Source: Croceivirga sp.
GTDB lineage: Bacteria; Bacteroidota; Bacteroidia; Flavobacteriales; Flavobacteriaceae
Direction of reading: 5' to 3'
Length of the DNA: 64,000 nucleotides
Assembly: GCA_028284285.1 (NCBI GenBank)
Contig: JANQSA010000032.1
Coordinates: 186,001 to 250,000, forward strand
A model generated the notes under the pieces. The model ran no database searches and was not told the origin of the DNA. It saw only the letters and a program-made list of their open reading frames with translations. Shown piece by piece: positions 1-64,000 of this stretch. The first letter of the stretch is position 1. Each line of letters opens with the position of its first letter. Both the position numbers and the translations under genes were made by a program.

Positions 1-38
1 GCTCGGTCTGTGGGCATCGCACTTTTTTCCCATTTCAT
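1..38 (-). CDS. Possible 5' end of the next downstream gene (partial)
   Basis: An ATG at 38 on the minus strand opens a reading frame that stays open to the window edge (12 codons, beginning MKWEKSAMPTDR). It lies about 115 bases after the stop of the first beta-helix gene, which fits another co-directional gene. Too little is visible to assign a product, and chance cannot be excluded. Confidence 0.25.
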   Translation of the reverse strand, partial: MKWEKSAMPTDR

Positions 39-151
39 TTTGCAAAGGTATCTGTTGAAATAAATTCGTGTTCAGTTTTTGGGAAAGCTCTTTCAACGGC
101 TTCCCCCCAATTCATATCCTTATATTGATTGTTCACCAAGTGGAATTTACA

Positions 152-2527
152 TCAGTGGGTTTTAGTCAAATTTTTACTTTTTTCAGGCCCAAATATGCGT
201 CTGCCATATACCGGTTCCAAGTCAACTACTTTCAATCGCAAAACCCCTAGTGGGTCATCACCGGATGAATGGATTTTCAATTTCACATAACGCGCTTCAA
301 CAGGCTCTTGTTCTGGCATGTATTGTTGGTTAATGGCCAGTGTTGAAATCTTACGCCCCTCACCAAAGGTTCTCCAGTTTTTGCCATCTTTTGATATTAA
401 ATACTCAAAATCGTAACCGTGCTTAAAATACACCTCGCGCTTGGTCTTGGCATCGATATAACCAAAAGCGGAACTCACATAATACACATCGGAAACTTTA
501 CCCATGTCCACAATCAATTCCCCTTCTTTTCCCGCACCTTGCCAATAGGTCTCCGTTCTACCATCAGTAGCAAAAGATGCTTTGCTATTGCCCGCACTAC
601 CTATGGCCGTTATTTCCTTACCGACCACCGTTCCTTTTTCAGCAATATAAAAATTGCTGTTTACCGGTAGTGCCGGAGGCAATAATTTTTCAATCTCCTC
701 ACGACTTCTTATGGTCTTAATAATGGATTTTACTCCTGCCTTTTCTTTGATCCAGGTTGGATATTCCCCGGCTTCTTTCTCAAAATAATAGGCTGCACCC
801 CTCACCACATAGTCGTGAGAACCATTGGCCAGATAAGGTCTGTGCGAAGAACCAATGACCACATTGTCCCTGATTTCAATGCCACGTGAACCGTTATCCG
901 GGTAAATACCATGGCTATAGTGGGCACAATTGGGCGCCTCAGGATATAGCACGCCCTCAATATAATTGGCATACCACTTGGTCCCGGGGGAAGCCCCCAG
1001 ATTATAAATGGCAGCAGTATCCCCCAACTTCTTGGTCACATTATTAATGCTATTGTGGGCTACGATCACTCCACCTGCAGACGTTGGGTGGTTATAGGCT
1101 TTGTCCGAACCATCTTTCCAAAAGGCAAAATGATCCACATCGTATCGGCCCCAGCCCCATCCAAGGGAAATACCTCCAGCAGAAGAGCCATCGATGGTAT
1201 TATTGACGATGCTGGCATCTGTTACAAAGGAACATTTAATGGCACAAACATCGAAATATTCCAGCCCTACATCTTTAATTGTATTGTTATCGATGATGAT
1301 TTCACGACTTACGTTACTGCTTATGATATGATGATCCTGAAGGTTACCCATGGTAATGGCTCCACCGGAGATGCCATCAAAAGTGTTACCAAAAACATTC
1401 ACGTTCTGGTTATTGGTGTCAAAGTTCAATGCGGTACTGCCCAGATTTTGGAAGGTATTGCCCTTTATAACCACATTATGTGAATTTTTAAAGTGCACAT
1501 TCCCGGGAATATCGATCAAACCTTCAAATCCATCTTCAATGGTTTGGTAATCGGAATCCGTTAAATAGGCACCTGATTGGATACTCACATAACCCTCAGG
1601 TTTTGAAGCTTGTTTCCAGTTGCCATATTTGAAGGTAATGCCCTCAATGTTCAGGTTGCTTACGCCATCGGCATCGATCAGTTTTTCCAAATTGGATAAG
1701 ACCACTTTGGCGTTCTTCAGGTTTTCTCCCTTTACTGGTTTGTAATACACCCTGCTTTTACGCTTATCCAAATACCACTCGCCTTCTTCATCCAAGAATT
1801 CAATGGCATTTTCCAACCAAGCCACAGCTTTGTCATTGCTGTTTTCATTGATTGCAAAAGGGCCGATCCGGGCCAGTTCCCAATAGCGTTGGTTTACGTA
1901 CGCCACGCCATCCTCTATCTTATCCAACTTACCGCGATACATTTTCCAACGCATAATGTTCACCATTTCAACATCACGAACATTGGATAGCTTCGGAAAG
2001 CCTTCGGGAACTTTAAAGCCGTTGGGCGTATTTTCATCATCACGGCAGTCGACCGAGTTACACGGATTGGGCCGGTTAGAAAGTCTTACCCAGCCTACAC
2101 CATCTTTGGTTCGGGCTCTAACTACCCGTTTATCGTTGATGTATAGATGACGACCGACAACTCCGGCCGATACTTTCGCTGTCCAAATACCGTCTTTTCC
2201 TGAATTTCTCCATCCACTAATGGTAACACCTCCACTGATAACTGGTGTTGCTCCTTCCGCAGCCTGAATCGATAGGTTTGAATCCTCTGCATTGAGCGTC
2301 AAGGGCCTATTCAACACATATTCCCCATCCATAAGGTGGATCACTACAAAACCATCGGCCTTTCGTGCCTGATTTCTTGCATATTCAAGGGTCTTCCAAG
2401 GACGGCTCTTGGTTCCATCGGCTTTATTGCTACCTGATGGGGAAATGTAATAATTGCTCTGGGCAATAGCTGTAAAAGTACCTAAAAGCAACATTACCAG
2501 CAACAAATTGATTGACTTAAAACTCAT
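152..2527 (-). CDS. Secreted right-handed beta-helix protein with C-terminal discoidin domain (GH141-like)
   Basis: This 791-residue protein has a Sec signal peptide (residues 1-22, ending AIAQ). A long right-handed parallel beta-helix region covers about 25-600, opening with the YYISPSGSN / WKTLEYARNQAR pattern common in extracellular beta-helix carbohydrate-active enzymes, followed by an SGGVTISGW segment. An F5/8-type C (discoidin) domain spans about 636-775 (FATDGRTETYWQG, ARYVKLKIHSSG). The overall layout resembles GH141-like and related uncharacterised beta-helix hydrolases; that family placement is inferred from pattern, not from a search. It is probably periplasmic or exported and acts on a polysaccharide side chain. 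It is a tandem paralogue of the gene at 2625-4967 and is last in the GH172-symporter operon. Confidence 0.75.
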   Translation of the reverse strand: MSFKSINLLLVMLLLGTFTAIAQSNYYISPSGSNKADGTKSRPWKTLEYARNQARKADGFVVIHLMDGEYVLNRPLTLNAEDSNLSIQAAEGATPVISGGVTISGWRNSGKDGIWTAKVSAGVVGRHLYINDKRVVRARTKDGVGWVRLSNRPNPCNSVDCRDDENTPNGFKVPEGFPKLSNVRDVEMVNIMRWKMYRGKLDKIEDGVAYVNQRYWELARIGPFAINENSNDKAVAWLENAIEFLDEEGEWYLDKRKSRVYYKPVKGENLKNAKVVLSNLEKLIDADGVSNLNIEGITFKYGNWKQASKPEGYVSIQSGAYLTDSDYQTIEDGFEGLIDIPGNVHFKNSHNVVIKGNTFQNLGSTALNFDTNNQNVNVFGNTFDGISGGAITMGNLQDHHIISSNVSREIIIDNNTIKDVGLEYFDVCAIKCSFVTDASIVNNTIDGSSAGGISLGWGWGRYDVDHFAFWKDGSDKAYNHPTSAGGVIVAHNSINNVTKKLGDTAAIYNLGASPGTKWYANYIEGVLYPEAPNCAHYSHGIYPDNGSRGIEIRDNVVIGSSHRPYLANGSHDYVVRGAAYYFEKEAGEYPTWIKEKAGVKSIIKTIRSREEIEKLLPPALPVNSNFYIAEKGTVVGKEITAIGSAGNSKASFATDGRTETYWQGAGKEGELIVDMGKVSDVYYVSSAFGYIDAKTKREVYFKHGYDFEYLISKDGKNWRTFGEGRKISTLAINQQYMPEQEPVEARYVKLKIHSSGDDPLGVLRLKVVDLEPVYGRRIFGPEKSKNLTKTH

Positions 2528-2624
2528 ATCTCCTATTTTAATGTAAACGAAATCCTTATCCTGTTAGAATACCTTTTTGACCTTTATCACAACACAGTAT
2601 CAGTGGCTATTTTCAAACTTTCCC

Positions 2625-4967
2625 CTACTTACGCACAAGGCCACCGTAAATAGGGCGTTGGTCTGCCACCTTGAACCGCAATACGCTTAGGGGATCATCT
2701 CCCGATGAGTAAACCTTCAGTTTTACATATCTGGCCTCGGCAGGTTTGTACTCCGGCATGTATTGTTGGTTGATTGCAATGGTCGAGATTTTACGGCCTT
2801 CTCCATAAGATGTCCAGTTTTCACCATCCAAAGAAGTGAAATACTCAAAATCATAGCCGCGCTTGCAATATACCTCCCGCTGGGTTTTGGTATCGATATA
2901 ACCAAATGCGGAGTTCACATAGTACACATCCGAGATTTTGCCTAAATCAAGAATCAGCTCACCTTCCTTACCCGCTCCTTGCCAGTAGGTTTCTGTTTTG
3001 CCATCGGTGGCGAAAGATGCTTTGCTGTTTGCAGCACTACCTATGGCGGTGATATGCTTACCTACGGCCACTCCTTCTTTTACCACATGGAATTTGTGGC
3101 TTACCGGCAAGCGGTTTGGCATAAGTTTTTCAATGGTTTCACGGGTTCTTATTTCGGTGATTTCGGACTGGACACCGGCCTTTTCCTCAACCCATTTTGG
3201 ATATTCGCCAGCTTCTTCCGCATAATAGTAGCGGCTGCCTCTTACGTTATAATCGTGCGATCCATTGGCCAGATAGGGTTCACGGCCATTGATTACCACA
3301 TTATCCTGGATTTCAATACCACGCGAACCGTTATCAGTATATATGCCATGGACATTATGGCTACTATACGGCGTACTGGGCAACCTAATATTTTCAATAT
3401 AATTGGCGTACCATCTAGTCCCCGGTGAAGCTCCCAGATTATAGATGGCTCCCGTATCTCCCAACAGGCGGGTTATGTTGGTAATATGGTTATGTGCAAC
3501 AATTACGCCACCTGTTATGCTAGGGTGGTTATAGGCTTTATCGGAACCATCCTTCCAAAAATCAAAATTATCCACATCGTAACGGCCCCAGCCCCAACCT
3601 AAAGAAATACCACCTGACGAGGCCCCGTTGATGGTATTGTTGATAATGCTGGCATTTTTTACATAGGTACATTTAATGGCGCAGGTATCATAATATTCCA
3701 AGGCCACATCTTTGATTGAATTGTTGTCGATAACGATATCCTGGCTCAATAGATCGCTAACGATATGGTGATCCTGCAGGTAACCAATGGTAATGGCTCC
3801 ACCTGAAATCCCTTCGAAAGTATTGCCAAAAATATTGACGTTCTGGTTGTTGGTGTCAAAGTTCAAGGCTGTTCCGCCCATGTTCTTAAAGGTGTTGCCC
3901 TTTACAACCACATTACGAGAATTTTTAAAGTGTAGGTTTCCCGGAATATCCGCCAAGCCCTCGAAGGCATCTTCAATGGATTTATAATCGGGGTCTTTCA
4001 AGATTGCCCCCGATTGAATACTTACGTATCCCTGTGGTGTGGAAGCCTGTTTCCAATCGGCATATTTAAAAGTAATGCCTTCAATACTTACATTGCTTGC
4101 GCCATCGGCATCAATCAGTTTTTCAACATTGGACAACACTACATTGGCATTCTTCAGGTCTTCCCCTTTAAGCGGCTTGTAGTAGATGGTCCGCTTTCGC
4201 TTGTCCAGATACCATTCCCCTTCTTCATCCAAAAACTCGATGGCATTTTCCAACCATGTAACCGTGTGGTTTTTATTATTGAACAGTATGGCATAGGGGC
4301 CAATTTTTGCCAAATCCCAATAGCGTTGGTCTACATAGGCCAAGCCATCTTCAATCCTGTCCAGTTTGCCGCGGTACATCTTCCATCGCATAATGTTCAC
4401 CATTTCCACATCCCCAACATTGGATAATTTTGGAAAATCTTCCGGCATTTTAAAACTGTTGGGGCTGTTTTCTTCAATACAAGTAACCGAATTACAAGGA
4501 TTGGGGCGGTTCGCATTCCTTACCCATCCTTTACCATCTTTGGTACGGGCCCTAACAGCCCGTTTATCGTTGATGTATAAGTGTCTACCGGTTACTCCAG
4601 AGGGCACTTTCGCCGTCCAAATACCATTTTTTCCTGAGTTTCTCCATCCTGAAATGCTAACACCACCAGTAATAACCGGTGTTGCCCCTTCTGCCGCTTG
4701 TAGCGAGAGGTTTGAATCCCCCGCATTAAGAACCAAAGGTCTATCCAATATATATTCACCATCCAGAAGGTGAATCACTACAAAATCATCTATTTTTTGT
4801 GCCCGATCTCTGGCGTATTCCAATGTTTTCCAAGGTTTATCTTTTGAGCCTATTGCTGAATTGCTGCCCTTAGGAGACACATAAAATACTGTTGACTGAG
4901 CCCATACACTGCCTATGGAAACCATTAGGACAATGGGTAAAAAACTAATTTTAAAACATTTTTTCAT
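2625..4967 (-). CDS. Secreted right-handed beta-helix protein with C-terminal discoidin domain (paralogue)
   Basis: This 780-residue protein has a signal peptide (about 1-23, ending VWAQ), a beta-helix core and a C-terminal discoidin domain from about residue 634 (FATDGKTETYWQG). It can be aligned end to end with its downstream neighbour, with long near-identical blocks such as LDEEGEWYLDKRK and SLGWGWGRYDVD, so the pair arose by tandem duplication. The gap between them is 97 bases. The helix turns contain repeated NxT/NNxI patterns typical of asparagine ladders (VVKGNTF, NIFGNTF, VIDNNSI). The likely role is a glycoside hydrolase or lyase on the same glycan as the GH172 enzymes. The catalytic residues cannot be named from sequence alone. 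The stop lies 25 bases from the symporter gene's 3' side, so co-transcription is likely. Confidence 0.75.
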   Translation of the reverse strand: MKKCFKISFLPIVLMVSIGSVWAQSTVFYVSPKGSNSAIGSKDKPWKTLEYARDRAQKIDDFVVIHLLDGEYILDRPLVLNAGDSNLSLQAAEGATPVITGGVSISGWRNSGKNGIWTAKVPSGVTGRHLYINDKRAVRARTKDGKGWVRNANRPNPCNSVTCIEENSPNSFKMPEDFPKLSNVGDVEMVNIMRWKMYRGKLDRIEDGLAYVDQRYWDLAKIGPYAILFNNKNHTVTWLENAIEFLDEEGEWYLDKRKRTIYYKPLKGEDLKNANVVLSNVEKLIDADGASNVSIEGITFKYADWKQASTPQGYVSIQSGAILKDPDYKSIEDAFEGLADIPGNLHFKNSRNVVVKGNTFKNMGGTALNFDTNNQNVNIFGNTFEGISGGAITIGYLQDHHIVSDLLSQDIVIDNNSIKDVALEYYDTCAIKCTYVKNASIINNTINGASSGGISLGWGWGRYDVDNFDFWKDGSDKAYNHPSITGGVIVAHNHITNITRLLGDTGAIYNLGASPGTRWYANYIENIRLPSTPYSSHNVHGIYTDNGSRGIEIQDNVVINGREPYLANGSHDYNVRGSRYYYAEEAGEYPKWVEEKAGVQSEITEIRTRETIEKLMPNRLPVSHKFHVVKEGVAVGKHITAIGSAANSKASFATDGKTETYWQGAGKEGELILDLGKISDVYYVNSAFGYIDTKTQREVYCKRGYDFEYFTSLDGENWTSYGEGRKISTIAINQQYMPEYKPAEARYVKLKVYSSGDDPLSVLRFKVADQRPIYGGLVRK

Positions 4968-4991
4968 GCTGTTCTTTGCGCGATTACTGAT

Positions 4992-6350
4992 TTAATTTTT
5001 CCTTAATTTTTGAAGTTTTTCTGCATTTTGGGCAATGGCCTTGGAATCCAATTTAAATAGGTTTACCACCAATGCGGTTATCACGAATACGATGGCGGGT
5101 ACAATTGAAAACACCACTAGAATACCATTTGTCGCCTCAGCGGACTGTTGCACCCCTCCACTCTGATAGCCATAATAGCCCATAATGGCCAGGGCCAGGG
5201 CGCCTCCTACCGAAAGCCCCATCTTTAGGGAGAACAAGGTGAATGATAATGTGAGTCCATCCAAACGTTTTTTAAACTTCAACTCCCCATAGTCCACGGC
5301 ATCTGCGGTAAAGGTGAACCAAATCGGGGCAATCATTTGATTGAAGAAACCCACAAAAAATTGGATGACCATAATAAGAACGATATTTGAATTGCCCACT
5401 ACAAAGGATATGGCCGACATTACCGCGCAGAGGTACAATAAAACAATGTAGGCCTTTTTTTTGTCCATAACGTCCAACAGTTTTGCGGCCAACTGCGCAC
5501 CAATCATTCCCCCAATCATCCAGATGGACAGGAACCAAGCCGAATAAGTGGCCGCGTTTTCCACATACAGGGTAATGTAGAACATTTGTGTCGTGTTTTT
5601 TATGGTCTGGGCGGTTACCATGACCAAGGTCGCCAAGGCAACCAAACGGTACTGGTCATTTTTGAATATAAATTTTAGGTCTTGGTACAGATTGCCTTTT
5701 TCATCTTCCATGCCCTTAACACGCTCTTTGGTTGTGGCAAAACAGATCATAAAAAGAAGAACCGACAAAACGGCCATGATGATCATGGCATTTCTATAGC
5801 CGATGGCCGGGTTGTCCCAGATGGTAGTTAATGGCAACACCAATGAGGTCACCACCAGTCCACCCCCGGTAGCGAACATAAAACGTGTGGCATTAATGGA
5901 TGCCCGTTCTTTGGGATTGCTCGTCATCACCCCGGTCAATGCCCCATATGGAATATTGGTCGCCGTAAAGAGCAACATCAATGTAGTGTACGTGGCGTAG
6001 GCATAGATTACTTTTCCCTCAGGACCAAAATCAGGGACGGTGAACACCAACACGCTGGCCACTGCATAAGGTATTGCCAATATGATCAAATAAGGGCGAT
6101 ATTTTCCCCATTTGGTGTTGGTCCGATCCACTATACCGCCCATTATGGGATCAGTAACCGCATCTACGATCCGTACCACCAAAAATATTGAAGCCACCGT
6201 AGTGGCACTCAAACCGTATATTTCAGTGTAGAAAAAGCCTAACAACAATAATACGGACTGATACACAAAGTTTCCGGCCGTATCGCCCAAACCATACCCT
6301 ATCCTTTCCAGGAGACCTACCTGATTTTCATTTGTTTTTAGTTTATTCAC
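4992..6350 (-). CDS. GPH-family (MelB-like) sugar:cation symporter, MFS
   Basis: This is a 452-residue polytopic inner-membrane protein with about 12 hydrophobic segments. It has the glycoside-pentoside-hexuronide:cation symporter signatures: VDAVTDP at residues 62-68, whose aspartates (D63, D67) correspond to the cation-site acidic residues of MelB-type carriers, and WGKYRP at 81-86. It probably imports the mono- or oligosaccharides released in the periplasm. The start codon is GTG, 12 bases after the stop of the signal-peptide-less GH172 gene, which suggests translational coupling. Pairing with a cytoplasmic hydrolase implies uptake of a still-glycosidic product. The substrate itself cannot be read from the sequence. 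Confidence 0.88.
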   Translation of the reverse strand: MNKLKTNENQVGLLERIGYGLGDTAGNFVYQSVLLLLGFFYTEIYGLSATTVASIFLVVRIVDAVTDPIMGGIVDRTNTKWGKYRPYLIILAIPYAVASVLVFTVPDFGPEGKVIYAYATYTTLMLLFTATNIPYGALTGVMTSNPKERASINATRFMFATGGGLVVTSLVLPLTTIWDNPAIGYRNAMIIMAVLSVLLFMICFATTKERVKGMEDEKGNLYQDLKFIFKNDQYRLVALATLVMVTAQTIKNTTQMFYITLYVENAATYSAWFLSIWMIGGMIGAQLAAKLLDVMDKKKAYIVLLYLCAVMSAISFVVGNSNIVLIMVIQFFVGFFNQMIAPIWFTFTADAVDYGELKFKKRLDGLTLSFTLFSLKMGLSVGGALALAIMGYYGYQSGGVQQSAEATNGILVVFSIVPAIVFVITALVVNLFKLDSKAIAQNAEKLQKLRKN

Positions 6351-6362
6351 CTGTAAACTCGT

Positions 6363-7493
6363 TTATTGAATGATCATTCCCTCCCTATCCGGTAGGGCCT
6401 GGAACTTTGTGCTAGGAAGGGTTTGGTACCAAAAAGCCACTGTGGCAATATCGTCCTGTCTGGCAAGATACTTGCGGTCTTCCACCACATCGAACTGTTT
6501 GGTATTGAACTTTTTCCAACCCAAATCCTGCACGGTCACCCTTAATTTTTTGGTAAAACGGATGGGATCCGGAATGTGCCAACGGTACAACGAAAAGCGG
6601 GGTTGTATTTTGTACAGGCCATCGGGAGCTTCATAGCGGTGAAAACCCCCATATGCTGAATTGTAGACGGTATACCCTTTGTTCGTCTCCCAATTGAAGG
6701 CACCCAGAAAATAATCTTCCAAACCGGTACCACATATTGTGGGAAACTCTTCATCATCGTCCATGTAGAATTTCACTTCCCCCTCGCCCCACCAGCCACC
6801 GGCTCCATTGAGGCCCACACTCATAGCCGTGCCGATATAATGACCTTGCCCATCGACACTATCGATAATGGTGTGTACTTCCTTTGGCTTGACCGGGTTG
6901 GACCTTCTGAACGATGCATGAAAATAGGCACACGCTTTAGGTATTTCGGTCAATTGGTAGTTGATCTGGTAATATAAGATCCGATCAATGTCGCTTCTAT
7001 TTTCCATGGTGAAATAACAGCGTTCCCTAAATGGCATACTCCAAAAGCAATTGAACGCATTGGACGGATTTACGGCTACCGGAATGGAATTCAGTTGTGC
7101 AAATTCCCCGCCAAGCAGCACATCAGTATTGTCCACATAGCCACTGGCAAAAAAATCCGGAAAGGGCACTTCCACTGAAGGATGTTCCTGATTGTCCCAA
7201 TATATCCTGATAATCAAGTCCCTTGAGATAAGGCCGGTCATCCACATGCTTTGAATAGCACCCATGCCCTTGATGTCGGCTATAACTGTCGTCTCTCCCG
7301 CCGCAATGGTTATCGCCGGGTTTACTTTCCAGCCCCGGCCCAATTCACTCGACTGTCTTTCGGCAAAACCTGTGGTGGCCATCCCTCCCATACCGGGTTC
7401 CCCAGTCGGATTTTCTGCCGTAATACATCGTGATTGGGCAGCTGAAAGGAAGCTTAAATTTCCCAATGTGTTGTTCAATCCGTTGAATTCCAT
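6363..7493 (-). CDS. GH172 (DUF2961) glycoside hydrolase, probably cytoplasmic
   Basis: The 376-residue protein has the full GH172/DUF2961 core. WWGEGEVKFY (234-243) and GTGLEDYF (255-262) contain the conserved glutamates E237 and E259 that fit the retaining two-carboxylate mechanism described for the family; known activities include alpha-D-fructofuranosidase, difructose dianhydride I synthase/hydrolase and alpha-D-arabinofuranosidase. The protein begins directly with the family's first conserved block (FNGLNNTLGNL), and an in-frame TAA lies two codons upstream of the ATG, so there is no signal peptide. The secreted homologue at 23324-24463 has the same block preceded by one. Together with the symporter 12 bases downstream, this points to intracellular processing of an imported furanoside. 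Confidence 0.87.
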   Translation of the reverse strand: MEFNGLNNTLGNLSFLSAAQSRCITAENPTGEPGMGGMATTGFAERQSSELGRGWKVNPAITIAAGETTVIADIKGMGAIQSMWMTGLISRDLIIRIYWDNQEHPSVEVPFPDFFASGYVDNTDVLLGGEFAQLNSIPVAVNPSNAFNCFWSMPFRERCYFTMENRSDIDRILYYQINYQLTEIPKACAYFHASFRRSNPVKPKEVHTIIDSVDGQGHYIGTAMSVGLNGAGGWWGEGEVKFYMDDDEEFPTICGTGLEDYFLGAFNWETNKGYTVYNSAYGGFHRYEAPDGLYKIQPRFSLYRWHIPDPIRFTKKLRVTVQDLGWKKFNTKQFDVVEDRKYLARQDDIATVAFWYQTLPSTKFQALPDREGMIIQ

Positions 7494-7681
7494 TTTTTAT
7501 TATCTGCTTCTGTATCGTTTATTGGATTTTATCTAATCATTGAAACCCCACCGTTCACCGCAACGCTTTAGTCATTGTCCCCAGTCAAATCACTTTTGAA
7601 CAAAACTAGGGTTACCAATACCGTGTAAAATTGGGGTGATCTTACTTTAGAGTTTAGTCCAGACGGGTTATCGCATTTTAC

Positions 7682-7689
7682 CAAATATA
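7682..7689 (-). promoter_or_regulatory. Candidate -7 element for the GH172-symporter-beta-helix operon
   Basis: On the minus strand the sequence reads TATATTTG, an exact match to the Bacteroidota -7 consensus TAnnTTTG, about 190 bases upstream of the GH172 start. No clear -33 TTTG box was seen at the usual distance, so this is tentative. Confidence 0.35.
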
Positions 7690-7897
7690 GGCGTGGCGGA
7701 TGAAAATCTAAATGTAAAAATTGTCCATAATTGTGTATATTTTGGCATTTAGATGTATACTGACCATAGACGTCATCTTGGAAAGCGATGCCTCTTTTGA
7801 GGCAAACCAAGGTTATTTCTTCTTGGATTTTAAAATTTTATATTGCCGATATTGGCAACTCCAAATCCAGAATGTCAACCACATTGGTTTTTAGCGT

Positions 7898-7911
7898 TTG
7901 TTTCGAAACAA
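7898..7911. repeat. Perfect 14-bp palindrome, operator-like
   Basis: TTGTTTCGAAACAA is a perfect inverted repeat with a central CG, about 400 bases upstream of the cytoplasmic GH172 gene. Central-CpG palindromes of this kind are typical of LacI-family operators, but no binding protein can be assigned. Confidence 0.4.
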
Positions 7912-8102
7912 CAATCAAAGGCCCATAGCTACTATAAAGGGAAAGTGCTCTATCGCCAGACAAGTAATCCAAATATCTCTTACGCCTTTTTTAATGAACG
8001 TATGAGGCTAGGTGTAGTCCTTTCAAATTTAATTAAATGTGATAATAACATCCCCATGAAGTTGAAAAAATTCATTTTGAAATGAGCCATATCCTCCACT
8101 CA

Positions 8103-8126
8103 TTTGTGCATTTTAAAATGCACAAA
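8103..8126. repeat. Perfect 24-bp palindrome
   Basis: The left half TTTGTGCATTTT is followed directly by its exact reverse complement, AAAATGCACAAA, centred between 8114 and 8115. It could be an operator for a dimeric regulator or form a cruciform. With no spacer it would make a poor hairpin terminator. Confidence 0.6.
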
Positions 8127-8178
8127 AGCGATGGCAATATAAATCTTGGGATCTACAAACTTAAGATGGGCAATCCCT

Positions 8179-8218
8179 TCTAAGAGGGGCTTGGAACCCT
8201 TTTGAACCTCTTCTTAGA
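8179..8218. terminator. Imperfect stem-loop downstream of the GHL6 gene
   Basis: TCTAAGA (8179-8185) pairs with TCTTAGA (8212-8218), and a GAGG/CCTC pairing lies inside it. It is about 165 bases past the GHL6 stop on the minus strand, so it may end that transcript. There is no obvious U-tract. Confidence 0.35.
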
Positions 8219-8380
8219 CCGCACTCTAAAACTTAGGGAAAACGAAAATCAGAATGTGTATAATATAGCACGCTCTTCTATACATCGTCTTTTCTTCCAT
8301 GGTCGTTTTCCTAAAACCACCATCCTTACATCGGGCGAATCATCAATTTTTTGGAGAAGCGTAAGGACCATCAGCTTAGA

Positions 8381-10447
8381 TCAATATTCGAAGACCAATC
8401 CGATATGCCCCTCCAATTTTTTCACCTTTAGCGTATACTTGCCGCCATTCCTTTTAAATTCGACAGGCTGCATAGATGGAATGGCATATACCTTTTTTAT
8501 TTCCTTGTGCAAATCCATGGTAACAGGCACATCATAAAGCGGTACAATATCTTCAATCACCTGTGCTTTTCCCCTTTGGTGGGGTGAAGCATACAGCAAG
8601 TGGAGTACATATCTGCTCTTATCGGGCTGGTGCAACAGATTTACCCGTCCTGCACTTGGCATGTCCACTTCCACCATAGGCCGGGCGCTAAGTTGTGACA
8701 AACAATTATAAAACAGGTCACGGTGCACCCTGGCACCCAATCTAAAATAACCCTTTGCCAGGTCACTGGGGATAAAAATGATGTTGCCTTTTCTGGTGAC
8801 CGCAGGATGCGCCGCATTTTTTTGGCGATATGGCGTATTTTGGTGGGAAGAGTATGCATGTATCCTACGGTTAAAAAACGGCTCGCGCAAATGGGCCAAA
8901 ACTATGGTGCCCTTTTCAACTTCAACCCGTAAGGAGGGCTCATAGTTCAAGAAGGGGGAACGTACCAAATTTGCTGCTATCTCGTCCCCCGCAATCGTAT
9001 AGTCCACGTCATATTCGGCATCGCCCAAATAGTTGACGCCCATATCAAAATGAAACTTTTTGTTTTTTCGATCCATGGCCCCTTTGCCCATGACCAAAAG
9101 CTTGCCGCCATTATCCATAAAGCCCTGAATTCGCTTTACGTCCGCTGGATTCAATGCTACTCCGCCCGATAAAATGATCACCTCCAGGTTCGACCAATCC
9201 TTGCGATTGCTGGCCATCACAAAATCTACCTGGTTTTCCAATAGCATGCGAACCAGGCCCTCGTCATGTCTCTTTTTGTTAGCAAACCAAATGCCCACCG
9301 AGGCCTCATGTTCCGCACCCACACCATAATCCTCTATTCTTTCCACATAGTCAAAGGCATGCCCGATATTGCGATAGGTCTCCATGTCCATTCTTCCCGA
9401 AGGGTGCAACTGGTCACCAAAATTTGCGTTGGCCCCAAAGGCTACCATGGATGCCGCTTCGTACCAAATGGCATCTTTATGCTTAAAGCCCCCAAACTCG
9501 CCCCATGCCGTATGGAACTTTCCGCTCATGGCCACATAATCCATATCCAAATTGCCATAATATTTGGCCCGCAAGGGAAACAGGTCGTAGCCATCCCAGG
9601 TAGTGGGAAGATCCTCCAAATCCAGTTTTGTATTGTATTGTTCCAATTGGTAGTCCAAGCTTTGGGGAATGTTGAAATGGGTGGTCCAATTGTAAAAAAT
9701 GGAGGCGTTGGGCTTGTATTTTTTTACGATTTCACGGGTCTTGTTCAAAAAAATCTTCATCTTTTTGATATGGTGCCGTTCCACGGCCTTGTCATCGTTC
9801 AGATCAATTCCGTTGGCCATAAGATCTTTTCTTCCCAGCTCGCTATAGTTAGGGTATTGAAAGGGCACAATATCAAACCAAAAGCCATCGAGATCATAGT
9901 TTTTAGCCAATTCTTCCACTTCGGCCAAGATAAGGTCCAGATAGGCCCCTTCAGGAGAAAGCGTGGCCCAGGAATAGAAGGGATACAACTTTTCGCCTTT
10001 CTTGATTTCATCGTCAAGCCCCGACCCGAACCAGACTTCCTTTCCTTCCTTATCCTTGATGATCCATTCCGGGTGTTCCCGTGCATCCTTGGCGGACCAG
10101 CCGATGGTGTAATAGGCTTGTGCACGAATGCCTATTTCATGACAGGCCTCAATTTGCTCCTGTAAAAGGTCAAAATCCAGATGGGGGTGTTTTTTACCCA
10201 CTTTGGTGTTGTAATAGGACCAGCCGTGGTGCCCTTTTGAAAAGATGTTGATGGAGTTCACCTTGGCCGTCTTTAGGGCTTCTTGAAACTGCGCTTTGGA
10301 AAATTCGGAACCAATGTCCTGAATGACTTCCGAGGTATGGAAATCCAAATGTATCTGTCGGGTGCCTTCTTTGGGACTTTGGCCGACCATGATGATACAG
10401 CCTAAAAAAAATAGTTGCAGTGTTGGTTTTAAAATATTCATTTTCAA
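8381..10447 (-). CDS. Putative secreted glycoside hydrolase (GHL6-like barrel with beta-galactosidase-trimerisation-like domain)
   Basis: This is a 688-residue protein with an N-terminal hydrophobic export signal (about 8-23). The N-terminal half looks like a hypothetical glycosyl hydrolase 6 (GHL6) TIM barrel: RQIHLDFHTSE (30-40), GHHGWSYYNTKVG (72-84) and GFWFDIVPF (188-196). D192 is the best candidate catalytic acid by position at the end of a barrel strand. The middle part (about 380-470) resembles the Rossmann-like trimerisation domain of GH42-type beta-galactosidases (VIILSGGVALNPADVKRI, GGKLLVMGKG). The activity is unknown. It follows VCBS-A by 108 bases and is the last gene of the PUL1 SusCD transcription unit, so it probably acts on the glycan captured by that SusCD pair. 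Confidence 0.72.
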   Translation of the reverse strand: MKMNILKPTLQLFFLGCIIMVGQSPKEGTRQIHLDFHTSEVIQDIGSEFSKAQFQEALKTAKVNSINIFSKGHHGWSYYNTKVGKKHPHLDFDLLQEQIEACHEIGIRAQAYYTIGWSAKDAREHPEWIIKDKEGKEVWFGSGLDDEIKKGEKLYPFYSWATLSPEGAYLDLILAEVEELAKNYDLDGFWFDIVPFQYPNYSELGRKDLMANGIDLNDDKAVERHHIKKMKIFLNKTREIVKKYKPNASIFYNWTTHFNIPQSLDYQLEQYNTKLDLEDLPTTWDGYDLFPLRAKYYGNLDMDYVAMSGKFHTAWGEFGGFKHKDAIWYEAASMVAFGANANFGDQLHPSGRMDMETYRNIGHAFDYVERIEDYGVGAEHEASVGIWFANKKRHDEGLVRMLLENQVDFVMASNRKDWSNLEVIILSGGVALNPADVKRIQGFMDNGGKLLVMGKGAMDRKNKKFHFDMGVNYLGDAEYDVDYTIAGDEIAANLVRSPFLNYEPSLRVEVEKGTIVLAHLREPFFNRRIHAYSSHQNTPYRQKNAAHPAVTRKGNIIFIPSDLAKGYFRLGARVHRDLFYNCLSQLSARPMVEVDMPSAGRVNLLHQPDKSRYVLHLLYASPHQRGKAQVIEDIVPLYDVPVTMDLHKEIKKVYAIPSMQPVEFKRNGGKYTLKVKKLEGHIGLVFEY

Positions 10448-10555
10448 TTAGTTATTTTATTTGATGGTTTTGGATCACCTTTAAATAACGCAAGTTGGCG
10501 GCATCCAATAAATACTAGGGCGTGTTAACACTAATTCGGAAATGAATGGGCGTAA

Positions 10556-13500
10556 TCATGGTCTATTCGCTGTCTTCTTAAGCACTTCGACTTTTCCACT
10601 ATTGGCACTTGCCACTAAAAGTTGCCCCCCAGAATTGGAACGTACCGCCGTCAATTGAGTAATGTTGCCCTTTAAAAAAATACCACTTTCCGAAGGGGAC
10701 AATGCCCTAAAATTGTTTTTTCCATCCCCCAAAAGGCAGACCCCGACTGAGGCATCGTGCCATCCATAGGTGTTTTCCGAGGCATGGGTATTTCCAGCCG
10801 CTATAATATCCATATTTCCATCCCCATTGGCATCATCAATATAAATTGCAAAAATGGGACCCATCTGAGCCTCAATAGGGAGTTCCCTCATGGTAAAACT
10901 ATTGTTTCCGTCATTAATAAAAAGTGTGGAGGCAAAGGTTTTTGCTTCCAGCTTGAGGGCTTTTTTGGTCAGATTGTCCGTCAATACGTTGTCAAATGAA
11001 GCTTCGGAATAGGCTTGGTAGGTTTTAAATATCTTTTTATAGGCCACAACCTGTTTGGCCAAGTCGTCAAGACCATGATAGGGAAAGAGGTCGATTCCTC
11101 CGGTAGCCGTTGATTTCATGTAGCAAGCAAACAAAGGATCTACTTTGCCATTCTCGTCAAAGTCATCGGCATATAGCAAAAAGGGGCGGTCGGGAGTGGC
11201 CTTGTAATCCTGGTTCAAGCCCAGATTGCCCACTACATAATCGGTGTCACCATCATTGTCAAAATCTGCAGCCTGAATCGTATTCCACCATCCTGTGCTT
11301 TTTGAATCTATGGACAAGGAAATCCTTTTTAAGGTTCCGTTGTCATTTTTAAAAATGGTCAGGGGCATCCACTCACCAACAAGCAGTAGGTCTTCCCAGC
11401 CATCACCATCATAATCGGACCATATAGCATCGCTTACCATACCAACTCCAGAGAGTCCAGCTACCTGTTCGGCTACATTGGAGAAGTTACCGCTGTTGTT
11501 GTTCAATAAATAACTCTCCGGAGCCATGGGATACTGACCCGGTGAATATCTTCCCCCTACAAATAAGTCGATATCCCCATCTTGGTCATAATCGGCCCCT
11601 GCAACACAGCCTCCACTGGCGGTCAATGGGGGAAGCTTGTTCGATGGTTCAAAATGGCCCAGACCATTATTTATATATAGACGGTCTTGATAAAACGGCG
11701 AGTTCAGTGGATGTTCGCTTCCGCCGCTCACCACATACAGGTCGTTGTCTCCATCATTATCGGAATCGAATAAAAACGAATCCATATCCTCATATTGGGC
11801 ACTGCTTTCTGGGAACTCCTGCTTTCTGAATTTTCCTGAGGAATCTTGGACAAACAGCGATGAAACATTGCCATAGCTTCCTCCTATATATATATCGGCA
11901 CCCTTCTTGCCATCAAGCGGCCCAGCTGTCATTGTCGGCCCGCCCCTGGAATACATTTTTAGCAATAGCGGATCTGCATCAAAATCGTTGAACATGTTTT
12001 CCTCATGCCTATGGTCTAGTATACTATCTACAACCTTAGTGAACAGTCCCCTGTTTTTTTCGTTTCGCATTACCCGTTCCGAATCCCCTTTTTGGTGGTT
12101 GATTTCCACGGTTTGGTTTACGGGAATATGCCTTTGAACAAAATGAGTTCCATCGGGCCATATCACCTCTATTTTATCTATGATGGTATCTTTGCCCAGG
12201 CCAAAGTGTATAGCATCGTTCATACTGGACAAATAGCCTCTGGTCGGGGCCACATACGCATATTGGTTGGAACCATTGTGCTCGACATACACCTTGGCAC
12301 CTGTGGCATTGCGATTGGAAGTCGCACCATTTAACCTCACCTTTAAATAATTGTTCTTGTTTTCCGTGATATTTTGATAGACCAGGGCCTCGTGGTCAAT
12401 ATCATTGGTGACAATGTCCAAATCGCCATCGCCATCCAAATCTGAGAATATGGCTCCATTGGAAAAGGAGGGTATGCCCACCCCGGATGCTTTGCTAACA
12501 TCACTATAGGTTAAGTCCCCATTGTTTTGATAGAGAAAATTGGGGATTTTGACTTCGGGGATAATCTTATAGAGTTCCTTGGTTCTATTCTGTTTTGCCT
12601 CCTTGGTGCCAAAGTAGGAGTTATTAGCGTCGTAGTTGATAAAATCCAGATCGGTCATATCTTTTACAAAGCCATTGGAAATAAAAATGTCCCTGTCCCC
12701 ATCATTGTCAAAATCGGCCAATAGGGGAGCCCAACTCCAATCCGTTGCGTGTATTCCGCCGAGTTGGCCTATTTCCGAAAAGTGTATGTCGCCGTTAAGG
12801 TCTGTACCTCTGTTCAATTGGAGGGTGTTACGAACATATTGGGGAATGTAGCCCGCCTGGTTGATCAATCGGAACTTTTTCGGATGCATACCGCTGAGCA
12901 TTGACTTTCTTCGGTCGTTGTTATCAGGCAACATATCCAGCACCATAATATCCGGAAGCAGATCGTTGTTCACATCGGCAATATCCACCCCCATACCGTT
13001 ATAGCTCTGGTGCCTCAGATAATCCTCAGAGAGATCTTTGAACGATTTATTACCTTGGTTTATGTACAAGCGGTCATTGGGCATAAAATCATTGGCTACA
13101 TAAATATCCGGCCAACCATCATCGTTAAGGTCGTTTATCGCCAAACCAAGGCCGTAGCCCTCATGCACAATACCGCTTTCCAATGACTTTTCTACAAAAT
13201 AGGGGTGATCCATGCCATCAGATGTTCCCAAGTTTTCATATAAACGGTCTATGGTTTGTCCTTTGGTGGCGGCAAATGCCTTGTCATAAATAAAAGTCTT
13301 GTCAACGGTATCTATACAATTGGTAAGAATAAATAGATCGAGATCGCCATCCCCGTCGTAGTCAAAAAAAGCAGATTGGACACTGAAGGAAGCATCAGCA
13401 ATGCCATAATCGTTTGCCTTCTCCAAAAATGTCGGAATACCTTCCTCGTTTAGTCCTTGGTTTATGAACAGCAAATTTTTTTTATTGGCACTCTCATGCC

Positions 13501-13894
13501 CCGCGATATTCACATAAATATCTAGCCAGCCATCTGCATTGATATCCACCATGGAAACGCCCATGGCCCATCTATCAGTGGTCATCCCGGCCTTGGATGT
13601 AATATCCTCAAATTGCATCGCTCCCTTATTCATATATAGTTTAGAGCCCACCATATTGCCACTAAAAAATAAATCGGGCAGGTTGTCGTTATTGAGGTCC
13701 CCAACACCCACGCCTCCTCCATTATAGATATAGTAGTAATCTACCAAGTTGATGGAATCATTTGCGGTGATGGTATTTGAAAAATGGATGCCCGTGCTTG
13801 AAGGTGATAGTACTTTGTAGGCAATACCGACTTTTTCTTCTTCACAGCTGATTAAGCAAAGAATTAAAATCAATGTAGCAAAAGGTCTTGTCAT
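10556..13894 (-). CDS. VCBS/FG-GAP repeat lipoprotein with ASPIC/UnbV domain (VCBS-A)
   Basis: The 1,112-residue protein starts at the ATG at 13894. This gives a lipoprotein signal (MTRPFATLILILCLISC, lipid Cys17); an upstream in-frame ATG at 13972 would bury it. Many calcium-binding FG-GAP/VCBS motifs of the DxDxDGxxD type (DINADGWLDIY, DYDGDGDLDLF, DFDNDGDRDIF, DYDQDGDIDLF) form a seven-bladed propeller-like region on each side of a central ASPIC/UnbV-like segment at about 515-600 (IEVIWPDGTHF). No catalytic motif was recognised. Its place directly after susD, where many Bacteroides PULs put SusE/SusF, suggests a surface glycan-binding or SusCD-accessory role. That is inference. Confidence 0.82.
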   Translation of the reverse strand: MTRPFATLILILCLISCEEEKVGIAYKVLSPSSTGIHFSNTITANDSINLVDYYYIYNGGGVGVGDLNNDNLPDLFFSGNMVGSKLYMNKGAMQFEDITSKAGMTTDRWAMGVSMVDINADGWLDIYVNIAGHESANKKNLLFINQGLNEEGIPTFLEKANDYGIADASFSVQSAFFDYDGDGDLDLFILTNCIDTVDKTFIYDKAFAATKGQTIDRLYENLGTSDGMDHPYFVEKSLESGIVHEGYGLGLAINDLNDDGWPDIYVANDFMPNDRLYINQGNKSFKDLSEDYLRHQSYNGMGVDIADVNNDLLPDIMVLDMLPDNNDRRKSMLSGMHPKKFRLINQAGYIPQYVRNTLQLNRGTDLNGDIHFSEIGQLGGIHATDWSWAPLLADFDNDGDRDIFISNGFVKDMTDLDFINYDANNSYFGTKEAKQNRTKELYKIIPEVKIPNFLYQNNGDLTYSDVSKASGVGIPSFSNGAIFSDLDGDGDLDIVTNDIDHEALVYQNITENKNNYLKVRLNGATSNRNATGAKVYVEHNGSNQYAYVAPTRGYLSSMNDAIHFGLGKDTIIDKIEVIWPDGTHFVQRHIPVNQTVEINHQKGDSERVMRNEKNRGLFTKVVDSILDHRHEENMFNDFDADPLLLKMYSRGGPTMTAGPLDGKKGADIYIGGSYGNVSSLFVQDSSGKFRKQEFPESSAQYEDMDSFLFDSDNDGDNDLYVVSGGSEHPLNSPFYQDRLYINNGLGHFEPSNKLPPLTASGGCVAGADYDQDGDIDLFVGGRYSPGQYPMAPESYLLNNNSGNFSNVAEQVAGLSGVGMVSDAIWSDYDGDGWEDLLLVGEWMPLTIFKNDNGTLKRISLSIDSKSTGWWNTIQAADFDNDGDTDYVVGNLGLNQDYKATPDRPFLLYADDFDENGKVDPLFACYMKSTATGGIDLFPYHGLDDLAKQVVAYKKIFKTYQAYSEASFDNVLTDNLTKKALKLEAKTFASTLFINDGNNSFTMRELPIEAQMGPIFAIYIDDANGDGNMDIIAAGNTHASENTYGWHDASVGVCLLGDGKNNFRALSPSESGIFLKGNITQLTAVRSNSGGQLLVASANSGKVEVLKKTANRP

Positions 13895-13931
13895 ATATGT
13901 CTCGATAGCGATTGATGATCGTACCACAAAA

Positions 13932-13976
13932 TCTTTTGGGGGAATATGCTGCGGGAACAGCATTACCCCCAAAAGA
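13932..13976 (-). promoter_or_regulatory. Intercistronic stem-loop between susD1 and VCBS-A
   Basis: TCTTTTGGGGG (13932-13942) pairs perfectly over 11 bp with CCCCCAAAAGA (13966-13976). The loop itself holds a second 6-bp stem (ATGCTG/CAGCAT). On the minus strand it lies after the susD stop and before the VCBS start. Candidate attenuator, processing site or 3'-end protector. Confidence 0.75.
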
Positions 13977-13988
13977 AAACTTAAATCA

Positions 13989-14001
13989 AACTAAACTAAC
14001 T
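13989..14001 (-). promoter_or_regulatory. Conserved 13-mer upstream of the susD1/VCBS hairpin
   Basis: It reads AGTTAGTTTAGTT on the coding strand. The identical 13-mer occurs at 31321-31333 and 49466-49478, each time between a susD stop and the following hairpin, and each time 12-16 bases before the hairpin. Confidence 0.7.
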
Positions 14002-14028
14002 CAATAAAAACAGTATGACCAAACTATA

Positions 14029-15561
14029 TTATAGATAGGCCGGGTTTTGATTTAGGTTGGGATTGGTATCCACATCCCCTTGTGGTACAGGCAAATACTC
14101 ATTTCTTCCCTGAATAAAGTTCGCATTTGAATTACCCCTTCTCTCGGGGTTGTTGTTAAAGGTTTCAGCAGCAATGCCCCAGCGCAACAAATCAAACCAT
14201 CGGTGGCCCTCGAACGAAAGTTCGCGAACACGTTCATCTCGAATGGCCTGCCGCAATCCATCCTGTGCCAGGCCCGTATAAGCTGGCATATCTACCCTGG
14301 CTCGTACCTCGTTCAAACGGGCCAATGCATTGGCAGATCCACCGTTGGCTTCGTTTTCGGCCTCGGCATACATTAAAAGTATATCGGCATAACGGATATT
14401 TCTCCAGTTTTGGGTGCTGGCGGCCCATCCACCGTCGTCAGCACGGGTATGGTCGAAGTTCAAGTACTTTCGTATCAATAGATCTCCGGATGAGAAGTTG
14501 GTTAAAAAATCATCTTGATACACTTTGGCTCCAGGATAATCCCAAACGATAGAAACCTTCGTTCTGGGATCTTCCTCACCACCAGTGGTGGTCTGCGCCA
14601 TAAAAAGATCAAACACCCATTGGTTTACATCAGCCGAACCCTGACTCGTATAACCGGGTGGGGCAATATCATTTTCCCAGGCCTGTCCTCTCCAAACATT
14701 ACCGCCAGATCCACCCCAACCTCCGCTGAGGTTGGCATCATATTGGATCTCGAAGATAGATTCCGCGTTGTTTACATTGGCCTCGTCAAAATTATGCTCA
14801 TAGGCAACACCATCTAGGGTGTACTCCCTGTCCAGTATTTTTGCAAATTCGGCGGATGCCTCGGCCCATCGCTCTTGGTATAAATAGATTTTTCCCAGCA
14901 TGGCAAAAGCCGCCGCTTGGGAAGCACGGCCCGTGTTGGCGGCATCCCACTTGAATGGCAAGGCTGTCGCGGCTTCGCTAAAATCAGCTTCCATGGAATC
15001 ATAAAATTCATCGGCACTTGCAGCGGGCAGTTGGAGGTCCTCTACCGACTGGATAGTGTTTTTGTACAAAGGAATGTGTGGCCCCCAAGTATGGAACAAA
15101 TAAAAATGGGCAAATCCCCTCAAAAACTTTGCCTGGGCAATGATTTGTGCTTTCAGGGTCTCATCCATATCAATATTGGGCACATTGTCAATCACTTGGT
15201 TCGCCGTAGCCACAGTTTTGCTGATTTCCCGCCAAAACTCCAACATTCTGGGTTGAGTTGAGGTGGTGGTAAACGTGCCCGGGTCATTTACATTGGTAAG
15301 TGGAAAGGGATCCACATCATCCCCACGCTGGATCAACATAATACCTACACCCATCCTTCCAAAAGATTCCACAGTTGGCAAAGTCGCATAAACTGCTGTC
15401 AATCCTTGTTGGGCATCATTTGCGTTCTGCCAAAAACTCTCAGAGCCCAGTTCGTTGGGGTTGACTAAGTTCAATTCTACATCAGGATTACATCCTGTAA
15501 ATACCAATACCATAAAAGACATTGGTATCAGATATTTTCTAAAATCTCTTTTAACTTTCAT
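14029..15561 (-). CDS. SusD/RagB-family outer-membrane glycan-binding lipoprotein (PUL1)
   Basis: This is a 510-residue lipoprotein (FTGC lipobox ending near residue 24) with the SusD signatures: an N-terminal NPNELGSESFW block, a TPR-like helical core (AKFLRGFAHFYLFHTWG) and the C-terminal hallmark RELSFEGHRWFDLLRWG followed by the LPVPQ(G/S)xxxxNPxLxQNPxY ending. It caps the SusC porin and delivers oligosaccharides to it. It begins 43 bases after the susC stop and is followed by the 13-mer/hairpin element, which separates it from VCBS-A. Confidence 0.95.
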   Translation of the reverse strand: MKVKRDFRKYLIPMSFMVLVFTGCNPDVELNLVNPNELGSESFWQNANDAQQGLTAVYATLPTVESFGRMGVGIMLIQRGDDVDPFPLTNVNDPGTFTTTSTQPRMLEFWREISKTVATANQVIDNVPNIDMDETLKAQIIAQAKFLRGFAHFYLFHTWGPHIPLYKNTIQSVEDLQLPAASADEFYDSMEADFSEAATALPFKWDAANTGRASQAAAFAMLGKIYLYQERWAEASAEFAKILDREYTLDGVAYEHNFDEANVNNAESIFEIQYDANLSGGWGGSGGNVWRGQAWENDIAPPGYTSQGSADVNQWVFDLFMAQTTTGGEEDPRTKVSIVWDYPGAKVYQDDFLTNFSSGDLLIRKYLNFDHTRADDGGWAASTQNWRNIRYADILLMYAEAENEANGGSANALARLNEVRARVDMPAYTGLAQDGLRQAIRDERVRELSFEGHRWFDLLRWGIAAETFNNNPERRGNSNANFIQGRNEYLPVPQGDVDTNPNLNQNPAYL

Positions 15562-15604
15562 ATCTCAATTTTTATTACTTTAAATTTTTCTCATCATACT
15601 CTAT

Positions 15605-18600
15605 TTAAAAACTGGCTTGCAATCCAAAGAACACCATTTTGGCCGTTGGGTACGACCTATCGATTCCTGCTCCAAAAATGTTTGAATTGCTGGACCCCAC
15701 ATTATTGCCGTTAAACGACCTTCCGACCTCTGGGTCATAGCCCGAATAATCGGTAAATGTAATCAGGTTTTGGCCACTCAGATAGACCCTTAGCCGTTTA
15801 AATGTATTTTCCGGAAAAATCCCTTCGGGAATGGTATACCCAATTTCAATGTTCTTCAATCGTGTATAGGAACCATCTTCTACATAAAAACTGGAAACGA
15901 GATCGTTCCCAGATGGATTTCCATCTACCATTCTCGGGATATTGGTATTGGTATTTGTAGGGGACCAAGCGTTTCTGGCAAATGAGAATATGTCACTCCC
16001 GCCAGCTGTCTCAAAGAAGAAATCATTGATTCGGGCGTTAAACAATTCTACCCCCTGTACTGAAGTCCAGAACATATTCAAATCAAAATTCTTGTAGGAG
16101 GCATTAACGTTAAGGCCAAGTTGAAAATCAGGTATAGCACTTCCAAGAAAATCCCGGTCATCTTCATCAATATCTCCATCATTGTCCAAGTCCCTAAAGT
16201 TCAGGTCCCCCAATTGTGCCACTCCTGTTCTGCCATCAGCAGCAATTTCCGCATCGGTCTGATAAACCCCTTCTACAACAAAACCGTAATAACTGCCTAT
16301 CTCTTGCCCAACATCTGTAAGAGTTGCAAATTGACCACCGGCATTGAACCTTCCTCCAGGAATAGGCGAAACACCTTCACCCAAGCCAGTGACCTCATTG
16401 GTCAATGTAGTAAAGTTTAAGGACGCGTTCAGGTTAAAATCATCCCAACTGTTCCTGTAGTTCACCAAAAACTCAAAACCCCTATTTTCAACATCGGCAG
16501 CATTGGTCCTCAAAGACCCCCCTTGCCCACCACCGGCAGGTATGGGAAGATTCACCAAAATATCTTCGGTTTCCTTGATGAAATAGTCCGCGACGACCCC
16601 CACCTTTCCATCAAAAAGCTCAAGATCCACACCAATATTGGTAGACGTCGTGGTCTCCCAGAATAGTTCCGGATTGGCCAAATTCAGAATGGTACTACCT
16701 ACAAGGGGCTCCCCGCCAATGACTGCAAAGTTTTGATTGTTCAGGGTACTTTGAATATCAAAATTACCTATGGCCTGATTCCCCAGTTGACCCCAGCTGC
16801 CCCTAAGTTTTAGCTCGGTAACCGCACCATCCTTTGGAAAGAATCCCTCTTCACTTATGCGCCAAGCTGCCGAAAAAGAAGGAAAGTTACCCGACCTCAA
16901 ATCTTCGGCAAATCGTGAACTCTTGTCATTCCTGATTGTGGCACCTAGAAGATATTTATCCTTAAAGATATAATCTAACCTTCCAATCCATGAAACCAGA
17001 GCATTTCTTTGTTCGGAGCCAAAAGTGGCGGTTTCTACATTACCGGCATTAAGGGAGGTAAGTGCATCGGAAGGAAATTCTTGGACAATTCCCCCAGCGC
17101 TTCTTGACTTGACATTCTGCGTGGTGTACCCTCCTAAAAGAGAGAGGTTATGATTTCCAAATTCTTTTGAGAAGCTAAGGGTATGCTCGGAAAGGACATC
17201 TACTACGCGGGTAAAACTTTCATTTAAGGTAGCGACAATTGTGGTGTAAATAGGGTTAGCTCCGGTATTGACCACTGGCACAAAATTCCTGTTATGGAAC
17301 AAACTGTAGTTGATTCCCAAGTTATACTTATACGTTAAGCCATTCAATATTTCATAACTAGGTGAGATATTAAAAATGACTCTGTCCCTTATGGCTTCTT
17401 GATCTTGTGATTCGGCAAAACCAAAATAGTTTGTGGCGTTTCCCGTGAACTCTGGAGGAGCAAGCCCCCAGCCGCCATCGGGATTGTTCTCATCAAAAAC
17501 GGGTTGTATCGGGATAGCCCCTCCACCTACCATGAAAACGGGATTGGTATCCTGTATTTCTCTTGATAAAAATAAACTCTCTTCCACTTTAAAACGTCCC
17601 TTTCTAAAACTGGAATTTGCCCTAACATTATATCTCTCATAACCTGATGAGTTCACCATCCCCTCTTGGTCAAGGTACTGGCCCGATAGATAAAACGTAG
17701 CATTTTCGCCTCCACCGGAAATGCTGAGGTTGTAATCTTGGAACAGGGCACTGCTTAATTGCACGTCTTGCCAATCTGTATCGATGCCGTTGGTTGATAA
17801 TACCGGGCTAACATTACCTCCATTGGCATTCGCTTGATTGCGCACCTGAACATACTCCTCAGCACCCAGGAAATCCAATCTATTGGTCGGGGTTTGGATT
17901 CCGAGCTTGGAGCTAAAATCAATTTGTATCTCCCCCGATCGGCCTCTCTTTGTTGTGACAATAACAACACCATTGGCCGCCCTACTACCATAAATTGAAG
18001 CAGCGGCCGCATCCTTAAGGATTTGTATGCTCTCTATATCATTGGGACTGATAAAAGAGATATCGTCCGCAAAATTGCCGTCAACAACATATAGAGGCTG
18101 ATCATTGTTAAGGGTTCCCGAACCCCTGATCACGACTACTGCACCAGTTCCAGGAGCACCGCCACTATTTTCCACATTGACTCCGGCAGCTCTACCCTGC
18201 AACAAACTTGCTGTGTTTGTATTGGAGATTTTCTGCGCATCTTCAGTGTCAACCGTGGCAATCGCCGCGGTTACATTACGTCTTGACTGGGTTCCGTAGC
18301 CCACTACTATGACCTCATCCAAGCCCGCCGCGGATTCTTCCAAAGAAACGGTGATCTGGGTTTGCCCATTTATGGCAATGTCCTTGGGAGAAAAACCGAT
18401 ATAGGAGATGGTCAAAATGGCCTCTTCACTAGCCACATTGAGGGTAAAATTGCCGTCAAAATCCGTCTGGGTTCCGTTGGTGGTACCCTTTTCAACAATG
18501 CTAGCCCCTGGCAATGGGGAACCGTTGGCATCCGTTACCGTTCCAGATACCGAAAACTGTACCATGGACAAATTGGAAGGAATCGGCAAATCGGCCATGG

Positions 18601-18988
18601 GTTTTGTCCTTCCTTTTTCAGCTCTTGCCTTAAGCACAATTTGGTTGGCATTGATGGCAAAGGTGGTCGCCGAATTTTTAAAGAGGTTGCGCAATACGTA
18701 TTTGATGGTTTTATTTTCTGCCCTTAGGGTAACCTTGCGGTCCAAATCGATATCTGGTCTACTATAGAGGAAGCGAAAGTCAGTTTTGCTTTCAATTTTT
18801 CGTAAAGCTTCCCTAACAGTGGCTCCCTCCATTTCAATGGTTATTTTGGAACCCTGTGAATAGCCTTCACCAGCGGTGACCTGAAATAGCACTAAGGCAA
18901 TGAACAACGCGGAGAGTTTCATCTTTAAGTCGAGCTTAAAATTGGGTAAAGGGAACGACCCCCTACGCATTTGAATGCTTATTTTCAT
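15605..18988 (-). CDS. SusC/RagA-family TonB-linked outer-membrane protein with STN domain (PUL1)
   Basis: This 1,127-residue TonB-dependent transporter has, in order: a signal sequence (about 23-45), an STN domain (about 48-120, VREALRKIESKTDFRFLYS), a carboxypeptidase-regulatory-like beta sandwich (VSGTVTDANGSPLPGAS, GTTNGTQTDFDGNFTL), a TonB-box-like LDEVIVVGYG, a plug (PLYVVDGNF, IESIQILKDAAAASIYG) and a C-terminal barrel. The STN domain marks it as a signal-transducing transporter that works with FecR1 and sigma1. It is first in the susCD transcript and preceded by a hairpin at 19030-19059. Confidence 0.95.
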   Translation of the reverse strand: MKISIQMRRGSFPLPNFKLDLKMKLSALFIALVLFQVTAGEGYSQGSKITIEMEGATVREALRKIESKTDFRFLYSRPDIDLDRKVTLRAENKTIKYVLRNLFKNSATTFAINANQIVLKARAEKGRTKPMADLPIPSNLSMVQFSVSGTVTDANGSPLPGASIVEKGTTNGTQTDFDGNFTLNVASEEAILTISYIGFSPKDIAINGQTQITVSLEESAAGLDEVIVVGYGTQSRRNVTAAIATVDTEDAQKISNTNTASLLQGRAAGVNVENSGGAPGTGAVVVIRGSGTLNNDQPLYVVDGNFADDISFISPNDIESIQILKDAAAASIYGSRAANGVVIVTTKRGRSGEIQIDFSSKLGIQTPTNRLDFLGAEEYVQVRNQANANGGNVSPVLSTNGIDTDWQDVQLSSALFQDYNLSISGGGENATFYLSGQYLDQEGMVNSSGYERYNVRANSSFRKGRFKVEESLFLSREIQDTNPVFMVGGGAIPIQPVFDENNPDGGWGLAPPEFTGNATNYFGFAESQDQEAIRDRVIFNISPSYEILNGLTYKYNLGINYSLFHNRNFVPVVNTGANPIYTTIVATLNESFTRVVDVLSEHTLSFSKEFGNHNLSLLGGYTTQNVKSRSAGGIVQEFPSDALTSLNAGNVETATFGSEQRNALVSWIGRLDYIFKDKYLLGATIRNDKSSRFAEDLRSGNFPSFSAAWRISEEGFFPKDGAVTELKLRGSWGQLGNQAIGNFDIQSTLNNQNFAVIGGEPLVGSTILNLANPELFWETTTSTNIGVDLELFDGKVGVVADYFIKETEDILVNLPIPAGGGQGGSLRTNAADVENRGFEFLVNYRNSWDDFNLNASLNFTTLTNEVTGLGEGVSPIPGGRFNAGGQFATLTDVGQEIGSYYGFVVEGVYQTDAEIAADGRTGVAQLGDLNFRDLDNDGDIDEDDRDFLGSAIPDFQLGLNVNASYKNFDLNMFWTSVQGVELFNARINDFFFETAGGSDIFSFARNAWSPTNTNTNIPRMVDGNPSGNDLVSSFYVEDGSYTRLKNIEIGYTIPEGIFPENTFKRLRVYLSGQNLITFTDYSGYDPEVGRSFNGNNVGSSNSNIFGAGIDRSYPTAKMVFFGLQASF

Positions 18989-19029
18989 ATTTTTGTTTGA
19001 TTTTAGTTAATAGCTTTAATCGGTTTATC

Positions 19030-19059
19030 AATCGGGATCTGTGCCAGCATTTCCCGATT
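19030..19059 (-). promoter_or_regulatory. Stem-loop between fecR1 and susC1
   Basis: AATCGGGA (19030-19037) pairs perfectly with TCCCGATT (19052-19059), followed by T residues on the plus strand. It sits just after the FecR stop on the minus strand, as in PUL2 and PUL3. It may be the 3' end of the fecR message or an attenuator ahead of susC. Confidence 0.6.
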
Positions 19060-19097
19060 TTTTCGTTTTACTAGGGGTATTACATAGGCATGTTTGT

Positions 19098-20258
19098 TTA
19101 AGGTTGATATGTTTTGGTAATCCATATGCTCTTGCCGTTTTCCGATAAGCTAAAGTTAAAATCGGAATGTAGCTGAAAGGTGGTCAGAATAGCGTTCAGG
19201 CTCTCCGTCTCAAACGTACCTGTAAACGGTATTTTGCCAAGGTCTTGGTCGTCATTCTCGATACGAACATTAAAATGCCGTTCAAGTTCTTTGAGGATGA
19301 GTTCAAAACTATCGTCGACAAAAAAGAGTTTTCCCTTTGTCCATGCTATATGCTTCTCAACGTTTACGGCATCCACCGAAATACTGCCGTCTTCAATGAC
19401 GGCCCTTTCTCCGGGTTCTATTTCAGTAGCCTTTCCACCACCTTCGACCCTAACAGCACCCTCCACCAGAACCGTGGAGGTATTGAATTCGTTTTTGTAG
19501 CTCGACACATTGAATTTGGTGCCCAGGACCACAGTGTTCAATTCTTCGGTGTTGACCACAAAGGGTGCCCTGTCATTTTTTTTGACCTCAAAATAGGCTT
19601 CACCATCAAGAAACACCTCACGTTTGCTATTGTTCAAAAAGCGCACAGGATACTTGATTTTTGATCCAGAATTCAGGTAGACATGGGTGCCATCGGAAAG
19701 TTTGATCTGGAATTTTTTTCCATAGGGAACCGTAAGTTCATTAAATGCCAGTTCCTCTTCGTTGGCAGTTGCACTAGGAACAGAATCGGCATAAAGCAAT
19801 AGGTTCTGTTGTTGGGTCACCACTTTTTTGCCTTTGGTATTCGCAATACTTCGCGAGACCCCCTGATCCAGTACCTTCACGCTACCATCTTGCAATTGAA
19901 GGGTGATTAGGTTGCGGCTGTCAATCGCCTCCTTCTTAAAAAAGTTCCCATAATACAACGCAAGTGAGCTGCTTAGCAATCCTATAAATATAGCCGCATA
20001 AACAAGTGCCCTGGCATTGGCTTTCTTCTTGCGCGCCATTCGCTTTTTGTTGATAGCATCGAGGACCTTGCCATAATCCTTGGCAATATCGATGTCTTGC
20101 AACAATAACTGAAGTTCAAAATGTTGGTTCACAAAGGCCTCAAAGATCTTTTGGTGTTCCGGTCTTAACAGACTCGTTTTCAACTGGGCGGTTTCCTTTT
20201 CTGAGATATCGCCGTCAAGGAATTTTATGATGAGTATTTCTAAGTGGTTTTTGGACAT
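19098..20258 (-). CDS. FecR-family anti-sigma factor (PUL1)
   Basis: This 386-residue single-pass inner-membrane regulator has an N-terminal cytoplasmic anti-sigma part, a basic stretch (KKRMARKKK) before a transmembrane segment at about 84-105, a periplasmic FecR domain (TVPYGKKFQIKLSDGTHVYL, VFLDGEAYFEV, VLGTKFNVSSY) and a C-terminal DUF4974-like domain (LILKELERHFNVRIE). It would hold sigma1 inactive until the SusC STN domain signals substrate. It is transcribed toward susC and divergent from sigma1 across 110 bases. Confidence 0.93.
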   Translation of the reverse strand: MSKNHLEILIIKFLDGDISEKETAQLKTSLLRPEHQKIFEAFVNQHFELQLLLQDIDIAKDYGKVLDAINKKRMARKKKANARALVYAAIFIGLLSSSLALYYGNFFKKEAIDSRNLITLQLQDGSVKVLDQGVSRSIANTKGKKVVTQQQNLLLYADSVPSATANEEELAFNELTVPYGKKFQIKLSDGTHVYLNSGSKIKYPVRFLNNSKREVFLDGEAYFEVKKNDRAPFVVNTEELNTVVLGTKFNVSSYKNEFNTSTVLVEGAVRVEGGGKATEIEPGERAVIEDGSISVDAVNVEKHIAWTKGKLFFVDDSFELILKELERHFNVRIENDDQDLGKIPFTGTFETESLNAILTTFQLHSDFNFSLSENGKSIWITKTYQP

Positions 20259-20330
20259 TTTGTCTTTCTATCTATTAACAAATAGTCAGAAAATCAAAAA
20301 ACCCTTAAAATTTTCCAAATTTTTTTTTAC

Positions 20331-20338
20331 TATTTTTG
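20331..20338 (+). promoter_or_regulatory. Candidate -7 element for sigma1
   Basis: TATTTTTG matches the Bacteroidota TAnnTTTG consensus 30 bases upstream of the sigma1 start, inside the divergent fecR1/sigma1 region. A -33 TTTG partner is not evident. Confidence 0.4.
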
Positions 20339-20368
20339 GACAATTCGCAATAAACTACTGCAATTTTC

Positions 20369-21025
20369 GTGAAAAGCACCACCGACATAGAATTGGGCAT
20401 CGGTATTCGGGAAGGAAGGGAACAGGAGTTCGCCCTGCTTTTTGACCGCTATCATCCCTTGCTCATGGCCTATATGGTGACCTATACGGGAAACAGCAGT
20501 ATGGCCGAGGAAATTGTACAACAGGCCTTCGTTGTTCTTTGGGAAAAAAGGGGGCTTCTAAAAGACGGGGAGTCGCCAAAACACTATTTGTTTGCCATTG
20601 CCAGGAACCTTTTTAAAAAGAAATACAAAGAGCTTCGTAAAAGGGATTTCTTTTTGGAGGAGTTAAAAGTACGTACGCTTAACAAGGCGGCAGAAGACAG
20701 CGATTACATGGAAAAACGATTGGAACGATTGCGGGAAATTATGGAGGCCTTGCCCGCCCGATGCAAGGAAATATTGGTGTTGAACAAATATGAAGGCCTC
20801 AAATACAATCAAATTTCCGAGCAATTACAGATTTCGGTAAAGACGGTCGAATCACAAATGCGGATCGCCTACCAAAAAATCCGGGAAGGTTTTGAGACGA
20901 TCAATAAGGAAAGTAAGAAGCCGCAGAAAGAACCCCCACCAACAAAAGGCTCCAATTGCAAGCAAAAATCTGCTGTATTTGTTTCCAAGGTCGTTTCGTT
21001 TATCCTCTTCTTTCTGATTTCATGA
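20369..21025 (+). CDS. ECF RNA polymerase sigma factor (PUL1) with hydrophobic C-terminal tail
   Basis: The 218-residue protein uses a GTG start. Region 2 lies at about 15-85 (FALLFDRYHPLLMAYMV, AEEIVQQAFVVLWEKR) and region 4 at about 118-172 (LPARCKEILVLNKYEG, YNQISEQLQISVKTVESQM). It would redirect RNA polymerase to its PUL promoter once released by FecR1. A Pro/Lys-rich linker and a hydrophobic segment at 202-218 extend beyond region 4, which is longer than usual for this class and could tether the protein to the membrane. The gene converges with the last gene of PUL2 (stop at 21146). Confidence 0.93.
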   Translation: MKSTTDIELGIGIREGREQEFALLFDRYHPLLMAYMVTYTGNSSMAEEIVQQAFVVLWEKRGLLKDGESPKHYLFAIARNLFKKKYKELRKRDFFLEELKVRTLNKAAEDSDYMEKRLERLREIMEALPARCKEILVLNKYEGLKYNQISEQLQISVKTVESQMRIAYQKIREGFETINKESKKPQKEPPPTKGSNCKQKSAVFVSKVVSFILFFLIS

Positions 21026-21145
21026 GTTTAGGGGTTGGCACAACCTCCCTTGACCATATCTGTTTTCTTTGATTTTTTATGTTCACGGTGGCCCTGCTCG
21101 GCTGGAATGATCGAACCCGAGCCAAGCCAATATGGAGGTTAAAAT

Positions 21146-23194
21146 TCATTGATCCAACATCTGAAAGTAGTCTATCGCTATCTTTCCCCCGCCAATCTCT
21201 TTTACCCGTACGGAGAAGGTATTCTTTCCCTTTTGAAAAGAAACATTTTTAAGACTAAGAACCGATTCTCCCTCCCCCTCCAATTTAAGGCCTTCAGTAA
21301 TTGTTGTTCCGTTAAGCAGTAGGTCTACCGTTGGGGAATCCAATTGTTTGTGCGCAACCACTTTAAGCGTTCCCGTCCGTTTTTTGTCAGCATAAAAGGC
21401 TCCTTTGATGGCCTTTCCCTTTTGAAGATTCGAAATCAACAGCACGCTTCTATTGCTAAACTCGGATGTCGTAGGCTTGGTATAAACCACATATTCTACT
21501 TCTCCCGGATGGTTTTCAAAGGAAAGCCCTTCGGCTTCCAACCGCTCGTTAAACCGAACCGCCCGTTTGGCTCCATTCACATCGTTGAATCTCTTTGTTG
21601 TAGACCCCCTGCCCACTACAGATTCGGCATCTTCCGTACCATACCAAAAACATGTCGGAGCATAGTCAACGTTGGTGCCATTGGTCCAATGCCATAATTC
21701 CATGTCAAAATGTAATTCGCTATTAAACGGCATCGCATCAAGGGAGCGCACGCGGGAATTGACGGTTAACCCTTTACCTCGGTTGCCATGGGCCATGGGT
21801 TGGCATAGAAAGGGCTGGGAAAAGGTGGCACATCCTACCCATGCGTAGCCGTAGTAGTCTTCGGTGCCCGTGCCGAAAATAGAGGGAAAGCCTTCGCCGT
21901 CAATATAAATTTTTTCATCGCCCTCGCCCCACCACGGCTCGCGACCTCCATTTTCCACAGCATTGTATATGGAAAGGCAGTCCCCCACATATTTCCCTTT
22001 TCCTTTGATCGTAATATAGTTTAGATCGCGATGTGGTTGGGAGGCGATCTCCGGATACACCCTCCAATCTGCATGAAAATACATACTCCGATCATCCCAT
22101 TTCCAATCGCTATGTGCAATGGACATTTCGTCTATGGTTACGGATTGATTGCCCAAGTTGTGTACGATGATCTCTGCTTTTTTCTGAAAAGGCATGATCC
22201 AACGGCTTAGCATACGTCCATCCAAAGAAACTTTATGGTATCTTGTCTCAAACGGTTTTGACAAGTTGTATCCTGTACAAAAGAAATCGCCTACGGGCGA
22301 CCAAACCCTCGATCGGTCATCAAACTTGATCTCGACAATTGTAGACCGCAAGGCCTGCCTGAAATCCTCAGCGTCCAATTTCATTATAAACTCGCGTATT
22401 GATTGTTCACCATTAATCTCGTAAGAAACTTTTTCCCCAGCTTCAATGGTCGTAACTTCATATTCTTTGAAAGTCGTTTCCGCTCCAATGCCCGACTTAT
22501 TGGTCAAAAGCTCGTTCTGGACGGCCGCCATTTTATCGGCACTTTTATCCAGATCATTCATGGAAAAAGTCTGAACCCTGGTATCTTTTGAGTACTTGCG
22601 GTAGTTGATGATAAAATAGAAAGGTGAGTCCGTACCCTCATAGGTCACCTTACAACTTTTGGCGTAGGGAATGGGCAGGTACAAATTCACCGCGCTTAAG
22701 ATGTAGCCCTTGCCTTTATGATTTTCCTGAAATCCTCCCGTTTGAGTTGACAGGATGCCATCTGCCAACATATTGCCCCCCAAAATATCCAAAAACTTGC
22801 CCTCGATCTGCGGGATATCTGATCCATCGAAATAAAAGCGTAACGTCCCATTTGAAAAAAGCCAGGTGAGGTTCGTTGACCAAAACCGTACAATGGCCCC
22901 TGCTCCTTCTACGTCCATCAATACATGTTCGGTTCGACCAGAGTTGACTTCGGTCCGGACCATTCCATCCCCATCCTTATTCGCATACCAGCCATCCTCC
23001 GGAGATTTGGAGTTGCGGTCATAGCTACTGGCCTGACCAAGGATATAGGAATGAATTGGGGTTTTGGGAAGTTCGTCCCGATCAACCATTTCGTCCAATA
23101 ACGAATCAAAGGTCACATCGTATCTCTGTTGCTTTTCACCACAGGAGAGCTGTATTATCAATATGAAAAATGTTGTATATCTTAACATGTTCAT
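21146..23194 (-). CDS. GH172 (DUF2961) lipoprotein, long form (PUL2)
   Basis: This is a 682-residue lipoprotein (ILIIQLSC, lipid Cys18). The two-part DUF2961 fold is visible: an N-terminal half with SSYDRNSKSPEDGW and VEGAGAIVRFWSTNL, and a C-terminal half with PWWGEGDEKIYIDGEG (420-435) and GTGTEDYYGY (441-450). Conserved glutamates are E424 and E445. A beta-sandwich tail follows to the C-terminus (about 590-682). It probably faces the periplasm or the cell surface and removes furanosyl residues. It is last in PUL2, separated from the shorter GH172 by a hairpin (23299-23327). Confidence 0.85.
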   Translation of the reverse strand: MNMLRYTTFFILIIQLSCGEKQQRYDVTFDSLLDEMVDRDELPKTPIHSYILGQASSYDRNSKSPEDGWYANKDGDGMVRTEVNSGRTEHVLMDVEGAGAIVRFWSTNLTWLFSNGTLRFYFDGSDIPQIEGKFLDILGGNMLADGILSTQTGGFQENHKGKGYILSAVNLYLPIPYAKSCKVTYEGTDSPFYFIINYRKYSKDTRVQTFSMNDLDKSADKMAAVQNELLTNKSGIGAETTFKEYEVTTIEAGEKVSYEINGEQSIREFIMKLDAEDFRQALRSTIVEIKFDDRSRVWSPVGDFFCTGYNLSKPFETRYHKVSLDGRMLSRWIMPFQKKAEIIVHNLGNQSVTIDEMSIAHSDWKWDDRSMYFHADWRVYPEIASQPHRDLNYITIKGKGKYVGDCLSIYNAVENGGREPWWGEGDEKIYIDGEGFPSIFGTGTEDYYGYAWVGCATFSQPFLCQPMAHGNRGKGLTVNSRVRSLDAMPFNSELHFDMELWHWTNGTNVDYAPTCFWYGTEDAESVVGRGSTTKRFNDVNGAKRAVRFNERLEAEGLSFENHPGEVEYVVYTKPTTSEFSNRSVLLISNLQKGKAIKGAFYADKKRTGTLKVVAHKQLDSPTVDLLLNGTTITEGLKLEGEGESVLSLKNVSFQKGKNTFSVRVKEIGGGKIAIDYFQMLDQ

Positions 23195-23298
23195 TGGTAC
23201 GTGCGGTTTTGGGTAGGGTTTATTGGTTTATTTATCATTGGATATTCCTTTAGCTCACATTTTTGTTCATCTTACAAAAAAATCATCATCTGACCAAT

Positions 23299-23327
23299 AT
23301 AGGTTTTACATGTTCAGTAAAACCTAT
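23299..23327 (-). promoter_or_regulatory. Stem-loop between two GH172 genes
   Basis: ATAGGTTTTAC (23299-23309) pairs perfectly over 11 bp with GTAAAACCTAT (23317-23327), loop 7. On the minus strand it overlaps the stop codon of the upstream GH172 gene, and a run of T follows about 17 bases later. It may attenuate the last gene or protect the upstream message. Confidence 0.65.
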
Positions 23328-24463
23328 CTTACCTCCAAGTCGTCTTTGGAAGGTAATTCTGGAAACTTGTTATGTGGTTCCATTTGATACCAGTATGCTA
23401 CAGATGATATTTTGCTGCCCTGTTTTAGGTATCGTCTCCCGTTTCTCCAGCCTAAATCTTGTATAGTGATTTTAAGGTCTTTTTCAAATCGAACGGGATC
23501 AGTAATGTGCCAACGGTACAGTCCGAAACGGGTGTTGGCACTATAAGTGCCATCTGGACGGATCACTTGGTGCAACCCTGCATAGGGGGTCGAGTATTCG
23601 GTATACTGGCCTTCTACGTCAAAATTATAGGAACCACAGAAATAATCTTCTGTTCCGGTACCGGCAATGGTAGGGAATTTTTTATCCCCATCCATATAGA
23701 ACTTTATTTCACCTTCGCCCCACCAACCGTTGTTATTCACCTGCCAGGCCATGTAAGTCCCAACATATTGTCCTTTTCCCTTAATACCGTCAACAATGGT
23801 ATAGGCTTCCTTGTCCTTATCTGGGTCGGGACTTCTGAACTGTGCATGAAAGTAGGCCGCATCTTCGGGCACCTCTGTAAGGGCATAGTCTATCTGATAG
23901 TACAATCGGGTGGGTTCAACATCGATGTTTTCCATGGTTATTTTGCATTTTTTTCTAAATGGCATTTGCCAGTATGAATTAAATGCCCTACCTGGGTTCA
24001 CGCTAATGGCAAGGGAGTTAAGATGAGCATATTTACCCCATCCCATTCCAAAAAAGTCACCCACTGGTACTTCTACAGAAGGCTCTGCTTCGTCGTCCCA
24101 ATAGAAACGAAGGATGTAAAACCGCCAATTTCCCGTTGGTGTCATCCAAATATGTTGTATGCTGCCCGGCCCCTCTATTTCCGCAAGGGTAAACGTTTCC
24201 CCTGGTTGAATAATAATATAAGGGCTAACCTTCCAGCCTTGCCCCAATTCCCTCGCCTCTTCCGACGCAGCACCTTCTCCTAATTTGGCCATGGCTCCCT
24301 TTCCTTTTTCCCCGGTAAAATTTTCAGGGCTGATGGATCTGGTCTTTGCATTCGACGTTCTATAAAGATTTGACAAATTGTTGTTCAGTCCATTAAAAAG
24401 CTGTTCTTGGGCATTGGCACCCAAAGCCAAGACCAATATGCAAGCGAATACGATTTTTTTCAT
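23324..24463 (-). CDS. GH172 (DUF2961) glycoside hydrolase, periplasmic short form (PUL2)
   Basis: The 379-residue protein has a Sec signal peptide (1-19, ending ANAQ) and no lipobox, so it is probably periplasmic. The mature part starts with the family block FNGLNNNLSNL. The active-site motifs are WWGEGEIKFY (247-256) and GTGTEDYF (268-275), with E250 and E272 as the conserved carboxylates. It is the closest relative in the window of the signal-peptide-less enzyme at 6363-7493. It follows VCBS-B by 39 bases. Confidence 0.9.
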   Translation of the reverse strand: MKKIVFACILVLALGANAQEQLFNGLNNNLSNLYRTSNAKTRSISPENFTGEKGKGAMAKLGEGAASEEARELGQGWKVSPYIIIQPGETFTLAEIEGPGSIQHIWMTPTGNWRFYILRFYWDDEAEPSVEVPVGDFFGMGWGKYAHLNSLAISVNPGRAFNSYWQMPFRKKCKITMENIDVEPTRLYYQIDYALTEVPEDAAYFHAQFRSPDPDKDKEAYTIVDGIKGKGQYVGTYMAWQVNNNGWWGEGEIKFYMDGDKKFPTIAGTGTEDYFCGSYNFDVEGQYTEYSTPYAGLHQVIRPDGTYSANTRFGLYRWHITDPVRFEKDLKITIQDLGWRNGRRYLKQGSKISSVAYWYQMEPHNKFPELPSKDDLEVR

Positions 24464-24502
24464 TTTGTTTATTTAAGAGAATTACTATTCAATATGTTTT
24501 CT

Positions 24503-27500
24503 TTAATTGGTCGAGTTGTTGACAAGGGTGACCATTTTCAATTTTCCCGAATTTTTGGCAATCAAAATCCCTGTTCTATTTTCAGAAAGCTTTATTGGAC
24601 TAATATCACGGATATCCCCAAAAAATTCCGAATCGCCATTATGCAATGGTTCTTCAATAAAATTGCCCGTTCCATCTCCTAACAGGACATGACCTCTTGA
24701 GGCATCAGAAGGACCACTGGAGACCTCCATATTACTATTGTTGCCCCCCATTAGTATATCTAACTTTCCGTCTTTGTTAAAGTCATCGATATGTATGGCC
24801 ATTATCGGTGCAACCTGGCTTGTTTTTGGCAAAGGTGAGACCTTGAATTTTATGTCGTGCCCCTTACTAATATTTTCAATATAAGCCGTTTGAAAATAGT
24901 TGGCTCTTGCCTTGTTGGCTTCTTTTATCATGTCTTCGCCGAGAATCTGTACAATGTCGGCTTCTGAATAGCTTTTATAGTCGGTAAACTTTGCCCTGAG
25001 GAAAACGAGCTGGTTCAACAAATCGTTCCGATAATGAAAGGGTATGAACCTTTCGTTATCTTCCAAGTAGCATAAAATGGGATCCACACTTCCATTTTTA
25101 TCAAAGTCTTGGGAAAAAAGTTGAATAGGTCTATCCCTATGAGTAAAGACAGTATTCAATCCAAGGTTGCCCGCCACAATGTCCATGTCTCCATCTGAAT
25201 CCATGTCACTAGTTGCTATTGAGAGCCACATACCTTCAAAATCTTCTAGTCCCGTATTGTCTCGTAGAATAAATCTTTCCCCAGTATTGATATATACTTT
25301 GATGGGCGCATATTCAGCTGCGACTAACAAATCCCTACGACCATCTTCATCCAAATCAATAAAAATGGCATCGGTGGCCATGCCCAGTTCCCCCTCTTTT
25401 TCGAGCCAAACCGCGGTCCGGTCTAAAAATTTCCCGTTCTGATTTATTAGCACAGAGCTTTTGGCACGATATCCATACTTTCCCGGCCTGCAACGTCCCC
25501 CAACAAAAAGATCTTTGTCGCCATCTCCATCAATATCCTCTGCTAATACAATACTCCCTGAGACATTAATTTTTGGCAGAGCCTCCACATTCCTTTTAAA
25601 ATTACCTGTTCCGTCATTAATATATAGTCTGTCCCTATAAAAAAAATGTCCGTCCAAAAATTCACTGCCGCCACTTACCACATACAAATCCATATCCATA
25701 TCGCCATCTGCATCAAAAAAAGTAGCAGCAACATCTTCGTATTCGGGATCGGGAAAAATGACTTTGCTAAATGTTCCATTTTCAGTTTGCATTGACAAAA
25801 CCCCGGCCGACTTATGCGCACCTCCAAAATAAAAATCATCAAGTCCATCACCGTTCACATCTCCTATCGCCAACTTTATCCCCTCTTTGTCCAAGCCATA
25901 GGGTTGTAATGGGTATTTCTTGAATTCCATATAAGAGTTCTCCCTATGCTCTAACGCAAGTTTTGAGGTATCGGTAATGTCATTGAAAATGATTTTCTTT
26001 TTGGGTTCTTTTCGTTCAATATTTGGCCCTGCCTCCTTTTGATGGACCACCACCTTCATACCAGGTACAATATTTTTCAATACTTGTGTCCCTTTAACGG
26101 ACCAATGTACTACAATACTGTCGACGGCTGACCGTCCCAATCCAAAGTGAAGGATGGGATCTATCGATGATTGGTAGCCCCTATATAGACTCTGTTCTTG
26201 AACCTGTAACTTGCCATTGGTGTAAACTTTTACTTTAGCCCCTATTCCCATCGTATTTAAGGAATCACCCTTTAACTGTATTTTGAGAAAATTATAATCG
26301 GGCTTCAGTACATTTGATTTGTTCTCGTAAACAAAAGCCTTTTGGTTTATATTGTTGGCCACGATATCTAAATCACCATCATTATCCAAATCGACATAGG
26401 CAGATCCGTTCGAAACTGAATTCACATTGAGTCCCCATGATTCTGTCTTGTCATCAAAGGTGATATCGCCATTGTTCCGGTATATCTTGTTTGGGGTACC
26501 GTAATCCTGTAGTTGTAATAGCTCATCAAAAATCCTCTTGGACAATTTTTTGTCAGAAATCAATCGTTCATGGGAATACTGCCCATAATTGATAAAATCC
26601 AGGTTGCTTATTTTTTTTACATAGCCATTGGTGATATGGAGGTCTTTCAGACCATCATTGTCAAAATCGGCAAACAACGGCCCCCAACTCCAGTCCGTGG
26701 CTGCTACACCGGAAAGGTAGGCAATGTCGCCAAAGGATTCCTGTCCCATATTCAACTGCAAACTGTTCTTTAAAAATTGTTTTTGATAGTTGAACTTTTG
26801 GCTCATTATATAGAAATCCACCCCGGTTACGGAGGTCATCAACTTATCTTCTTTGCTCGTGGAAGGGCGCATGTCCACGGTGAACACATCCACCAATCCA
26901 TCATTGTTGAAGTCCGAAATATCATTTCCCATTGAATTTAGGGCTGTGTGTGAAAAGAAGCTTGAACTGTCCTCAGTAAAGGTGCCATCTTGGTTGTTGA
27001 TGTACAACAAATCATCGGAGATATAATCATTGGACACATAAACGTCTGGCCAACCATCATCATTAAAATCGGAAATTCCTATGCCCAGGCCATAGCCTTG
27101 GTGGACAATCCCACTTTCTTTGGAAACATCGGTAAAATGAATCTGGCCATTGGAATCGGCCCCCTCGTTGCGGTATAAAAAATCTACTCCCTCCCCATTC
27201 ATTCTATGGGATTTATGTTTAAAGTTGTTGGGGGCATGGTCTTCCGGGTTGTTGGTGAGCACGTACAAATCGAGGTCACCATCAAGGTCAAAGTCAAAAA
27301 AAGCCGCGTGGGTAGTGTAATTGTAATTCCCAATACCATAGTCATCTGCCTGCTCCACAAAAGTAGGGATGGCACCACCTTGATTGATATACAATAAGTT
27401 CTTCCAAGTTCCGCCGGGAGCCTTGGGGCCGGAGGTGCATAGATAAATGTCTAGCAGGCCGTCATTGTTTATATCAACAACACTTACGCCGCTGGCCCAA

Positions 27501-27862
27501 ATACCCTCGGTGTCGATTTTGGAAAAAGCGGTAACGTCCTCAAACTGCATTTCTCCCTTATTCAGATATAGTTTGGAGGGCACCATGTTTCCCGAGAAAA
27601 AGAGGTCCTGCAATCCGTCGTTGTTAAAATCACCTATACCTACCCCGCCGCCATTGTACATATAGGTAAAAAGGGCAATGTTAAGCGATTCCGATTCCGT
27701 GATATCGTTCGAAAAATCAATTCCGGTTTGCGTTGCAGGCAATCTTTTGAACAAAACCTTTTCTTCCTCGATGCTCTTGCAGGAAAAGATAAAAATGGTG
27801 CATACAAAAATTAGGGTCAAAAAACCGATGTTCAATTTTTTGGTTACTATGTTTGGACTCAT
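24503..27862 (-). CDS. VCBS/FG-GAP repeat lipoprotein with ASPIC/UnbV domain (VCBS-B)
   Basis: This is a 1,119-residue lipoprotein (FIFSC lipobox, about Cys28). It has repeated calcium-binding DxNxDGxxD motifs (DFNNDGLQDLF, DINNDGLLDIY, DFDLDGDLDLY, DMDSDGDMDIV) and a central ASPIC/UnbV-like stretch (DSIVVHWSVKGTQVL). Its N-terminal blades (GGGVGIGDFNNDGLQDLFFSGNM) match VCBS-A much better than its own neighbour VCBS-C, so PUL2 contains two different VCBS subtypes. It starts 18 bases after the VCBS-C stop. No enzyme motif is seen; glycan binding at the surface is inferred. Confidence 0.82.
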   Translation of the reverse strand: MSPNIVTKKLNIGFLTLIFVCTIFIFSCKSIEEEKVLFKRLPATQTGIDFSNDITESESLNIALFTYMYNGGGVGIGDFNNDGLQDLFFSGNMVPSKLYLNKGEMQFEDVTAFSKIDTEGIWASGVSVVDINNDGLLDIYLCTSGPKAPGGTWKNLLYINQGGAIPTFVEQADDYGIGNYNYTTHAAFFDFDLDGDLDLYVLTNNPEDHAPNNFKHKSHRMNGEGVDFLYRNEGADSNGQIHFTDVSKESGIVHQGYGLGIGISDFNDDGWPDVYVSNDYISDDLLYINNQDGTFTEDSSSFFSHTALNSMGNDISDFNNDGLVDVFTVDMRPSTSKEDKLMTSVTGVDFYIMSQKFNYQKQFLKNSLQLNMGQESFGDIAYLSGVAATDWSWGPLFADFDNDGLKDLHITNGYVKKISNLDFINYGQYSHERLISDKKLSKRIFDELLQLQDYGTPNKIYRNNGDITFDDKTESWGLNVNSVSNGSAYVDLDNDGDLDIVANNINQKAFVYENKSNVLKPDYNFLKIQLKGDSLNTMGIGAKVKVYTNGKLQVQEQSLYRGYQSSIDPILHFGLGRSAVDSIVVHWSVKGTQVLKNIVPGMKVVVHQKEAGPNIERKEPKKKIIFNDITDTSKLALEHRENSYMEFKKYPLQPYGLDKEGIKLAIGDVNGDGLDDFYFGGAHKSAGVLSMQTENGTFSKVIFPDPEYEDVAATFFDADGDMDMDLYVVSGGSEFLDGHFFYRDRLYINDGTGNFKRNVEALPKINVSGSIVLAEDIDGDGDKDLFVGGRCRPGKYGYRAKSSVLINQNGKFLDRTAVWLEKEGELGMATDAIFIDLDEDGRRDLLVAAEYAPIKVYINTGERFILRDNTGLEDFEGMWLSIATSDMDSDGDMDIVAGNLGLNTVFTHRDRPIQLFSQDFDKNGSVDPILCYLEDNERFIPFHYRNDLLNQLVFLRAKFTDYKSYSEADIVQILGEDMIKEANKARANYFQTAYIENISKGHDIKFKVSPLPKTSQVAPIMAIHIDDFNKDGKLDILMGGNNSNMEVSSGPSDASRGHVLLGDGTGNFIEEPLHNGDSEFFGDIRDISPIKLSENRTGILIAKNSGKLKMVTLVNNSTN

Positions 27863-27880
27863 ACTATGCTTATTTATTCC

Positions 27881-30800
27881 CTAGGGCATTTCAACAGCCG
27901 CTTCCCATTTTTTCAATTGAAATACACCCATAGATCCATTGTTTCTGGCCACAAGCAGGAGTTTTTCCCCTGAGGCAGTGGCAATCCACTGTAGATCGCG
28001 CGTTTGCCCTTTTAGCAACAATCCAGTAGTCAAATGCCCTTGCGGAACAAAGTTTCCATTCCCATCGTTGATGCCGACAAAGCCCATAGAGGCATCCTGC
28101 CTTCCCAAGGGAGGGTTGAGGTGGTAAAAATTTCCTCCCGCAATGAGATCTTGGTATCCATCCCTGTTTATATCTACAGCGGCCATGCCCATCACAGAAG
28201 AAATATTGGCTTCTTTGGGCAATGGCCTCATTTTGAACTGTCCGTTCCCCAGATTTTCTATGTACATGGAAGCGAGCTCGGCTGTTTCAAGGATTTTGGC
28301 CCCTTCTATCCCTTCCTCAGTAAACATATCATGGATTGTGGCACCGGAAAATGATTTGTACGAGGGGAATTTCTTTTTGAGCATGGGCATCTGTTTGTCC
28401 AGCAAATCTTTCTCGGCCAGTGCGTATTCTGCATCCCCCACATAATGGGTAATCACGGCATCCTGCCTTCCATTTTGGTCAAAATCCTTAACATAGAGAC
28501 GTAGCGGTTTTTCTGCAGATGCCTCGAGCTTTGTGTTTTGTCCCAAGTTCCCTACCACCAAATCCATATCGCCATCATTGTCAAAATCCTCGGCCATGAT
28601 GGTGTTCCACCAACCGGTACTGTGTTCCAGGCCAGGGGTATCCATCCGCTTTTTCAGTATCCCATTATTGTTGTCAAATACGGTCACGGGCATCCATTCG
28701 CCCACCACTACCAGTTCTTTCCATCCATCTCCGTTTACATCTACCCAAATAGCATCGGTAACCATACCCATTTTATTCAGGTCTTCCAGAACCACTTCTT
28801 CAAAATTTGCCCGGCCATTGTTGCGGTATAGATAACTCTTCGGGCTTGGGCCATAATTGCCTACTAGCACTCTTCCTCCAACAAACAAATCAACGTTCCC
28901 ATCTTTGTCGTAGTCTTCTGCGACAACCGTGGAATTTTGCCCTGGGGCACCCTTAAAGTTTGTTGATGAACGGTATTGTCCAGTTCCAGTATTGAGATAA
29001 AAATTGTCGTAACATTCATAATCGTCCGGTTTTTTTTCGTTACCCGCCGTAACGACGTACAAATCCATATCACCGTCGTTGTCGGCATCAAAAAATACCG
29101 CATCCACCTCCTCGGATTCCCTGGCGTTCCCGAATGACAACTGGGCCTGTTGCTCAAAACCGCCTTTTGGGGATTGGATGAAAAGCTTCCCGGCATGGCC
29201 GCTGGCCGCTGTAACATAGAAATCTTGCAGACCGTCTCCATTTGCATCCGCAACGGCTATGGCAGGCCCTTCTCTGGAAACATTTTTGGGGACCAAGAAA
29301 TCCACATACTGGTCATGAAAGACATTCTCTTTGTGTACATAGGGAAAGCCAACAGAACTGGCGGTAAAATATAAAGTGGTGTCCGATGGTTTTGCATCTT
29401 TATAATACTCTCCATGGGCGTTTTTTTGGTATACATCTAACGTTTGGTTGAACGGAGGGTTATCGATCCTTTCATAAGCACCCCCAGGCCAAACTACCCT
29501 TAGGGAGTTCGCATGTTTACCATACCCCAACCCAAAATGGATTTCATATCCCACAGAGGACATAAACCCACGAACGGGGTTTTGTTCATGGTATAAAGTG
29601 CCGTCATCAAACTCCAAGAACACTTTTGTGCCTACCCCTTTTGTATTGCCCCCTTTGCCATGTAGACGGATTTTCAAATGGTTGTTGTCTGGCAATTTTT
29701 CATTGGCATGGTTTTCTATGATATAGGCCTTTTGGTTGATGTTGTTGACCACCAGTTCCAAATCGCCATCATTGTCCAAATCGGCGTAGGCCGCACCATT
29801 GGAATGACTCAGGGCTTCCAATCCCCATAATTGGGTAGCATCTTCAAATCGTTGCCCTCCCCTGTTTTTGAATGCTACATTGGATACCGGATCTTGGGGC
29901 ATCAATGAAACCAGTTTTTTGGTTACGGCCTCAATCTCTGAATCCATTACGGCTTGAATGGCCGTGTTGGAGGTGTAATTCAGATAATCCAAGTTATTAG
30001 GGCGACGATATATTCCGTTGGTGATATAAATATCTTTTAGACCATCATTGTCGTAATCGGCCATTAAAGGGGCCCAGCTCCAATCCGTGGCCTCGATGCC
30101 TGCAAAGGGTGCTATTTCAGAAAAATGGCCATTTTGGTTCAGCTGTAGGTTATTCCTGGCCAATTGGTTGGCATACCCGTTGCCCAAAATGAGCTCCCGT
30201 ACCAGATAATTGTCTTCTGCCATGGATTTTTGCAGCACTTTGGGGTTTTTGGGAAGCATGTCCAAGGTCATAATATCTATTAAACCATCATTATTTATGT
30301 CTCCAGCATCCACCCCCATGGAGTACTTGCTGGTGTGGGCAACCATTTCGTTGAGCCTATCGGTAAAGGTGCCGTCACCATTGTTGATGTAGAGATAGTC
30401 GTTTTCATGAAAGTCGTTCGAAACATAAATGTCAGACCATCCGTCATTATTGACATCCAGACACCGTACCCCAAGGCCAAAACTTATGGGATTGGAATAT
30501 ATTTTTGATTCCTCGGTAACATCCACAAACTTTATCTGGCCATGCTCCATCTTGTTTTCCAACAACCGGTCACCGGCTTTTTTGTCCTTTGCATGTATAA
30601 TTCGCTCTCGTACGGCATAGGAATTATGGGTGTGCAGGCCATGGTTCAATAAGTACATGTCCAGATCGCCATCATTGTCATAATCGAAAAAAGCCGCTTG
30701 GGTGGAAAAGGTTTCGAAGTCCAGGCCGTATTCAGCTGCACTTTCGGTAAAAGTGACCAATCCCGAATTTGTTGATGGTCCATTGTTGATATAGAGTTCG

Positions 30801-31243
30801 TTCTTCCCTTTTTTTCCCTTATATCCCCCCAGATAACATACGTAAATATCCAAAAATCCATCGGCGTTGATATCCATAATTGAAACTCCCGTGGTCCAGT
30901 CTCCCGCCCCAGCTACTTGTGCGCTTTCAGTAATATCTTCGAACCTTAAATTACCCTTGTTCAGATAAAGGCGATTCTCTTCCAAATTGGAGGCAAAATA
31001 TAGGTCTTCCAATCCATCATTGTTGATGTCACCTATGGCCACCCCGCCGCCATTGTAGTAATAGAGGTAGTTGATGATGTTAAAATCACTTTCTTCAGGA
31101 AGGTGATTCTCAAAGTCAATTTGGGATTTGGATTCAGGGACAAAAGAAAAATGCGGATCGACATCATGTTTATTATTTTGACGACATGCGGTGGTCAGAG
31201 CCAAAATACCCAACAGTATTGTGAAGCTATTCTTTCCTTTCAT
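27881..31243 (-). CDS. VCBS/FG-GAP repeat lipoprotein with ASPIC/UnbV domain (VCBS-C)
   Basis: This is a 1,120-residue lipoprotein (LALTTAC, lipid Cys20) directly downstream of susD2. Calcium-loop repeats include DINNDGLEDLY, DINADGFLDIY, DYDNDGDLDMY, DVNNDGWSDIY and DFDNDGDMDLV. The ASPIC/UnbV-like part ends with LRVVWPGGAYERI. It is closely related to VCBS-E of PUL4: both share NYLYYYNGGGV, the MSSVGY/MSSVSH region and a C-terminal FYHLNPPLGRQDAS / FYHLTPPLGRQDAS block. Its position after susD and constant length suggest a fixed role in the uptake complex. Confidence 0.83.
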   Translation of the reverse strand: MKGKNSFTILLGILALTTACRQNNKHDVDPHFSFVPESKSQIDFENHLPEESDFNIINYLYYYNGGGVAIGDINNDGLEDLYFASNLEENRLYLNKGNLRFEDITESAQVAGAGDWTTGVSIMDINADGFLDIYVCYLGGYKGKKGKNELYINNGPSTNSGLVTFTESAAEYGLDFETFSTQAAFFDYDNDGDLDMYLLNHGLHTHNSYAVRERIIHAKDKKAGDRLLENKMEHGQIKFVDVTEESKIYSNPISFGLGVRCLDVNNDGWSDIYVSNDFHENDYLYINNGDGTFTDRLNEMVAHTSKYSMGVDAGDINNDGLIDIMTLDMLPKNPKVLQKSMAEDNYLVRELILGNGYANQLARNNLQLNQNGHFSEIAPFAGIEATDWSWAPLMADYDNDGLKDIYITNGIYRRPNNLDYLNYTSNTAIQAVMDSEIEAVTKKLVSLMPQDPVSNVAFKNRGGQRFEDATQLWGLEALSHSNGAAYADLDNDGDLELVVNNINQKAYIIENHANEKLPDNNHLKIRLHGKGGNTKGVGTKVFLEFDDGTLYHEQNPVRGFMSSVGYEIHFGLGYGKHANSLRVVWPGGAYERIDNPPFNQTLDVYQKNAHGEYYKDAKPSDTTLYFTASSVGFPYVHKENVFHDQYVDFLVPKNVSREGPAIAVADANGDGLQDFYVTAASGHAGKLFIQSPKGGFEQQAQLSFGNARESEEVDAVFFDADNDGDMDLYVVTAGNEKKPDDYECYDNFYLNTGTGQYRSSTNFKGAPGQNSTVVAEDYDKDGNVDLFVGGRVLVGNYGPSPKSYLYRNNGRANFEEVVLEDLNKMGMVTDAIWVDVNGDGWKELVVVGEWMPVTVFDNNNGILKKRMDTPGLEHSTGWWNTIMAEDFDNDGDMDLVVGNLGQNTKLEASAEKPLRLYVKDFDQNGRQDAVITHYVGDAEYALAEKDLLDKQMPMLKKKFPSYKSFSGATIHDMFTEEGIEGAKILETAELASMYIENLGNGQFKMRPLPKEANISSVMGMAAVDINRDGYQDLIAGGNFYHLNPPLGRQDASMGFVGINDGNGNFVPQGHLTTGLLLKGQTRDLQWIATASGEKLLLVARNNGSMGVFQLKKWEAAVEMP

Positions 31244-31277
31244 CTAAAAAAACCTGTGCTTCTTGCATATATAATAA

Positions 31278-31304
31278 ACGACAGGGGAAATCTACCCCTG
31301 CCGT
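31278..31304 (-). promoter_or_regulatory. Intercistronic stem-loop between susD2 and VCBS-C
   Basis: ACGACAGGGG (31278-31287) pairs with CCCCTGCCGT (31295-31304), with one A.C mismatch in ten and a 7-base loop. Same position as in the other modules, unrelated arm sequence. Confidence 0.7.
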
Positions 31305-31320
31305 TCTTTGAAACTAACTT

Positions 31321-31333
31321 AACTAAACTAACT
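31321..31333 (-). promoter_or_regulatory. Conserved 13-mer upstream of the susD2/VCBS hairpin
   Basis: AGTTAGTTTAGTT on the coding strand, identical to the copies at 13989-14001 and 49466-49478; 16 bases before the hairpin and 23 bases after the susD stop. Confidence 0.7.
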
Positions 31334-31356
31334 AACTGCAAACCTGTTCTTTTGAC

Positions 31357-33078
31357 TTAATAATCAGGGTTTTGAGTTAAAACCTGATTGCCATCTTCAT
31401 CCAATGTGATTATAATCTGGTTTTCGGGAATTGGCAAATAATCTGATTTGTAACTTGCACTAGATGCGATCAGCGGACGTTTTTGACCTTCTGATGAAAA
31501 ATAATCTTCCATAACCTCTCTTGCAATGCCCCATCGTATCAAATCATACCATCGATGTCCTTCCAATGCCAGTTCTAATCTACGTTCAAAACGTACCGCT
31601 TTTCTGGCGAAATCCTGATCTGGGAATGCAGTATAAGGTTCAATCACATAATTGGCCGCAGGGGTTCCATCTTCAAATTGGACTGGGGTACTATTTTTCG
31701 CCCGATTTCTTATCCTATTCACATAATCCAACGCCGTACCTAAATCCCCTTCTTCAACCGCAACTTCTGCTCTTAATAAAAGTATATCGGCATATCTGTG
31801 AAAACTATAATTTACCGTGGTCATGCCTGCTTCGGATCCATTGTTCCTTTCATGCTCCTCTGCGGTTGCCAACATTTTCTTAGCGCGGTAAGGTCCATAT
31901 GTTATGGGATCAACTATCCAATCCCTGCCTGGAAAAATACCATGGTCAAGATAGGGTATTCCTCTTCTACCGACCGTATGATCCAGTCTTGGATCGAGAT
32001 TATCAGTGGGCGGTGTAAAAGGTTCATCACTATCGATGCCATCATCATTTGCCAGATCTACATCGTTAAATGTATCTAAAAGAGGAAGGCCATTGATGTC
32101 CGTTTTATAGGCATTGACCAGGTTTTGGGAAGGTTGCATAAAACCGCAGCACCCATGAATTTGGGCTATTCCCACCAACAGTCTTCCCCAGTTACCGTTC
32201 CAAGGGTTCCCTACATCCCTCAAGCTACTGGCCATTTGAAAGATAGCCTCCTTATTGGTACTCTGCTGTTCGAATTCAATTGTAAAATTATCCGTGAACT
32301 CATCATGCAATATATATCTACCGCTTGAAATGATGGCATCCAAAAACGGTTTTGCATCTGCATAGCGGTTTTCATCCATATAAAGCTTTGCCAGACCTGC
32401 CCGGGCAGCGTTCACATGCGCTCTGGCCCATTGAAAAGGTTCTACCGGCAGGTTTTCCACGGCGAACAGATAATCTGCTTCTATATTCTCAAAAATATCC
32501 CTATCATTGGGTATTGCAAAATCTTCTACATTTTCATCCACATAAGGCAATCGATTGAAATACCTTCTGCCCAAATGATAGAAATGCGCCCTCAAAAACC
32601 GGGCCTCACCTGCAATACGGGCAGCATCTTCACTGGATAGGCCTTCTGTATCGGCCAAAATACTTAACACACCATTTGCCCTCGCAACTCCTTCATAAAT
32701 TGAAGTCCAAGCGGCCTCCAAATAGGAATTATTGGGCTGTAAAGTACCCCATAGCTCAAAAGCGTTCATATCGGGTTGATCGGCAATGGACGAACCTTTT
32801 AACGCATTATCAGAAGAAACATCCCCATATAGCCAATTGTCATGGGAGGAAGCCCAACCCACATTTGCCGGGCCATCGGTACGGCCATCCAACGCTGAGT
32901 AGGCACCTATCAATGTAGCGTCCAAGGCATCTAAATTCCGTAAAACTTCAGGGTTGAGTCTACCTACAGGGGTCAGCTCAAGATAGTCATCCCCACACGA
33001 AACAAGTGAGATGGAAGACATAAAAAATATGGCACCCCCCCGTATTAAAGTATATCGAATTTTTGAATATATTCTCAT
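31357..33078 (-). CDS. SusD/RagB-family outer-membrane glycan-binding lipoprotein (PUL2)
   Basis: This is a 573-residue lipoprotein (SSISLVSC lipobox near residue 28) with the DDYLELTPVGRLNPEVL start, the helical SusD core (ARFLRAHFYHLGRRYFNRLPY) and the C-terminal RRLELALEGHRWYDLIRWG and LPIPENQI...LTQNPDY. It starts 10 bases after the susC2 stop. Its C-terminal 100 residues closely match the partial SusD at the right window edge, so PUL2 and PUL4 are probably sister modules. Confidence 0.95.
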   Translation of the reverse strand: MRIYSKIRYTLIRGGAIFFMSSISLVSCGDDYLELTPVGRLNPEVLRNLDALDATLIGAYSALDGRTDGPANVGWASSHDNWLYGDVSSDNALKGSSIADQPDMNAFELWGTLQPNNSYLEAAWTSIYEGVARANGVLSILADTEGLSSEDAARIAGEARFLRAHFYHLGRRYFNRLPYVDENVEDFAIPNDRDIFENIEADYLFAVENLPVEPFQWARAHVNAARAGLAKLYMDENRYADAKPFLDAIISSGRYILHDEFTDNFTIEFEQQSTNKEAIFQMASSLRDVGNPWNGNWGRLLVGIAQIHGCCGFMQPSQNLVNAYKTDINGLPLLDTFNDVDLANDDGIDSDEPFTPPTDNLDPRLDHTVGRRGIPYLDHGIFPGRDWIVDPITYGPYRAKKMLATAEEHERNNGSEAGMTTVNYSFHRYADILLLRAEVAVEEGDLGTALDYVNRIRNRAKNSTPVQFEDGTPAANYVIEPYTAFPDQDFARKAVRFERRLELALEGHRWYDLIRWGIAREVMEDYFSSEGQKRPLIASSASYKSDYLPIPENQIIITLDEDGNQVLTQNPDY

Positions 33079-33088
33079 GGCAATATTT

Positions 33089-36000
33089 TTAAAAATTAAT
33101 ATTAAATCCTAACAGCACAGAAGTTGGTACGGGAAAAGTAGTATCCCTATCCACTCCAATTTCAACCGCCGACGCTTCCTGAATCTCTGGATCGATACCG
33201 GTATAATTTGAAATGGTAAACAGGTTTTGCCCCTGTAAATAGACCCTAAAACGCTCCAAACCAATCAGTTCCTTAAAAGTATAGCCCAATTGTAGGGTCT
33301 GTAACCTGAAAAACGAACCGTCCTCCACGTAATATGATGAACTTTGGCTGTTAAAATCAGCGGTCAACACATTGTACTGGGCAAGACCGGAACCGGTATT
33401 GTCGGGCCTCCATGCATCCAAAATTCTGGTGCTTCTATTGAGGCCCGCCCGAAAAAAGAAATCGGTAAACACCTTACCCCAATGGTAGATGTCATTTCCT
33501 TGAGATCCCCTGAAAAGGGCCGAAAAATCAAAATTCTTATAGTCAAGGCTAAGGTTTAGACTATAGGTAAAGTCTGGATGGGGATCCCCGATAAAATCAA
33601 AATCCTCTCCATTTAGCACCCCATCCTCGTTAAGATCGCGAAAATTAAAGTTTCCTGCGCGTTCCGTAGCCACAATCTCACCATCACCATTCAAATCACG
33701 ATCTTCTTGTAAGATACCATCCACTATAAACCCATAAAACTGTGAAAGGGGCCTACCTGCTTCGGTCCTGGTGGCGACCAAAGGTGGGTTTCCACCTCCA
33801 CCTTGTCTGAACTCAGGACCAAAACTGATCACTTCGTTTTTATAAGTATTCACTATGGCCGTTACACCAAAACCTAAATCCTCAGTTATATTGCCTCTGT
33901 AGTTCAAGGTAATATCCCAACCTGTATTTTTTATGTCACCAATATTGATAAAAGGGGCATCTGCTGCTCCAGCAGCCAATGGCAGCTGATCACGTGTAAG
34001 CAAATCCTTAGTCCTTATATCGTACCATTCAACGTTGCCCGTGAATGCATTGTTGAACAGGCCAAAATCCAATCTTACATTGGTGGTCTCCGATGTTTCC
34101 CAAACCAAATCGGGGTTTCCTCTTGACAATAGTGCAAAGCCTTCGGTAATAGTGTTTTGTGTGTTGTTAATATCCACACTGGTATTTCTTGGATCAGATG
34201 AAAACTCGGCCGCAAAATCAAAATTCCCCAAACTGTTTTGGTTACCCGCCTGGCCCCAACCACCACTTAGTTTTAGATAGTTAAGAAAGTCAAGGTCTTG
34301 CACAAATGCTTCATCAGAAATCACCCATCCAGCGCCAAAGGCCACAAAAACATCATTTGTGTTGTTCGGCCCCAATGCTGAAGACCCATCCCTTCTAATT
34401 GTTCCGTTCACGAAATAACGGTCTTTAAAACCATAATCCACCTTACCAAAAAGGGAAAACAACCTTCTTTCAGAAAAACTACCTCTTACCGTAGCAGGAT
34501 TACCACTTGTTGAAATTGTGGTAAAAGATGGGTCTGTAAGAAAATAGCCTGAGCCTTCTGCATTGGTAAACCTAAATCTATTTTCAATCGCCTCCGTGCC
34601 CGCTAGAACATCTATACTATGATCTTCGGCAAAACGCTTAGTGTATTGCAATGTATTGGTCCATGTAAGGGATGTACTATAACTGAAATTTTCATCCAAA
34701 GTATTTACTTGGTTATTTCCTTCCAGAAAAGTTGGGGTAAATGCCGTAAAACTTGAGTTTATATAGTCAACCGCAATATTGGTCTTGGCCGTAAGCCCTG
34801 GCATTAAATCTGCCTCTGCATACAAATTGCCCAAAACCCGTAACCTTCTATTGATGTTGTTGCGAGAATTAAATTGCGTGGCCACTGGGTTATTGAAGTT
34901 AGTCCCCAATCCTAAAGCACCATTATGTGTGCCGGCAAAGTTTCCTGCAATATCCCTAACCGGAATTAATGGATTAAAACGGTAGGCAACCTGATCCACT
35001 CCACCATTTCCTTTCCGTTCCGAATAGGTAACGGACAGATTTTCACCTATACGTACTTTATCTTTAAACAGATAAAACTGTGAATTCGCCCTAGTGGTAT
35101 ACCGTTGAAACTCGGTATGGATGGCAACCCCTTCCCTGTCCAAAAATCCAAAGGAAAGCCCATAATTACTATTTTCACCACCTCCGACTATACTTATGTT
35201 ATGGTTTTGTACAAATGCGGTATTATAAACTTCGTCCAACCAATCCGTATCGCCAGATCTAGTAACCAATCCATCGATGGACTCCCTGTTGTAATCATCT
35301 ATAGTGGTGCCGGGATCGCCTTCAAAGCCGGCGACGGGCGAGATAAAATCAGGAATAACCGGGGAAGCCCCAGACCCCAACTGTGGATGTGAAGGATCCA
35401 GACCCGCTGCAATCCGCCCATCCCATTCGGACTGCGCCCATTGTTGTACATTTAAAAATTCAGGGAGATTGTTTACAAATTCAAATCCCGAAAATCCATT
35501 ATAACTTACTTTGGCCTTTTGCCCTCTCCTTCCTTTTTTGGTGGTAATCACAATAACCCCATTGGAGGCCCTGGCCCCATAAATGGAAGCAGCAGAAGCA
35601 TCCTTTAACACGGAAATTGATTCAATGTCATCGGGGTTGATGTCGTTAAGGCCACTCCCGGTTGGTGTCCCATCTATGATGTACAAAGGCTCGTTGTTTC
35701 TATCGGATGAAAAACCACGAATCCTTACCTGCACACTACCGTTGGGGTTACCCGAGGCCTTTACATTCACACCTGCCACATTACCTTGCAGTGCCTGTTC
35801 CACACTTGTGGCCGGGTTTCGTTTCAATTCTTCCACGTCAGCGGTAGCAACAGATCCCGTAATGGATCTTTTAGATTGGCTGGTGTAACCGGTTATCACC
35901 ACTTCATCCAATTGGGCCGTATCTTCTTGAAGGGCTACCGAAATAACCGTTTGCCCATTGAGGGGAACTTCCTGCACAGCAAAACCAATATAGGAAACCA

Positions 36001-36559
36001 CAAGGATTGCATTGCTATCGTCCACTTCTAAGGTGAAATTACCATCAAAATCAGTCTGGGTACCGTTGGTGGTACCTTTTTCTATAACACTGGCACCCGG
36101 TAATGGGGTTCCATTAGTATCGGTGACTGTTCCTGATACCGAAAATTGCAGCTTCTTTGTTTTTGGGGCCACCGGAGTGGATTCTTCCTCCAAAGACACC
36201 TTCTTCTTTGTCAACAACACCTGTCGGTCCCTGGTGGTGTATTGGATATCCGTTCCCTGGAATAGCACATCCAGTACCTGGGAAATCCTTTTTTTCTTAA
36301 CAATTACCGTAACCTTTCTATCCAGGTCAATTTGATTGCTTTCGAACAAAAACCGAAACTCCGAAACGGACTCTATCTGGTCAAAGACCTGTCCCAGGCT
36401 GGCATCCCTCATGTTAAGAGTTAATTTGGTGTTCTGGGAGTAGGTGTTGGCCTGGATTTGAAACAACGAAATTGTTACTAGCAGCGCGGTCAACTTCATC
36501 CTCAAATCAATTTTGGGAATGGGCAATGCAGGACATTTCCCTCCAATATTTTTTTTCAT
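33089..36559 (-). CDS. SusC/RagA-family TonB-linked outer-membrane protein with STN domain (PUL2)
   Basis: The start is placed at the ATG at 36559 (about 1,156 residues). It gives an N-terminus (MKKNIGGKCPALPIPKIDLR) matching SusC1, whereas the in-frame ATG at 36613 lies in the hairpin. Domains in order: signal sequence; STN domain (LGQVFDQIESVSEFRFLFE); carboxypeptidase-like beta sandwich (VSGTVTDTNGTPLPGAS, GTTNGTQTDFDGNFTL); TonB-box-like LDEVVITGYT; plug (PLYIIDGTPTGSG, IESISVLKDASAASIYGAR); barrel ending in aromatic-rich strands. It imports oligosaccharides with SusD2 and signals to FecR2. Confidence 0.94.
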   Translation of the reverse strand: MKKNIGGKCPALPIPKIDLRMKLTALLVTISLFQIQANTYSQNTKLTLNMRDASLGQVFDQIESVSEFRFLFESNQIDLDRKVTVIVKKKRISQVLDVLFQGTDIQYTTRDRQVLLTKKKVSLEEESTPVAPKTKKLQFSVSGTVTDTNGTPLPGASVIEKGTTNGTQTDFDGNFTLEVDDSNAILVVSYIGFAVQEVPLNGQTVISVALQEDTAQLDEVVITGYTSQSKRSITGSVATADVEELKRNPATSVEQALQGNVAGVNVKASGNPNGSVQVRIRGFSSDRNNEPLYIIDGTPTGSGLNDINPDDIESISVLKDASAASIYGARASNGVIVITTKKGRRGQKAKVSYNGFSGFEFVNNLPEFLNVQQWAQSEWDGRIAAGLDPSHPQLGSGASPVIPDFISPVAGFEGDPGTTIDDYNRESIDGLVTRSGDTDWLDEVYNTAFVQNHNISIVGGGENSNYGLSFGFLDREGVAIHTEFQRYTTRANSQFYLFKDKVRIGENLSVTYSERKGNGGVDQVAYRFNPLIPVRDIAGNFAGTHNGALGLGTNFNNPVATQFNSRNNINRRLRVLGNLYAEADLMPGLTAKTNIAVDYINSSFTAFTPTFLEGNNQVNTLDENFSYSTSLTWTNTLQYTKRFAEDHSIDVLAGTEAIENRFRFTNAEGSGYFLTDPSFTTISTSGNPATVRGSFSERRLFSLFGKVDYGFKDRYFVNGTIRRDGSSALGPNNTNDVFVAFGAGWVISDEAFVQDLDFLNYLKLSGGWGQAGNQNSLGNFDFAAEFSSDPRNTSVDINNTQNTITEGFALLSRGNPDLVWETSETTNVRLDFGLFNNAFTGNVEWYDIRTKDLLTRDQLPLAAGAADAPFINIGDIKNTGWDITLNYRGNITEDLGFGVTAIVNTYKNEVISFGPEFRQGGGGNPPLVATRTEAGRPLSQFYGFIVDGILQEDRDLNGDGEIVATERAGNFNFRDLNEDGVLNGEDFDFIGDPHPDFTYSLNLSLDYKNFDFSALFRGSQGNDIYHWGKVFTDFFFRAGLNRSTRILDAWRPDNTGSGLAQYNVLTADFNSQSSSYYVEDGSFFRLQTLQLGYTFKELIGLERFRVYLQGQNLFTISNYTGIDPEIQEASAVEIGVDRDTTFPVPTSVLLGFNINF

Positions 36560-36611
36560 AATTTTGATTGGTTTAAATAATTTTTCACATACGTTATTGA
36601 GCCAGTTATAC

Positions 36612-36641
36612 AATCGGAAGGTGTTGCACCATCTTCCGATT
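36612..36641 (-). promoter_or_regulatory. Stem-loop between fecR2 and susC2
   Basis: AATCGGAAG (36612-36620) pairs perfectly with CTTCCGATT (36633-36641), and an inner GGTG/CACC pairing lies in the loop. It has the same placement as the PUL1 and PUL3 fecR-susC hairpins. A T-run follows it on the plus strand. Confidence 0.65.
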
Positions 36642-36740
36642 TTTTTAACTCATCCTCATAGTGTTTTCTGTTTGTATTGGGTGTCGTCAATTCATAGGCA
36701 AATAGAAGTTTAAAGTTTAGTTTGCGTTTGTCTTTTTTAT

Positions 36741-37907
36741 TCAGTTCTCCATTTGTTCAGAGATTTGTATGGTTCCATCGCCCAGCTTTTTATAGGAGAG
36801 CGGACAGATGTTGTCAATGGCTTGCAATACCTCATCAATGGTCTCAATATCTACGTGGAAACTGGCATTGAACTTTTTGTTGTTCAACACACGGTGATCA
36901 CTTTGGATGGAGACATCATATCTGCGCTCCAACTTTTTGGCTATACTTTGGAAGGAAGCGTTCCTAAAGATCAATTCCCCGTTGATCCATTCCGTATACA
37001 AGCGTATATCCACGTCGTGTTGGGACATTGCTTTATCCGAACGGTTCCAAGAGCCTTTTTGACCAGGGGCAAGGATGGATGACTGCCCTAGGTTATCTTT
37101 ATGAAACATTTTTACCGACCCCTCTACCAAAACCGTGTTAATGTTGGCATCTTCCCTAAAGGAAGATAGGTTAAATTGGGTGCCGAGCACTTCCACGGCC
37201 ACCGATTCTGCATATACCAAAAAAGGGTGAAGGGAATCTTTGGCCACATCAAAATAGGCCTCCCCATCAATAAAGACTTCCCTGCTTTTCCCCTCAATAA
37301 ACTTTACGGGATACTTTAATTTGGTACCTGAGTTCAACTGTACCGACGTGCCATCCGACAAGGTAATGGCAAAAAGTTTTCCATAGGGTACGTAGAGTTC
37401 GTTGTACACCAGTTCTTCAACAGTAGTTTCGGCATCATACCTTAATCTATCTCCTTCTTGGGAGCCTACCACCTGCCCACTGCCCAATACCACATCCTGT
37501 TCTCCATTGGCTTGGATAACCTTTACCGAACCATCATCAAGAGTCAATGTTATGGCATCTTTGGGAATTTCCTTCAACGATGTATGCGGTTGTTTAAAAA
37601 AGTAAAACAGGTAAATACTCCCTATAGCTCCCACAAATAGGGCGGCATACTTTAACCAGGTTTTCCTTTTTGATCTTGTTGCTCCCTTTTGTTCAATAGG
37701 GGCAATATCTTTTTTAAGTCTTTCCAAATCCGCCTCCAGATCAAGGGAGTCCATAAATTCCAATACTCCGGAAACATCATCACCCCCACAAAATTCCTTT
37801 ATAATTTGTTGCTCTTCCTCGGAAAGCCCCTCAAATGATGACTGATCAAGTTTTCCCGTTCTGGCAATAATTCTAGATACCTGTTCTATATTGTTAAGTG
37901 ACCCCAC
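36741..37907 (-). CDS. FecR-family anti-sigma factor (PUL2)
   Basis: The 388-residue protein has a transmembrane segment at about 84-104 (WLKYAALFVGAIGSIYLFYFF). The periplasmic FecR domain (YVPYGKLFAITLSDGTSVQL, VFIDGEAYFDV, VLGTQFNLSSF) is followed by a DUF4974-like domain (SIAKKLERRYDVSIQ). The start is a GTG, forced by an in-frame TAA two codons upstream. It partners sigma2, which is divergent across 130 bases, and senses the SusC2 STN domain. Confidence 0.92.
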   Translation of the reverse strand: MGSLNNIEQVSRIIARTGKLDQSSFEGLSEEEQQIIKEFCGGDDVSGVLEFMDSLDLEADLERLKKDIAPIEQKGATRSKRKTWLKYAALFVGAIGSIYLFYFFKQPHTSLKEIPKDAITLTLDDGSVKVIQANGEQDVVLGSGQVVGSQEGDRLRYDAETTVEELVYNELYVPYGKLFAITLSDGTSVQLNSGTKLKYPVKFIEGKSREVFIDGEAYFDVAKDSLHPFLVYAESVAVEVLGTQFNLSSFREDANINTVLVEGSVKMFHKDNLGQSSILAPGQKGSWNRSDKAMSQHDVDIRLYTEWINGELIFRNASFQSIAKKLERRYDVSIQSDHRVLNNKKFNASFHVDIETIDEVLQAIDNICPLSYKKLGDGTIQISEQMEN

Positions 37908-38037
37908 TTTTTAAGTGTTTATACAAACATGTTATGAAAATGTTGATTAAGGGTGACAAAAAACTGGGAAAAATGCAAAAAACTGCTTGTTTTTTTGAAA
38001 AATAAAAAAATACAGTAACTTCCACCCACCAAATCTG

Positions 38038-38556
38038 ATGTTTGTAGTTCAAGGATTTTACGGTATAATGCAACGATGGGAAGATTTTGAGGGGTTGTAC
38101 AGGGAACACTATGTACTTTTATCGTTAGTGGCTTTTAACATTTTGAAAGACAAAGAGGCTGCAAAGGATGTGGTACATGATTTTTTCCTTTCATTCTGGA
38201 AGAAAAAGGATCAAATCATTGTCAACACGTCATTTAAATCTTATGCCTCCAAAGCCGTAAAAAACATGAGCTTACAGTATCTTGAAAAACTGAAGAAAGA
38301 TATAAGACACAGGGAAAAGATACATCGTCTACAAATAGAAAATCCCCTGTTCACAGATAATTTCCTAAAGAAAAAAGGGGCAAAAATCATGGATTTATTG
38401 AGTCAATTGCCGGAGTCCAGAAAGAATATTTTCTTGGACCATGTAGTGAACGGACTCTCGTACAGGGAAATCGCAGAAGCGAACAATATTTCCATCAACA
38501 CGGTCAAAACCCAAATGAAAAGGGCATACTCCTTTTTGAGAGAAGAAAAAGAGTGA
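38038..38556 (+). CDS. ECF RNA polymerase sigma factor (PUL2)
   Basis: This is a 172-residue ECF sigma factor. Region 2 is at about 18-75 (FEGLYREHYVLLSLVAFNI, VVHDFFLSFWKKKD) and region 4 at about 113-168 (LPESRKNIFLDHVVNGLSYREIA, ISINTVKTQMKRAY). An alternative ATG at 38068 (MQRWEDFEGLY) may be the true start, since the first ten residues are not typical. Unlike sigma1 and sigma3 it ends right after region 4, without a hydrophobic tail. A decayed fragment at 45882-45990 closely matches its region 4. Confidence 0.92.
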   Translation: MFVVQGFYGIMQRWEDFEGLYREHYVLLSLVAFNILKDKEAAKDVVHDFFLSFWKKKDQIIVNTSFKSYASKAVKNMSLQYLEKLKKDIRHREKIHRLQIENPLFTDNFLKKKGAKIMDLLSQLPESRKNIFLDHVVNGLSYREIAEANNISINTVKTQMKRAYSFLREEKE

Positions 38557-38564
38557 TCTTTATA

Positions 38565-38617
38565 GGAATTAAGGACTTCACCGAAACTAGAGTAGCAATT
38601 TTGAAGTCACCTATTCC
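38565..38617. terminator. Candidate bidirectional terminator between sigma2 and the AraC gene
   Basis: Between the two convergent genes, GACTTCA (38574-38580) pairs with TGAAGTC (38602-38608). An outer GGAAT/ATTCC pair (38565-38569, 38613-38617) lies beyond a four-base mismatch. No strong T-tract is present. Confidence 0.45.
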
Positions 38618-38625
38618 AAATGGCG

Positions 38626-39534
38626 TTAGAAATACCCTACGCTTTTTCTAAATGCAGCCGGGGTTGTGTTTTTTATTTGACTAAACACTTTAGTTAAGTG
38701 GTAACGATCTGAAAATCCACATTTATCTGCAATTACGTCTATACTCATATTAGTGTAAAGAAGAAGGTTTCCCGCTTTTTCAATACGAATTTGACGCAAA
38801 TATTCACTTGGACTTTTTCCAATATTTTTTTTAAATAGTCCAGAAAATGCAGTGGGTGACATATATAATCTATCCCCCAAAATTTCATCCGTCATTTTTG
38901 TGTTTATATTCTTCTCCATATAATCAATTATCTCGGCTATTCTGACATTGACTTTATTTGCCAACGAAATATTAGGGATAATTTTATTCACTGAGGACAG
39001 GACAAGGCTATAGACATCAAGACTATTTTTTAAAGAAAATTCTTGACGTTTCTTTATTAGCGCCTCCAAAATACTGTGGATATATTGATTTTTTTCTTCT
39101 GAAACTTTAAGAGAATATATTCCCGGTTCTACATTATCGTAATGGGTTCCTAAGGTGAAATGAACAAAAAAATGCAATATTTTTCCACTTTCCAGGGACT
39201 GTTTTTCTTCACCCCTGGAATTGACCCGACCGCACTTAAAGTAGTACTCCGATTCTTCAATCTTTCTTTGATGAAAAATCCCAGTTGAATAAGGCGTATG
39301 TGGGGGAATTAAATATATATGTGAAGGTAATAGATTTACTTTTTTCTCATAATATACATAGGCACCTTCATTTTTATTCCAATACAATCTCCAAAAGGGG
39401 AACGACATTCTTTGCCCCTTCCAAATTTCAAACCACCAATATCTGCAACATAAAATATTGAATCTTAAATGTTTGAACTTTTGACTGTCTTCTGACGGAT
39501 CTCCACTTTCTGATATTTTATCCGTGATTAGCAT
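38626..39534 (-). CDS. AraC-family transcriptional regulator
   Basis: The 302-residue protein has an N-terminal cupin-like sensing part (LPSHIYLIPPHTPYSTGIF) and a C-terminal AraC/XylS double helix-turn-helix at about 200-300 (LYMSPTAFSGLFKKNIGKSP, SIDVIADKCGFSDRYHLTKVFSQIKNTTPAAFRK). It probably controls nearby sugar genes in response to a small molecule. It is more AT-rich than the PUL genes and lies alone, convergent with sigma2. Its target may be the plus-strand cassette at 41-45 kb, but no binding site can be shown. Confidence 0.88.
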   Translation of the reverse strand: MLITDKISESGDPSEDSQKFKHLRFNILCCRYWWFEIWKGQRMSFPFWRLYWNKNEGAYVYYEKKVNLLPSHIYLIPPHTPYSTGIFHQRKIEESEYYFKCGRVNSRGEEKQSLESGKILHFFVHFTLGTHYDNVEPGIYSLKVSEEKNQYIHSILEALIKKRQEFSLKNSLDVYSLVLSSVNKIIPNISLANKVNVRIAEIIDYMEKNINTKMTDEILGDRLYMSPTAFSGLFKKNIGKSPSEYLRQIRIEKAGNLLLYTNMSIDVIADKCGFSDRYHLTKVFSQIKNTTPAAFRKSVGYF

Positions 39535-40054
39535 GATCGTCTATCGTTAAAAAATACATAAATGTAGAAAAATCAAACATTTTTAGGGCACACTTGTGAC
39601 ACCATATTTGGCATGAACTGTTAGGCAATTAAATTCATTTTATTATATGAATAAGGATTGCATCAAAATTCTTTGAAATCGCCAATATACTCTGATGGTA
39701 TAGGCCAATTTATTATCTGATGGACAACTAGAAATCTATAAGCCCCGATTGTTTGACCGGTAGGGTAGGGATGTGGGTTTGACAGAACTAAAGGAAATAA
39801 TACCGTCAAAGATAAGCATAGGTTTAGTAGGTGATCGCTTAATCCAAACCCTCGGAAAAAAATGTTATCCAATATCATAAGGGTATAGCAAATAAGCTGA
39901 AATATACACTTAAACCATAAACCTAACTATTGGTTTAATTCCTTTTTTCAAATTGAATTCCAAAAATATACACAAGATTCTTCAAACTTTACATTTTAAT
40001 AAAACATCCTTATGTCTAAATTTACGATAAGAATAAGTCCTCTATAAACTTGAC
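39535..40054. other. AT-rich intergenic region, no convincing gene
   Basis: This 520-base, strongly AT-rich stretch lies between the divergent AraC and LacI-type genes. A 71-codon minus-strand frame (39663-39878) has no recognisable features. It probably carries the promoters of both regulators, but none is clear enough to mark. Confidence 0.4.
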
Positions 40055-40657
40055 ATGAGCACAAATTGCGATTTAAAAAAAATCAACTTGAGGGGATTGG
40101 CTTCGTTATCAGGATATTCCATTTCAACGGTGTCCAAAGCACTAAATGACAATGCCGAAATAAGCAATTCAACCAAAGCTGAAATAAGAAGACTCGCACT
40201 GTTGTACAATTACTGTCCAAATCATATTGCCAGAGCTTTAAGAAGTCAGAGGACCAGTAATATAGCAATACTTTTTCCAGAGTATAATCTACACAGCTAT
40301 GTGGAATTTTTGGAGGGTGCGGAAGAAGAAGCTAGATCAAATAATTATAGGCTGTTCATTCAGCAATTTGATTTAAATCAATTTAGAAGCAAAAGCTCTT
40401 TTGGACAGATTGAAGGAAGTATAGATGGTTTGATATTGTTTGTTAACGATTGCCAAACCAATATGAAAATGAGGTTAGAATTTGGGGGGCTTTTTAAAAA
40501 CAATAATATGGTTTTGGTCCCTTCCCGGCGAGACAAAAAAGTTGAAAATTCACATATCTATACTAAGGATTATGGAAAACTGGCGTGTCTAGACCTTATT
40601 AAAAAAATCCGAGTTGAAGACACCAAATTGGTAGTAAGCCCCATTTTTTTTAATTAA
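40055..40657 (+). CDS. LacI-family regulator, truncated (200 residues)
   Basis: The N-terminal LacI-type DNA-binding domain is intact (LRGLASLSGYSISTVSKALNDNAEIS, then ARALRSQRTSNIAILFP at the hinge). The periplasmic-binding-protein-like effector domain begins normally but stops at residue 200, against about 340 in the family, and lacks the second lobe. The following 379 bases do not continue it in any frame. It may be a decayed gene, or a short DNA-binding remnant that could still compete for operators. It precedes the PVC-type/ThuA gene pair on the same strand and could have been its repressor. Confidence 0.65.
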   Translation: MSTNCDLKKINLRGLASLSGYSISTVSKALNDNAEISNSTKAEIRRLALLYNYCPNHIARALRSQRTSNIAILFPEYNLHSYVEFLEGAEEEARSNNYRLFIQQFDLNQFRSKSSFGQIEGSIDGLILFVNDCQTNMKMRLEFGGLFKNNNMVLVPSRRDKKVENSHIYTKDYGKLACLDLIKKIRVEDTKLVVSPIFFN

Positions 40658-41036
40658 TTCAATTAAAACAATTCTATGAAGCCCGGGCTTCCCCTAATTA
40701 TTGGATTTCATTTCTTTTCAGGGCCCACTAACTTTTAAATGGAACAAGAATAAAAAGAAAGTCTAATATTAATAATGATTCTTTGGTTGCTAGAATTCAA
40801 TAAGCGGTTATATAGGCAGAAATTAATAGGGTTTTAGAATCCACCTAAATGGTGTCTAATGGCAAGAACACCGTTGTTACAGATCGCTTGAATACACAAT
40901 ATTTTCGGAAAGCAGCATTGTAGACCTACTCCATATAAAAGCGGAGTTGATCGGTTTTCTCAAGAAAATACTCATACATAGCTATTCTGGAGTTAATGAT
41001 AAAAAGAAAACTTTATGCCCAAAATTCATACTTAAC
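40658..41036. other. Intergenic region upstream of the heme-binding lipoprotein gene
   Basis: This AT-rich region holds no complete gene. An in-frame open stretch runs from about 40885 into the next gene (SSIVDLLHIKAELIGFLKK) but has no good start and would bury the lipoprotein signal. It may be old coding sequence. Confidence 0.35.
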
Positions 41037-44000
41037 ATGATACGTAGTACACTACAGCATCCTTTTATCTGCCTATTACTTCTTCTTGCAAATGCATGCA
41101 CTCAAAAAACGGATTCGTTTGATATTTCCCTAGAAAAAGGAGAACATATTGTTTTGATAGGGAACAACCTATGTTCGCGCATGCTCAATTTTGGGCATTT
41201 CGAAACAGAAATGCACTTGCGCTACCCCAACAAGGAACTGTTCATCAGGAACATGTGCGACGGCGGCAATACCCCTGGTTTTCGACCGCATGCAGGTCGT
41301 TTTTCCCCGTGGGCGTTTCCCGGTGCGGATAAATTTCAGACCGAACTGGCCAATTTTTCCAACAGCCAAGGTCATTTTGATAGCCCGGACCAATGGCTTA
41401 CGCGTTTGAAGGCCGATAAGATATTGGCGTTTTTTGGTTATAACGAATCCTTTGCAGGTCCTGAAGGTCTGGCCAACTTTGAAGGTGAGCTCGAAGGCTT
41501 TATCCTTCATACCCTAAATCAGGAATACAATGGCAAAACGTCGCCTCAGTTGATTTTGGTATCCCCAATTGCCTTTCAGGACCTTTCCGCTACTTTTGAC
41601 CTCCCCGATGGGGTCAAGGAAAACGAAAACCTACGTTTGTATACCGAGGCCATGCGACGAATTGCCGATAAAAACAACATCCCTTTTGTGGATGCCTTTA
41701 CACCCACCAAGGAATGGTTCGAGAACGGAGAGCCGTTGACCAATGACGGTTTTCAGTTAAACGACATGGGGTACAAAAAATTCTCAAAATTGATCATAGA
41801 TAAGGTGTTTGGGGAAAAAGACGCCGAAGCCTTGGCCCATAAAGAATTGGTGATGGATGCCGTGTTGGAAAAAAATTGGATGTGGCACGAAGATTATAAG
41901 TGCCCCAACGGGGTGCATGCCTTTGGCAGCCGCTACAACCCCTTTGGGCCTGAAAATTATCCGGACGAGTTCAAGAAAAAAAGGGAAATGACCGCCCTTC
42001 GCGATCAGGCAATCTGGAAAGCCGTAAAGGGCAAAAAGATGGACCTTGCCGCCGCTGATGCCCAAACACACCGATTGCCACCAGTTGAAAGCAATTTCAA
42101 GATCGGAGATTACGGAAGGGGAATTGGAAAATACCTGTATGGAAAGGAAGCCGAGGCAAAATTAAAGACCGCCCCCGGTTATAAAATAGAGCTGTTTGCC
42201 TCTGAAGAAGATTTTCCGGATCTGGCCAACCCGGTACAGCTGTCATTTGACAACAAAGGCCGTTTATGGGTGGCCGTGATGCCCTCCTATCCGCATTATC
42301 GGCCGGGAGATGCCAAACCCAATGATAAATTGCTCATTCTTGAAGATACCGACGGGGACAACAAGGCCGACAAGCAAACCATCTTTGCCGACGGGCTGCA
42401 TATTCCAACGGGTTTTGAGTTCGCACCGGAAGGTGTTTATGTGGCACAAAACACCGATTTAAAACTATATACCGATACCGATGGGGATGACAGGGCCGAC
42501 AAGGTAGAAATTGTATTGAGCGGTTTTGATAATCACGACACCCACCATGTTATCAGCGCGTTCTGTACCGACCCGTCTGGCGCAATCTATATGGGCGAGG
42601 GACTGTTTTTGCACACCAACGTAGAAACTGCGTACGGTACGCTTCGGAGCACTTGGGGAGGGTTCTATCGGTACAACCCCAAGCGAAGGCACTTGGAGCG
42701 CACTTCCCAGGTTTCCATCCCAAATCCTTGGGGAATTGCCTTTGACGACTGGGGGCAGACCTTGTTCGCAGAGACCTCAAGCCCAAATATCCGGTGGATG
42801 CTTCCCGGTTCGATCCGATCACGCTACGGAATATTTAATGACCAGGCACCGACATTGCTTGAAGAGAAAGATATGGTGCGACCCACCTCAGGACTTGAAT
42901 TCGTCTCAAGCCGACATTTCCCAGATGAGGTACAGGGAGATCTGTTGATCAACAATACCATCGGCTTTTTGGGAACACGGCAACATAAGGTCGCAGATAA
43001 CGCTACAGGTTTCAAACTGCAAAAACGGCATGATCTGGTAACAGGTAGCGACCCCAATTTCAGACCTGTGGACATGGAGTTCGCACCAGATGGATCGCTG
43101 TATCTTGTAGATTGGCATAATGTACTTATAGGGCATATGCAGCATAATGCCCGGGATCCCTTGCGAGATCATGAGCATGGCAGAATCTACCGCATCACCT
43201 ACCCTTCAAGGCCTTTGGTAGCACCTGCCAAGATAGTCGGCGCCAGCATTCCCGAACTTTTGGAAAATTTGAAACTCCCCGAATACCGAACGCGCTACCG
43301 CACACGACGCGAATTGCGGGGCAGGGATACCGATGCCGTCTGTAAAGCACTGAAAACATGGATCGCCACTCTGGATGCCTCGGACCAACGCTACGAACAT
43401 CATCTACTTGAGGCGCTGTGGGTGAGTTGGGGTATGAACAAAATGGACAAAGACCTCTTGTCACAACTATTGGATGCCAAAGATTTTAGGGCAAGGGCGG
43501 CCGCCGTCCAAGTGCTGCGCTATTCCGGGCATCAGGTCAAAGATCAGGTGGAGCTGTATTTGAAAATGGCCAATGATAAAAACAGTAGGGTGAGATTGGA
43601 AGTACTGGTGGCGGCCACTTGGTTGAAGAGGGAAGATGGTCTTAAAATTATTGGGGAAGTCGCAAAACACCCCATGGATGTTTGGTTACAGACACCGTAC
43701 AAGAGGGCCATCGCACATTTGAACAATGAGAACTTGAAAGAGGAAAAGGAAGAGATCACAACGCATTTGAAAGGAGAGGAACGGGAACTTTACATTAAAG
43801 GAAAGGCCATTTACGAACGGGAAGGTTTTTGTGTTACCTGTCACCAAGAACAGGGGCAGGGCCTGACGACTTCAAGTTACCCGCCGCTCAGACAATCGAG
43901 ATGGGTCACCGAAAATGAAGATCGATTGATCAAACTCACCCTAAAGGGAATTATAGGGCCCATGGAGGTGCTCAACCAACGGTACGAGGGTAATGTTCCG

Positions 44001-44216
44001 ATGACCCCTTTCGGTGGAATGTTGAACGATGAGGAAGTGGCCGCGGTACTGACCTATGTCCGTAATACGTTCACCAACAAATCTTCAGCTATCTCACCCG
44101 AAAAAGTAAAAGCCGTCAGGGAGGAAATTCAGGGGAAATCAGGTTTTTACACCGCAGAGGAACTGCTGAAAGAACATCCGCACCAGATCATTTTGGGCAA
44201 ACCATTGGTAAATTAA
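41037..44216 (+). CDS. PVC-type heme-binding lipoprotein: degenerate SGNH domain + beta-propeller dehydrogenase-like domain + HEAT repeats + cytochrome c
   Basis: The start is placed at the ATG at 41037 (1,059 residues), giving a lipoprotein signal (MIRSTLQHPFICLLLLLANAC, Cys21 in slightly shortened form). Domains in order: an SGNH/GDSL-like domain at about 35-255; a propeller resembling the membrane-bound dehydrogenase/PQQ-sugar-dehydrogenase type from about 375 (IELFASEEDFPDLANPVQLS, DTDGDNKADKQTIF, HVISAFCTDPSGAIYMGEG); alpha-helical HEAT-like repeats (about 735-885); and a class-I cytochrome c (CVTCH, 932-936). This architecture is typical of Planctomycetes-Verrucomicrobia. It probably oxidises a sugar and passes electrons to heme. 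The ThuA gene follows after 17 bases. Confidence 0.85.
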   Translation: MIRSTLQHPFICLLLLLANACTQKTDSFDISLEKGEHIVLIGNNLCSRMLNFGHFETEMHLRYPNKELFIRNMCDGGNTPGFRPHAGRFSPWAFPGADKFQTELANFSNSQGHFDSPDQWLTRLKADKILAFFGYNESFAGPEGLANFEGELEGFILHTLNQEYNGKTSPQLILVSPIAFQDLSATFDLPDGVKENENLRLYTEAMRRIADKNNIPFVDAFTPTKEWFENGEPLTNDGFQLNDMGYKKFSKLIIDKVFGEKDAEALAHKELVMDAVLEKNWMWHEDYKCPNGVHAFGSRYNPFGPENYPDEFKKKREMTALRDQAIWKAVKGKKMDLAAADAQTHRLPPVESNFKIGDYGRGIGKYLYGKEAEAKLKTAPGYKIELFASEEDFPDLANPVQLSFDNKGRLWVAVMPSYPHYRPGDAKPNDKLLILEDTDGDNKADKQTIFADGLHIPTGFEFAPEGVYVAQNTDLKLYTDTDGDDRADKVEIVLSGFDNHDTHHVISAFCTDPSGAIYMGEGLFLHTNVETAYGTLRSTWGGFYRYNPKRRHLERTSQVSIPNPWGIAFDDWGQTLFAETSSPNIRWMLPGSIRSRYGIFNDQAPTLLEEKDMVRPTSGLEFVSSRHFPDEVQGDLLINNTIGFLGTRQHKVADNATGFKLQKRHDLVTGSDPNFRPVDMEFAPDGSLYLVDWHNVLIGHMQHNARDPLRDHEHGRIYRITYPSRPLVAPAKIVGASIPELLENLKLPEYRTRYRTRRELRGRDTDAVCKALKTWIATLDASDQRYEHHLLEALWVSWGMNKMDKDLLSQLLDAKDFRARAAAVQVLRYSGHQVKDQVELYLKMANDKNSRVRLEVLVAATWLKREDGLKIIGEVAKHPMDVWLQTPYKRAIAHLNNENLKEEKEEITTHLKGEERELYIKGKAIYEREGFCVTCHQEQGQGLTTSSYPPLRQSRWVTENEDRLIKLTLKGIIGPMEVLNQRYEGNVPMTPFGGMLNDEEVAAVLTYVRNTFTNKSSAISPEKVKAVREEIQGKSGFYTAEELLKEHPHQIILGKPLVN

Positions 44217-44233
44217 TCAACAACACTAAAATT

Positions 44234-45337
44234 ATGAGACTTTTTCTATTAGCGGCCGTATTTCTGGCATTGGGTTGCCAGGACAAAAACCAAAAGAAAA
44301 CGGCACAGACCGAAACCAAAGCCCAAAATACAGAACCTATACAATGGGTCAGCTACAAGGCTACGAAAAACCCCAATGGAAAACATATTGTTTTGGTCTC
44401 CGGCGATGAAGAATACCGATCGGAAGAGGCACTGCCACAATTGGCAAAGATCCTTACCCGGCACCACGGTTTCGATTGCACCGTACTGTTTGCCCAGAAT
44501 CCGGAAGTGCCCGGAACCATAGACCCGAATTACAGCAGTAACATTCCCGGTCTGGAACAGCTTGGGCGAGCAGACCTGATGATCTTGTTCACCCGCTTTA
44601 GATCCCTTCCAGTAGAACAAATGGAGCATATTGAGAAATATTTGATGAACGGCCAGCCGTTGCTTGCCATCAGAACAGCCACACACGCTTTTAACTATGA
44701 AGATGACAAGCATCCCTTTGCCCATTATGGCTGGAAGTACGAGGGTGAAAAAACGGATTGGAAACTAGGGTTTGGCAAACGAATTTTGGGCGAGACCTGG
44801 CATGTGCATCATGGCAGCCATAAGCATCAGAGCACCAAGGGTATTATTGCACCAGGTGCGGAAACCCATCCCATTGTACGCGGTATAGAAAATGGTGCCA
44901 TCTGGGGAGCCACCGATGTATATGGTATTCGAATGCCTTTGGGCGGTGATGCCCAAAGCATCGTTTTGGGGCAAACTGTTGACAGGGCTGGCGCGTATGA
45001 CGAAAACGACCTATTCTATGGGATGCGGGAAACGGATAGCAACATACCTGTTGAACCCAACAAGGCCATGCCACCGATTGTCTGGACAAAGTCGTATCAG
45101 CTGCCGAATGGAAAAAAAGGAAAGTCTGTAACTTCCACCATTGGTGCCGCCACCGATATGCTGGATCAAGAGGTAAGGCGCGTATTGGTGAACGCCAGCT
45201 ATTATCTGTCGGGGCTTGAGGTGCCCCAAAAGGCAGAAGTAGGACTGATCGGTGATTACCACCCACCTCAGTTTAAGTTCCATGACGATGCCCACTGGGC
45301 CAAAGAGCAACTCAAAGTTGAGGACTATTTGGAATAG
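44234..45337 (+). CDS. ThuA-domain lipoprotein
   Basis: This is a 367-residue lipoprotein (AVFLALGC, lipid Cys15) with a ThuA (trehalose-utilisation-like) fold related to class-I glutamine amidotransferases: KHIVLVSGDEEYRSEEALPQ, ADLMILFTRFRSLP, GQPLLAIRTATHAF and a His-rich loop WHVHHGSHKHQS. The catalytic Cys of true amidotransferases is not evident. ThuA proteins often accompany sugar 3-dehydrogenase-like systems and PVC-type heme proteins. Here it lies 17 bases after such a gene, so the two are almost certainly co-transcribed. The reaction is unknown. Confidence 0.87.
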   Translation: MRLFLLAAVFLALGCQDKNQKKTAQTETKAQNTEPIQWVSYKATKNPNGKHIVLVSGDEEYRSEEALPQLAKILTRHHGFDCTVLFAQNPEVPGTIDPNYSSNIPGLEQLGRADLMILFTRFRSLPVEQMEHIEKYLMNGQPLLAIRTATHAFNYEDDKHPFAHYGWKYEGEKTDWKLGFGKRILGETWHVHHGSHKHQSTKGIIAPGAETHPIVRGIENGAIWGATDVYGIRMPLGGDAQSIVLGQTVDRAGAYDENDLFYGMRETDSNIPVEPNKAMPPIVWTKSYQLPNGKKGKSVTSTIGAATDMLDQEVRRVLVNASYYLSGLEVPQKAEVGLIGDYHPPQFKFHDDAHWAKEQLKVEDYLE

Positions 45338-45982
45338 GCAATAGGCCCCAGTTTGGCATCAAGCTTAAAAAGACAATGGTATAAATCATGGATATGGCAA
45401 AGGAACGCAATCTAAATGCATTGACTTTCAGAGGTGTAATTTTTCCGCCGACAGAGGCAGATATAGTTTCAACTAACGAATGAGGCCAGTGATAGACCAA
45501 GAACCCTTTCGATTGATTAAAATGGGCAAAAAAAGTAGTGTTAACATAGTGGTTTTCGTGCTAAAAACCCTTTTTTGGCTGCAAGCAAAATAGGGAAAGA
45601 ACATTGCCTATTTCGGCAGTGTATACCGCAAAAATTACAACAATTTATAACGGGCTGGACGACAGCGAAAAGTTCTACTGCGAAATCGTCAACCAAGATG
45701 GAGCTGTTTTGGTGCCCAAGGAAAAAATATTTTCCATAAAATACAAAGAGACATCGATTTGGAAATAACCACGGGTTACATAAAGGGTGGTGTATTGACC
45801 ATTCGCTTTGATGATGAAAAAATCGTGATGTACAATCTTCATGATGCATATTTCAATCAATAATGAATCCGAACCGTATCCCTACTCATAAGATCTTTGC
45901 CAGAATACACAATGAACATTTTCCTGGATCATGTGGTAAACGGGCTTACATAGAACGAAATTGCAGAAATGAACAATGCAAA
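45338..45982 (+). other. Decayed region between ThuA and PUL3
   Basis: There is no intact gene here. It contains an interrupted frame near 45390-45470 (MDMAKERNLNALTFRGVIF), a frameshifted remnant (45604-45863) and an ECF sigma fragment (45882-45990). The pattern of broken plus-strand fragments marks this as a rearrangement scar. Confidence 0.6.
45604..45863 (+). pseudogene. Frameshifted remnant of a small unknown protein
   Basis: Two adjacent frames read like one protein: VYTAKITTIYNGLDDSEKFY...VPKEKIFSIKYKE in the first, then DIDLEITTGYIKGGVLTIRF...MYNLHDAYFNQ in the second, joined near 45748-45750 by a one-base shift. No start codon is present for the first part. The protein family is not recognised. 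Confidence 0.45.
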
Positions 45983-45990
45983 TCAAAACA
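45882..45990 (+). pseudogene. Fragment of an ECF sigma factor gene (region 4)
   Basis: The frame reads SLPEYTMNIFLDHVVNGLT, a stop (TAG), then NEIAEMNNAN. This aligns with LPESRKNIFLDHVVNGLSYREIAEANN of sigma2 (38038-38556), with the stop in place of the tyrosine codon. Region 2 and the rest of the gene are missing. It faces the end of VCBS-D tail to tail, exactly as the intact sigma genes face the last gene of the next PUL. Confidence 0.75.
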
Positions 45991-48900
45991 TTGATTTGGT
46001 ATAAAACCGAAGTGCCTCGTTATTGCGAACAAATATAATTTTGTATTCTTTGTTCGCGCCCTTTAGCAGCCCAATATGCTTTACTTCGCCGGTGACCAAA
46101 ATTCCACTCTGTACGGGGGTGACAGCTGTAAAGGCTTGTGTGCTTTTTTTACTGCCCGTAAGGAATAGTCCATAACCGGCATCACTCCTGGGGGTCTCCA
46201 CTTCCGAGCCATAGAGATTGCCAGCGGCCAAAATTCCCAGCTTGCCGTCCCCATCGAAATCAAAGGGCAAAATTGCGTTGATGGACGAAATCTGGGCCAT
46301 AGCCGGCAAAGGATGACCGATAAATTTCCCATCCTTGTTTTCAAAATACGTATTGGAAAAATTGTTGGCCTTGTAATGTACGGAGTTGTCCAGGTTCTCC
46401 TCGCCATACACTTCACCCAAGGTGGCCTTGCCAAAGGCATCGTATGATTCGAATTTCTTTTTGATAAAGGGCATTTGGTTGGAAGAGCATTCGCGCCCCC
46501 TTAACGGGAACAAATCCCCTTCGTTATAATAGCCCAGAACAATGTCCAGATTGCCCGATTCATCAAAATCCTTGGCATACACATCAAAGGTTTCCTCTTT
46601 ACTGGCCCTGTATTTATAGTTTAGGCCCAGATTGCCACAAATCAGATCCATATCGCCGTCTTGGTCAAAATCGGCTGCCGCGATGCTGTTCCACCAGCCC
46701 ACTTCTTGTCCTAGTTTAGAAGCACTGGAGATATCGATGAAATGATCCTTTTGGTTTTTAAAGAGTTTAATGCCCATCCACTCGCCAACCACCAACAAGT
46801 CTGCTAGGCCATCGCCATCCATATCGGCCCAAACGGCATCGGTCACCATCCCAAGTCCATCGAGTTCCGGAATCAAATCTTTGGAAACATCCACAAACCG
46901 AATGTCCCCATTTGAGCTTTGGTTCTCCAAAAGATGACTTGATGCCGGCAGTGGGTACTTGCCCGGTATTTGCCGCCCCCCCACAAAAAGGTCTATGTCG
47001 CCATCGCCATCATAATCATAAGGCTTTACGCAGGAACCACTTGAAACAAAATCAGCATATATTGCCTCATTCTTTAGGAAGACCCCCTCTTTGTTTTCAT
47101 AAAATCGATCTTGATAATAGCTGGAATTTTCCTCCTGTTCATTGCCTCCGCTCACCACATATAAATCCAAATCCCCGTCATTATCGGCATCAAACAGGGC
47201 AGCACCTACATCTTCATAGTGCTTGTCTACTGTAAAGGCTGGTTGTGACCGAATAGAAAAGGTGCCATCCGAGTTTTGCAAGAACAGGTTCCCTGAATGG
47301 CCCAGGGCACCGCCCAGGTAAAAATCGTCCAGCCCATCTGCATTGACATCACCAACTGTGAATGCCGGGCCTTGTTGCGACATCTTATGAGGCAACAGGC
47401 TTTCTTTTTCAAAATCGTCGTAGGGGTTCTCCTTATGGGCAAATAATAGGGTGATATCCGTGATATCCGTGAACATTTTTTGGGAAGGTTCTTGAACCGG
47501 TTCCCCATTTTTGGCCTCAGAATAGTTTAAGACCAATGTTTGATCGGGCTTAATGTTTCGAAGTATTTGGGTTTTCCCATCCGGCCAAACCACAGTTACT
47601 TCATCTATGTTTTCCGTATTCCCCACTCCAAAATGCAATCCGGGAGCCATGGAAGACTGAAACCCTCGGGTAAGATAGTGTTCCCTTGTTTGAACTTTCG
47701 AATCGTATTTGACCAATACTTTTGCCCCGATGCCCAATTTGTTTTTTTCACCTCCTTCTAACTTCACCTTCAAAAAACGGTTTAGAGTATGTTGGGCCTG
47801 GTTCCATTGTACATATGAAATGCTATCCGTATTGTTGACCACCAGATCCAAATCCCCATCATTGTCAAAATCGGCATAGGCTGCCCCATTGGAACAGGTA
47901 AGGCTTCCTTGATCCCAGATACCGTTCATTTTTTTGAACCGCATCCCATCCAGGTTCTTGAAAAAATAATTGGGTTTGTACCTTGTAGGGATTTTTCCCA
48001 TTACTTTCTGAACGTAAAGCTGTTCATCCAAATGCCCAATACTGTCCATTTCCCTTCTCAAATCTTTCATATAATTCACAAAATCGTTATTGCGAAAATC
48101 CCGTTTGATCCCGTTGGAAATAAAAAGGTCTTGATGTCCATCGTTGTCCATATCAAAGAAAAGTGGCCCCCAACTCCAATCCGTACTCGAGGTAGTGGAA
48201 AATTGGGCAATGTCTGAAAACATTGGAATTCCCCGGCCATTGGTGCCATTGTTCATTTGAAGCGTGTTGAACATATACTGGTGGTGCTGCCCCATATCCA
48301 CCAATTCGTGGAAGGTTTCGGGCTGCATGGAACTCATACTGGTTTTAATGCTATAGTTGTCCTCGGACATCATATCCACGGCAATAATGTCCATCCATCC
48401 ATCATTGTTAAAATCGGCCATATCATTGCCCATGGAAAAATTGGGGACATGGTTCATGGCTTCTTTTGACGATTCCAGAAACGAGTTGCCATTTTGGTTG
48501 ATGTAGCAATGATCCTTACCAAAAAAGTCATGCCCCACATATATATCAGGCCAGCCATCATTGTTGAGGTCGCCAATGGCCAAGCCAAGCCCAAAACTGA
48601 GTTTATTGTCCACAATGCCCATTGCATCAGTAACATCGCTAAACTTTCCCCCATCATTTCGGAACAACTTTTCACCAGTTTCACCGCCTTTAACCGAGGC
48701 ATAGTAGGCCACCTGCTCCTTTCCCTGTACGTCAATCTCATGATTGATCATAAACATATCCAGATCCCCATCCCTGTCATAATCAAAAAAGGAGGCCTGG
48801 GTAGCAAAATGGGGGAGGTCTAAATTGTAGTCTTTGGCAGCCTCCCTAAAATGGGGAATCCCAGTTTTATCCGTACCTTGATTTAGGTACAGTTCATTTC

Positions 48901-49366
48901 TTCTTCTATTCGGGTCTTCAATACGGCCGGAAGCACATATATAGATATCCAGCCAACCATCATTATTGATATCTACGGTGGTGACCCCGGTTTGGAAAGG
49001 GGCCTTTCCTTTTACGTTGGCCAGAGGGGTGACATTTTTAAAGGAATTGTCTTTATTGTTCAGGTATAATTGGTTGTCGCCCATGGTAGCGACAAAATAG
49101 ATATCGTCAAACCCGTCATTGTTGAAATCACCCGTGGCCACCCCACTGCCATTGTAGTAGTACTCATAGAAAAGGCCGTTCATATAGGTGCTTTCGGGCA
49201 GTGCGTTTTTAAACCGAATCTTTGATTCCCGGGAAGTTGCCCGAACAAACAAGGGCAGGCTTGCGCCCGCTTTATCACGATCCAACGATCTTTCGGATGC
49301 ATTTTGATGACAGTTAAACATGAGCATGGACAGCATGCCCATTAAAAGTCTCTTAAATATGTCCAT
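45983..49366 (-). CDS. VCBS/FG-GAP repeat lipoprotein with ASPIC/UnbV domain (VCBS-D)
   Basis: The start is placed at the ATG at 49366 (1,127 residues), giving a lipoprotein signal (MDIFKRLLMGMLSMLMFNC, Cys19); in-frame ATGs at 49381 and 49393 add a non-signal extension. Calcium-loop repeats include DFNNDGFDDIY, DINNDGWLDIY, DYDRDGDLDMF, DMDNDGHQDLF and DFDQDGDMDLI. A central ASPIC/UnbV-like part has VTVVWPDGKTQIL. It forms a third subtype beside A/B and C/E. It is the only downstream gene of PUL3, so this module has binding and uptake parts but no hydrolase of its own. Confidence 0.83.
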   Translation of the reverse strand: MDIFKRLLMGMLSMLMFNCHQNASERSLDRDKAGASLPLFVRATSRESKIRFKNALPESTYMNGLFYEYYYNGSGVATGDFNNDGFDDIYFVATMGDNQLYLNNKDNSFKNVTPLANVKGKAPFQTGVTTVDINNDGWLDIYICASGRIEDPNRRRNELYLNQGTDKTGIPHFREAAKDYNLDLPHFATQASFFDYDRDGDLDMFMINHEIDVQGKEQVAYYASVKGGETGEKLFRNDGGKFSDVTDAMGIVDNKLSFGLGLAIGDLNNDGWPDIYVGHDFFGKDHCYINQNGNSFLESSKEAMNHVPNFSMGNDMADFNNDGWMDIIAVDMMSEDNYSIKTSMSSMQPETFHELVDMGQHHQYMFNTLQMNNGTNGRGIPMFSDIAQFSTTSSTDWSWGPLFFDMDNDGHQDLFISNGIKRDFRNNDFVNYMKDLRREMDSIGHLDEQLYVQKVMGKIPTRYKPNYFFKNLDGMRFKKMNGIWDQGSLTCSNGAAYADFDNDGDLDLVVNNTDSISYVQWNQAQHTLNRFLKVKLEGGEKNKLGIGAKVLVKYDSKVQTREHYLTRGFQSSMAPGLHFGVGNTENIDEVTVVWPDGKTQILRNIKPDQTLVLNYSEAKNGEPVQEPSQKMFTDITDITLLFAHKENPYDDFEKESLLPHKMSQQGPAFTVGDVNADGLDDFYLGGALGHSGNLFLQNSDGTFSIRSQPAFTVDKHYEDVGAALFDADNDGDLDLYVVSGGNEQEENSSYYQDRFYENKEGVFLKNEAIYADFVSSGSCVKPYDYDGDGDIDLFVGGRQIPGKYPLPASSHLLENQSSNGDIRFVDVSKDLIPELDGLGMVTDAVWADMDGDGLADLLVVGEWMGIKLFKNQKDHFIDISSASKLGQEVGWWNSIAAADFDQDGDMDLICGNLGLNYKYRASKEETFDVYAKDFDESGNLDIVLGYYNEGDLFPLRGRECSSNQMPFIKKKFESYDAFGKATLGEVYGEENLDNSVHYKANNFSNTYFENKDGKFIGHPLPAMAQISSINAILPFDFDGDGKLGILAAGNLYGSEVETPRSDAGYGLFLTGSKKSTQAFTAVTPVQSGILVTGEVKHIGLLKGANKEYKIIFVRNNEALRFYTKSMF

Positions 49367-49423
49367 TTTAATCTGTTCCATGGCAGGGTCCATAAAAGAA
49401 ACACCTGTTGTTAATATAAGAAT

Positions 49424-49452
49424 ATCCAGAGAATCTTATAGACTCTCTGGAT
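49424..49452 (-). promoter_or_regulatory. Intercistronic stem-loop between susD3 and VCBS-D
   Basis: ATCCAGAGA (49424-49432) pairs perfectly over 9 bp with TCTCTGGAT (49444-49452), loop 11. Same placement as in PUL1, PUL2 and PUL4. Confidence 0.72.
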
Positions 49453-49465
49453 TTCTGCTGAAATA

Positions 49466-49478
49466 AACTAAACTAACT
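49466..49478 (-). promoter_or_regulatory. Conserved 13-mer upstream of the susD3/VCBS hairpin
   Basis: AGTTAGTTTAGTT on the coding strand; third identical copy, 13 bases before the hairpin and 44 bases after the susD3 stop. Confidence 0.7.
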
Positions 49479-49522
49479 AAGCCAAACTACTACTTGTAGC
49501 CAAGAAAAGCTATTTCATTGTA

Positions 49523-51082
49523 TCATTGGTACCCTTCATTTTGGGTAAGGTTGCCCCTAGAATTATCAATTGCATCAAAAGGTATGGGAAACAGCACATA
49601 GTGGGGTTGGAATCCCAATTGCTGAATAAAGGACAAAAAGTCCTGATCCTCCGAGATGCCATTTATCTTATCGCCCAAGAGTCCCCATCGCAAGAGATCC
49701 CAACGCCGATGACCTTCCATACCCAGTTCCCAAGCCCTTTCATCGATGATGGCCTCCCTGAATGAAGCTTGATCCAGGTCTGAAAGTCCCGGAAGACCGG
49801 CCCTTTCTCGTACAGCGTTAATATACGAATAGGCACCATTTGGACCATTCAACTCATTTTCGGCTTCGGCGCGCAACAACAATATATCGGCATAGCGCAG
49901 TAGGTTAATGTTAACATCGCCCCTGTTACGTATTTGGTCAACTCCGGGGTTTAAGTATTTGGTGATGTGTGGCCTGGGCTGGTCATCAGCAGTCGCAGGC
50001 TCCTCATCCGGACCGTTTTCCCGGCCAAAGTTCCATGTAGGGCCCCCATCGGCATTTTCCAAGAAAAAGCCTTTGGCCAACCGTTCATCAGCCGGATCAA
50101 AACTATTAAACCAGTCAAAAGTGGGAATTACATTGCTCCAACCCCCTTTGGGATGGGTAAACCCATTGCTCCTGGAATTGAGATCCCCAAATTGGGTATG
50201 GATACGCGGCCCTCGTAAATTGCTCTCGTACTGCACATCAAAAATCTTTTCTTGGACTTGTGCACCATCCTTATTGGGATATAGTGCAAATTCCCCAGAA
50301 GTACCGCGCCATAAGTCGGCATAATCGGCCACCAAATCGTAGCGGCCCCCAGATATCACAGCTTCCGTGGAGGAGATTACATCAGACCATTGCTGCCGTA
50401 CTGCATATACCTTGGCCAACATGCCGTTTGCCGCATCCACAGTGACCCTTCCCTTCTCCGCATCGCCATAAGTGTCGGGCAAGGCGTTGGCGGCAGCGAT
50501 CAGATCGGGTATGATCACGTTGTTGTACACATCGGCAACGGGCTGCCTTACCTGCCCGGTAAATATTTCGTCCAAGGAGGTGGCAGGTTCCAATACAATG
50601 GGCACATCCCCAAAATACTGGGCCAAATAAAAGTAGTAGTATCCCCTTAAAAACCGCGCCTCGGCTATCAAGGGTTCTAAAATGGATACATCCTCCGGCA
50701 CGTTGGGGATGTTGACGATGGCCGAATTGGCCGTGGCAATTCCCAACCAAGCCTGGTTCCAGATGGAGTTGATCCGTCCATCACTGGAATTCAACGGAGT
50801 GTTGTAATTGGCTATGGGATTGTTTCCCCTTCGGTCAAAGGCCAAATCCGTACCCCAAATAGAGGGAAGAAACTCATTCTCGTTCACTTGCAGATAGGTA
50901 TATATGGCAATCACTGCCGCCCGGGCATCCGCCTCGTTTTGAAAAAAGTTCTCTACCGTTACAAAACTGGGCGGATCCTCGGTCAAAACATCGCTGCAGG
51001 AAATGTTCAGTAGTACCATCCCGCCAAGCAGGGATAGTGCGATTTTGCGTAGTTTCTTTAGTATATACATTTTCTTGGTCAT
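49523..51082 (-). CDS. SusD/RagB-family outer-membrane glycan-binding lipoprotein (PUL3)
   Basis: The start is placed at the ATG at 51082 (about 519 residues; ATG 51070 is also possible), 10 bases after the susC3 stop. The longer frame from 51229 would overlap susC3 and bury the lipoprotein signal (LSLLGGMVLLNISC). SusD signatures are EDPPSFVTVENFFQNEADA, ARFLRGYYYFYLAQYFGDVP and the C-terminal AWELGMEGHRRWDLLRWG and LFPIPFDAI...LTQNEGY. It binds glycan at the surface with SusC3. Confidence 0.94.
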   Translation of the reverse strand: MTKKMYILKKLRKIALSLLGGMVLLNISCSDVLTEDPPSFVTVENFFQNEADARAAVIAIYTYLQVNENEFLPSIWGTDLAFDRRGNNPIANYNTPLNSSDGRINSIWNQAWLGIATANSAIVNIPNVPEDVSILEPLIAEARFLRGYYYFYLAQYFGDVPIVLEPATSLDEIFTGQVRQPVADVYNNVIIPDLIAAANALPDTYGDAEKGRVTVDAANGMLAKVYAVRQQWSDVISSTEAVISGGRYDLVADYADLWRGTSGEFALYPNKDGAQVQEKIFDVQYESNLRGPRIHTQFGDLNSRSNGFTHPKGGWSNVIPTFDWFNSFDPADERLAKGFFLENADGGPTWNFGRENGPDEEPATADDQPRPHITKYLNPGVDQIRNRGDVNINLLRYADILLLRAEAENELNGPNGAYSYINAVRERAGLPGLSDLDQASFREAIIDERAWELGMEGHRRWDLLRWGLLGDKINGISEDQDFLSFIQQLGFQPHYVLFPIPFDAIDNSRGNLTQNEGYQ

Positions 51083-51092
51083 TAGATTTTTT

Positions 51093-54000
51093 TTATAGCT
51101 GTACATTGATGCCCAGTGTAAAGTTCTGCAAACTGGGGTTTCTGTTATTGTCATAGCCCCGCGTAACGTTTTGTTGTCTAAAGGGACCTCCATTACTGGA
51201 ACCTTGATCGGTATTGACATCGGGATCAAAACCTGTATAGCCCGTAATGGTGAACAGATTGGTCGCCGTAAAATACACCCGGGCTGCAGAAATATACTTG
51301 ACCTTATCCACGGGAATAGTATAGCCCAAGGTAATATTCCTTAGTCTTAAGAAGCTGCCATCCTCGATCCAATCCGTTGTAGGTTGCCAATTAATGTCAT
51401 TGGACAAGACACCGGCCCTTGCGATATTACTGCTGGTGTTATCGGGGGTCCACCGATCCAAATAAGATCGATCCGTAAGTGGTACACCTCTCAAAGGATG
51501 CCCGTTCCGGGGAACGAAGTTAAGAATGTCGCCTCCCACGCTATATTGTAAAAAGGCTGTGAGGTCAAATTGCTTATAAGTAATGGTGTTGGTGATCCCC
51601 CCAAAGAAATCGGGATTGGGATCCCCGATGATTTGACGGTCGTCCAAATCCACGTCCCCATCACCATCGGTATCTACCCAACGTGGACCTCCCAGTTGTT
51701 TAGCGTCCAGCGATTCGCCAGGAAAACTGTCAATCTCTTCCTGGGTGTTCCACAAGCCATCTTGCACGAACCCATAGAACGAGCCAATGGGCTCTCCTTC
51801 CTGAACAATTCCACTAAAGGTCGTATTGCCCCCAATACCACCAAAACCTCCATTCACAAAAACGAATCCTTCTTCGGCGGCTATGTCCACCACTTCGTTT
51901 CTGTTTGTGTTGATGTTAAAATCGGTGGTCCAAGAAAAGTTGGGATTGCTGATGTTGGTTGATGAGAGGTTGATTTCCCAGCCCGTGTTTTTCATCGATC
52001 CCAAATTCAATAGGAAAGAACTTGCCCCGGAAGTCGTGGGAATAGGAATCGCCGCAATTAGATCGTTGGTGGTCTTGTTGTAATAGTCCACCGTAAGATT
52101 CAAACGGTTCTTGAAAAAACCCAAATCCGCGCCAACGTTAAACTGCGAGGTGGTTTCCCACCTTAGATCGGGATTGGGCAATTGTGACTGCCTGAACCCT
52201 ACTGCTTGTGCTTGATCCACTCCCAAAATATAGTTTCGCTGTTGCACTCGAGCCAGGGAAGAATAGCGGTTTATACCTATGTTTCCTACATCGCCATAGC
52301 TAAGGCGTAACTTGGCCCTGGGCATTATTTTGGAAGAAGACAAATATTTATCCGCTTTCCATGCTAGGGCCCCTGAAGGGAAAAAGGCCCATTGGTTGCC
52401 TTCCGAAAACTGCGAAGCCGCATCGGCCCGAGCTGAAAAAGTGAACAGGAACTCATCGTTCAGTGAGTAATTGCCTCTAAACAGCCATGATTCCAGACCA
52501 TCCTCTTCTTTGTTGGAGCGCACGCGGTTGAATTCGGCCCCACCGTCTAAATTGTCATAACCCGTCAAGTTGGTCACGAAATCAAATACACGGGCATCAA
52601 ATGATTCGAAAGTCCGTGTCTGTCGGGTATAACCGGCCAAAAGATCCAATCGGTCGTTATCCCCGATATCTCTTGTGTAAGTCAACGTGTTCTCTATTAA
52701 CACACTAAGGCTTTCCCCATCTCTAATCTCAGCCGTCCCATTATTAAGCTCCTCCTGCAAGGTGTTTGGAATGAAAATACCACGCTTTGTGTTTTCGATG
52801 TCCACTCCGGCAGAAAGCTTGTACTTCAACCCTTTCAAGAGTTCCGCTTCCAAGTAGACGGTACCCAATATTCTGGTGTTGAACCGTTCGTCAATGACCT
52901 GATCTTGTTCTGCCCTTGGGTTGTCAAAATCCCGGGTTGCGAACAAATTGTTGGTCGAATAGTTCCCGTCTGCATCAAACACGGGAACAGTGGGATTAAA
53001 CCCATAGTTAAGACCCAAAAATTCTGGTCTTACCCCAATTTCATCAATATAAATCCTACTGATCTGGGACGAAAAGCCCATTTTTAACCAATCGTTTACT
53101 TGTGAGTCCATATTGGCCCTAAACTGATAGCGCTCCAACTCGTTATCCCTATAGAGCCCTTCTTGATTAAAATAGTTCCCCGAAAAGTAATAGGAAGTCG
53201 ATTCACTTCCTCCGGAGACGGACAAGGTATGGCTTGTCAAGATTCCATTTCGCGTAAGTTCGTCCCACCAATCTGTAGTAGGCAGGGTGTTGATATCCAC
53301 CGTATTGGGATCAAACAACGGGTCGTACACGGGGGTATCAGGATTGAGAAATTCGGCCCCCTCGTTGGATATGGCCGCAAATTCAGGACCAGTGGGCATT
53401 TGTGGTGGATTGAAAGGACGTTGCACAGCAACAAAGCTATCGTACGTAAGCCGTATTTTTTGCCCTGTCCTTCCTCTCTTTGTGGTAATTAGGATAACCC
53501 CGTTGGAACCCCGTGCTCCATAGAGTGCGGTAGCAGAGGCATCCTTTAACACCTCGATGGATTCAATGTCTGCGGTGTTGATGGTATTCAAATCCCCACC
53601 GCCAATAAAGCCATCTACAACAAAGAGCGGCTCATTATCACTATTCAAAGAGTTGCTTCCCCGGATACGGATCGTAGTTGCCCCACCGATATCGGAACCG
53701 GAAGAGGTAATCTGCACACCGGCAGCCCTACCTTGGAGTGCCTCGTCCAAACGAACCGTAGGAAATTGGGTGATTTCTTCACTTGAAACCGACGCCACGG
53801 AACCGGTAAGATCCGACTTTTTTACCGTTCCATATCCTATGACGACTACTTCTTCCAATTTTGCCGTATCCTCCTCTAACTGCACAGTTATGGATGTCTG
53901 GCCATTTAGCGCAATTTCCCGGGTGGAAAAACCAATATAGGAAACCACTAAGGTGGCGTTGGAACTGCTGACCGAAATGGTAAAATTACCATCAAAATCC

Positions 54001-54488
54001 GTTTGGGTTCCGTTGCTGGTCCCTCTCTCAACTACAGTAGCCCCTGGCAAAGGCCCCCCACTGGCATCGGTGACCGTTCCGCTTATCGTTTGTTGCTCAT
54101 TTGCCAAAGGTTGTGGTTCGTTTCGTCTTTTAACAATGATGGTCTCGTTATCCGTGATTTCGTAGGTGCATCCTATGGGGGACAGGCCTTTTTTTAATAA
54201 TCTTTTAGCCAAAATAGTCCCTTTTTTAACGGACACCCCTGGTGCCTTGGCAATCACTTCGTCGCTATAGACAAACCTATAGCCCGCTTGTTCCTGGATA
54301 AGATCAAAAATTTGTGAAACGGTTATGGTTTTGTCCTCTGCAATCTCAATCCTGGCGTTCTGGGAAAACACATCTCTAGGCGAAAAACTAAAAACAGTTG
54401 TTACACATAGAAATAAGAGCGTTCTCATAACAATCCTCATCGGTTTTTCCCAACAAAGGAAAAAACCCCTATTAGGTTCAATTTTCAT
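51093..54488 (-). CDS. SusC/RagA-family TonB-linked outer-membrane protein with STN domain (PUL3)
   Basis: The 1,131-residue protein has a signal sequence (about 17-43), an STN domain (SQIFDLIQEQAGYRFVYSDE), a carboxypeptidase-like beta sandwich (ISGTVTDASGGPLPGAT, GTSNGTQTDFDGNFTI), a TonB-box-like LEEVVVIGYG, a plug (PLFVVDGFIGGGD, IESIEVLKDASATALYGAR) and a barrel. Its plug and barrel differ more from SusC1 and SusC2 than those do from each other, which suggests a different ligand. It is preceded by a perfect 11-bp hairpin after fecR3. Confidence 0.95.
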   Translation of the reverse strand: MKIEPNRGFFLCWEKPMRIVMRTLLFLCVTTVFSFSPRDVFSQNARIEIAEDKTITVSQIFDLIQEQAGYRFVYSDEVIAKAPGVSVKKGTILAKRLLKKGLSPIGCTYEITDNETIIVKRRNEPQPLANEQQTISGTVTDASGGPLPGATVVERGTSNGTQTDFDGNFTISVSSSNATLVVSYIGFSTREIALNGQTSITVQLEEDTAKLEEVVVIGYGTVKKSDLTGSVASVSSEEITQFPTVRLDEALQGRAAGVQITSSGSDIGGATTIRIRGSNSLNSDNEPLFVVDGFIGGGDLNTINTADIESIEVLKDASATALYGARGSNGVILITTKRGRTGQKIRLTYDSFVAVQRPFNPPQMPTGPEFAAISNEGAEFLNPDTPVYDPLFDPNTVDINTLPTTDWWDELTRNGILTSHTLSVSGGSESTSYYFSGNYFNQEGLYRDNELERYQFRANMDSQVNDWLKMGFSSQISRIYIDEIGVRPEFLGLNYGFNPTVPVFDADGNYSTNNLFATRDFDNPRAEQDQVIDERFNTRILGTVYLEAELLKGLKYKLSAGVDIENTKRGIFIPNTLQEELNNGTAEIRDGESLSVLIENTLTYTRDIGDNDRLDLLAGYTRQTRTFESFDARVFDFVTNLTGYDNLDGGAEFNRVRSNKEEDGLESWLFRGNYSLNDEFLFTFSARADAASQFSEGNQWAFFPSGALAWKADKYLSSSKIMPRAKLRLSYGDVGNIGINRYSSLARVQQRNYILGVDQAQAVGFRQSQLPNPDLRWETTSQFNVGADLGFFKNRLNLTVDYYNKTTNDLIAAIPIPTTSGASSFLLNLGSMKNTGWEINLSSTNISNPNFSWTTDFNINTNRNEVVDIAAEEGFVFVNGGFGGIGGNTTFSGIVQEGEPIGSFYGFVQDGLWNTQEEIDSFPGESLDAKQLGGPRWVDTDGDGDVDLDDRQIIGDPNPDFFGGITNTITYKQFDLTAFLQYSVGGDILNFVPRNGHPLRGVPLTDRSYLDRWTPDNTSSNIARAGVLSNDINWQPTTDWIEDGSFLRLRNITLGYTIPVDKVKYISAARVYFTATNLFTITGYTGFDPDVNTDQGSSNGGPFRQQNVTRGYDNNRNPSLQNFTLGINVQL

Positions 54489-54535
54489 AAATTAGCATTT
54501 GGTTTAGTTATACATTTTTGTAATTAAACTGTCTG

Positions 54536-54579
54536 AAGGAACAAGGACAAAACTCTGGAAGGTGGCGACCTTGTTCCTT
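54536..54579 (-). promoter_or_regulatory. Stem-loop between fecR3 and susC3
   Basis: AAGGAACAAGG (54536-54546) pairs perfectly over 11 bp with CCTTGTTCCTT (54569-54579), loop 22. It begins within five bases of the fecR3 stop, so it looks like a 3' end or processing structure for the fecR message, with susC expressed from a site downstream. Confidence 0.7.
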
Positions 54580-54583
54580 GTTT

Positions 54584-55795
54584 TTATTCTATTATTACGG
54601 TCCTATCATATATTTCATATTTAATTTCATTGGTTTTTTGGATATAATCCAAGATCAGGCCTATTGAACTTTCACGGTCCAGGACGCCTGTAAAGGTCTT
54701 ATTTTTCTGTGATTCGTTCCTAAATACATATTGAATGTCGTACCACCTTGAAAGGGTTTTCATGATCTCTTCCATAGGTTTTCCCTTAAAGCTGAAATAA
54801 CCATCTTTCCAGGCAGTTTCCTCAAATATCCTTTCCACATTTTGAAGTCTGATCGCTTCATTTTCATTGGTTACTGTGGCCTGCTGCATGGGATCAAGTA
54901 GCTTGGAGGCCCTCTTGTGGCCCACGGACAGCTTCCCTTCTACCAATGTGGTCACTATTTCATTTTCATCCCGGTAGGCCCTTATGTTGAATTGGGTACC
55001 CAAAACGGTAATTTCCTGTATTCCGGTATACACCTTAAAAGAGGCCCCTTTTGGATGTGCACTTTTTGACACCTCAAAATACGCTTCCCCAAACAACAGT
55101 TCCACTTTGCGTTCCTTACCTTCTTCAAAATTGATCGGATACTTGAGTTTGGAATCGGAATTGAGCCATATTTTTGTGTCGTCCGACAGTTGCACAAAGA
55201 AGCGCCCTCCTTTGGGTACAGTCAAAAAATTGTATGCCAAGGTATTTTTATGGGTAGATGGCTCGGCGATATAATACAGTTCCCCCCCATTGAGGATTTG
55301 ATCCTTCAATTGTACATTTTTCCCTTTTTCCAAAGCCACCTCGGCACCGTTTTCCAACGTCAGTAATGCTTTGTCCGTACCTGGTTTAATGGTTTCCGTT
55401 TTTGTCAAAGTGCTCTTTGGTATAAATTTCCCGCTATCGGGACCATATGTATAAAACGCAATGCCAAATCCTATGATCAATAGCAATATGACAAACAGCA
55501 ATACTTCGCCAATTCTTTTTTTAATCCTGGACTTTTCGTTTTTCCGTATTTCTTCAAATACTTTTTTCTTGCCACTTTCGGTATCAAAATCAGCCATAGT
55601 TAGATCAATGAAATAATTGGTCTTTACATATTCCTTGAAAATCGACGTACTGGATTCTTCTTTAATCCATTTTGTCAAACGAGCCATCTCGTTTGTGGAA
55701 ATGGATTTGGTAAAGTAATTGCCCAATATCTCTTCGATGTCTTTATCCAAAAATTGATAGATTTTCTTATTAGACACATAAAATTCATAAAACAC
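54584..55795 (-). CDS. FecR-family anti-sigma factor (PUL3)
   Basis: The 403-residue protein has a transmembrane segment at about 97-116 (EVLLFVILLLIIGFGIAFYT). The periplasmic FecR domain (TVPKGGRFFVQLSDDTKIWL, LLFGEAYFEVSKS, VLGTQFNIRAY) is followed by a DUF4974-like domain (EIMKTLSRWYDIQYVF). The apparent start is a GTG; no better in-frame ATG lies nearby. It is divergent from sigma3 across only 58 bases. Confidence 0.92.
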   Translation of the reverse strand: MFYEFYVSNKKIYQFLDKDIEEILGNYFTKSISTNEMARLTKWIKEESSTSIFKEYVKTNYFIDLTMADFDTESGKKKVFEEIRKNEKSRIKKRIGEVLLFVILLLIIGFGIAFYTYGPDSGKFIPKSTLTKTETIKPGTDKALLTLENGAEVALEKGKNVQLKDQILNGGELYYIAEPSTHKNTLAYNFLTVPKGGRFFVQLSDDTKIWLNSDSKLKYPINFEEGKERKVELLFGEAYFEVSKSAHPKGASFKVYTGIQEITVLGTQFNIRAYRDENEIVTTLVEGKLSVGHKRASKLLDPMQQATVTNENEAIRLQNVERIFEETAWKDGYFSFKGKPMEEIMKTLSRWYDIQYVFRNESQKNKTFTGVLDRESSIGLILDYIQKTNEIKYEIYDRTVIIE

Positions 55796-55826
55796 GTATG
55801 TTTTTTTTCATTTTTTTTATTTTTCC

Positions 55827-55834
55827 TATATTTC
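55827..55834 (+). promoter_or_regulatory. Candidate -7 element for sigma3
   Basis: TATATTTC matches seven of eight positions, counting the two free ones, of TAnnTTTG, 20 bases before the sigma3 ATG in the short divergent region. Weak evidence. Confidence 0.25.
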
Positions 55835-55853
55835 CGCTTAGAATCCCTCAAAA

Positions 55854-56492
55854 ATGCGTGGTTTGGGAATTGATTTTTTAGAAGATGAGCGATTGAAATA
55901 TGCGCTTTCCGGAGGCGATGAAAAAGCCCTGTCAACACTTATGGATCTGTTCTATCAGCCCCTTTGTGCTTACGTAAGCAGTCTTTCAGGTGACCATGAG
56001 CTATCCCAGGATATTGTGCAGGGCATCTTTATTAAGATTTGGGAAGACCGGAAAAAAATCCTTGCCATAAAGTCCTTAAAAAACTATTTGTTCACATCGG
56101 CCTACAATCGGTTGACCAATGAATGGAGGAAAAACAAAAGGATGTTGGCCATAGAAGAAAGGCACCTAAGCCTCCTTAGCGAAGTCACCTTGCAAGAAGA
56201 CGAAGATGTATTGGAAAGGCAGATCAAATTGATCAGGTTCGAAATTCAACAATTGCCGCCCAAATGCAAGGAGATTTTTTTGTTGAGCAAACAAGGAGGA
56301 TTGACCAATATTGAGATTGCCAACTATCTGGATATTTCCAAAAGAACCGTGGAAACGCAGATTAGCAAGGCGTATAGGATATTAAGGGAAAAGCTAAGGG
56401 ACAAGGTCAAGCCCATTCTTTTTATACTTATGGGATTGGATGCCCATTCTTTCCAGGGGAGAATGGGAATGAATAACCTGAACGGTATCTAG
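55854..56492 (+). CDS. ECF RNA polymerase sigma factor (PUL3)
   Basis: This is a 212-residue ECF sigma factor. Region 2 lies at about 20-85 (LSTLMDLFYQPLCAYVSS, LSQDIVQGIFIKIWEDRKK) and region 4 at about 125-180 (LPPKCKEIFLLSKQGGLTNIE, LDISKRTVETQISKAY). The C-terminus extends past region 4 with a short hydrophobic stretch (VKPILFILMGL). It probably drives PUL3 under FecR3 control and converges with the long GH172 gene of PUL4 (stop at 56571). Confidence 0.93.
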   Translation: MRGLGIDFLEDERLKYALSGGDEKALSTLMDLFYQPLCAYVSSLSGDHELSQDIVQGIFIKIWEDRKKILAIKSLKNYLFTSAYNRLTNEWRKNKRMLAIEERHLSLLSEVTLQEDEDVLERQIKLIRFEIQQLPPKCKEIFLLSKQGGLTNIEIANYLDISKRTVETQISKAYRILREKLRDKVKPILFILMGLDAHSFQGRMGMNNLNGI

Positions 56493-56570
56493 AAAAGAAG
56501 AGTTAATTCCACAAGAATTCGGTTTACCCCTCTTTTTCCAAGCTGTTTTTTTACATTGATCAATGTTGAC

Positions 56571-58583
56571 TTAATTCTTGGCTATTTTCTCCAAAACCAG
56601 TTTGTGCAGAATAAATCCATTTTTAGCGGGTTCCCCTTGTGTCCAAAAGGTAAGGGGTGCCCTTCCTTCCCTAAATTGGAGGGTGCCTACTTTTTCTTTT
56701 TCAACAAATCGGGTTTCCTTAGCATAGATGTCAATCCATGCTGAAATTGGTTTTTGCCGCTGATAGAATCGGATTTTGTAGCTATCAGGCGACTTGAAAT
56801 ACGATATATAAAGTACATATTCACCTTCCACTGGTACGTCCAAAGTATTCTTTATGAACAGTTCCTTGCCCTTGGTGGTAAACTTGAAGACATCTTTCTC
56901 GGCTACCTTGGTGTAGTTTAGGCTCACCTCCTGAGGGGGAAAGGCCAGGGATTGGATATTAAAATGGTTCAATACGATTTCCAGTCGTTTAGGCGGTTCA
57001 AAGGCTATGGTATTGGTTACGCCGGGTGCCAGGCTATGCGTTGGTGGGCGGTCTCCGTAATAGAATGCTATGGCACCGTAGTCAACGGGCCATGTATTGG
57101 TACCGCCGTCATGTTCAATGGTCAGTTCGTAACTTTTGTTGAAATTGACCTTGTCTGAAGTGTAAAATCGGTAGGCGGCAGTTCGGGCCAGGGGAATGGA
57201 ATAGTCCAAACAACCATGTATGGGCAAGCTATAAGCGGCATCCCAGCGGTCAGCAACCCCGTACCAGCCCCCGTTGAAGTAGTCCTCGGAGCCCGTACCG
57301 TGCATTCGGAGTGCGCCGTCTATGGTAGTATAATCATCGCCCTCAAAAAAGCCAGTGGGGAACCATACTTCCCTGTCCTCAGCGCTTTGGCAGAACAAGA
57401 GGGTACCTACATGATGGCCTTTACCTTCTTGTTTTAAAATAGTGAAGTTTTCCCCGGTCTTCGGCGCTTCACGATTCCAACTGGCATACAACCTCCCTTC
57501 TTTTTTGGGATTCCTTTTTTCATCGGAATAGTATAGGGTGACCTCAAAACTAAAAGGTGGTTGTTTGGTATTTTCACGCTTCAGATACTGGAATTCCAGT
57601 TGGGCCCGTTCATCAAAAGGCATGGGAAAATGGCTGTAATTTACCTGGCCATCGGTGCCTATGAGCATGGATTGCATCGATTTTTTTCCAAAGGCATAAC
57701 CAAACATCGGGGCCATGGGGACATTGATGCCCAAAGTGCTATCGTTATCCCACCTTGCCCTAAAGAGCAGGTCGGTGTTTTTGGTTTCCAATTGTTGGGC
57801 GTTGGACACGGTGAAGCCCAAAATTCGTCCGCCGTGGCTAATTTTGGCCCATTCTACTGTTTCCCCTGGGTATATGGTCAGTTGCTTTTTGAGGGTTTTA
57901 ATGTCCAAGGTTTTGGTCACGGCCCCTGTTTCCTTGCCAAGATTTATCCAGGGCTTTCCGGCCTTTTCGAGGGCCTCTTTTTCCCGTTTGGTCAATTGCA
58001 TGCTGAACGAAGTAACCTTTTTGTTCTTTTTATAGGTTCGGTATTGGATCTGATGGAATTTAAGGCCTGTTCCCACATAAACGATCTTGAGGCTCCTGGC
58101 ATAGGGGATAGGCAGGTAGGAGAAGTACCCACCTATCTCGTTTCCGCACAGCGGGGCCACAAAGGGATATTCCTTGCCTGTAAAAAAATCTTCGAATTTA
58201 ATAGTGATGCGTGGTTTTTTCTCCCCGTCAAAATAGAATTGGATGGTATCTTGGGTAGGAATAGGCGTCCAAAACCGCTGGATGACTCCGGGTCCTTTTA
58301 GATCGGCCATCACAAAACGGTTTTCCCCTTCTTTGCGAATGTAAGAGTATTTTCCGGAAAAGCCGTCGTCATTGCCGCCGGTTCGGTCGTAAGAAGACAG
58401 CATATATGCCTCACTATCCGTTACGTATTGGGGGAGTTGGACAATATCGTTCAATTTATTTAGCTCTTCAACGAGGGTGCTGGGACTTGTTTGGCCCATG
58501 CAAAGAGTGGAAACAAAAAAGAGTAGCCTTATTAAAACCGTTTTCAAAACAGTACTTTTTTGATTATTGACTTTTAGGGTCAA
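56571..58583 (-). CDS. GH172 (DUF2961)-related secreted hydrolase, divergent long form (PUL4)
   Basis: The 670-residue protein has a Sec signal (about 13-31, ending CMGQ). The N-terminal half has MLSSYDRTGGNDDGF and LKGPGVIQRFWTPIP. The C-terminal half has HVGTLLFCQ, WFPTGFFEGDDYTTIDG (407-423) and GTGSEDYFNGGWYG (429-442). The usual WWGEGE block is replaced by FFEGDD, but E414 and E433 still stand in the positions expected of the two carboxylates. A beta-sandwich C-terminus follows (about 560-670). This is probably a subfamily with another linkage or sugar. It is downstream of the 468-codon GH172 gene and last in the visible part of PUL4. Confidence 0.78.
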   Translation of the reverse strand: MTLKVNNQKSTVLKTVLIRLLFFVSTLCMGQTSPSTLVEELNKLNDIVQLPQYVTDSEAYMLSSYDRTGGNDDGFSGKYSYIRKEGENRFVMADLKGPGVIQRFWTPIPTQDTIQFYFDGEKKPRITIKFEDFFTGKEYPFVAPLCGNEIGGYFSYLPIPYARSLKIVYVGTGLKFHQIQYRTYKKNKKVTSFSMQLTKREKEALEKAGKPWINLGKETGAVTKTLDIKTLKKQLTIYPGETVEWAKISHGGRILGFTVSNAQQLETKNTDLLFRARWDNDSTLGINVPMAPMFGYAFGKKSMQSMLIGTDGQVNYSHFPMPFDERAQLEFQYLKRENTKQPPFSFEVTLYYSDEKRNPKKEGRLYASWNREAPKTGENFTILKQEGKGHHVGTLLFCQSAEDREVWFPTGFFEGDDYTTIDGALRMHGTGSEDYFNGGWYGVADRWDAAYSLPIHGCLDYSIPLARTAAYRFYTSDKVNFNKSYELTIEHDGGTNTWPVDYGAIAFYYGDRPPTHSLAPGVTNTIAFEPPKRLEIVLNHFNIQSLAFPPQEVSLNYTKVAEKDVFKFTTKGKELFIKNTLDVPVEGEYVLYISYFKSPDSYKIRFYQRQKPISAWIDIYAKETRFVEKEKVGTLQFREGRAPLTFWTQGEPAKNGFILHKLVLEKIAKN

Positions 58584-58587
58584 AGGT

Positions 58588-58606
58588 GGCTTGGGCCTGG
58601 CAAGCC
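58588..58606 (-). promoter_or_regulatory. Stem-loop between the two PUL4 GH172 genes
   Basis: GGCTTG (58588-58593) pairs with CAAGCC (58601-58606), loop 7, directly before the downstream GH172 start. It would lie in that gene's translation-initiation region. Confidence 0.45.
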
Positions 58607-58676
58607 ATTGTGGTTTAGCCGTCCCATTTGGTCGACTTACCGCATCTTGGTACCACGCCCATGCCCCTGACTCATC

Positions 58677-60011
58677 TTATTCTTCTTCAAACTCTCCACC
58701 CCCGCTTTTCGCTTTGGCCTTTAAGCGATCCCAGACCTTGGTCTTCATATCCTGCAAACGCACCTCAAAGGATTGCAATGGTGGTAGGGTATTCGTTGGG
58801 CTATCCAAATAGAAATAACTGGTGGCCGAAACATCGTCCCGTCTATAGTAATTGGTGGGCAGGCCATCTAGGAATTCATCACTGTCCACATCGGGTACAT
58901 TTTCCATATCCAATAGATGAATATGCTCCATGGGCTTTCCATCATCATTTCCTATTTGCTGCCCGTGGGTTTGCAAGTGCCATACCGGGATAAATTCGGT
59001 GCCGGCCGCTTTCATCTGCCTTAAGAGTTTTCGGTTGGCACTGCCCATCTGCTGCAGAGTGACTTTGCAATCTTTTTGAAAGTATACTGCATCCGAGGTA
59101 TGGTAGCGGTAAAAAGAATACAAATCCAATTCCTTGTTCGACACCAGTGAACCAAACTCCCGGCCATAATACACGCCCTGGCCCCATCCGGTACCAATAT
59201 AATCCTCGGTGCCCGTACCTTGCAGGGTAGGGTAGGTGGTATCGCCATCGATAAACATTTTTACCTCACCTTCACCAAACCAAGTGCCCAAGTATTTTTC
59301 GCTGCCGATAACCCCTACATGGGTTCCCAGAAATCTTCCTGTTCCCTGGACTTTGGGCAGGATTTGGAAATCAACGCCTAGCTCCGTTTCAATTTCTCGT
59401 CGCCAATGGGCATGAAAATACATGGCATCATCAGGGATGCTTGTCATTTGCTGCACATTGATATCGTACCAAAACAGCACCTGCGAAGAAGCCTCGTTCA
59501 CAATCTCGATTTTTGCACCCATGCGGTAGGGCATGGGAATAGTAAAGTTGAACGAGCGACTCTCCGGGTTCGAGAACAGTTCGCTGTCAAATGGCCGCAT
59601 TACGCCTAGAGCGTTGCCAAAGAAATCACCAATAGGTGCCGAAACGGCAGGTTTTTCGGAACCGTCCCAATACATGTTGAGGATAACTCCCCTGCGTTGC
59701 TCTTCCACTGTGGCTATGGTGCCGCTCATCCACATACGCTGTACAATGCCGGCCCCTTCAATGTCCATAAGGGTTTGGGTGGAACCCGGTTGCACGATGA
59801 AAAAAGCGGTACCCTTGGCCCCTTTGTTGGTGAGGCCGGCCATGCCTTTTTCCCCGGTAGGATTTTCGGCACTGAACCATTTGGTGACCGTTTCCGGGTG
59901 CGGTTTGGTGTAAAGTTGATGTACAAATCCCGTGTTTTGCTCCCATGATTGGTCAGTACAGGCTGTTGCTATTAGTAATGATGCAACCATAAGGATTTTT
60001 AGTAGTCTCAT
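58677..60011 (-). CDS. GH172 (DUF2961) lipoprotein (PUL4)
   Basis: The start is placed at the ATG at 60011 (444 residues), giving a lipoprotein signal (MRLLKILMVASLLIATAC, Cys18); the frame is open to 60083. The GH172 core includes WFSAENPTGEKGMAG, IEGAGIVQRMWMSG, WFGEGEVKMFIDGD (about 244-257) and GTGTEDYIG (265-273), with E247 and E269 as the conserved carboxylates. It is a lipid-anchored exo-acting furanosidase candidate. It follows VCBS-E by 173 bases containing two small hairpins. Confidence 0.88.
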   Translation of the reverse strand: MRLLKILMVASLLIATACTDQSWEQNTGFVHQLYTKPHPETVTKWFSAENPTGEKGMAGLTNKGAKGTAFFIVQPGSTQTLMDIEGAGIVQRMWMSGTIATVEEQRRGVILNMYWDGSEKPAVSAPIGDFFGNALGVMRPFDSELFSNPESRSFNFTIPMPYRMGAKIEIVNEASSQVLFWYDINVQQMTSIPDDAMYFHAHWRREIETELGVDFQILPKVQGTGRFLGTHVGVIGSEKYLGTWFGEGEVKMFIDGDTTYPTLQGTGTEDYIGTGWGQGVYYGREFGSLVSNKELDLYSFYRYHTSDAVYFQKDCKVTLQQMGSANRKLLRQMKAAGTEFIPVWHLQTHGQQIGNDDGKPMEHIHLLDMENVPDVDSDEFLDGLPTNYYRRDDVSATSYFYLDSPTNTLPPLQSFEVRLQDMKTKVWDRLKAKAKSGGGEFEEE

Positions 60012-60080
60012 TTTATTGATTTTATAAACAGATGAGTTGTAGTTTTTTATTACATGCAATATAGAAATCCGCTTTTCGAC

Positions 60081-60100
60081 CATCCTCCTAAAAAAGGATG
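60081..60100 (-). promoter_or_regulatory. Small stem-loop(s) between VCBS-E and the GH172 gene
   Basis: CATCCT (60081-60086) pairs with AGGATG (60095-60100). A second, bulged stem (GACCTA with TAGGGTC, about 60149-60178) lies nearer the VCBS-E stop. These are weaker than the susD-VCBS hairpins. Confidence 0.4.
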
Positions 60101-60184
60101 GGGGCTTATACTTTTTTTGCCTTTAGGGTAACGAAGAGATTTAAGCTATTATAGTAGGGGACCTATTGCTTAGGGTCTGATGGG

Positions 60185-63100
60185 TTAATCCTTTCCGTTC
60201 GCTTTCATTTTGTAAACCACTGCAGGAGCATTGTTTCTGGCTCCCAATAGATATTTTGCCTTGAATCCGTTGAGCCATTGCAGTTTTCTTACCTCACCTT
60301 TCAAGAGCAGTCCACTGCTAGCAGGATCTTGAAACCTAAACAGCATGCCTCCTTGATTGATACCCACAAACCCAAGGGATGCATCTTGCCTTCCCAAAGG
60401 CGGGGTAAGATGGTAAAAATTACCTGCAACAATAAGATCTTTTAGCCCATCGCCATTGGCATCGAATGCCACCATGGAATTCAGGGAGGAAAAATTCGCC
60501 ACCATGGGCAAGGGATATATTTCAAATGTAAAATCACCTTTGTTTTCAACCACGACAGAAGCCAATTGTTTGGCTACTTTGATTTGGGAATCCGCCAGTT
60601 GTTCTTCATCAAAAATAGCTTCAATGGTCGTTCCTGAATAGGTGTTGTAGGAGGGGAATTTCTTTTTTATCATTGGCAATTGTTTCATCAACTGATCTTT
60701 GGTCGCCAAAGGATATTCCTTGCCGTTGGTAAAACTGGTGATGATCGGGTCAACGGTACCATTGGTATCAAAATCATTACAGTACAGTTTTATGGGATGT
60801 TCGGCCGATGCCGACAACTTAGTGTTGAGGCCAATGTTGCCCACTACGAAATCGGGATCCCCATCATTGTCAAGGTCTTCTACCAATAGAGCGTTCCACC
60901 AGCCTTCGGTATTCTCAAGCCCTTTAGGGGCCTTGATTTTTTCCAAGTTTCCTTGGTTGTTCCTAAACACGGTAATGGCCATCCATTCCCCCACTACCAC
61001 CAAATCTTGCCAACCATCAGCATCAAGGTCAACCCAGGCAGCGTCGGTTACCATACCTACTTGATTAATGGCTCCATTGGTCAAAGGCTTAAAATTACCA
61101 TCTCCCTTATTTAGCAGTACATGACTTTTTGGAATTTTTCCATATTCCCCGGCCATTACCCTTGCCCCTACAAAAAGGTCCAAATCGCCATCCTGGTCTA
61201 TATCTGAAGCCTTGACCACCGCATGTTGTCCGGAGGGTATACCGCTGTTTTCGGCCTGGGTAAAGGTGCCGTTGCCATCGTTCAAAAAGAGTAGGTCTTG
61301 GGTCAACTGCGGCAATACAGCCCTTTCATTGCCAGCGGTGACCACATAAAGGTCTTGGTCTTGGTCCCCATCGGCATCAATGAACAGGGCGTCGACCCCT
61401 TCAGCCTCAGCAAAGGGCACAAATGCAGGTTGTTGACTTTGGGTCAAATTGCCACGGGCATCCTGTAAGAACAAAGCGTCTTCCCGCCCCGATGCCCCCG
61501 TGATAAATACATCCTCCAGGCCATCACCATTCACATCTGCTACTGCCATCCCTGGCCCTTCTCGTGATAGCAGACGGGGAATCAATTCCTCAACGTAGGT
61601 ATCATGGTACTCATTTTCTTGATGTTCAAAAGAGAGGAGTCCCTTTTCTTCGGTAAAAATTTTGGGCTTTGGCTCAGTCGTTTGGGCATAGTAATCGCCC
61701 TGTGCATTTTTTTGGTAGCTGTGGTGCGTCTTTGATACGGGAATATCCTTTACAACTTCAAAGCTGCCATCGGGCCATACCACTTGCAGTTCGTTTATGG
61801 TTTCGACTTCTCCTACCCCAATATGGATCATGTGACTGACCGATGACATGAACCCACGGGAGGGTTGCTGCTCATGAAATATCCTATTGTTTTGGGTTAC
61901 CACCTTTATTTTGGCCCCAATGCCCGTTGGGTTTAAGGCATTACCATAAAGCTTTACGTTAAGGGAGCGGTACTTTGGATTTTGCTGTGCATGCCGGTTT
62001 TCAATGACAAAGGCTTCTTCGTTGATGTTATTTACCACCAGGTCAAGATCACCGTCATTATCCAAATCGGCATAAGCCACACCATTGGAATGGGAGGGTC
62101 TGTTCAGTCGCCATTGGGCGTTTACCTCTTCAAAGTCCTCACCATTTTGGTTGTGGTAGGTTTTGTTTTCAATCTTCATCTGAGGCATCAACTCAATCAG
62201 CTTTTTTGTGATTACTTCGTTTTTTTGCCCCATTACGGACTGTATAGCCGCGTTGGAGGTATAGTTCAGGTAGTCCATATCATTCGGCCTTCGATAGATA
62301 CCATTGGTGATGTAGAGGTCTTTGTATCCATCGTTGTCCAAATCCATAAACAGGGGTGACCAGCTCCAATCGGTGGCTTCCACGCCCATATAGGGCGCTA
62401 CATCCAAGAACCTTCCGTTCTGGTTGAGTTGCATGGTATTTCTTGATAGTTGGGGGGCGTAACCTTTTTCCAATATGATTTTCCGCAGGGTATAATGGTC
62501 TTCAGCCATTGATTTTTGCAGCACTTCGGGCAGTTCGGGCATCATATCCAAGGTCATTACATCCGGTAGGCCGTCATTGTTGATATCATTGACATCGCTG
62601 CCCATGGAGTATTTACTGGTGTGCCCAAACCATTGGGCGTGTTGTTCGTCAAAACCACCCTTACCATTGTTCAGATACAGGTAGTCATTTTCATGAAAAT
62701 CGTTCGAAACATAGAGGTCTGTCCATCCATCTCCATTGATGTCGGCTGCGGCCACTGCAAGTCCAAAACCTACAGGATTGGAATATAGTCCCGCTTCCTG
62801 GGTAACATCGGTAAAAGTCGTTAGCCCCTGGTCCGCATTATTGCGCAAGAGGCGGTCGCCGCTTAGGGTATCCGGAGTATGTTTGATCCTATTCCTTGGG
62901 ACGTAAGCATCAATAGTATGTATGGCGTGGTTGAGCAAGTACATGTCCAAATCCCCATCCCTATCATAATCAAAAAAGCAGGATTGCGTTGAAAAGGTGC
63001 TGAAATCCAATTGGTATTCCGCCGCCGCTTCCCTAAAGGTGCCATCGCCGTTGTTCAAAAAAAGTTCGTTCCTTCCGGTCTTGCCATCAAAATTTCCCAG

Positions 63101-63535
63101 GTTACAGACATAAATGTCCAAATAACCATCGGCGTTGATGTCCACCATATTGCAGCCGTTGGACCAATCATATGCCCCACCCACGTGGGAATCTTCCGTT
63201 ATGTCTTTAAATTTTAGGTCGCCTTGGTTGAGGTAAAGTCGGTTTTTTTCAAGGTTGGAGGTAAAATACACATCATCGAGGCCATCATTGTTGATGTCGC
63301 CAATAGAAACCCCGCCACCATTGTAGTAGTAGAGGTAGTTGAGGATGTTGAAGTCTGCGGATTCGGGTAGACTGTTGACAAAAGAGATTCCGGTATGAGT
63401 AGCTTCCTTATATATAAACAAGGCATCCTTATTGTCTTTCTCGCACGAAACAAAAAAGCAACCGGTAACAGTAAACAAGAGGAAACCGGTATTAAACAAA
63501 AGCTTTAAAAACCAGGGACTACTGATTGATTTCAT
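60185..63535 (-). CDS. VCBS/FG-GAP repeat lipoprotein with ASPIC/UnbV domain (VCBS-E)
   Basis: The start is placed at the ATG at 63535 (1,116 residues), with a hydrophobic signal ending in FFVSC (lipid Cys near 31). Calcium-loop repeats include DINNDGLDDVY, DINADGYLDIY, DYDRDGDLDMY, DINGDGWTDLY, DLDNDGDLDLV and DIDQDGDLDLF. A central ASPIC/UnbV-like part has LQVVWPDGSFEVV. It is closest to VCBS-C of PUL2. It follows a SusD gene, as in all other modules, and is followed by two GH172 genes. A surface glycan-binding role is inferred from context only. Confidence 0.82.
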   Translation of the reverse strand: MKSISSPWFLKLLFNTGFLLFTVTGCFFVSCEKDNKDALFIYKEATHTGISFVNSLPESADFNILNYLYYYNGGGVSIGDINNDGLDDVYFTSNLEKNRLYLNQGDLKFKDITEDSHVGGAYDWSNGCNMVDINADGYLDIYVCNLGNFDGKTGRNELFLNNGDGTFREAAAEYQLDFSTFSTQSCFFDYDRDGDLDMYLLNHAIHTIDAYVPRNRIKHTPDTLSGDRLLRNNADQGLTTFTDVTQEAGLYSNPVGFGLAVAAADINGDGWTDLYVSNDFHENDYLYLNNGKGGFDEQHAQWFGHTSKYSMGSDVNDINNDGLPDVMTLDMMPELPEVLQKSMAEDHYTLRKIILEKGYAPQLSRNTMQLNQNGRFLDVAPYMGVEATDWSWSPLFMDLDNDGYKDLYITNGIYRRPNDMDYLNYTSNAAIQSVMGQKNEVITKKLIELMPQMKIENKTYHNQNGEDFEEVNAQWRLNRPSHSNGVAYADLDNDGDLDLVVNNINEEAFVIENRHAQQNPKYRSLNVKLYGNALNPTGIGAKIKVVTQNNRIFHEQQPSRGFMSSVSHMIHIGVGEVETINELQVVWPDGSFEVVKDIPVSKTHHSYQKNAQGDYYAQTTEPKPKIFTEEKGLLSFEHQENEYHDTYVEELIPRLLSREGPGMAVADVNGDGLEDVFITGASGREDALFLQDARGNLTQSQQPAFVPFAEAEGVDALFIDADGDQDQDLYVVTAGNERAVLPQLTQDLLFLNDGNGTFTQAENSGIPSGQHAVVKASDIDQDGDLDLFVGARVMAGEYGKIPKSHVLLNKGDGNFKPLTNGAINQVGMVTDAAWVDLDADGWQDLVVVGEWMAITVFRNNQGNLEKIKAPKGLENTEGWWNALLVEDLDNDGDPDFVVGNIGLNTKLSASAEHPIKLYCNDFDTNGTVDPIITSFTNGKEYPLATKDQLMKQLPMIKKKFPSYNTYSGTTIEAIFDEEQLADSQIKVAKQLASVVVENKGDFTFEIYPLPMVANFSSLNSMVAFDANGDGLKDLIVAGNFYHLTPPLGRQDASLGFVGINQGGMLFRFQDPASSGLLLKGEVRKLQWLNGFKAKYLLGARNNAPAVVYKMKANGKD

Positions 63536-63572
63536 ATACATGACCATAAGAATCATTTATACAAAAGTAATA

Positions 63573-63597
63573 GGGGAGTAGTTTTTTACTACTCCCC
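63573..63597 (-). promoter_or_regulatory. Intercistronic stem-loop between susD4 and VCBS-E
   Basis: GGGGAGTAGT (63573-63582) pairs perfectly over 10 bp with ACTACTCCCC (63588-63597), loop of five T. A degenerate form of the 13-mer (around 63615-63628) lies between it and the susD stop. Confidence 0.72.
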
Positions 63598-63691
63598 ATA
63601 AAACCTAAACTTAAAACTAATTCAAACTATTGCTCCTCTCACTATTACTCTAACTCGTTATAGAGTTTATTCATTCGATTATTCAATGCTA

Positions 63692-64000
63692 TCAATACCC
63701 CGGGTTTTGTGTTAATGTGGGGTTGCCGTTTTCATCCCGAGTTAAATCGATTTGGCTTTCTGGAATTGGCATAAAGTTAGAAGTAAAGGTTCCATTGGCT
63801 GTTAGCAAAGGACGGTCTTCGGTTGCGAAGTATTCCAACATGGTCTGTTCGGCAATACCCCAACGCACCAAATCGTACCACCTATGGCCTTCAAGTGCTA
63901 GCTCCAATCGACGTTCAAAGCGAACCGCTTGTCTCGCAAAATCCTGACTCGGAAAACTAGTATAAGGTTCAACAATATAGTTAGCGGCAGGGCTACCGTC
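63692..64000 (-). CDS. SusD/RagB-family lipoprotein, C-terminal part (PUL4; cut by window edge)
   Basis: The visible 102 codons encode a SusD C-terminus: SPAANYIVEPYTSFPSQDFA, RRLELALEGHRWYDLVRWG and MPIPESQI...LTQNPGY. It is very close to the end of SusD2, including the AANY.VEPYT block. The rest of the gene and its SusC partner should lie beyond the right edge. Confidence 0.93.
   Translation of the reverse strand, partial: DGSPAANYIVEPYTSFPSQDFARQAVRFERRLELALEGHRWYDLVRWGIAEQTMLEYFATEDRPLLTANGTFTSNFMPIPESQIDLTRDENGNPTLTQNPGY

Follow-up and report, generated by a model that had tools for sequence, protein, structure and literature searches.

A large part of the algal polysaccharide in the ocean is broken down by marine flavobacteria, which use many PULs to do so, and both the ranking of these loci and the avoidance of outer-membrane overload by SusCD are understood mainly at the level of transcription. 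The window analyzed here, a 64-kb stretch of DNA, contains four PULs, organized mostly as minus-strand operons, in which a short sequence and a hairpin follow the susD stop codon, raising the question of what this element is for. A first-pass annotation had read it as an RNA element of susD-VCBS junctions that sets the ratio of SusCD to downstream proteins. Here we analyze its copies, its structure and its complementarity to mRNA leaders in the genome that contains the window, in its genus and in other genera of its family.

Genes for SusD, SusC, the FG-GAP/UnbV_ASPIC (VCBS-type) lipoproteins, FecR and ECF sigma factors were identified with Pfam where scanned, and otherwise by BLAST to those so identified. 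In PUL1, susD (14029..15561, minus strand, like all coordinates given for the window; PF07980, PF14322) is followed by the core ATTGAGTTAGTTTAGTTTG (13987..14005), which includes the exact 13-mer at 13989-14001, by a hairpin with an interrupted stem 3' of the core (13932..13976) and then ATTTTG, and by the FG-GAP/UnbV_ASPIC (VCBS-type) lipoprotein gene (10556..13894, with a likely start codon, assigned by eye, at 13894). PUL2 has susD at 31357..33078 (PF07980), a core AGTTAGTTTAGTTAAGTTAGTT at 31312..31333 that combines the exact 13-mer (31321-31333) with an overlapping 11/13 copy, a hairpin at 31278..31304 and the FG-GAP/UnbV_ASPIC lipoprotein gene at 27881..31243. The susD gene of PUL3 (49523..51229; PF07980), whose start is uncertain, given that its open frame overlaps susC, precedes an exact 13-mer (49466..49478) with AGTAGTTTGGCTT 5' of it, a hairpin (49424..49452) and the FG-GAP/UnbV_ASPIC lipoprotein gene (45983..49393). 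In PUL4, susD extends past the end of the window and was read in loci L007/L208; the core TTTGAATTAGTTT (63614..63626; L077), a 12/13 match to TTTGAGTTAGTTT, lies 5' of a hairpin with ten perfect pairs (63573..63597) and of a VCBS-type lipoprotein gene (60185..63556) recognized by a BLAST match of 1184 bits to its PUL2 counterpart.

The identical 13-mer of PUL1, PUL2 and PUL3, the strong stem-loop placed 12-16 bases past it, and the perfect 10-bp stem with a degenerate 13-mer in PUL4 are all as the first-pass annotation had described them: the gaps between core and stem, calculated from these coordinates, are 12, 16 and 13 nt in PUL1, PUL2 and PUL3, and the RNA folds of the four elements beat those of shuffled sequences (z = -6.9, -4.3, -4.3 and -2.6 for PUL1 to PUL4), the PUL1 element folding at -31.6 kcal/mol. 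With up to two mismatches allowed, the 13-mer occurs six times in the window, against an expectation of 1.53 and a maximum of five over 100 shuffles.

Genome-wide (4.82 Mb), the 13-mer AGTTAGTTTAGTT has four exact copies, the three of the window and one on contig C80, and all four lie just after a susD stop codon; its read-backwards control has two copies. Reading downstream of 21 susD genes of the same genome (PF07980 matches) revealed a longer core, GTTTGAGTTAGTTTAGTT, which has the 13-mer at one end and is located 5' of a terminator-type hairpin. The sequence TTTGAGTTAGTTT has nine exact copies in the genome (two for the read-backwards control); as judged by eye, eight of them precede a hairpin and five of these eight follow susD. 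The ninth (L056, C39:42470) lies on the opposite strand, where it reads AAACTAACTCAAAC and ends at a start codon; the gene concerned resembles, by eye, an MFS sugar transporter, and its leader, which carries the exact complement, makes it a candidate target outside susC.

Over the 11 genomes of the genus, TTTGAGTTAGTTT is present in 37 copies, versus six for the control, and a match of at least 11/13 falls within the first 120 nt downstream of 44 of 148 susD genes, where dinucleotide shuffles predict 2.85. These 148 regions were drawn from 181 PF07980 matches in the genus, the omissions including seven listed matches, one with an internal stop and one second gene piece from the window's genome. 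At the scale of the family, a 17-mer, TTTGAGTTAGTTTAGTT, occurs 30 times in 25 of 299 genomes (control, one copy), and a SusD-like C-terminus was recognized by eye upstream of 10 of these 30 copies, one of the ten being that of the window's genome. The closest SusD match whose record names a Flavobacteriaceae species is that of Pareuzebyella sediminis (52% identity; L114), on the strength of which the family is taken to be Flavobacteriaceae; GTTTTGAGTTAGTTG and a hairpin lie behind this susD. The best match of the SusD scan as a whole (73%), in a MAG labelled Cytophagales (L113), has the hairpin and lacks the core. The genes downstream of motif-bearing susDs vary in kind, as judged by eye, and the core also follows non-susD genes. 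Of the proposed association with susD-VCBS junctions, the position after susD is therefore retained and the tie to VCBS genes is not. Two further sequence arrangements were seen at these loci: a low-complexity repeat tract of the GAAGTACGAAGT/GAATAACGAATAAC type right after susD in three genomes (L017, L291, L293), and a core-like sequence with a terminator behind small proteins with YLPxxFDPY-type segments (C21:21.7-22.4 kb, L070 and L071; L483).

The hairpin has a wider distribution than the core. In the genus, hairpins scoring at least 17 follow 32 of the 44 motif-bearing susDs and 40 of 89 susDs without the motif; a hairpin is thus frequent after susD even where the motif is missing, and the core constitutes an additional feature. 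No hairpin reached a score of 17 at the remaining 12 of 44, among them PUL1 of the window, whose hairpin falls below this score because its stem is interrupted. In the 32 cases with a hairpin, the following 8 nt carry one to seven T, and the T tracts of the four window copies are poor to moderate. A G+C-rich stem with a T tract, the criterion for an intrinsic terminator, is found in many susD copies and in the separate RNA gene described below. The susD-junction hairpins thus look like terminators of varying strength, and the range of T counts makes leaky termination there possible. Family-wide, a hairpin scoring at least 20 lies behind 24 of the 30 17-mer copies, against 4 of 300 background positions (25/30 versus 28/300 at a threshold of 17). 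At three loci with Cytophagales or related labels (L113, L116, L118), susD and the gene behind it are separated by a core-less hairpin, so the hairpin reaches further among lineages than the seed. The copies have the seed in common and differ in their hairpins, whose stems share no sequence. Near locus position 1500 in four loci from other genera (L407, L409, L423, L424), a long terminator-like stem lies behind the 17-mer and encloses a shared GATCGGGGGAACGGG-type hairpin, with no Rfam match there. An internal promoter within the core (TAnnTTTG) was considered and discarded, as no exact fit was seen by eye among the susD copies.

The core also forms the body of an intergenic RNA gene with a T-tailed terminator (C82:270999-271066, minus strand), which all 11 genomes of the genus carry. 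Its core, with two UUUGAGUUAG repeats between which weak self-pairing is possible, is nearly invariant; its flanks and neighbor genes differ between genomes. The stem shows two-sided changes at four of nine pairs, with a covariation score matched by 0 of 500 shuffles. The first-pass view of an RNA element with conserved pairing in its stem is to this extent supported: the element behaves like one, the compensatory changes having been found in the stem of this RNA gene, which has the same core. A covariance model of the gene matches 52 of 149 family genomes at E<=0.01 and 21 of 149 at E<=1e-5 (the window's genome included), and eight of nine pairs change on both sides among the 21 aligned matches, in an alignment that is fitted to the model and leans towards it. 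A class-wide draw of 197 other genomes, some of them of the same family, gave no match at E<=0.001 under stricter filters. Because the same type of lipoprotein gene precedes many of the 21 matches, in several genera, the RNA could be the 3' UTR of that gene. The evidence for a promoter of its own is partial. A TATATTTG box lies 41 nt before the seed in the window's genome and is not conserved in the ten orthologs of the genus; TAnnTTTG occupies the expected position in none of 21 genera, and in nine of them the weaker AnnTTTG lies close to the expected 5' end (background, 12/420). In L427-L435, a largely conserved block like GCAATTATAACATATTGCTAAAGTTTARTTAACC, with an imperfect palindrome, begins or lies within approximately 40-100 nt of the RNA gene on its upstream side and is perhaps an operator or promoter.

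Since antisense matches to the core appeared in the leaders of PUL-type genes, the duplex energy of the core was scored on start regions (-40..+10). In the window's genome, the mean for susC is -10.36 kcal/mol, with 12 of 19 genes at or below -10 (one susC at a contig edge dropped, four start codons set by hand), versus -6.18 kcal/mol and 7 of 127 for other genes, a set drawn from PUL neighborhoods that includes one other TonB receptor, and -6.24 for coding stretches (n=292); none of 60 dinucleotide-shuffled motifs performed as well on these susC leaders. Seven relatives gave a susC mean of -10.31 kcal/mol, with 33 of 58 at or below -10, compared to -6.23 for coding stretches (n=174) and to a mean of -7.91 (17% at or below -10) for dinucleotide-shuffled leaders, and 3 of 100 dinucleotide-shuffled motifs equalled the real one. 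For these relatives, 78 susC leaders were computed, 60 requested, 59 obtained and 58 scored, and start codons there and in the named loci discussed below were picked by a signal-peptide rule. The complementarity peaks in the start region: 68% of 77 susC genes reach -9 or lower in the -40..0 window, and the share is 3-12% in windows that begin at -260 to -80. At the median, the 52 pairings of -9 or lower extend from -25 to -8 counted from the start codon; the profile is flat for non-susC genes. Within the window, the core has a predicted pairing site in the PUL1 susC leader (18989..19028, containing ATTAACTAAAATCAAAC, start codon 18988; -13.4 kcal/mol); pairing is moderate in that of PUL3 (54489..54528, containing AACTAAACC, start codon 54488; -8.8 kcal/mol) and weak in that of PUL2 (36560..36599, with a hand-picked ATG at 36559; -6.8 kcal/mol), and this weak PUL2 pairing counts against an sRNA reading of the element.

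The same relationship emerges from enrichment analysis carried out independently of the motif. Between 64 nonredundant susC leaders and 100 nonredundant susD 3' regions, three of the top 14 leader 8-mers are reverse complements of top-14 susD 3' 8-mers (AACTAACT, AACTAAAC and TAAACTAA). The observed susC-minus-other difference was reached by 0 of 300 single-base shuffles of the 18-mer seed and by 0 of 200 of the RNA-gene core, and the reversed seeds give -1.6 and -1.2, versus -4.15 and -4.35 for the real ones. Among named loci, 77 of 80 were scored and three that were Flavobacteriaceae by name were removed; the remaining 74 susC leaders from outside Flavobacteriaceae, by record title mostly Cytophagales, Sphingobacteriales, Chitinophagales and Bacteroidales, have a mean of -6.95; seven of the 74 reach -10 or lower, and a comparable peak is absent. 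In other genera of the family, two of eight scored leaders located upstream of motif-bearing susDs are at or below -10 (nine were fetched, one lacked a start, and one of the eight does not look like SusC); the Pareuzebyella sediminis leader reaches -7.8 despite the motif after its susD, and a Flavobacterium leader -11.1. Complementarity to susC leaders thus holds within the genus and is mixed across other genera of the family.

Rfam searches of the element loci returned no family at its cut-off, in agreement with the initial statement that no named element of this kind is known, and no description of the element was recognized in the open-licence papers searched. Matches below threshold to the Enterobacterial STnc430, STnc480 and STnc390, among others, were taken as chance, as was that of the Bacteroides BTnc049 over the L006 element (22.7 bits, cut-off 81.9). 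A close parallel is FopS, reported as a family of paralogous sRNAs of Bacteroides thetaiotaomicron, deposited in Rfam and with one 3' UTR-derived member, whose predicted targets are enriched in SusC-like transporters bound near the start codon, and which blocks SusC translation in that organism (PMC11697453). The element analyzed here resembles FopS in having a mostly single-stranded seed followed by a Rho-independent terminator and in the complementarity of this seed to susC translation starts, which here holds in the genus and is mixed in other genera. It differs in that no match named FopS appeared in the Rfam searches of its loci, in belonging to another bacterial family, and in having many copies after susD inside susCD operons, with a shared seed and differing hairpin sequences. 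In addition, no RRM_1 (RbpB-type) protein was found in the genome: the Pfam model gave no matches there and recovered its positive control in Bacteroides ihuae. In the best-supported model the element works like FopS; it is not to be filed as FopS, neither the sequence match nor the RRM_1 partner having been found.

Other known systems were compared as well. OppZ and CarZ of Vibrio cholerae are reportedly autoregulatory 3' UTR-derived sRNAs. Autoregulation by bacterial 3' UTR-derived sRNAs, in which a gene or operon is regulated in turn by an RNA that its own 3' end yields, is the subject of one report (PMC7398697). The element differs from the autoregulatory systems in that no Hfq was found in the genome with the Pfam model and in that its pairing is not operon-specific. 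The Rfp sRNAs of Flavobacterium psychrophilum, such as Rfp18, which pairs with protease mRNAs via its third stem-loop, are conserved in Flavobacteriaceae; the available text of their report describes no SusC-leader network for them (PMC9723704). The Flavo-1 RNA motif of Rfam, widespread in Flavobacteriaceae according to the same text (PMC9723704), is absent from the matches of a lax Rfam search at the element loci.

The conservation of the core, its copies behind non-susD genes, the separate RNA gene and the complementarity to susC leaders are better explained by a base-pairing seed acting in trans, and we regard it as moderately probable that the core is the pairing seed of a family of base-pairing sRNAs, located partly in susD 3' UTRs, that acts in trans on susC translation. 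The weak pairing of the Pareuzebyella leader and the lack of conservation of the promoter box of the RNA gene lower this estimate slightly. Each member would comprise a mostly unstructured, C-poor, AGUU-rich stretch with an intrinsic-terminator hairpin behind it. The dedicated RNA gene, conserved throughout the genus and in some other genera, would be one such member, and many others would be the 3' ends of susCD mRNAs and of a few other mRNAs, the four window copies included; these 3' UTR copies would be released or would otherwise act as RNAs. In the cell, the seed would pair with G-poor AACUAAACUAACU-type leaders just upstream of susC start codons, most likely blocking translation start in trans, a mode of repression suggested by analogy with FopS. 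In this way the dedicated sRNA, or a single activated PUL, could reduce the synthesis of SusC proteins encoded by every PUL.

The alternative that survives best, which we nonetheless deem unlikely, is that the core is a protein-binding site or an aid to termination or stability at the 3' end, an upstream module of the terminator read by an RNA-binding protein or an RNA polymerase factor, with susC complementarity arising as a by-product. The core does sit 5' of hairpins behind many unrelated genes, is C-poor with AGUU repeats, has a strong hairpin next to it in most family-wide copies and shows mixed complementarity outside the genus. A site of this kind would, however, leave unexplained why susC-leader words are partial reverse complements of the core, why the peak at the start codon is found in susC and not in other genes, and why it is absent from the 74 leaders of other lineages; RRM_1 and Hfq proteins were not found in the genome, other binders being possible.

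We consider still less likely the proposal of the first-pass annotation, a cis element at the junction that sets the SusCD-to-downstream ratio by leaky termination, processing or 3'-end protection. The terminator-like hairpins that separate susD from the operon genes behind it, and whose T tracts range from poor to good, are consistent with it, and so is the core-less hairpin at the same junction in L113, L116 and L118. Such a role, however, requires the hairpin alone and not the core, and it accounts neither for the conservation of the 13-mer nor for the copies at unrelated genes, the separate RNA gene and the complementarity to susC leaders. It could hold for the hairpin alongside the trans-acting seed.

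A third possibility, a looping or cis-autoregulatory arrangement in which the two ends of one mRNA, leader and 3' tail, pair with each other, draws on the leader and tail of one operon being complementary in kind. Over 26 operons, however, cognate leader/tail pairs score -15.55 versus -17.10 for non-cognate pairs, so cognate pairs are not favored, and the susC leaders of operons with and without the core are equally complementary (-10.19, n=26, versus -10.43, n=43). Both results argue against simple autoregulation; a shared seed acting in trans fits them and looping within the same mRNA does not, making this arrangement very improbable. An artefact of composition, in which any GU-rich sequence would find matches in G-poor, A-rich leaders (approximately 0.08 G in the genus) and the counts are raised by paralogous copies, gains some plausibility from dinucleotide-shuffled motifs that score fairly well on susC leaders too (-8.1 and -8.8), and is likewise highly doubtful given that reversed and single-base-shuffled seeds fall short, that the susC leaders of other lineages, likewise A-rich and with approximately 0.09 G, show no peak, and that the motif-free 8-mer comparison used de-duplicated sets.

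On the reading of the core as a trans-acting pairing seed, the results suggest a hidden RNA layer of sugar-uptake control in marine flavobacteria. More tentatively, and as a possibility that we hold to be somewhat less probable than its opposite, the dedicated sRNA and the susCD tails, sharing one seed directed at most susC leaders, may form a network in Flavobacteriaceae that caps total SusC output, each active PUL taxing all of them, and that needs neither Hfq nor an RRM protein. Even if regulation turns out to be weaker, the conserved RNA gene could be put forward as a new Rfam entry. If the proposed pairing is true, a seed in susCD tails together with a dedicated sRNA would constitute a simple brake across PULs, and SusC-targeting sRNA families would exist in a lineage in which no RbpB-type protein was found.
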